Source: a virus
DNA: 23,235 nt
Strand: one strand, 5' to 3'
Virus record (IMG/VR): IMGVR_UViG_3300022187_000251
Span: 1-23,235 of that record
Both the position numbers and the translations under genes were made by a program. The notes under the pieces were generated by a model. The model saw only the letters and a program-made list of their open reading frames with translations. It made no database searches and had not been told where the DNA came from. Within the stretch, counting starts at the first letter, position 1. The number at the start of each line of letters is the position of its first letter. Positions 1 to 23,235 of the stretch are shown one piece after another.

Positions 1-990
1 CACTTATGGGACGCCAGGGAAGCTGTAAAATCACGACTAGAAGAAACCCGTGCACAAAGATTTTTAGAAAACATTAACCCTGATGGTACATTTCCAGTAC
101 CGCTTAGATATTATGCAGCGCACACTGGGCGTTTTGGTGGTACAGACAGTCTTAATTTACAAAACTTACCCAGAGGATCTGTCTTACGTAAAGCACTTAC
201 AGCTCCTGAAGGTCAACGTTTATTTGTTGCTGATTTATCAAACATCGAAGCGCGTATGCTTGCATGGTTGTCTAATCAACAAGATTTACTTAACGCATTC
301 GCTGCTGGCCGTGATGTGTACAGTGAATTTGCTTCTCAAATTTATGGAAAACCTGTAACAAAAGCTGACAAACTAGAACGTTATGTTGGTAAAACAGCTA
401 TTTTAGGGCTGGGTTATGGTATGGGCCATGAAAAATTTAAATATACTCTTAAAGTTGGTACTCCTTCCGTTGATATTACAGAAACTACTGCTATGTCAAT
501 TGTTAGTCAATATCGAGCTATGTACCCCAACATACCACAGCTGTGGAATGCATTTAAATATCATTTATTTACTATGGCTGTAACTAACAAAGATAATAAA
601 GTTCCTTATGGACCTTTGTTTATTAAATCAAAAGCTATTGAGCTGCCAAATGGTATGCATTTAAATTATCCAGGACTTATTTATGAAAATGGCAATCATA
701 TGTATAACTCAGGTAAAACAATGATTAAAACATATGGGGCACGCCTTGTAGAAAATGTAGTACAAGCGTTAGCCCGGGCCGTAATTGTTGAACAAATGTT
801 AGCTGTGCACCGAATGCCTGAAGTATCAGTTGTATTACAAGTCCATGATGAGATTATATCTATTGGGTCAAATATTAATCCAGACGAGACACTTAACAAA
901 ATTATAGATATAATGAAAACACCTCCTCTTTGGTGTTCAGATTTACCACTTGACGCAGAAGGAGGACATAGTCAACAATATGACAAATGA
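1..990 (+). CDS. polA: Family A DNA polymerase, C-terminal part (5' end outside window)
   Basis: This is the replicative polymerase of the phage; the frame is open to the left edge, so only the last 329 residues are present. Visible in order are a TGR...NLQNLPR segment at the palm/thumb boundary (about 115-170), motif A DLSNIEAR (about 232-255), motif B RYVGKTAILGLGYG (379-420) and motif C QVHDEI (about 838-855), so both catalytic aspartates are there. In motif B the residue equivalent to E. coli Pol I Phe762 is leucine (codon 403-405). The exonuclease region, if any, lies outside the window. The stop TGA overlaps the ATG of the CsrA-like gene (ATGA), which suggests translational coupling. 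The family call is secure; the N-terminal architecture is unknown. Confidence 0.96.
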   Translation, partial: HLWDAREAVKSRLEETRAQRFLENINPDGTFPVPLRYYAAHTGRFGGTDSLNLQNLPRGSVLRKALTAPEGQRLFVADLSNIEARMLAWLSNQQDLLNAFAAGRDVYSEFASQIYGKPVTKADKLERYVGKTAILGLGYGMGHEKFKYTLKVGTPSVDITETTAMSIVSQYRAMYPNIPQLWNAFKYHLFTMAVTNKDNKVPYGPLFIKSKAIELPNGMHLNYPGLIYENGNHMYNSGKTMIKTYGARLVENVVQALARAVIVEQMLAVHRMPEVSVVLQVHDEIISIGSNINPDETLNKIIDIMKTPPLWCSDLPLDAEGGHSQQYDK

Positions 991-1169
991 AAAATTTAGT
1001 TTTAACAAGAAAAAAGGGGGATTCAATTATTCTACAACAAGATGATCAGGAACTATGTAAAGTAACTGTTACTCATGTAGGCCTTAAACAAGTTAAACTT
1101 GCTTTTGAAGCAGATTCATCAGTTATCATTGACAGGGAAGAAGTATACAATTTAAAAAATAAAACATAG
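987..1169 (+). CDS. csrA: CsrA-family RNA-binding translational regulator
   Basis: This 60-residue protein aligns with bacterial CsrA/RsmA along its whole length: LVLTRKKGDSI at the start (family: LILTRRVGETL), a central VTVTHVGLKQVKLAF strand pair, and DREEVYNL near the end (family: HREEIYQR). Residues corresponding to the CsrA RNA-contact positions L4, R6 and R44 are present as L6, R8 and R50. The loop after the first strand is about four to five residues longer than in E. coli CsrA. CsrA dimers bind GGA motifs in mRNA leaders and alter translation or RNA stability. Here the gene overlaps the polymerase stop by 4 nt and sits 9 nt before the primase, so it is transcribed with the replication genes. 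Whether it controls phage or host mRNAs is inference. Confidence 0.9.
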   Translation: MKNLVLTRKKGDSIILQQDDQELCKVTVTHVGLKQVKLAFEADSSVIIDREEVYNLKNKT

Positions 1170-1178
1170 GAGTTAAAC

Positions 1179-3629
1179 ATGGAGCTAGTTTTCCTCAAAG
1201 CCAAGCAGAAGCTTGCAAAAAAAATATCAAAACAAGGAGTAACACCTTACCCACTGATTAAAAACTTTACATCAGTACACAAAGTAATTAAAAAAGATCC
1301 AGATAAGTTATTAAATGAACTTACAAAAGCGGCCTCAGCTGGTATGTGTTTACACAAAGGGCCCCTCAAACGTGAGCTAAACAACGAACCTCGAGCGTTG
1401 ATGACTGACCGTGTAGCGTCAACCCATTTACTTGTTCTTGATTTTGATAACATTCAATTACCACTACCAAAAAAATCTGAATTAAATACACAAGACTTAG
1501 AGAATTTATCTGAACAACTTGTACAACAGTTACCTCCTGAATTTCACGATGTAACATACATTGCTCAAGCCAGCGCTTCATTAGGGTACAAAAAAGAATC
1601 TGTTTCATTACATATCTTTTTTATATTAGAAAATGCTATACACCCTAAAGTATTAAAAGAAGCACTTAAATTATTAAATTATGAAACACAATTTTTAGCA
1701 GAGCGTTTAACTTTGTCTGCAAACGGTCAAAGTTTATCTTACAAACTTGATCCAGGCGTAGCTGACAATTCTAAAATTATTTATATTGCACCCCCTACTT
1801 TTGTAGAGGGTGTAAAAGACCCAATACAAGGCTCACGTTTTGTATTGGTCAACCGTGGTTCGTCAACCTTAGATCTTTCTACTTTATTGTTTTCAGTTAA
1901 CCCTGAACGCGTACACAACTTAGGTGTACAAATAAAAGATAACTTAAGAAAACAACTTAACTTACCTAAGAAAGCAACTAAAACCAGCACAATTACTATT
2001 GCTGGAGAACCACAAGAAGTATTACAAAACCCTGATAAGATGACAATCGAAGTAAGCAGGGTTGCAGAACCTTATGTTAATTGTAATGTTAATGGCGGTG
2101 ACAGTGCTGGATATTATTTTTTATTAACAAGCCCGCATTACATGTATAACTTTAAAGGTGAACCCATTTGGGAAATACAAAAAGCAGATCCAGACTTTTA
2201 TAAAAATATCTTTGAAATATTTGCAGACAAAATAGATCAGGATAAAAAGTTAAGACCTATTGCTCTAAGAGATTTTTACACTGACACTTATTACAACGGA
2301 ATTTATGATGAAACAATTGAACAATTCACAGACGAATACCCCCTTACTCCAACAAATAAGCAATCGATTGAAGATTTTATGCGTTCTCATAGTCGTCCTC
2401 CCTTGGATTACATTCCTGACGCTAGGGTTGTATTTGATCCGTCTGTTAATAAAGGTATTCAATTAGAAGAAGCACCTTACTATGTAAATTTATATAGAAA
2501 AACTCCTTACATGTTAAACGCATCGGAAGATGCACCTGAATTAGAATATGGGACAGCACATAAACTTCATAGCTCCGCTCCTTTTACTGCGAAGTTGTTG
2601 TCCCATGTTCTTGGCTCAGGTAAAACAGAGTTTGAACACTTTGTTAATTGGCTTGCATATATTTATCAAAACAAAAGAAAGACAATGACAGCCTGGATTT
2701 TTACAGGTGTACCAGGTACTGGTAAAGGGTTGTTAGTTCACAAAGTACTTAAGCCCCTGTTTGGTGAACAACAAGTACCAATGCGAGCTTTAGAAAATAT
2801 AGAAGAACAATTTAATTTGTACATGAGAACAGCCCTCTTTCTTGTAGTTGATGAATTTAGAATGGCAGACTCAGGTTCTGTTGGCAAAATGGCTGATAAA
2901 TTAAAACATCAAATTACAGAACCTAATCTTACAATTCGTGCAATGCGTACAAACCAAATTGAGCTGCCAAGTTTTTGTAATTTCTTATTTTTAACTAACA
3001 GAGGCGACGCAGTAAAAATAGAAGATGGTGATCGTCGTTACAACGTGGGCCCACGCCAAGAAGTAAAGTTAGAACAAGCTTACCCTGAGTTACTTACAAA
3101 CATGGCGCAGCTGGAAACTGAACTGTACACCCTAGCAGGCGTATTAGATAAATTTAAAGTAGACCAACGCATGGCACACACAGCTTTAGAAAACGAAGCT
3201 AAAACACAAATGAAAGAAATTTCAATGTCAGTGCTTGAAGAATTTGCATTTGCAATTAGACAACGTAATCTTGAATACTTTATTGATATATTAGAAATAC
3301 CACTTACAAATACTTTTGACGCTGGTGGTATAAGTACAACTCAACGTTATGTTAAAGACTGGGTTGCACGCGTAGGACAAGACATGTGTATACCTATGTC
3401 TCACTTTAAATTAGTTTACGATATTCTTACAGATAGCCGTAATAAACTCTCACAACGAGATTTTACGAAAGCAATGTCTAGACTTAATATAAGTACATCT
3501 GTCAAGCGCATACAAAGTAAAACGGTGCGAGGGGTTGTATTAACTTGGAAATTAGCTAATACTATACGAGAAGACATAATAGATAATCATTTTGAAGAGA
3601 ATGATTTAAAGTTAATTAAAGAGAGTTAA
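1179..3629 (+). CDS. Primase-helicase: PrimPol-like N-terminus with SF3/D5-like ATPase
   Basis: This 816-residue protein probably primes and unwinds DNA at the phage fork. The N-terminal third has the three signatures of archaeo-eukaryotic (PrimPol) primases: hydrophobic-D-F-D (D88, D90), S-x-H (S143, H145) and a downstream Asp (D191 in KLDPGV). The C-terminal half has an ATPase core: Walker A GVPGTGKG (510-517, K516), Walker B LFLVVDEF (553-560), a sensor-like LFLTN and a DGDRRY arginine motif, as in D5/DUF5906-type phage and plasmid helicases. The start ATG follows a clear AGGAG (1169-1173). It lies between csrA and the nuclease, with short spacers. The ATPase call is strong; the primase fold is inferred from spaced motifs. 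Confidence 0.86.
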   Translation: MELVFLKAKQKLAKKISKQGVTPYPLIKNFTSVHKVIKKDPDKLLNELTKAASAGMCLHKGPLKRELNNEPRALMTDRVASTHLLVLDFDNIQLPLPKKSELNTQDLENLSEQLVQQLPPEFHDVTYIAQASASLGYKKESVSLHIFFILENAIHPKVLKEALKLLNYETQFLAERLTLSANGQSLSYKLDPGVADNSKIIYIAPPTFVEGVKDPIQGSRFVLVNRGSSTLDLSTLLFSVNPERVHNLGVQIKDNLRKQLNLPKKATKTSTITIAGEPQEVLQNPDKMTIEVSRVAEPYVNCNVNGGDSAGYYFLLTSPHYMYNFKGEPIWEIQKADPDFYKNIFEIFADKIDQDKKLRPIALRDFYTDTYYNGIYDETIEQFTDEYPLTPTNKQSIEDFMRSHSRPPLDYIPDARVVFDPSVNKGIQLEEAPYYVNLYRKTPYMLNASEDAPELEYGTAHKLHSSAPFTAKLLSHVLGSGKTEFEHFVNWLAYIYQNKRKTMTAWIFTGVPGTGKGLLVHKVLKPLFGEQQVPMRALENIEEQFNLYMRTALFLVVDEFRMADSGSVGKMADKLKHQITEPNLTIRAMRTNQIELPSFCNFLFLTNRGDAVKIEDGDRRYNVGPRQEVKLEQAYPELLTNMAQLETELYTLAGVLDKFKVDQRMAHTALENEAKTQMKEISMSVLEEFAFAIRQRNLEYFIDILEIPLTNTFDAGGISTTQRYVKDWVARVGQDMCIPMSHFKLVYDILTDSRNKLSQRDFTKAMSRLNISTSVKRIQSKTVRGVVLTWKLANTIREDIIDNHFEENDLKLIKES

Positions 3630-3638
3630 TATTATTCA

Positions 3639-4394
3639 ATGAGTGAGCTTGTACAAAACAAGCGTCCAGATCTGATAACTGTAACAGAATTGGACAAACC
3701 CAAGGAACTGGGCTTGATACCTGCATGGTCTCATTCGGCTTTAAAAACATACGAAGCCTGTTCTTACAAATCCTACATCGCTAAAGTAAAAAAAGTACAA
3801 GAAGATTTTGGACCTGCTGCTGCACGCGGTACAGAAATACATTTACAAGCTGAAGATTATGTAAAAGGAGAACTTGCTGAGTTTCCAGATTCCCTTAAAA
3901 AATTTGAACCACAATTTGAAAAGCTCAAAACTCTTTTTGCAGATGCAAAAGTTGAGCTTGAAGGAGAATGGGGTTTTACAATTGATTGGGAACCTTGTGG
4001 TTGGATGGCTCCTGAAGTATGGGGTAGAGTTAAACTAGACGCTATCGTCCATGAAACAGAAACTTCAGCGCGAGTCATTGATTACAAAACAGGTAAACAA
4101 TTTGGTAATGAAATAAGCCATTCACAGCAAGCTTTAACTTACGCCATAGGAAGTTTTATGCGTTACCCAGAATTACAAAGCGCTAATACAGAAATATGGT
4201 ATTTAGATCATGGAACAATAATGGAACAAACATATACAAGAGATGAAGCTATGATGTTTATGCCAACATTACATGAACGCGCAATAGCTATGACTACTGC
4301 TACAAAATTTCCACCAAACCCCAGCAATTATAATTGCAAGTGGTGTTCGTATGGTAAGGGTGAATACCCTATTTGCGAATGGGGAATAAAATAA
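3639..4394 (+). CDS. Cas4/RecB-like PD-(D/E)XK exonuclease with probable Fe-S cluster
   Basis: This 251-residue protein shows the RecB-nuclease pattern: HSALKTYEAC at 32-41, RGTEIH with H68, D134 in a VKLDAIV strand, D148-Y-K150 in VIDYKTGK, and QALTY (Q164, Y168). One N-terminal cysteine (C41) and three C-terminal ones (C233, C236, C246) are placed as in Cas4 and AddB, where they hold a 4Fe-4S cluster that staples the ends of the domain. Such phage nucleases usually process DNA ends in replication or recombination. There is no CRISPR array or other cas gene here, so an adaptation role is not supported. It lies 9 nt after the primase gene. Confidence 0.87.
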   Translation: MSELVQNKRPDLITVTELDKPKELGLIPAWSHSALKTYEACSYKSYIAKVKKVQEDFGPAAARGTEIHLQAEDYVKGELAEFPDSLKKFEPQFEKLKTLFADAKVELEGEWGFTIDWEPCGWMAPEVWGRVKLDAIVHETETSARVIDYKTGKQFGNEISHSQQALTYAIGSFMRYPELQSANTEIWYLDHGTIMEQTYTRDEAMMFMPTLHERAIAMTTATKFPPNPSNYNCKWCSYGKGEYPICEWGIK

Positions 4395-4441
4395 GTATAA
4401 TAAATACTTAACAACGAACGAATAACAATGAGGAACGAAAC
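4373..4441 (+). promoter_or_regulatory. Candidate promoter, inverted repeat and leader before the SNF2-like helicase gene
   Basis: A TATAAT hexamer (4396-4401) lies 17 bp after TTGCGA (4373-4378, 4 of 6 matches to the sigma-70 -35 box). The -10 box falls inside an inverted repeat, TAAGTAT and ATACTTA (4392-4398 and 4404-4410) around a 5-nt spacer. The leader then contains AACGAACGAA and ends in GAGGAACGAAAC directly before the ATG. These are visible signals; promoter or operator function is inferred. AT-rich DNA gives many chance -10 boxes. Confidence 0.35.
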
Positions 4442-5803
4442 ATGGAAGATATTCCTGCTTACGAGCATCAAACAAAAACAACCAACTTTATTTTATCCAA
4501 CCCCCGCTGTCTTATTACATCAGATCCTGGTACTGGTAAAACAAGAGCTGTGCTTGACGCTATTACAAAAATACCAGGCCGCACTCTTGTACTTGCACCT
4601 TTATCTATACTTGAAGCAGCTTGGGTTGAAGATATATTAAAGTTTCAACCAACTATTAAATATGGAGTAGCATATGCTAAAAACCGTAAAAAAATATTTT
4701 CAGACCCTTCCCACGAAATGGTCATTACTAACTTTGAAGCTGTCAATTTTTTACACAAAAATAAAAATCTCCTTAGCGGCTTTACTAAAATCGTTATTGA
4801 TGAATTTACCGCTTTTAAAAATCGAGAGTCAAAACGCTCAAAAAATCTCAAACAAATTATCAACCAGTTTGATTATAGGATTGCCATGTCTGGTACTCCT
4901 AATAGTAATTCTATTCTAGATCTCTGGCATCCTGTATTACTTGTTGATGACGGTAAGCATTTAGGCGAACGCTTTTTTGCTTACCGCAACCAAGTATGCA
5001 CTCCTAAATTTAATGGCTTTGCTAATGAATGGGTTGACAAGCCAGGCATCGAAGAAGCTATAGCAAAACAACTTAGCGATATTACAATTCGTTACAAACT
5101 AGAAGACTGTGTAGATCTTCCCCCAAACATCGTACGAACTGTACGTACACACTTATCTCCTCAAGTTCAACAAATGTACAAAACATTCGCAGAAGAGAGT
5201 GTTTTGTATACACAAGCAGGTACGATTAATGCTGTACACGCAGGAGCCCGAGTTAAAAAGTTATTACAACTCATCTCAGGCGGTGTGTATGATGAAAAAG
5301 GTCGAGTTCAATACATTCACCAAGAACGTTACAACCTAGTCATTGATCTTATTAAAGAACGCAAACATTGTATCGTAGCGTTTAATTGGAAACATGAAAG
5401 AGATGCGCTTATAGAACAAGCAGAAAAAGAAAAGTTATCTTATGAAATTATTGATGGTAGTGTTCCTGCTGAAAAACGTATTGGTATTGTACAACGCTTT
5501 CAAGCAGGCCAAATACGTGTATTGTTTTGTCATCCACAATCTGCAGGTCATGGACTTACTCTTACAAAAGCTACCACAGCAATTTGGTGTTCTCCTACAT
5601 ACAACGCAGAACATTTTCAACAATTCAATCGACGTATTCATAGAGCAAGTCAAACACAAAAAACTGAAACAATACTTATTGCAGCCCATAAAACCTGGGA
5701 AGAAGATGTATATGCAAAATTAAATGGTAAGCTAGGTAAAATGGAAAACCTTCTTCATATATTAACAGGGCTACAAAATGGAAAAACACAAACTACAACT
5801 TAG
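4442..5803 (+). CDS. SNF2-like superfamily 2 DNA helicase/translocase
   Basis: This 453-residue protein has the ordered SF2 motifs: YEHQ (Q10) as a Q-like motif, Walker A DPGTGKT (28-34), DEF (120-122) in the DEAH position, SGTP (150-153) as motif III. The second RecA lobe has IDGSVPAEKR, a QSAGHGLTL motif V and FNRRIHRASQ (about 396-405) as motif VI with its arginines. This is the compact SNF2/DEAD-like form common in phages, without large accessory domains. It probably remodels DNA or displaces proteins during replication or recombination. The start ATG at 4442 is preceded by GAGGAACGAAAC. Its 3' end overlaps the next gene by 26 nt. Confidence 0.92.
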   Translation: MEDIPAYEHQTKTTNFILSNPRCLITSDPGTGKTRAVLDAITKIPGRTLVLAPLSILEAAWVEDILKFQPTIKYGVAYAKNRKKIFSDPSHEMVITNFEAVNFLHKNKNLLSGFTKIVIDEFTAFKNRESKRSKNLKQIINQFDYRIAMSGTPNSNSILDLWHPVLLVDDGKHLGERFFAYRNQVCTPKFNGFANEWVDKPGIEEAIAKQLSDITIRYKLEDCVDLPPNIVRTVRTHLSPQVQQMYKTFAEESVLYTQAGTINAVHAGARVKKLLQLISGGVYDEKGRVQYIHQERYNLVIDLIKERKHCIVAFNWKHERDALIEQAEKEKLSYEIIDGSVPAEKRIGIVQRFQAGQIRVLFCHPQSAGHGLTLTKATTAIWCSPTYNAEHFQQFNRRIHRASQTQKTETILIAAHKTWEEDVYAKLNGKLGKMENLLHILTGLQNGKTQTTT

Positions 5804-6023
5804 TATAGAAATTATGGAAACTGTAGAAGAATTAAAAAAACGTCCAGCTGATGTTATTGCAGCAGCTTTAGTATTTGCTATATCAGAACTTTTAGTTTTA
5901 CGTGGAGATATAGATCAAGATAATTTAGAAGAATTAGTTTTACAGGCTGGCAAGGAAGCCATTACATTAACAGACGGAGTGTTTCTTGCAACACCCGCAA
6001 ACAGTACGGAGACTATACATTGA
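5778..6023 (+). CDS. Small hypothetical protein (81 residues)
   Basis: I do not recognise this family. The protein is mostly helical in character, with an acidic middle (DIDQDNLEELV, 53-63). Its one hydrophobic stretch (VIAAALVFAISELLVL, 26-41) is amphipathic rather than a clear membrane span. It overlaps the helicase 3' end by 26 nt, and its own stop overlaps a possible TTG start of the next gene. That tight placement in a same-strand run is the main support for it being real. The start ATG has only a weak upstream SD-like CAGGG. No function is assigned. Confidence 0.65.
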   Translation: MEKHKLQLSIEIMETVEELKKRPADVIAAALVFAISELLVLRGDIDQDNLEELVLQAGKEAITLTDGVFLATPANSTETIH

Positions 6024-6033
6024 ACGACGAAAC

Positions 6034-6040
6034 ACGAAAC
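6034..6040 (+). repeat. ACGAAAC leader element (one of two tandem copies)
   Basis: Two tandem copies of ACGAAAC occur at 6027-6033 and 6034-6040, the second touching the ATG at 6041. The same heptamer precedes the ATG of the SNF2-like gene (4435-4441) and sits 14 nt before the ATG at 6436 (6415-6421). The repeat and its constant position in leaders are directly visible. The role is unknown; a translation enhancer or an RNA-binding site are options. Confidence 0.45.
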
Positions 6041-6400
6041 ATGGATGACATGTTAAATGATCTCGCGGATACGCGAACCCAATTAGCTAATTTGCTAGAA
6101 CAAGAAAAAATTCTTAAATCTAGAAAATTAGAATTAGAAACACAAATCGCAACCACACTAAAGAATCAAGGGATTGATCGAGTGGGGAATGATACGTGTA
6201 CCGTTTCTATTAAAACAGAAACGGTCCCAACGGTAGAAAACTGGGATTTTGTTTACCAGCACATACTCGATACAAAACAGTTCGAGCTGCTGCAAAAACG
6301 TATGTCAGCAACTGCTTATAGGGAATTGTTACAACTCGGCATGGATTTGCCAGGCGTAACATCAACGGAGTTGACCCGAATTAATTTCAGGTCAAAGTAA
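6041..6400 (+). CDS. Hypothetical phage protein with N-terminal coiled coil
   Basis: From the ATG at 6041 this is a 119-residue protein; a TTG at 6020 would add seven residues. I prefer the ATG because the sequence just before it (ACGAAAC directly against ATGGA) matches the leader of the helicase gene. Residues about 3-42 form a heptad-rich helix (LADTRTQLANLLEQEKIL). The rest has WDFVYQHI, ELLQKR and a GMDLPGV segment before the end. Similar proteins, as I recall them, occur beside ssDNA-binding proteins in phage replication modules and have no known activity. A Gam-like, DNA-end-binding role is conceivable from the coiled coil, but is not supported by specific motifs. Confidence 0.75.
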   Translation: MDDMLNDLADTRTQLANLLEQEKILKSRKLELETQIATTLKNQGIDRVGNDTCTVSIKTETVPTVENWDFVYQHILDTKQFELLQKRMSATAYRELLQLGMDLPGVTSTELTRINFRSK

Positions 6401-6413
6401 TATTAACAATATC

Positions 6414-6435
6414 AACGAAACAAGGAGTACGTACT
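6414..6435 (+). promoter_or_regulatory. Leader with SD, GGA site and 10-bp palindrome
   Basis: The leader of the gene at 6436 contains AACGAAAC (6414-6421), a strong SD AAGGAG (6422-6427) and a perfect palindrome AGTACGTACT (6426-6435) ending at the start codon. ACAAGGA (6420-6426) matches the ACARGGA core of the known CsrA SELEX consensus RUACARGGAUGU. Because the phage encodes a CsrA homologue, this is a candidate target. Binding is inference. Confidence 0.4.
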
Positions 6436-7098
6436 ATGAGTGATATTGCATTAGTAAGCGATAAGGTACCTGCACACGTGCAGGCTGGTGGTGGTCTTGG
6501 TAACGAAAACGTTACTGCAGATCACTTGCAAACCCCTAGGGTTAAACAACTTCAACAGTTATCTAATGAAGTTGATGAAAACCACAGTGAACACATTGAG
6601 GGAAGCAAACCAGGTGACTTTATCAACACCATAACAAGAGAAAACTACGGAAAAGAAATTTACGTTATTAACGTAAAATTCACCGAAGAGTTTGTCGCTT
6701 GGAAAAAACGAGAAAAAGGTGGGGGCTTAGCAGGTACATACAGTACTGAAAAAGATGCCATTGATTCTCTAACTGCACAAGGATTGAATCCTGATGATTT
6801 TGACATCACTCAGACTCAATCTCATCTTTTAATTAAAAAAGATGCAAAAACAGGTGCACTTGATACACCATTTATCTTTGACTGTGCTTCATCGAAGCTA
6901 AGAGTCTCAAGAGAATGGAACACGCAAGTCGCCCGTTTAGGTGGAGATAGATTTTCTTCTCTATGGAAGATGTCTTCTTCACAAACCCAAAACCGTGCAG
7001 GGCAAAAGTTTTATAACATTGCCGTAGAAAATGTTGGTTGGGTTACTGATGACGATTACGAAAACGCTAAAAAAGTATTTGATAGCGTATCTAAGTAA
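6436..7098 (+). CDS. Phage replication-module protein, possibly ssDNA-binding
   Basis: This 220-residue protein has the layout of a family I associate with phage replication modules: a low-complexity N-terminus, then DHLQTPRVKQLQQLS (29-43), HIEGSKPGDF, a GKEIYVI strand, and a beta-rich C-terminal half with WKMSSSQTQNRAGQKFYNI. Members are often left as hypothetical or guessed to be single-stranded-DNA-binding. No OB-fold signature can be confirmed by eye, and the C-terminus (KKVFDSVSK) lacks the acidic tail typical of T7 gp2.5 or SSB. The gene has the best SD of this region and a special leader, so it may be highly expressed, which would suit a ssDNA-coating protein. Confidence 0.8.
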   Translation: MSDIALVSDKVPAHVQAGGGLGNENVTADHLQTPRVKQLQQLSNEVDENHSEHIEGSKPGDFINTITRENYGKEIYVINVKFTEEFVAWKKREKGGGLAGTYSTEKDAIDSLTAQGLNPDDFDITQTQSHLLIKKDAKTGALDTPFIFDCASSKLRVSREWNTQVARLGGDRFSSLWKMSSSQTQNRAGQKFYNIAVENVGWVTDDDYENAKKVFDSVSK

Positions 7099-7108
7099 TT
7101 ATTTTGCT

Positions 7109-7141
7109 TACATGGTGCGACATATACTGTCGCGCCGTGTA
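7109..7141 (+). promoter_or_regulatory. Long RNA hairpin in the leader of the Cys-rich gene
   Basis: Arms 7109-7122 and 7128-7141 pair over all 14 positions (two as G-U) around the 5-nt loop TATAC. The structure lies in the gap after the stop at 7098 and before the ATG at 7164. No T-run follows on either strand, so it is not a typical intrinsic terminator. Ten nucleotides after it comes AGGATGT, which contains the SD of the next gene. Possible roles are an attenuator, an RNase III processing site or a translation control element. Confidence 0.6.
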
Positions 7142-7163
7142 TACTAAGTTTAGGATGTATTTA

Positions 7164-7355
7164 ATGTTAGATTGTAATAAATGTAATAAACCCAAGCATG
7201 CCTGCAAATGTTCTACTGCACATAAAGGTTGGTTCTGGGATCATGTAAATAAAACGTTTTATCGTTGGCATGATTTACAGCTTCTTATGCGAGAGCGAGA
7301 AATAAAGTTTGAAAGAAAAGGACTTCATCAACAAAATCCACAAGAAACTTCCTAA
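7164..7355 (+). CDS. Small Cys-rich (zinc-knuckle-like) protein
   Basis: I choose the ATG at 7164, giving 63 residues, because AGGA (7152-7155) lies 8 nt upstream. An ATG at 7155 or a TTG at 7104 in the same frame would place the SD or the hairpin inside the gene. The N-terminus has C4-x2-C7-x6-C14-x-C16, enough to bind one zinc ion. The remainder is aromatic and charged (GWFWDHVNKTFYRWHD). The 3' end overlaps the VRR-NUC-like gene by 47 nt. I do not recognise a named family. Binding to nucleic acid is plausible from the zinc-like motif and location, but is inference. Confidence 0.6.
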   Translation: MLDCNKCNKPKHACKCSTAHKGWFWDHVNKTFYRWHDLQLLMREREIKFERKGLHQQNPQETS

Positions 7356-7710
7356 AGAAATTTATAAGTGGAAAATCAATGATCCATATCATGGCGGTGT
7401 ACCCGACACTTTTTATTCAGGCCCAGCAGGGTTTGCTTTTTTTGAATACAAATATATACAACAACTTCCCAAACGTGGCACGTCAAAAATAAAAGTTGAT
7501 CTTTCGCCACAACAAAGAATCTGGTTACAAAGACAGTATGACTACAACATGCCTGTGTATTACATTTTAGGGGCCCCGGATCTTTGTATTGTAAGCCAAG
7601 ACTTCCAAAAAGAATTTTTTACTTTAGACGAGTTTCTCAAGTGTGCCTTGCCAATTGAGCAATTTATAGACAAAATAAGCAACATATGTTTACATAATAA
7701 GGAGGATTAA
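7309..7710 (+). CDS. VRR-NUC-like PD-(D/E)XK nuclease
   Basis: This 133-residue protein has the compact nuclease pattern GGVPDTF (D33), a short hydrophobic strand ending FFEYK (E46, K48) and LSPQQRIWL (Q68, Q69), as in VRR-NUC and related Holliday-junction-resolvase-like enzymes of phages. It likely cuts branched or structured DNA during replication or packaging. The only suitable start is TTG at 7309, inside the previous gene (47-nt overlap). The SD is weak, so translation may be coupled. The stop TAA directly abuts the ATG of the DUF3310 gene. The exact structure preferred by the enzyme cannot be read from sequence. Confidence 0.82.
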   Translation: MKEKDFINKIHKKLPKEIYKWKINDPYHGGVPDTFYSGPAGFAFFEYKYIQQLPKRGTSKIKVDLSPQQRIWLQRQYDYNMPVYYILGAPDLCIVSQDFQKEFFTLDEFLKCALPIEQFIDKISNICLHNKED

Positions 7711-7935
7711 ATGGAATTTGACCCAGTAAACAAACCTGCACACTATAACCAAGGTGGTATAGAGTGCATAAGTGCAATACAAGCAAGTATGACAGATGAT
7801 CAATTTGCTGCGTACTGTAAAGGTAATGTAATGAAATATCTTTGGCGGTATGAACAAAAAAACCAAGAACAGGACTTGCGAAAAGCAGAGTGGTATCTAC
7901 AGCGTCTAATAAAAGTTGTAGAAAAAAAACAATGA
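7711..7935 (+). CDS. DUF3310 (SaV-like) family protein
   Basis: This 74-residue protein matches the widespread phage DUF3310 pattern: PVNKPAHYNQGGIECI at 5-20, an FAAYCKGNVMKYLWRYEQK core (about 31-49) and DLRKAEWYLQRLI near the end. The family appears in many phage replication or nucleotide-metabolism modules; its biochemical role is not established. The start is well supported by AAGGAGG, 6 nt before the ATG. Its TGA stop overlaps the ATG of the next gene. Confidence 0.92.
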   Translation: MEFDPVNKPAHYNQGGIECISAIQASMTDDQFAAYCKGNVMKYLWRYEQKNQEQDLRKAEWYLQRLIKVVEKKQ

Positions 7936-8213
7936 CTGAAGAAACAGGGTTTACTAGATTAACAAAAGCAATTGGTTGTTGTGCAAGTCTTGCAGATTGT
8001 CCTTGTATTGGAGTTTGTTCTGTAACCCAATGGGGTGATGAACGTTGCAAAGGCTGTGGAAGAACCGCAACTGAGCTAAAAGAATGGGGAACTTACTCAA
8101 AACTTGAGAAAAAACTCATAAATTTACGAAATGCGGGTGAAAACTACAATATAAGACAACTAAAACAGCAAAACCGCGTTACACGCTCTGAGAAGCCCGT
8201 CACTGCATTTTAG
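7932..8213 (+). CDS. DUF1289-containing Cys-rich protein
   Basis: From the ATG at 7932 (overlapping the DUF3310 stop as ATGA) this is 93 residues. The DUF1289 signature is clear: PCIGVC (C25, C29) followed by CKGCGRT (C39, C42) and ELKEWG (W52). Extra cysteines C16, C17 and C23 precede it. DUF1289 proteins are small bacterial proteins with a conserved four-cysteine motif, presumed metal- or Fe-S-binding, without a proven function. The C-terminal 40 residues are basic and polar. This is the last + strand gene; the - strand operon ends 62 nt further on. Confidence 0.88.
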   Translation: MTEETGFTRLTKAIGCCASLADCPCIGVCSVTQWGDERCKGCGRTATELKEWGTYSKLEKKLINLRNAGENYNIRQLKQQNRVTRSEKPVTAF

Positions 8214-8275
8214 CTCTTACGATACTTATTACATTAACTACCTTAAGAAAATGCAACCAGCACGTTCTCACGAGG

Positions 8276-8485
8276 TCATTTTTTCTTAGATCTGATTTTT
8301 TTGAGGGTTTTTGCCAATCTGGCACGTTTTTTAGTAGTTTCTGAGTATTTACTACCTTTTTTTAATACTTTGTCTGCAAATTTAGAAACAGACATCTTTT
8401 CTTTCTTTGCTTGGGCACTAAAAGCCCCAGGTTTTTTAATAGCTTTTTGAATCCACTTTTTGTCTTTTTTCTTTTTGACTACCAT
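8276..8485 (-). CDS. Very basic small phage protein (69 residues)
   Basis: About 40% of residues are Lys or Arg. The recognisable element is KKWIQKAIKKPGAF (9-22), a motif I know from many small phage proteins of unknown role, followed by helical segments and a Lys-rich tail (KKIRSKKK). It is the final gene of the - strand unit, and its start overlaps the preceding stop by 7 nt. Binding to DNA or a place inside the capsid is plausible from charge alone. No enzymatic motif is present. Confidence 0.85.
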   Translation of the reverse strand: MVVKKKKDKKWIQKAIKKPGAFSAQAKKEKMSVSKFADKVLKKGSKYSETTKKRARLAKTLKKIRSKKK

Positions 8486-8775
8486 TTAACTTTGTCTGCC
8501 CAGTAAGCAGCTGACATTTTGCCTCTAGAAATGTTTCTTCTATGTCTAGCTTTAAAAGAAGCCCTTTTCTTTTTCATACGTTCTGATTCACCCGCTTTTG
8601 GTTTGCCAGCAGTCTTAGCTCCTTGCTCACCAAATCGAATTGTTTTAATTTTGCTGCCTTCTTTAGCTACTACAACATGTGATTTTTTTGGGTGACTGGG
8701 GGTACGTTTTGGTTTGTTATAACCACTAACGCCCGCTCTTGCTAATCTAGGATCTTTTTTTCTTTTTTCTGCCAT
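8479..8775 (-). CDS. Conserved phage protein, DUF6321-like
   Basis: This 98-residue basic protein starts with DPRLARAGVSGYNKPKRTP (8-26), continues with SHVVVAKEG and KTIRFGEQGAKTAGKPKAG, and ends in FKARHRRNISRGKMSAAYWA plus DKVKW. This string of motifs is a well-conserved phage family that I recall as DUF6321; the number should be verified. Its role is unknown, though the composition suggests nucleic-acid contact. It overlaps neighbours on both sides (7 nt with the downstream gene and 29 nt with the upstream one), so translation is probably coupled. Confidence 0.9.
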   Translation of the reverse strand: MAEKRKKDPRLARAGVSGYNKPKRTPSHPKKSHVVVAKEGSKIKTIRFGEQGAKTAGKPKAGESERMKKKRASFKARHRRNISRGKMSAAYWADKVKW

Positions 8776-9025
8776 AAGTACTTACTCTTGTTGGTTTACC
8801 GCCTACACCTTGAGCTTTAGCTCGTTTACGTTTTACCGCACTCTTTTTTTGTGCCTCTGTCATACGCGCAGCTTTAGCTTTAGGTACACATTTTGGATAT
8901 CCTTTACTTTTAGTAGAAGCTTTTTTTCTTCCACAAGGCGCATACCCGCCACCTTTTTTCTTTCTGCCTATATCAACCCACTCTTCATTAAACCATTTAG
9001 TGAGTCCACCCGTTGGTTTAGCCAC
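8747..9025 (-). CDS. Conserved basic phage/virus protein with CGRKK and YPKCVP motifs
   Basis: This 92-residue protein starts at GTG (9023-9025), whose G is shared with the upstream stop TAG. It has GGLTKWFNEEWVDIGRKKKG (6-25), then GGYAPCGRKKA and GYPKCVPKAKAARMT, then SAVKRKR. This pattern recurs in small proteins of phages and other viruses, all of unknown function. The two cysteines (CGRKK and KCVP) are the conserved pair. The last third is Lys/Arg-rich. No other start fits as well, because the neighbouring genes abut. Confidence 0.88.
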   Translation of the reverse strand: MAKPTGGLTKWFNEEWVDIGRKKKGGGYAPCGRKKASTKSKGYPKCVPKAKAARMTEAQKKSAVKRKRAKAQGVGGKPTRVSTYGRKKKKRS

Positions 9026-9204
9026 TATCTGTAGCCCCCACCTCTTTGTTTGTAAGTCTTAGTCAACCAACCTGAAGCATATGCTGAAGGCCAAACTTTA
9101 AACTTACGTTTAGCTTCTGACTTTACTCTAGCATATAAGCTTGGATTGGTGGGAGTTGCCCCCTTTCTACTACTAGTTTTCTTTTTTACTGGTTTTCTTG
9201 GCAT
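9025..9204 (-). CDS. 59-residue basic phage protein
   Basis: ATG at 9204 to TAG at 9025-9027 encodes MPRKPVKKKTSSRK at the N-terminus and then NPSLYARVKSEAKRKF, VWPSAYASGWL and TYKQRGGGYR. The motif P-S-A-Y-A-x-G-W-L ... Y-K-x-R-G-G-x-Y recurs in small basic proteins of marine phages, so this short frame is a real gene. It overlaps both neighbours by 1 nt, as TAATG upstream and as a TAG/GTG junction downstream. Leaving it out would create a false 178-bp gap in an otherwise gapless cassette. Confidence 0.85.
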   Translation of the reverse strand: MPRKPVKKKTSSRKGATPTNPSLYARVKSEAKRKFKVWPSAYASGWLTKTYKQRGGGYR

Positions 9205-9389
9205 TATTTGTTCTTTCTTGGGCGCCCTCTTTTCTTTGGCGCTTGTGGTTTATTGGGTGTTAATCCCCATTTAAAAAGTTTTGCATAACTTTTTTTCATT
9301 TTTTTAAAAAACTTTTCAATGTATTCCATATAAAAAACTCCTGCCATAATCAATAAGGCTATTATTATAGTATACCAAATGATGTTCAA
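9204..9389 (-). CDS. Membrane-anchored microprotein with C-terminal AT-hook
   Basis: In this 61-residue protein, residues 2-20 form one hydrophobic span (IIWYTIIIALLIMAGVFYM). An amphipathic Lys-rich linker follows (KFFKKMKKSYAKLFKW). The end, PKKRGRPRKNK, contains the GRP core flanked by basic residues that defines the AT-hook, a minor-groove binder of AT-rich DNA. With few charges before the span, the basic C-terminus would stay in the cytoplasm and could bind phage DNA at the membrane. The motifs are visible; the tethering role is inference. A lysis-related role is an alternative. It starts 4 nt inside the upstream gene. Confidence 0.75.
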   Translation of the reverse strand: MNIIWYTIIIALLIMAGVFYMEYIEKFFKKMKKSYAKLFKWGLTPNKPQAPKKRGRPRKNK

Positions 9390-9643
9390 CTTCTCTTCCT
9401 GCGGGATGTTTTTGTGCGTTTAAAAGATCTATTAGATTTTTTCGATTCCATTCTAATATTCTTTACTTTAGCATTTAAAGGATTGTTATCTTTATGTGCT
9501 ACATCTTTACCGTCGCCTTTTTTAGCTTTACCTAAGCTCACCATAATACGCCTAGACTTGTTGCGTCCAGCTCTGCGTTTTTTTTGTGTTTCTTTTGAAT
9601 GGTAGTTATCGTACTCTTTACGATAGTTTCTTTTAGTAGCCAC
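9386..9643 (-). CDS. Small basic protein with HNH-like signature
   Basis: This 85-residue protein (GTG start at 9643) has KEYDNYHSKETQKKRRAGRN at 9-28, then DGKDVAHKDNN with H50, NPLNAKVKNIR (N57, N62) and SKKSNRSFKR (N71). The order H ... N ... N-[IL]-R ... N resembles the core of phage HNH endonucleases (DHxDGNxLNN...NL), but the protein is tiny and has no zinc cysteines. It could be a minimal HNH nuclease or a derived DNA-binding protein that lost cutting activity. Closely similar small proteins are, to my knowledge, frequent in cyanophage-like genomes. It has 1-4 nt overlaps with neighbours. Confidence 0.82.
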   Translation of the reverse strand: MATKRNYRKEYDNYHSKETQKKRRAGRNKSRRIMVSLGKAKKGDGKDVAHKDNNPLNAKVKNIRMESKKSNRSFKRTKTSRRKRS

Positions 9644-9834
9644 TACTTACCAGTTTTATCCATGGCCTTTTTGTGTGCTTCGCGCATGGTGTCTCCCATG
9701 AGCATACGTCTTTTCATAAAAGCCATATGTTTTGCATTGTGGTGTTTGCTGTGTCTTTTTAAAGCAGCTTCTTGTCGTTTAGTAATACTTTTCTTTACAA
9801 CTTTTTGAAGGGGTCTAGTTTTAGTTTTTGCCAT
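9643..9834 (-). CDS. Conserved His/Lys-rich small phage protein
   Basis: This 63-residue protein carries LTKRQ-type helices: SITKRQEAALKRHSKHHNAK (16-35), HMAFMKRRMLMG and TMREAHKKAMDK. The RHSKHH...KHM...M pattern followed by T-x-x-E/Q-A-H-K-x-A is a recurrent small family in marine phages, of unknown function. It is strongly basic, entirely helical in appearance, and lacks cysteines. Its start lies 14 nt inside the upstream gene, and its stop shares one base with the GTG start downstream. Confidence 0.85.
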   Translation of the reverse strand: MAKTKTRPLQKVVKKSITKRQEAALKRHSKHHNAKHMAFMKRRMLMGDTMREAHKKAMDKTGK

Positions 9835-10045
9835 TTTTCTTTTTAATATAAGTTTTACCCTGTTCAGGCGATGGTGTTTTTGGGTTTACTCCCATCATTT
9901 TTCTAATAATCTTATCAGATATTCCCGCTGCATTTATTAATTTTGGTTCATAGGGTTTTAATTGATGATCAATAACATCATAAACTTCATCTACTGTTTT
10001 TACTTTTCCAGGTGTGCCCTTGCCCTTCGGAACTCGTGTACCCAT
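9821..10045 (-). CDS. Hypothetical small phage protein (74 residues)
   Basis: The N-terminus is Gly/Lys-rich (GTRVPKGKGTPGKV); a helix follows (TVDEVYDVIDHQL, 17-29), then KLINAAGISDKIIRKMMG and a Lys-rich end. I do not recognise a named family. The ATG at 10045 overlaps the upstream TAA as TAATG, with AGGAG ahead of it inside the upstream gene, which supports the start. It is less basic than its neighbours. No function is assigned. Confidence 0.78.
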   Translation of the reverse strand: MGTRVPKGKGTPGKVKTVDEVYDVIDHQLKPYEPKLINAAGISDKIIRKMMGVNPKTPSPEQGKTYIKKKNGKN

Positions 10046-10230
10046 TATTTTTTCTCCTCTTTCTTTTTATCCATGGGTATATTGTCAAAATACTCTGAAA
10101 CTTCTTCTGGACTCATAAGATCAAAACCTTCTGTTGAACTTTGATTAGGTGAATTATGCTCAATTTTAATGCTTTTTACCTTGCCTAAATGTTCATTAGA
10201 CTCTTCTTTGCCTTCTGGTTTATATCTCAT
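10045..10230 (-). CDS. Hypothetical acidic/basic small protein (61 residues)
   Basis: This is one of the few members of the cassette rich in acidic residues: FDLMSPEEVSEYFDNIPMD (37-55) sits between a charged N-terminus and a KKKEEKK tail. A short helix-turn segment and no cysteines are visible. The family is not recognised. The ATG at 10230 has no clear SD, but the gene starts just 3 nt after the upstream stop and overlaps the next start by 1 nt, so re-initiation is likely. Confidence 0.72.
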   Translation of the reverse strand: MRYKPEGKEESNEHLGKVKSIKIEHNSPNQSSTEGFDLMSPEEVSEYFDNIPMDKKKEEKK

Positions 10231-10233
10231 TAT

Positions 10234-10377
10234 TTATTTACCTTTTACGCCGCGGCCCATAAGAACATCAGCATAAGTTATTTTTCCGTCTTTATTTAAA
10301 TCAGGAAATTTCATTGTGCTTTTCTTTCTTTTATTTTTGCGAGCTTTTGCTGCTTGCATATATTTTTCATTAGCCAT
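10234..10377 (-). CDS. EF-hand-like microprotein (47 residues)
   Basis: ATG at 10377 to TAA at 10234 encodes a basic N-terminus (KARKNKRKKST), then FPDLNKDGKITYADVLMGRG. D26, N28, D30, T34 and D37 occupy positions 1, 3, 5, 9 and 12 of an EF-hand/dockerin calcium loop, with the invariant Gly after D30. Similar FPDLxxDGKVTxADVLxGRG segments are, as I recall, common in marine phage small proteins. An SD (GGAG, 10385-10388) lies 7 nt upstream. It overlaps the upstream gene by 8 nt. Calcium binding is inferred from the loop. Confidence 0.85.
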   Translation of the reverse strand: MANEKYMQAAKARKNKRKKSTMKFPDLNKDGKITYADVLMGRGVKGK

Positions 10378-10594
10378 TTGATTTCTCCGATGTTGATATT
10401 AAAAAATCAATAATCTTTATCTTATCATTAACCTCTGCTAGTTGTCCTATGAGCTTATCTAGTTCAATACTAAAAGCTGTATGCTCAGGAATACTAGTTG
10501 GGTTATTTAATAAAACCTCTAAATCTAAAGTTATTTGTGCACGTTGACCGTGCAGCACTTCCTTTTGTGTGCAAAGCACTCCTAGCTTATCCAT
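10370..10594 (-). CDS. Hypothetical helical small protein (74 residues)
   Basis: The protein is nearly all helix in appearance, with two leucine-rich segments (AQITLDLEVLLNN, 19-31, and AFSIELDKLIGQLAEVNDKI, 40-59) that could form a coiled-coil hairpin. A single cysteine (C8) sits near the start. Unlike its neighbours it is not strongly basic. The ATG at 10594 is 6 nt after the stop of the 32-codon gene upstream. No recognised family and no function are assigned. Confidence 0.75.
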   Translation of the reverse strand: MDKLGVLCTQKEVLHGQRAQITLDLEVLLNNPTSIPEHTAFSIELDKLIGQLAEVNDKIKIIDFLISTSEKSNG

Positions 10595-10600
10595 ACTTAC

Positions 10601-10699
10601 CTACTTCTTTTTCTTTTTGCCGTAAGACATTTTCATTGACTTAGGTTTTTTAGTCATAGATTTCTTTTTACTAGGTTTATTTTTGCCATAGTTATACAT
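10601..10699 (-). CDS. Lys-rich 32-residue microprotein
   Basis: ATG at 10699 to TAG at 10601 encodes 32 residues, 14 of them Lys, in the pattern MYNYGKNKPSKKK ... MKMSYGKKKKK. A perfect SD AAGGAG (10705-10710) lies 5 nt before the ATG; it sits at the very end of the upstream gene. Tiny M-x-Y-G-x-N/K-K-rich proteins of this kind recur in marine phages. The strong ribosome site and same-strand packing are why I call such a short frame a gene. Nucleic-acid or capsid association is a guess from charge. Confidence 0.72.
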   Translation of the reverse strand: MYNYGKNKPSKKKSMTKKPKSMKMSYGKKKKK

Positions 10700-10701
10700 A
10701 A

Positions 10702-10869
10702 TTACTCCTTATCTTTTCTCCAAAGATCAAAAAATGGTTTTTCAGATTCTTTTACCCCAGGAATAGTCCCATCATGATCCTTTACTGTTGAGTAAGAACA
10801 GCTGCAAAGATCTTTATATGTGTGGGGCTCTTGGTGGTCAAGAGGTTTGTTTATGCCTGTATTCTTCAT
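10702..10869 (-). CDS. Hypothetical 55-residue protein
   Basis: ATG at 10869 to TAA at 10702 gives MKNTGINKPLDHQEPHTYKD, then LCSCSYS and a polar C-terminus (PFFDLWRKDKE). The C-x-C pair is the only striking feature. An AAGGT ahead of the ATG is a modest SD. The frame fills what would otherwise be a roughly 190-bp gap, and it contains the SD of the next gene at its 3' end. The family is not recognised. Confidence 0.65.
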   Translation of the reverse strand: MKNTGINKPLDHQEPHTYKDLCSCSYSTVKDHDGTIPGVKESEKPFFDLWRKDKE

Positions 10870-10893
10870 GGTTTTATCTTACCTTATTATGAT

Positions 10894-11289
10894 TTAGTTG
10901 GCTACATCTGTTGGATCTGAGGTATCAGGCAGCGGCTCTGGGTTATCAGGAGTTCTGCCTTCTAATAATTGTGCCGCATAATGGTTCAGCATTATGTCTC
11001 TATCTTGATAAGCAAAGGCTGATTTAATCCACCCAATAATTTTTGCGTCTGTAAGCTCTTCAAGTGGTGTAAAGTTAATAGTTTTGCCTGTTAAAGGGCA
11101 AGTACCAGATGTTGTAAATTTACAAAATGTAAAAGCCCACGGAAAAGTAACGGAATTTAAAGAAGTGTCTGTGGCAGTAACATTAAAATGTACCTCAGTA
11201 ATTATGTCAGCCAAGTCTCCTTCTTCCTCTACTTTATATGATACAAGGTCATATGTGTAAGTATAATCTCGCATTACCCATTCACTCAT
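10894..11289 (-). CDS. Conserved phage protein, DUF7936-like
   Basis: In this 131-residue protein, the first 70 residues alternate as beta strands (YTYTYDLVSYKVEE, DIITEVHFNVTATDTS). FTPLEELTDAKIIGWIKSAF follows (about 73-92), and the end is acidic and Pro-rich. The combination of a beta-rich N-terminus with E-L-T-D-x-x-I-x-G-W-I-K is familiar from cyanophage and other marine phage proteins near tail genes (I recall DUF7936, to be verified). GGAGGA sits 5 nt before the ATG. It follows the gpJ-like fibre gene, so a minor virion role is likely but unproven. Confidence 0.82.
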   Translation of the reverse strand: MSEWVMRDYTYTYDLVSYKVEEEGDLADIITEVHFNVTATDTSLNSVTFPWAFTFCKFTTSGTCPLTGKTINFTPLEELTDAKIIGWIKSAFAYQDRDIMLNHYAAQLLEGRTPDNPEPLPDTSDPTDVAN

Positions 11290-11301
11290 TCTTGTCCTCC
11301 A

Positions 11302-13866
11302 TTAGACGCTATATTTATAAAATCTTGCTTCCGCTTGTAGATAGTCAGGCCCAGAATCCCCTTGTGCAAGAATAAATAAATTTATAGTGTTGCTTCCTGA
11401 ATATACAAAGGCTTGTGGAATATTGGCAGAATCAGAGCTTGAGAAAAATCTATCTACATGTCCCGGCAACTTATCTGTGGTGCCGCTGTTGTAAACTATT
11501 GCAGAGGTTTGTGCATCAAAATAAACTAGGCTTACTGTTTTTACATGGTTGGTGCTACCTACTAGTCTTACATAACCGTGATAAAACCCTGCCCCTGAAC
11601 CTACACTGCCAACTAATTGATATGAAAAAGTATTCGTAGCCCAAGGTCCTACTGTTGTTAATGCTACACCAGATGCAGGCAAAACTAAATTAGCTGTATT
11701 AATTTTGTCAGCAGTAATAGAGTTTGAATCAATTCTATCTGCACTAATAAAACCTGCGGTTATCTTATTGGCATTTAAGTTAGCTATCTTTGCGTCTTGA
11801 ATAGTTGCATCGGCTATTTTTGCGTTAGTTACAGCTAAATTTTGAATTTTTCCTTCTGTGACAGCTAAATTACCAATCTTTCCGTTTGTTACAGCAAGGT
11901 TTGCTATTTTACCTTCTTCTACAGCTAGGTTACCAATCTTGGCATTTGTTATGGCTCCGTTTTGGATCCGTGCATTATCAATAAAAACAGTGCCCCCACT
12001 TACAATAAAGGGGGCGGTACCAGAGGACCCATTCCAAATAGCAAACTTATCTGAGGTAAATTGAACAGCCGATCCTGTTCCTGCACCCGAGGCGTTTGCC
12101 TCTAGCACCATTCCAGACACAGAACCATTTGCCTCTACTTTTAGTACATAAGCGGCATTGGCGTCGTTCTGTAAGTTTGTCGTTGCTGTTTGTAATGTGG
12201 TAATGCTTGCACTGTTGCTTCCTGTGGTGCTTTGTAATGAGGTGATTGCACTAGCGTTTGAGCTAATGCTGTTACCCTGAGATGTCACTGTTGTTTGCAA
12301 AGAAGATATCGCACTAGCATTGCTAGTTATATCTCCCTCAGCTGTAGACAAATCACTTGTTAGGCTTGTTACAGAGCTGCTTAAAGAAGTGATATCACCA
12401 TCGTTTGCTGTGATCTGAGTTTGTAATCCAGAGATAGCGGAAGCCACAGTAGAGCTAGCACTATAACCCGTTAGGGTAGACTCTAATGCTGTTACATCAG
12501 AAGTGAGTGTCGTTATGTCACCATCATTTGCTGTTATCTGAGTCTGCAATCCTGATATAGCAGATGCTACTGTAGAGCTAGCACTATAACCCGTTAGGGT
12601 AGACTCTAATGCTGTTACATCAGAAGTAATAGTTGTGATGTCGCCATCATTAGATGTGATTTGGGTCTGCAACCCAGAAATAGCTGAGGCGTTAGTGGTT
12701 ATGTCACCCTGTGCTGTAGTAAGATCGCTTTGTAAGGTTGTAACATCTGAGGTTATGCTTGTGATATTTCCCTCAGCAGTTGTAACCCTCGTGCCTAGGC
12801 TTGATATAGCTGAAGCGTTAGTAGTGATATCGCTTTCCGCTGTGCTAAGGTCGCTTTGTAAATTTGTAATTGCGGTTGCCTGAGAGTTGTTCGTACTTGT
12901 TGCTGTAATAATGTCAGACTGAGCAGAAGCCATGGCTGAAGATAAATCACTTCCTGTAAAACTAGATGTTCCAACAAGCGTTACTAAACTAGAATCCCTT
13001 GATTTTACCCACCCGGTGTTACCAGCATTTCTTACATAAACTTGATTATTATCATCTGTATCAATCCAAACATCGCTGCCCTGCAAGCTTGAAGCATCGT
13101 CTCTTTGTGTTGGGGCAGAGGTAGATCGTATTACTCTTGTTGTTGCTGTTGATAAGTTGCTTACACTGGAATTAATTGAGGTTATGGCAGAATCTAAAGT
13201 GGTTAGGTCTGAAGCTATATCACTAAACTCGTCAGCTATTAATGTTTGATATCCCGGCAAACTAGACAGGTCTTCAGAAAGCTCCTCCATAACAGCCGCT
13301 ATATCTGGTAATGTTGTTGCTTCTACACCATTGGTATTATTAAAAGGGCCTTTTACATCAGATGTGCTTACATAGCGCACCCAATAATAAAAAGTTTCTG
13401 CATAGCCTACTTCATCGGTATAAATAAAAGCAGTTGTTGTAGCTCTTAGTGTAGCGCCAGCTAAATTATTATCTCTTGAGCGCCATATTTCTGTGTAAGC
13501 ATGATTACCGTACGGAGCACTAGCACTTGTACCATTCCAATCTAATATAATTTGAGTAAAAACCCCTTCTGCTGTTAAAGATACCGGAGCGGGGGGTATA
13601 GATAAATCTCCCGGTCCAGCATTAGGGGGACCAAAATCGATTGGTCCTAAGCCTGCGTTTGGATCAAAAGGATTATCTTTTAGTTTTACAGCAAGACCAC
13701 TATCAATTAGTTCTCGTAAAGTTACTGCTCTGTCTATTGGGTCGCCAAGTTGTCCTAATCTTATAGCAAGAGCTTCTTGCATGGCTTTTAAAGAACCCGC
13801 AAGTTCTTTGTCTACTTTAGCGGGGATTGGTTTTAGCCCCGGTAGTTTAGTACCAGTGGTAGCCAT
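11302..13866 (-). CDS. Central tail fibre/tip protein (gpJ C-terminus-like, FN3 plus repeats)
   Basis: This 854-residue structural protein has a Pro-rich N-terminus, then a fibronectin type III-like domain (about 92-185: PVSLTAEGVFTQIILDW ... YYWVRYVS). A long run of Asn/Thr/Ser heptad-like repeats (about 190-560) follows. Next is a segment like the lambda gpJ end (YVLKVEANGSVSGMVL ... FTSDKFAIWNG, about 570-615), a decapeptide-repeat rod (about 625-700: GKIGNLAVT units) and a beta-rich tip. The architecture fits a tail tip or central fibre that contacts the host. ATG and upstream TAA overlap as TAATG. The exact place in the tail is inferred. Confidence 0.85.
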   Translation of the reverse strand: MATTGTKLPGLKPIPAKVDKELAGSLKAMQEALAIRLGQLGDPIDRAVTLRELIDSGLAVKLKDNPFDPNAGLGPIDFGPPNAGPGDLSIPPAPVSLTAEGVFTQIILDWNGTSASAPYGNHAYTEIWRSRDNNLAGATLRATTTAFIYTDEVGYAETFYYWVRYVSTSDVKGPFNNTNGVEATTLPDIAAVMEELSEDLSSLPGYQTLIADEFSDIASDLTTLDSAITSINSSVSNLSTATTRVIRSTSAPTQRDDASSLQGSDVWIDTDDNNQVYVRNAGNTGWVKSRDSSLVTLVGTSSFTGSDLSSAMASAQSDIITATSTNNSQATAITNLQSDLSTAESDITTNASAISSLGTRVTTAEGNITSITSDVTTLQSDLTTAQGDITTNASAISGLQTQITSNDGDITTITSDVTALESTLTGYSASSTVASAISGLQTQITANDGDITTLTSDVTALESTLTGYSASSTVASAISGLQTQITANDGDITSLSSSVTSLTSDLSTAEGDITSNASAISSLQTTVTSQGNSISSNASAITSLQSTTGSNSASITTLQTATTNLQNDANAAYVLKVEANGSVSGMVLEANASGAGTGSAVQFTSDKFAIWNGSSGTAPFIVSGGTVFIDNARIQNGAITNAKIGNLAVEEGKIANLAVTNGKIGNLAVTEGKIQNLAVTNAKIADATIQDAKIANLNANKITAGFISADRIDSNSITADKINTANLVLPASGVALTTVGPWATNTFSYQLVGSVGSGAGFYHGYVRLVGSTNHVKTVSLVYFDAQTSAIVYNSGTTDKLPGHVDRFFSSSDSANIPQAFVYSGSNTINLFILAQGDSGPDYLQAEARFYKYSV
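11762..11985 (-). repeat. 30-bp periodic repeats coding a decapeptide rod
   Basis: Within the 854-residue fibre gene, a 30-bp period encodes successive (N/E)xKIxNLAVx units, interrupted by ATIQD and ANK variants. Copies differ by several bases each, so the repeat is old or under selection at protein level. The regular hydrophobic spacing suggests a stacked beta-helix-like rod; that fold is inference. Confidence 0.7.
12449..12627 (-). repeat. Perfect 56-bp direct repeat inside fibre gene
   Basis: Positions 12449-12504 and 12572-12627 are identical over 56 bp, 123 bp apart, which is exactly 41 codons. The flanking parts of the 123-bp unit also match, but with substitutions. The encoded unit contains SDVTALESTLTGYSASSTV. 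The in-frame spacing means that recombination between copies would add or remove one module without breaking the frame. Confidence 0.9.
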
Positions 13867-15845
13867 TAAATAGCCCTTAGTTCGTCTATAGACTCACCTA
13901 TACAAATCTCATTAACTGTTTGTGCTGAGGATACTTCTATAGCAAAAGTACGATGTACACTTGCTGGGAGTCTAACTATTGGTTCATATATAGTAGTAGC
14001 ACTAAAGCTAGGTGTTGTACCTGTAACTGAATAAACACTGCCAGATGTGCTGATGGTGGCGTCGTATATTACAGAGCCATCTCCATAAACTTTAAGTGTT
14101 ACAGGAAACGCTTCTGCATCTACCTTAGCAAAACCCATACTAGTTGGCTTTGCAGTTACAAACTCTTTCGATTTCCAAGTAAAAGTATCGTTGGTTGTGC
14201 TGCCTTGGAATTTCTTAATATCATCATCAATAATAATATAAAGTTCATTATCATCAGGATCAGTAAAGCCTCCTGGTACTTCATTAGACTCACTTAATTC
14301 TGTAAAAGTAGAATCGCCGCCTCTAGGATCAAAAATAAATCCAGCATAAGCAGAACCGGTATAATAAAAACCAACATACCGGCCTTCCCATAAAAAACCT
14401 TTTATGGTTGCAGGGTAGTAGCTTGAACCCCATTGTTTTGGGTTAATTAAACCTTCGGTTAAAATTTTAACTTCAGCTCCTGATACTGCGACTAACCCAT
14501 CTGGACCGGCGTACATAACATATTCACCCATGTCCACCATAGAGTTTTTACTTAGACAAGCTTGTGCTGCTTCAATACGTATAGCACTCATAGCTTGTGG
14601 ATCGGTGCCCGCAATTAAATAAGGCGTACCTTTTGTGCCAACAATTAAACCATTACTTGTAACAGCTATAGCTACAACTTCTTCTTCAAGAGTTATACGA
14701 TAGGCTGCAGGCCAAGCGTGAGGTAAGAAAGGTTCTGAAAAACAAACGCGTTTCCCAGTAAAACCAGCAAACACTCCATTAGGCATTGCAACTAACCCTT
14801 TCATAGGGCCGTCGGGGTATAAACTAGTATCTTCGTTTGGTGGGCCAATCCAATAAGTAGAAGGAATAATTTCAGCTAAATCAGAGTTTGCAGAGGTATC
14901 TGTAAAAGATGTAGTTGCTAAAGTAACTTCGCCAACAAACTGAAAAGCGGTTGTATTAGAGCCAGTATTAGATCTGTATATACGTTTTTTAAGAAGATTA
15001 GTGTTTGTTCGACCGGTGCCCGAGGTACTTGTTTCAAGGCCCGATATTGTCACACTTCTATTATCATCCGTGGTTATAACAGTTGATGCAGCAGAAGGAG
15101 GCCCCTCTTCTCCGTAGACACTAACAAATGTATACACATAAGAAGTACTAAAATCAATTAAAGCGCTTGATTCATCATTAAATGTTGCGCCATCGGTAAC
15201 AGAACTAGATGTACCTGACGAAGTAGTTGCACTATTTACTTCAATTGTTAGGGTTGTTGCACTAGGTACAGATACAATTTTATGATCTAAATTTATATCT
15301 GCAGCCGGTATACCATTCACATCACTAAAATTAGCTAGTTTTACATATTCTCCTACTGAAGCTCCATGAGCACTTGCTGTAGTAATCGTAAGTGTAGAAA
15401 CACCAAGCGACGCAGTTATCGTAGCATCGTAACTGGTTGGCGCTTCAAGGGCGACGGTCGGTGCTGCTGTAGGTGCGGGTATACCCAATCTGTAAAAATT
15501 ACTAGGAAAAGGTTCAGACCCAACAACAACATCACTTCTACCCATACGTGGGTAAGACTGTCCTGTCCAATAGACTGTATTATTTGTATCGCCAGCTATG
15601 GGACCTGGAACTACATCCACGTCCTCGTCAAACTGTAACCACCTTTCGGGTGAGTCTGTGTATTTAAATATACTGGTTCTACTTGAATTACTTAATACAA
15701 GTGTTTGTGAATCTTGAGTAATAGGGACAAGCCTGCCGCTGTCTAAGTTTACATCAATAGCTGTTTGAGCTAAGTTATCTTTTAATAATCTAGGTGAGAC
15801 TTGAGGAGCAAGTCCGCCAAACGTGATGAGTTTAAAATACGCCAT
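13866..15845 (-). CDS. Phage structural protein, probably tail-associated (659 residues)
   Basis: The start MAYFKLITFGGLAPQVSPRL and DNLAQTAIDVNLDSGRL (22-41) match a widespread phage structural family whose members I know only as virion or tail proteins. Residues about 135-220 form an inserted beta domain (TASAHGASVGEYVKLANFSD ... VNGIPAADINLDHKIV) like the FCCH-type modules found in phage proteins. The rest is beta-rich with WIGPPNED and a propeller-like composition. It lies 1 nt after the coiled-coil membrane gene and overlaps the gpJ-like gene by 1 nt, so these are one transcription unit. An exact role (tail tube, stopper or baseplate) cannot be told. Confidence 0.8.
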   Translation of the reverse strand: MAYFKLITFGGLAPQVSPRLLKDNLAQTAIDVNLDSGRLVPITQDSQTLVLSNSSRTSIFKYTDSPERWLQFDEDVDVVPGPIAGDTNNTVYWTGQSYPRMGRSDVVVGSEPFPSNFYRLGIPAPTAAPTVALEAPTSYDATITASLGVSTLTITTASAHGASVGEYVKLANFSDVNGIPAADINLDHKIVSVPSATTLTIEVNSATTSSGTSSSVTDGATFNDESSALIDFSTSYVYTFVSVYGEEGPPSAASTVITTDDNRSVTISGLETSTSGTGRTNTNLLKKRIYRSNTGSNTTAFQFVGEVTLATTSFTDTSANSDLAEIIPSTYWIGPPNEDTSLYPDGPMKGLVAMPNGVFAGFTGKRVCFSEPFLPHAWPAAYRITLEEEVVAIAVTSNGLIVGTKGTPYLIAGTDPQAMSAIRIEAAQACLSKNSMVDMGEYVMYAGPDGLVAVSGAEVKILTEGLINPKQWGSSYYPATIKGFLWEGRYVGFYYTGSAYAGFIFDPRGGDSTFTELSESNEVPGGFTDPDDNELYIIIDDDIKKFQGSTTNDTFTWKSKEFVTAKPTSMGFAKVDAEAFPVTLKVYGDGSVIYDATISTSGSVYSVTGTTPSFSATTIYEPIVRLPASVHRTFAIEVSSAQTVNEICIGESIDELRAI

Positions 15846-15846
15846 A

Positions 15847-16134
15847 TCATTTGAAAGTATACACGATTATGCTAACGATTCCTGCGAAGATAATCCAAAA
15901 CGCTCTTTCAAACATGCTAACCCCCTTTGTATTTACTATGGCTTTTTGTTCAACAATTTCTACTCTATCTTCTAAGCGGTCCATTCTTAAAATAAATCTG
16001 TCGTTTTGTTTTAACACCGTAGTTACCCGTTCCTCTATTCGAGCAATAGCTACTATTGCTTCAGAAAGTTTATCTATTTTACTATCTAGTTTATCTAACC
16101 TATTTGATACGTCGTCATTCACTTGTAACTCCAT
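15847..16134 (-). CDS. Coiled-coil protein with C-terminal membrane anchor (XhlA-like)
   Basis: In this 95-residue protein, residues 8-65 are heptad-like (SNRLDKLDSKIDKLSEAIV ... RMDRLEDRVEIVEQK), and residues 75-94 form one hydrophobic helix (FERAFWIIFAGIVSIIVYTF) ending in a Lys. This is the layout of XhlA/hemolysin-type phage lysis accessories. It directly follows the endolysin gene with a 16-nt overlap, which supports a lysis role. A small tail-membrane protein is an alternative. The ATG at 16134 lies inside the endolysin's 3' end. Confidence 0.75.
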   Translation of the reverse strand: MELQVNDDVSNRLDKLDSKIDKLSEAIVAIARIEERVTTVLKQNDRFILRMDRLEDRVEIVEQKAIVNTKGVSMFERAFWIIFAGIVSIIVYTFK

Positions 16135-16523
16135 ATATGTGGGCGCGGACGCATGGGTTCTTCTTCGAGCGTGTCGAGATGAATAAATCTGCTATCACCA
16201 TGTTGTTTTACACCTAGACCCGTTATACCGTGTTTAAGGGCTACCTCAATGAGTTTTAAGGCGTCCTTTCCTCGTATAAGTATGTCTACTGCCTTGCCCG
16301 ATGAATGAGCTCCTGGCTTAGATTTTTTAGCTTCTATAGGATGGGTCTTATCCCTATATCCACTACTGATAATAAAAGGTACCCCTACCTCTTCTCTTAT
16401 TGTATCAAGTTTACGCATGAAGTCATCATCCATTTCGCATAAACCTGTATGTTTACACTTTAATTCATCATGGGTAAAGTATTTCCAGTTATTTTTCTTC
16501 GTTCTCCACATGTTTAATTTCAT
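16119..16523 (-). CDS. Endolysin: M15-family zinc peptidase
   Basis: This 134-residue enzyme probably cleaves peptide cross-links of peptidoglycan. The M15 signature is complete: YFTHDELKC (15-23), SSGYRD (53-58), H73-S-S-G-x-A-x-D80 as two zinc ligands, RFIHLD with H115 as the third, and RPHIWSY at the end. It has no signal peptide or wall-binding domain, so release would depend on a holin, present upstream. The start at 16523 follows TTAGAAGAAG and overlaps the upstream gene by 35 nt. A second ATG at 16511 is equally usable and would remove four residues. Confidence 0.92.
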   Translation of the reverse strand: MKLNMWRTKKNNWKYFTHDELKCKHTGLCEMDDDFMRKLDTIREEVGVPFIISSGYRDKTHPIEAKKSKPGAHSSGKAVDILIRGKDALKLIEVALKHGITGLGVKQHGDSRFIHLDTLEEEPMRPRPHIWSYK

Positions 16524-16722
16524 CTTCTTCTAAAGCCAATTTAAGGTCTTCAGAGATTTGTTTTTGTGCGGCTTGGTTTACACGCAAGTCATAAGAAATA
16601 CTTGCAATTTTTTGTTGTAATTTAACCAACATGTTAAAACCATCTAAGGTTCTTGGAGTTAGATCTTTAATAGCATATTCTTTACCATCAAAGTTAACAG
16701 TTTTTATTTCATTATCAGACAT
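16489..16722 (-). CDS. Small hypothetical phage protein (DUF6447-like)
   Basis: This 77-residue protein starts with IKTVNFDGKEYAIKDLT (6-22), a beta hairpin, and continues as one long helix (LDGFNMLVKLQQKIASISYD ... QISEDLKLALEED). The V-x-x-D/F-G-K-x-Y-x-x-x-x-L plus helix layout resembles DUF6447 proteins of marine phages; the number needs checking. The ATG follows a strong AAGGAG. A 46-nt gap separates it from the holin gene. No function is known to me; location links it with the lysis region. Confidence 0.78.
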   Translation of the reverse strand: MSDNEIKTVNFDGKEYAIKDLTPRTLDGFNMLVKLQQKIASISYDLRVNQAAQKQISEDLKLALEEDEIKHVENEEK

Positions 16723-16768
16723 AAATTACTCCTTAATTTTTAATGTTTTTGAATAATAGCACAAACGG

Positions 16769-17149
16769 TTATTTAGTTAAACCTTTTGACTTTTCATAAC
16801 TTCTTAACCCACCAAGACCTAACATACCGCCCAAGACATACAACAATGCACCCATATCAAACTCTGGTAGTTGATATTGCAAGTCATACAAAGATAAAAC
16901 AAATAAGATAATGGGTTGCAAAACAAAGTGATAACCAAGTGCAACAGCACATATCCAGCCACAACAAGGTCTCCAACCAGCCACAAAAATAGATCTATGT
17001 GATGCCTCTACTTTATTAACTTCTATTTGGGCAAGATCAATCTTATGAAACTGTGTTTTGATTTCGTGATCTAACTTAGCTTTTAAATCTTTATCTGCAA
17101 CAAATTTATCAAGTATGTGAGTGACGGGTTCTATAAGTTTGTCTATCAT
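16769..17149 (-). CDS. Holin of the three-TM type
   Basis: This 126-residue protein has an amphipathic N-terminus with charged helices (1-52), then IFVAGWRPCCGWICAVALGY (54-73) leading into FVLQPIILFVLSLY, and a third span within 98-116 ending GGMLGLGGLRSYEK. The GWRP motif and the final G-L-G-G-L-R-[ST]-[YF]-E-K are the marks of the 3TM holin family known from phages and gene transfer agents. It would permeabilise the inner membrane so that the M15 endolysin reaches the wall. It lies 1 nt after the coiled-coil gene at 17150. Confidence 0.88.
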   Translation of the reverse strand: MIDKLIEPVTHILDKFVADKDLKAKLDHEIKTQFHKIDLAQIEVNKVEASHRSIFVAGWRPCCGWICAVALGYHFVLQPIILFVLSLYDLQYQLPEFDMGALLYVLGGMLGLGGLRSYEKSKGLTK

Positions 17150-17443
17150 TTATTTACCTGTTGGTTGTTTTTGTAATTCTTTTTTATAAAACTCTATTTC
17201 TTTTTGTAAAACCAATACTTCTTTTTCCAAGATTATTACTTTTTGTTCTAACAGTCTAATATCAGGAAAAATATAATTGTTTTGATTGGCTCTTAAATTT
17301 TTTATTTCTGTGTCATTCTTTTCTATGTGTTCACTAATAGAGGCATAACCATAAACAAAAGCAGCGATAGCAATAATAATTTGTACTAAATAACTAATAG
17401 AGATATTAAAAGTAGTCCTATCATTGACTTTTGCTTCGGTCAT
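17150..17443 (-). CDS. Single-TM protein with periplasmic-type coiled coil (spanin-like candidate)
   Basis: In this 97-residue protein, an N-terminal polar stretch precedes one membrane helix (ISYLVQIIIAIAAFVYGY, 16-33). After it a long coiled coil runs to about residue 92 (LLEQKVIILEKEVLVLQKEI). An anchor followed by an extended coil is the topology of inner-membrane spanins (Rz-like) and of some holin partners. No lipoprotein partner (Rz1) was seen in any frame here, so the spanin label stays tentative. It sits between the 86-residue membrane protein and the holin, overlapping the former by 1 nt. Confidence 0.7.
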   Translation of the reverse strand: MTEAKVNDRTTFNISISYLVQIIIAIAAFVYGYASISEHIEKNDTEIKNLRANQNNYIFPDIRLLEQKVIILEKEVLVLQKEIEFYKKELQKQPTGK

Positions 17444-17703
17444 TATCTTTTAGGTGAACCGCCAACATACAAACCAAACCAAGCTGCACCTGCACCCACA
17501 ATGACAGAAACAAACGCTGATTGTGCATTGGTTGGATCAGGTAAGGTCATAAACCATTCGGTGGTTCTATAGAAAGCGAAACCATATAAAGTAATGAGTA
17601 ATCTAGGAAAGACTCGCCACTTATCAAAACCCTCGGCTAAGTTATACCAAGTTTTATTTTGATGTTGATGTATCTCTATTTTTGGTTCTTGTTCCATAGA
17701 CAC
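17443..17703 (-). CDS. Two-TM membrane protein of the lysis region
   Basis: GTG at 17703 or ATG at 17697 (86 or 84 residues); AGGTG lies close to the former and about 10 nt from the latter, so the start is open. After a polar N-terminus comes GFDKWRVFPRLLITLYGFAF (25-44), a short loop with LPDPTNAQSAF and a second span (64-80, VSVIVGAGAAWFGLYVG). The signature K-W-R-V-F-P-R ... L-P-D-P-T-N-x-Q-x-A-F-V-S ... G-A-W-F-G-L-Y is one I recall from marine phages, near holins. A second, pinholin-like or antiholin role is possible. Confidence 0.75.
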   Translation of the reverse strand: MSMEQEPKIEIHQHQNKTWYNLAEGFDKWRVFPRLLITLYGFAFYRTTEWFMTLPDPTNAQSAFVSVIVGAGAAWFGLYVGGSPKR

Positions 17704-17710
17704 GATACAC

Positions 17711-18328
17711 CTAACTGTTTACCTCTGGTAATTCTCCAAGTGGTCTTGCCGTTACTGGATTTTCCATTGTTCCCGTGTTCACATATGTTAATAAAGTTAT
17801 CAAAGCATCAAGATTTGCTGCATTTTCAATTGCTGTACACATTTCATTTGCCTTTGTTCTTACTGCTGCTCGTTGCGTTGTTATTTCACTTGGCACTGCT
17901 GTACCACCTTCGGCTTCTCTTATAACCATCCAATCGGTAGGTTGTAAAATGTTTCCAGCGGTTATATTTATACTATTTATATAATGTTGTCGTAAACCGT
18001 ATTGTTTAATATTACCTTCTATACCCAAACCATCGGTTTCATCCTGTGCTGTGTACAATATATTATCTAAAACTTTAGGTGTTGCAACTCCATAACTTGC
18101 AGTAACTACTCCGTCAACAAAATCAAAACTCTGATTAGTATTAATATAAAATTTTTCATCCTGATAATTTGTATTGTCAATAACAACTTCATAGATACCA
18201 ATAGCTTCAAGCTGTTCAGTTGTATAAGTTGTAAAAATACTTCTCGGATAATTTCCCGATTCTATTTCTAAATTTACAGGTCTTGTATAGACCCTTGTTA
18301 CTGCATTATTTTCTACTAACGCCCACAT
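17711..18328 (-). CDS. Possible tail-fibre assembly or fibre-associated protein
   Basis: This 205-residue protein begins MWALVENNAVTRVYTRPVNL and has a beta-rich first half. The second half is helical: ILQPTDWMVIREAEGGTAVP (about 130-149), then TTQRAAVRTKANEMCTAI. The middle segment T-D-W-x-V-x-R-x-x-E-x-G is a common feature of phage tail-fibre assembly (chaperone-like) proteins. It follows three fibre genes on the same strand, which fits. AGGAG lies 6 nt before the ATG. The assembly role is inferred. Confidence 0.65.
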   Translation of the reverse strand: MWALVENNAVTRVYTRPVNLEIESGNYPRSIFTTYTTEQLEAIGIYEVVIDNTNYQDEKFYINTNQSFDFVDGVVTASYGVATPKVLDNILYTAQDETDGLGIEGNIKQYGLRQHYINSINITAGNILQPTDWMVIREAEGGTAVPSEITTQRAAVRTKANEMCTAIENAANLDALITLLTYVNTGTMENPVTARPLGELPEVNS

Positions 18329-18343
18329 ATTTTTCTCCTATTT

Positions 18344-19402
18344 TTATCGTGCACACGCTGGTACACCTGTTGATGTTACGAATGGATTTTCTGCAAATGC
18401 CATGTAAATATGTTCAGCAGAGCCATTTTCTGAGCCTCCAGTTCTAAATTTAAAACCATTAGAAACAAAATCGTATTGTGTAAATGTTGCTTCTGCATCA
18501 GACGTGTTTGCTGAAAAATATTTATCTTGTGGATTAGCAGTTGTGCTTCGTTTGTTGTCATACATAACCCAAGCACCTGCTGCGGCAATTTCTTTAGTCA
18601 TAACCCAAGCAGGTTTAAACCCTGTATAAACAAAAGTACCATCTGCACTCCCATTACCGACATAACTGCCAAACTTACTGTAGCCTTGTTTCTCTGCGAA
18701 GCAATAAGCTAGATTTGTAGTATTATAATTAATCCAATATTTCAAATAAAAAACACTTGAAGTTATATCAGTATCTACTGTTCCCCAAGTATTAGATGCA
18801 ATACCTGTAGCATCATTTAAGTTTAAATTAGTTATAACATTGTAAGGTTGCTGTCCGTTGGTTGCATTTTTATGATAAACATTCCAATTACTAGTAGTTC
18901 CTCTAGCTTTTTGAATGATAACATCAGGTCTAACGCCTAAACCATGTCCTAATGTTGTGGTTGTACCATTACCAGTCCAAGTAACAATACTAAATCCAGC
19001 ATCTTGATTGGCTTGAACTGTAGTTGTTGTACCACCAGCAGTATTGCTTGAGGTCGTACCACCATTGGCTTTCCATTGCCATCCAACAAAAGTATTTCCA
19101 ATATGGTTGGGTACTTGTGAGCCATCATCTCCAACAGTAAAACCATTGGTGTCAAAAGACTCTACCAAGTTTGTCCAAGTTGTATCTCCTGTAGTTGTAC
19201 TTGAAGATAAATATACTGAAGTTCCTCGTGAGGAATCTTGTAAAAAGTGAGGGTATCCAGCATTTCTATTTTTCAACCAAACTAAATCAGGCTGTAAATC
19301 ACTATTACCATCGTTTGTTAATGCTCTACCATCAACATCATTACCAGTCCATAACAAAGTCTGAAAATGTGCTGATGGGTCGTCTATATTTGTATAAGCC
19401 AT
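18344..19402 (-). CDS. Tail fibre protein, DUF7483-like
   Basis: This 352-residue protein has a conserved start, DDPSAHFQTLLWTGNDVDGR (7-26), then DLVWLKNR, FVGWQWKANGG (105-115), SIVTWTGNGTTTTLGHGLG, PDVIIQKARG and the end EHIYMAFAENP plus GVPACAR. These are hallmarks of the DUF7483-type tail-fibre domain in phages (number from memory). In relatives that I recall, this domain follows an SPRY-like fibre domain in one protein. Here the two are separate genes with one intervening nucleotide. A receptor-binding role is likely. Confidence 0.85.
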   Translation of the reverse strand: MAYTNIDDPSAHFQTLLWTGNDVDGRALTNDGNSDLQPDLVWLKNRNAGYPHFLQDSSRGTSVYLSSSTTTGDTTWTNLVESFDTNGFTVGDDGSQVPNHIGNTFVGWQWKANGGTTSSNTAGGTTTTVQANQDAGFSIVTWTGNGTTTTLGHGLGVRPDVIIQKARGTTSNWNVYHKNATNGQQPYNVITNLNLNDATGIASNTWGTVDTDITSSVFYLKYWINYNTTNLAYCFAEKQGYSKFGSYVGNGSADGTFVYTGFKPAWVMTKEIAAAGAWVMYDNKRSTTANPQDKYFSANTSDAEATFTQYDFVSNGFKFRTGGSENGSAEHIYMAFAENPFVTSTGVPACAR

Positions 19403-19403
19403 A

Positions 19404-20975
19404 TTATCCGTACTCCGCTAAGTTTTTAGTGCATAAGGCGTAATAGCCTGATGGGGGTGCGTATTCAAAAGTTCCATAGCCATTAGCATCTGTTGCTGCA
19501 CTTGAAATTGTACTTGCTGTAAAACCTCCATAATTAGCAAAACCAGGACTATTTGCTACAAGAGGTGAATAGCCAATAATATATTGGTCTGATGCTGCAT
19601 ATCCTGAATTTCCTGAAGTAAGAGCTACTCCACCAGTTCCAGTTGCACCGCTTGTTGGAACACCTGAGTTTTGCCAAACTCCATTTTTTGCCCAGTAAAC
19701 AAAACCATTATCTTTGTCTAACGCACAACTAATTACATCACCATCGCCAAATCCTGCAAAACTTCCACTTTGTGATGCTCCGCTATAAAAAAGAAGTCCT
19801 ACTGAATAATATCCTATTGAAGCAGGTATTTGTCCTAAATATTGAGTATATGATTTAGTTCCAGTAATTTCTGCAACATCACCCACTCCTATAAATGAAG
19901 TTCCACCTGCTTCAAATTCTGCATACCATTTTCCTGATGAAACAGCTATTGTAGACACATAACTTCTCCAGTTAGCTACATCACTATTAGTAACTTTAGT
20001 TGCTCCTTCATTAATTGTGGTACTAAAATAACGATTTAAAATATTCCAAGTAGCAAAATTATTAGTAGGTGTGTCAGTTGCTTGGTCGGCTGCTGCGATG
20101 TTGTTTAAAGTGAAATTATTTCCGTTTCCACTTGAGTCTGCACCAAGTGAAGCTGCATTGTCAAATTTTAAATAGCAACCATTACCGCCATAAGAACCTG
20201 CATAGGCTTTAGGCTTCCATATACCACTGTCATCGTATTCACCAAAGTCTGTTTGAACTGCGGTAACACCATCAAGATAATGACATTCTGCTAGATAGCC
20301 AGAAAATAGGTCTACATTACTAGGTCTAAAACCACCCCATGCCATTTCAGTTATAGACTCCAAAGCACATTGAAAATCTTGTGCAGGAATTTGGTGTTGT
20401 GCCCAATCAGTAACTTCTTCACCATTTAACCAAACTTTCATTCTATTGGCTTCTGTTCCTTGGGTAGTATCTACAGCTAGGCAAACATGATACCAAGCTG
20501 AAGTGTCTCGTATTTTTTGGGTTGAAGCACTCCTATATAATGTGCCTGTATTACCTGTACCACCGCCAACATCAATCCATAGTTGGTCAGCAAAACCACT
20601 GTAGGTAATTATACCTATACCCACCAGTTCACCATTACGACCACCATGCCAAACTTCTTGGGTTGCTCCTAATTCTGTTCTTTTAAACCACAAACTAACA
20701 GTAAAAGTTTTACGATTAGTTCCTGAATCATTTGTTCTATAGATAATTTCAGTATTATCAGCTTCAAACTTCAAAGAGTTTTCAATATTAAAAACGCTTG
20801 AAGCACCATAAAAATCATCTATGCCTATCGCACCTGAAGCGACGCCTGCAAGGTCTCTTAAATCTGTTTCACCCAAAGAAGATGTTGCAGTGGCGGATCT
20901 GCCTAATTCAAGATTAATCGACCTATTTGTAGTTGTGCCACCTATAGATAAAGTTCCGCTGGTTTCTAAAGCCAT
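19404..20975 (-). CDS. Tail fibre with phage N-terminal module, LamG-like and SPRY-like domains
   Basis: This 523-residue protein starts with MALETSGTLSIGG ... NLELGRSATATSSLGETDLR and DLAGVASGAIGIDDFYGAS (41-59), a module that begins many marine phage fibres. Residues 62-245 are a LamG/concanavalin-like beta sandwich (FTVSLWFKRT, WYHVCLAVD, MKVWLNGEEV). Residues about 335-440 are SPRY-like (GKWYAEFEAGG, GDVISCALDKDNGFVYWAKN). The end EYAPPSGYYALCTKNLAEYG stops just before the DUF7483-like gene. The domains suggest carbohydrate or surface binding. ATG overlaps the upstream TAA as TAATG. Confidence 0.85.
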   Translation of the reverse strand: MALETSGTLSIGGTTTNRSINLELGRSATATSSLGETDLRDLAGVASGAIGIDDFYGASSVFNIENSLKFEADNTEIIYRTNDSGTNRKTFTVSLWFKRTELGATQEVWHGGRNGELVGIGIITYSGFADQLWIDVGGGTGNTGTLYRSASTQKIRDTSAWYHVCLAVDTTQGTEANRMKVWLNGEEVTDWAQHQIPAQDFQCALESITEMAWGGFRPSNVDLFSGYLAECHYLDGVTAVQTDFGEYDDSGIWKPKAYAGSYGGNGCYLKFDNAASLGADSSGNGNNFTLNNIAAADQATDTPTNNFATWNILNRYFSTTINEGATKVTNSDVANWRSYVSTIAVSSGKWYAEFEAGGTSFIGVGDVAEITGTKSYTQYLGQIPASIGYYSVGLLFYSGASQSGSFAGFGDGDVISCALDKDNGFVYWAKNGVWQNSGVPTSGATGTGGVALTSGNSGYAASDQYIIGYSPLVANSPGFANYGGFTASTISSAATDANGYGTFEYAPPSGYYALCTKNLAEYG

Positions 20976-23235
20976 TACTTAATCTCTTTTTGTTCGTTAA
21001 GCTGTTGTTTAAGATCGTCTATTTGTATTTGTTGTTCTTTGATAGCTTCGATAAGAAGCCCTACCATGTTGCCGTATGCTACTGATTTAGTTTGCATTTC
21101 ATCATCAGCCGTAATTACAGCTTCAGGTAGTACCTTTTCAACCTCTTGTGCAATTACACCGGTCTGTCTGCGTGGTTCTTCTGTGTCTGTTCTATTAAAT
21201 GTAACCCCTCTTAATTGAGATACTTTTTCTAAGGCACCATCAATTACAAGAATGTTATCTTTTAATCTTTCATCAGAGTAGGCTGTTACGTTCCCTGTTG
21301 CAGTAAAATCACCTGCATCATCAAAGGTAAACCGTGTGGTTGTTCCATCTCGAATATACCAGTTTCCAATTCCTGAATTAAGATCGGTATACATATGTGA
21401 ACCATTACAGAAGAACTCAACATCATCACTTGAACCAAAACGCAATATGTCATTATCGGCAAGATCAATTGCGTCTCTAACACTTAGAACCCCATTAACT
21501 GTTAAGGTGGTTCCTGTTAAAGTTGTGAAAGTATCAGTTGCATCGCTTCTTAGGAATGAAGCTGAAGAGATGCCATCTAACAAGTCGGCATCTAATCCAC
21601 TACCCGCTCCATCAACTGTTTTAATTGCCGTTAATATCTCAGCAGCAGTTTGATCTGCGGTAGCACCATTCTCTACGTTTAGTGCAGAACGCACTTGTGC
21701 AGGTGTAGATGGTCTTACATAGTTATTGGTTCCAGTATCTACTTGAGTCATAATATAACCAATACTAGAATTGGTCGTATCATACTCGCTGCGTAATAAA
21801 CGGCAGTTGATATCACCGGAAGCGTCCCGTTCAACGACTGTACTACCCGTACTAGCCGTGGTCAATTGGTGCCCATCAAGTAAGTCAGCATCTAATCCAG
21901 AACCAGCCCCGTCTACTGTTTTAATTTTAGTAAGTACGTCTGCTGCTGTGTATGATGATGAAGCAAGTTTTGCGTCTAATGCTGTTTGTAACCCATCTAC
22001 ATTGGAAATTATATGATTATGACTATCATCAGCAACTGTAACTGATAATGTTGCATTACCAAGATTAGTAAATGTTGCGCTACCTGAAGCATCTCCTGAA
22101 AGAGTAAGTGTTGGGTCTGCAGTAGCTGTTGTTGCAATACTAACATTTGAAGAACCGTTAAATGAAACAGAACCTGTTACAGCTCCAGTTAAAGATATTG
22201 TTCTTGCTGTTGTAAGCGTATCTGCATTTGGATGGTAGGCATCTGTAAATATTCTTGAGTTGTTTAGATACGCAGTTCCTGCTGTTGTTGTTATTTCAAA
22301 TAGTGGTATTGCAAGATTATTAATAGTAGGTATTGTATTGCTTGCTGTACCGTGCATCTTGAATGAGTTATCAGCATCATCTATACCTATTGCCCAAGAG
22401 ACATCTCCATGCTCTGTAAATCCAATTTGAGGACTTCCATCTTCCCCAGTATTTATAATTATTTCGCCTTCGTTATTTGTACTTGCTAGTCCAAAATAAT
22501 TTAAATTGGCTTGAGCTCTTAAACTTCCTGTTAGTGTTCCACCAGCAAGTGGTAGTTTTGCATCTAGAGCAGTTTGTAAACCGTCTACATTACTTATTAC
22601 ATGGTTATGCGAGTCGTCTGCTATTGTAACTGCAATGCTTGTTGTACCTGAACCAGATACATCGCCTGACAATGTAATTGTTTGGTTGCCAGTTAAGTAA
22701 CTACCTGAAGCTTGTTTACCGTCTAACTGTGTCTGAATACTACTTGTTACGCCATCTACGTAATTTAATTCAGCCTTTGTTGCTGTAATTCCGAGATTCG
22801 TAATTGCGTTTGCTTGTTGTGTTCCAGTTAAACCTTGAGCTGCTGTATCAACTCGTAAGCGATTTCCTAATGCTGTTGAGGTTGTTGTAGAGAAGTTTGC
22901 GTCATCTCCAAGTGCTGCTGCTAATTCGTTAAGCGTATCTAATGCAGCTGGAGCTGAATCTACGACACTTGCGACTTGTGTATCTACATAAGATTTAACA
23001 GATTGCTGAGTTGGTATTCTTGTTGCGGAGTTTGTTGTAAAAGAATCTTCGTCAATAAATGTAATTCCAGAAATTGTTCCGTCACTAAATGAAGTTGCTA
23101 CAACTTCACCTGTTACGTCTATGCCAGCCGTTAAAGTTCTAAGCTTTTCTAATCCGTTGTAATATAAATAAACAGAGCTATCAGCCACTCCTGCTAAATA
23201 TGTTTCACCTGTGTATTTTTGTAAATAAAGATTAT
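20975..23235 (-). CDS. Tail fibre with C-terminal S74 intramolecular chaperone (5' end outside window)
   Basis: The frame stays open to the right edge. A GTG at 23188 is not a convincing start, because in-frame codons upstream (NLYLQKYTGETYLAG) read as the usual fibre sequence before VYLYYNGLEKL. Inside are repeated collar-type segments (residues 189-212 and 385-408, counted from 23188: ADDSHNH ... NVDGLQTALDAKL) and two KTVDGAGSGLDADLLDG units. The last 100 residues from SDERLKDNI (Ser at 21275-21277) are a Peptidase_S74 chaperone that trimerises the fibre and cuts itself off before that Ser. The end QIQIDDLKQQLNEQ is the expected coiled coil. Confidence 0.88.
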   Translation of the reverse strand, partial: NLYLQKYTGETYLAGVADSSVYLYYNGLEKLRTLTAGIDVTGEVVATSFSDGTISGITFIDEDSFTTNSATRIPTQQSVKSYVDTQVASVVDSAPAALDTLNELAAALGDDANFSTTTSTALGNRLRVDTAAQGLTGTQQANAITNLGITATKAELNYVDGVTSSIQTQLDGKQASGSYLTGNQTITLSGDVSGSGTTSIAVTIADDSHNHVISNVDGLQTALDAKLPLAGGTLTGSLRAQANLNYFGLASTNNEGEIIINTGEDGSPQIGFTEHGDVSWAIGIDDADNSFKMHGTASNTIPTINNLAIPLFEITTTAGTAYLNNSRIFTDAYHPNADTLTTARTISLTGAVTGSVSFNGSSNVSIATTATADPTLTLSGDASGSATFTNLGNATLSVTVADDSHNHIISNVDGLQTALDAKLASSSYTAADVLTKIKTVDGAGSGLDADLLDGHQLTTASTGSTVVERDASGDINCRLLRSEYDTTNSSIGYIMTQVDTGTNNYVRPSTPAQVRSALNVENGATADQTAAEILTAIKTVDGAGSGLDADLLDGISSASFLRSDATDTFTTLTGTTLTVNGVLSVRDAIDLADNDILRFGSSDDVEFFCNGSHMYTDLNSGIGNWYIRDGTTTRFTFDDAGDFTATGNVTAYSDERLKDNILVIDGALEKVSQLRGVTFNRTDTEEPRRQTGVIAQEVEKVLPEAVITADDEMQTKSVAYGNMVGLLIEAIKEQQIQIDDLKQQLNEQKEIK

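Follow-up and report, generated by a model that had tools for sequence, protein, structure and literature searches.

Thirteen small, mostly basic genes ending a marine phage late operon probably include a split, modular virion or packaging accessory

The internal proteins of phage T4 are small, basic, packaged and dispensable accessory proteins. In cyanomyoviruses, T4-GC119-type proteins (phrog_727-type; S-SCSM1_29, S-E7 AYR02000, S-BM3 SBM3_00185) form one chain of 337-529 aa with basic regions and a DUF6321 C-terminus, and their genes lie close to terminase genes in S-BM3, S-E7, RN05-S and S-SCSM1. The Pfam domain DUF5872 (PF19197) has been reported in the Chrysochromulina parva virus CpV-BQ1. 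In Cobavirus/Siovirus phages (ICBM2, CRP-5, SIO1), the late operon ends in small genes against a convergent metabolism operon, which in Cobavirus ICBM2 presents a SaV-like nucleotide kinase. The paper on polyvalent proteins (PMC5512222) was found to mention neither marine phages nor cyanophages.

The window analysed here is a 23,235-nt stretch of marine phage DNA in which homologues of phrog_7595, phrog_20603, phrog_23735 and phrog_4590 (g12, g13, g11 and g08, assigned by sequence) occur together in a 13-gene set. An ORF check of the window found all thirteen of the small genes that the original prediction had described as filling 2.6 kb, as minus-strand ORFs of 32-98 codons occupying 8276-10869. 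They are listed below in transcription order, with dN/dS as the median of pairwise comparisons against the window.

10702-10869, minus strand: g01, 55 aa, near-neutral (pI 6.3), no family match; homologues in 46 loci; dN/dS 0.01 (2 pairs).
10601-10699, minus strand: g02, 32 aa, 44% Lys+Arg; homologues in 26 loci; dN/dS 0.26 (3 pairs).
10370-10594, minus strand: g03, 74 aa, acidic (pI 4.9), phrog_1811-like (E 9e-6); dN/dS 0.08.
10234-10377, minus strand: g04, 47 aa, basic head and a single EF-hand-type loop, DLNKDGKITYAD; dN/dS 0.47.
10045-10230, minus strand: g05, 61 aa, acidic (pI 5.3); dN/dS 0.47.
9821-10045, minus strand: g06, 74 aa, basic; dN/dS 0.13.
9643-9834, minus strand: g07, 63 aa, basic, phrog_31838-like (E 1e-6); dN/dS 0.33.
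9386-9643, minus strand: g08, 85 aa, basic, HNH_3-like, phrog_4590 (E 1.7e-13); dN/dS 0.09.
9204-9389, minus strand: g09, 61 aa, hydrophobic N-terminal stretch and basic tail with AT-hook-like KRGRPRK; dN/dS 0.24.
9025-9204, minus strand: g10, 59 aa, N-terminal half of DUF5872 (PF19197), WPSAYASGWLTKTYKQRGG motif; dN/dS 0.12.
8747-9025, minus strand: g11, 92 aa, C-terminal half of DUF5872, phrog_23735 (E 1.2e-23); dN/dS 0.12.
8479-8775, minus strand: g12, 98 aa, phrog_7595 (E 6.1e-42); dN/dS 0.06.
8276-8485, minus strand: g13, 69 aa, WIQKAIKKPGA family, phrog_20603 (E 1.8e-17), final gene of the operon; dN/dS 0.23.

The spacing from g01 to g13 is +2, +6, -8, +3, -1, -14, -1, -4, -1, -1, -29 and -7 nt. 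The largest gap is thus 6 nt, as predicted; overlaps were also predicted correctly, but they reach 29 nt (g11/g12) and not the 14 nt given as their maximum. Lys and Arg make up at least 25% of nine of the proteins, the highest being g02 and then g13 (41%), in agreement with the expectation of at least eight Lys/Arg-rich members and one near 40%; the share is 5-16% in the other genes checked near the cassette. Ten of the 13 have a pI of at least 9.9, and the non-basic members are g01, g03 and g05. The cassette resembles the T4 internal proteins in that its products are small and mostly basic. Gene order is complete in the closest contigs (L082, L083, L086), and a further contig that ends early (L084) holds g01-g12 in the same order. 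Homologues of each of the 13 genes were found in diverged contigs, and dN/dS is below 1 for every gene (0.01-0.47). The ORFs are therefore real genes and not chance ORFs of an A-rich strand. Conservation of reading frames and of order between close relatives, on which the original prediction was made to depend, was observed for both, and this check does not count against the prediction.

The cassette closes a single long late operon that encodes portal, head protein, tail and lysis functions, and it faces a convergent DNA-metabolism operon. That it ends the structural operon, as also predicted, is borne out by a near-identical 44.8 kb contig. Its neighbours in the window are as follows.

10894-16523, minus strand: late genes upstream of the cassette, encoding an M15 endolysin, a phrog_511 internal-virion-type protein, an 854-aa repeat protein and a DUF7936 protein.
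7309-8213, plus strand: end of the convergent DNA-metabolism operon, encoding a 133-aa phrog_2165/phrog_35651-like protein, DUF3310 and DUF1289.

The Cobavirus/Siovirus ends share this arrangement, including a g12 homologue among the small genes, but have fewer cassette families and other small genes. Gaps inside the cassette are too short for an internal promoter. A scan for promoter and terminator motifs gave matches no commoner than in shuffled sequence, no clear terminator was seen at the 8213-8276 junction, and an Rfam search gave no match.

DUF5872 is split here over two adjacent genes. g10 scores 40.1 bits against PF19197, above the cut-off of 27.5, and covers positions 1-38 of the 116 in the profile, whereas g11 fits the other half (positions 52-102) with 22.0 bits, under the cut-off. 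The two ORFs overlap by 1 nt and are not one polypeptide; they remain neighbours in 36 places, counted over distinct contig clusters. An invented consensus of the g10 motif, used as a query, gave two weak matches only. The T4-GC119-type proteins of S-BM3, S-E7, RN05-S and S-SCSM1 carry the g11 and g10 modules together with DUF6321 in a single chain, whereas the cassette has separate genes and none of its 13 proteins gave a DUF6321 Pfam match. In S-SCSM1_29 the two module matches score 28.1 and 22.2 bits; the highest scores among 501 shuffled or reversed copies were 8.6 and 7.6.

The record of S-SCSM1_29 labels it a 'virion protein'. According to the S-SCSM1 paper, mass spectrometry of CsCl-purified particles detected 45 proteins, of which ORF91 is one that it names; because ORF91 bears the same label in the record, the label is taken here as a mass-spectrometry tag. 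S-SCSM1_29 does not appear by name in the main text of that paper, so its virion status is that of the record label, and virion detection of such a fused protein would not tell which module matters. The virion-labelled set of S-SCSM1 also includes small basic proteins, namely SSCSM1_93 (69 aa, pI 9.9) and SSCSM1_97 (61 aa, pI 10.2). The S-E7 record names its T4-GC119-type copy a T4-like structural protein. In S-CREM2, gp137 is encoded between terminase genes, has a DUF6321-like stretch at its end and was found in virions with 4 peptides; g10 and g11 modules were not detectable in it.

g08 reads as a degenerate HNH module. Its score against HNH_3 (PF13392) is 19.5 bits, under the Pfam cut-off of 24.8, and relatives in two contigs, L326 (26.9 bits) and L310 (28.5 bits), exceed it. 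Across 48 sequences of the family, H50 and N71 are invariant and N62 is present in 47, while residue 49, before H50, is Ala in 23 (the window and 22 relatives), His in 16 and Asp in 9. PDB sequence searches of the cassette proteins gave nothing significant, the best match of g08 being a weak one to the HNH homing endonuclease 1u3e (E 0.26), and an NCBIfam scan of nine cassette proteins gave no match. Homologues of g08 occupy at least 588 places in IMG/VR. In L326, a g08 homologue makes up the C-terminal end of a cytidyltransferase-type ORF of 1076 aa, which is followed by a DUF5872/DUF6321/g10 ORF; another homologue, in HTVC011P, lies between the scaffold and capsid genes. Proteins of the cytidyltransferase or NMNAT type belong to the virions of S-SM1, S-SZBM1, S-SCSM1 and S-CREM2.

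The most conserved and most widespread member is g12, which matches phrog_7595 over nearly its full length (positions 3-96 of 96) and has homologues in at least 598 IMG/VR places and in 46 phage records. In KBS-S-2A, C72C1 and CRP-2, g12 homologues have minor head, coat, portal or terminase genes close by, and terminase, portal and major head protein come first among the named large neighbours of g12 in a raw, uncontrolled tally. Of 60 matches in sequenced prokaryote genomes, nearly all are in contigs titled as metagenome bins and thus are probably stray phage contigs. A reading of g12 as a divergent DUF6321 was rejected for now (profile-profile alignment over 12 columns, probability 1.6%), and a match to phrog_220, 'minor head protein and DNA pilot', was too weak (E 0.0011). 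g13 has homologues in at least 324 IMG/VR places; by tblastn, neither it nor one relative matched a named phage. AlphaFold2 models of both proteins have a pLDDT of 81, that of g13 with four helices, and neither matched a PDB structure with E of 0.001 or below.

Among the remaining genes, the g04 loop DLNKDGKITYAD fits the 12-residue Ca2+ loop pattern, and an EF-loop pattern occurs in 18 of 33 distinct homologues. The protein scores below the Pfam cut-offs for Dockerin_1 (20.5 vs 22.9) and EF-hand_5 (13.7 vs 25.9), and its motif recurs within a 352-aa ORF of contig L064. Fourteen relatives of g06 were found in viral contigs, frequently directly ahead of g10-g11, and a g07 relative follows the lysozyme gene in pelagiphage HTVC111P. 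In the g09 family, RGRP or KGRP is present in 15 of 27 distinct homologues, and the hydrophobic stretch is absent from some homologous ORFs.

Several cassette families are found in phages only and turn up, in reshuffled combinations, in aquatic phages that are not related to one another. Cultured carriers include Roseobacter phage CRP-2 (g12, g10 and g11), Lentibacter phage ICBM2 and CRP-5 (g12) and Pelagibacter phage HTVC023P (g10 and g11). Many distant carriers possess just one or two families; order and subsets differ while g10-g11 stays a stable pair. With three members non-basic as well, the suggestion of one joint 13-part system is not upheld. Contigs of 95-203 kb hold a g12-g13-g10-g11 set near dNMP kinase, TauD-like and glycosyltransferase genes and not near head genes.

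Given the presence of g10 and g11 modules in a virion-labelled chain and the fusion of g08 to a cytidyltransferase, some cassette members probably make up a modular accessory of the virion or of packaging, split over separate genes. Since a larger cyanophage protein with the virion label contains stretches that g10 and g11 match, the phage particle probably carries at least some of the cassette proteins. The fuller proposal, to which we give an even chance, is that g10, g11, probably g08 and less surely g12 and g13 are split modular basic proteins that reach the particle. The cassette would then be an accessory section closing the late operon, and these members the mix-and-match form of longer chains in other marine phages. 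Their products would be made late in infection, and their basic surfaces may bind DNA or the packaging/portal region. They would finish in or on the particle (we infer both the virion location in the window's phage and the place inside the particle) and perhaps be delivered together with the genome. The acidic group (g01, g03, g05), the EF-loop protein g04 and g09 may be partners or unrelated passengers. It is improbable, in a wider version, that aquatic podo-, sipho- and myoviruses share a toolkit of exchangeable basic microprotein modules co-packaged with the genome, algal giant-virus DUF5872 included; its modules, split or fused, would be the DUF5872 halves, phrog_7595, phrog_20603, the phrog_4590 HNH-like module, the EF-loop and an AT-hook-like motif on a hydrophobic stretch.

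HNH proteins can assist terminases, and the cassette might encode late intracellular DNA-packaging helpers (an HNH module that nicks or binds DNA, alongside small DNA-binding proteins) that are not retained in the particle. Relatives adjoining terminase, portal and scaffold genes, the terminase-proximal T4-GC119-type genes and the invariant H50 and N71 of g08 are consistent with this. However, T4-GC119-type proteins are labelled or detected in virions, and g08 of the window has Ala where about half of its relatives have His or Asp beside the conserved His, so this account is considered unlikely. The original prediction of co-packaged DNA-binding proteins is favoured in its first part by the late-operon site and by relatives often beside head or packaging genes, and more specifically by the g10/g11 modules and the g08 fusion; bulk packing of DNA is not supported. 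Protamine-like condensation, in which many basic copies neutralise the packaged DNA, would suit a Lys+Arg content of up to 44% and the high pI of ten members. Yet one full 13-protein set has a net charge of +168, so that about 535 copies of each protein are computed to be needed for 45 kb, and the families show specific conserved motifs and predicted folds instead of plain Lys/Arg tracts, which makes this very unlikely.

Late host modulation or anti-defence, with basic proteins binding the host nucleoid, RNA or membranes and the cassette as an accessory hot spot, would account for reshuffling of the accessory-gene type, for the neighbouring glycosyltransferases and dioxygenase in large-genome contigs and for the hydrophobic stretch and AT-hook-like tail of g09. 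It is quite unlikely given the late-strand end position, the virion-linked fused homologues and the strong purifying selection on g12, g08, g10 and g11, which is atypical of fast-evolving takeover genes. Host takeover, as first proposed, finds no support as an early function, because the genes are on the late strand with no room for a cassette promoter. Bulk condensation and host takeover fit less well than the split virion or packaging accessory.

Small basic virion proteins readily escape detection, since Lys/Arg-rich microproteins yield few usable tryptic peptides. The g12, g08 and g13 families are abundant in aquatic viruses and, like phrog_23735 (g11), have no assigned function. Tying split genes to a fused, virion-labelled homologue turns such hypothetical families into a testable hypothesis, and raises the question of whether tailed phages carry a modular set of small basic proteins.

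The minus strand of the window, a 23,235-base fragment of a virus, carries a cassette of 13 microprotein genes, as originally predicted. These genes, numbered g01 to g13 in transcription order, have 32-98 codons and occupy 10869 to 8276, where neighbours overlap by 1-29 nt or are separated by no more than 6 nt. Ten of the 13 proteins have a pI of at least 9.9, and nine contain at least 25% Lys+Arg (5-16% in other nearby genes that were checked); acidic or near-neutral proteins are encoded by g01, g03 and g05. All 13 are real genes. The same cassette is present in single copy in a near-identical contig of 44.8 kb (G001), all 13 genes occur in order in three homologous loci (L082, L083, L086), and the incomplete contig L084 retains g01-g12. 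Profile searches of about 340 fetched loci and the window refound every family, from g06 (fewest, 25 loci) to g12 (most, 161), and motifs are conserved in the alignments. None of the 13 genes has a median pairwise dN/dS of 1 or more: the smallest values belong to g01 (from two pairs only), g12 (0.06), g03 (0.08) and g08 (0.09), and the largest to g04 and g05 (0.47). Since reading frames are conserved and order is non-random among close relatives, the claim of a cassette withstands the test of random order or content and unconserved frames.

The predicted position at the end of the structural operon is borne out by the minus strand of G001, where portal (phrog_156) and major head protein (phrog_334) genes are followed by virion, tail-fibre and endolysin genes and then the cassette. 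Plus-strand genes, including a DUF3310 gene, stop 63 nt from g13; from a reading of the sequence, the larger ones are presumably of DNA polymerase, primase-helicase and exonuclease type. The late operon of Cobavirus ICBM2 has the same kind of ending, with small genes including a g12 homologue, a bidirectional terminator and then a convergent SaV-like nucleotide kinase; such a terminator was sought in the window and not found. A minus-strand gene at 11302-13866 encodes an 854-aa protein with coiled-coil-like repeats and contains a 123-base tandem repeat at 12389-12684.

Several cassette members have recognizable families or features:

g08: phrog_4590, HNH_3-like C-terminus
g09, 9204-9389, minus strand: hydrophobic N-terminus and AT-hook-like KRGRPRK tail
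g11: phrog_23735
g12: phrog_7595
g13: phrog_20603

The first third of DUF5872 is matched by g10, above the cut-off, and the remainder by g11, below it; these parts are complementary, and the Pfam family is therefore in effect g10 and g11 fused. A textbook EF-hand loop in g04 scores under Pfam cut-offs. In pelagiphage HTVC023P, the gene adjoining g10-g11 (L100:6269-6634) encodes an EF-hand-like loop, DKNKDGKISGEDF, reminiscent of g04. The AT-hook-like motif of g09 is retained in 15 of 27 distinct homologues, and this protein is possibly a membrane-anchored DNA-binding microprotein. In nucleases related to g08, the position before the conserved His binds metal. The window and 22 of 47 relatives have Ala here, and the remaining relatives have His or Asp, so g08 may have lost catalysis.

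Distant phages carry reordered sets, e.g. g12-g10-g11, g12-g13-g10-g11, g08-g12-g10-g11 and g04-g06-g10-g11. Counted as distinct contig clusters among loci fetched by other cassette members, g10-g11 adjacency was found in 9/70 (g12-fetched), 8/55 (g13-fetched) and 4/29 (g08-fetched), and at least one other cassette family in 26/70, 14/55 and 14/29, respectively; the association is therefore real but loose. Scaffold and capsid genes flank a g08 homologue in HTVC011P, minor head and coat protein genes flank a g12 homologue in KBS-S-2A, and g10 or g12 lies near terminase and portal genes in CRP-2 and C72C1. Single-family matches among the 136 nearest large neighbours of g12, a tally without a matched control, include terminase large subunit (13), major head protein (9), portal (8) and head-tail adaptor (7). 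The g12-g13-g10-g11 set in contigs of 95-203 kb lies near genes other than head genes. Contigs of up to 203 kb (L119-L126, L140, L141, L155) have this set or g13 alone; in L140, L141 and L155, g13 directly follows an ORF of 988-990 aa, for which the L140 copy gave no PHROG or Pfam match. HTVC011P also encodes a 41-aa basic protein directly before its capsid gene (L106:5568-5693), which by eye resembles the N-terminus of a 195-aa ORF (L149:2599-3186) that ends in a g13 module and matches phrog_25774.

T4-GC119-type proteins of cyanomyoviruses, encoded close to terminase genes, are single chains that combine the g11 and g10 modules with a DUF6321 domain. S-SCSM1_29 (ORF29), the protein of this type in cyanophage S-SCSM1, matches g11 at 28.1 bits and g10 at 22.2 bits, and 501 shuffled or reversed copies reached at most 8.6 and 7.6 bits. 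Its GenBank product is 'virion protein'. Mass spectrometry of CsCl-purified S-SCSM1 particles identified 45 proteins, with ORF91 named as detected (PMC9602691). The identical tag on ORF91 in the S-SCSM1 record speaks for taking it as a sign of detection by mass spectrometry; ORF29 is not named in the main text of the paper (PMC9602691). In S-CREM2, gp137 was detected with 4 peptides, is encoded between terminase genes and has a DUF6321-like end, with no detectable g10 or g11 module. At locus L326, a 1076-aa cytidyltransferase-type ORF (1-3231, cut at the locus start) ends in the g08 HNH-like module and is directly followed by an ORF with DUF5872, DUF6321 and g10 modules (3224-4474). Cytidyltransferase or NMNAT proteins are present in four cyanophage virions (PMC3037559, PMC9146016, PMC9602691, PMC10665884). 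The T4-GC119 proteins in cyanomyovirus loci L107, L344, L345 and L346 are DUF5872/DUF6321 module mosaics near terminase genes, and S-SCSM1 (L350) has two more small basic proteins with the virion-protein label (91626-91835, 69 aa; 93121-93306, 61 aa). The cassette families are already catalogued, and fused relatives with a virion label are already known. In the literature searched, where one paper mentions DUF5872, no description was found of the tight 13-gene split set, or of DUF5872, phrog_7595, phrog_20603 and phrog_4590 linked as one exchangeable pool.

Bulk condensation of DNA by the cassette proteins is argued against by the charge of the whole set, +168, since some 535 copies of each would be required for 45 kb. 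Host takeover was one option in the original prediction; an early form of it is disfavoured by the late strand position and the strong constraint. The reading we favour, with about an even chance, is that at least g10 and g11, and probably g08, are accessory proteins made late, which would attach to DNA or to the packaging and portal region, become part of the particle of this phage, and perhaps also be delivered into the cell.
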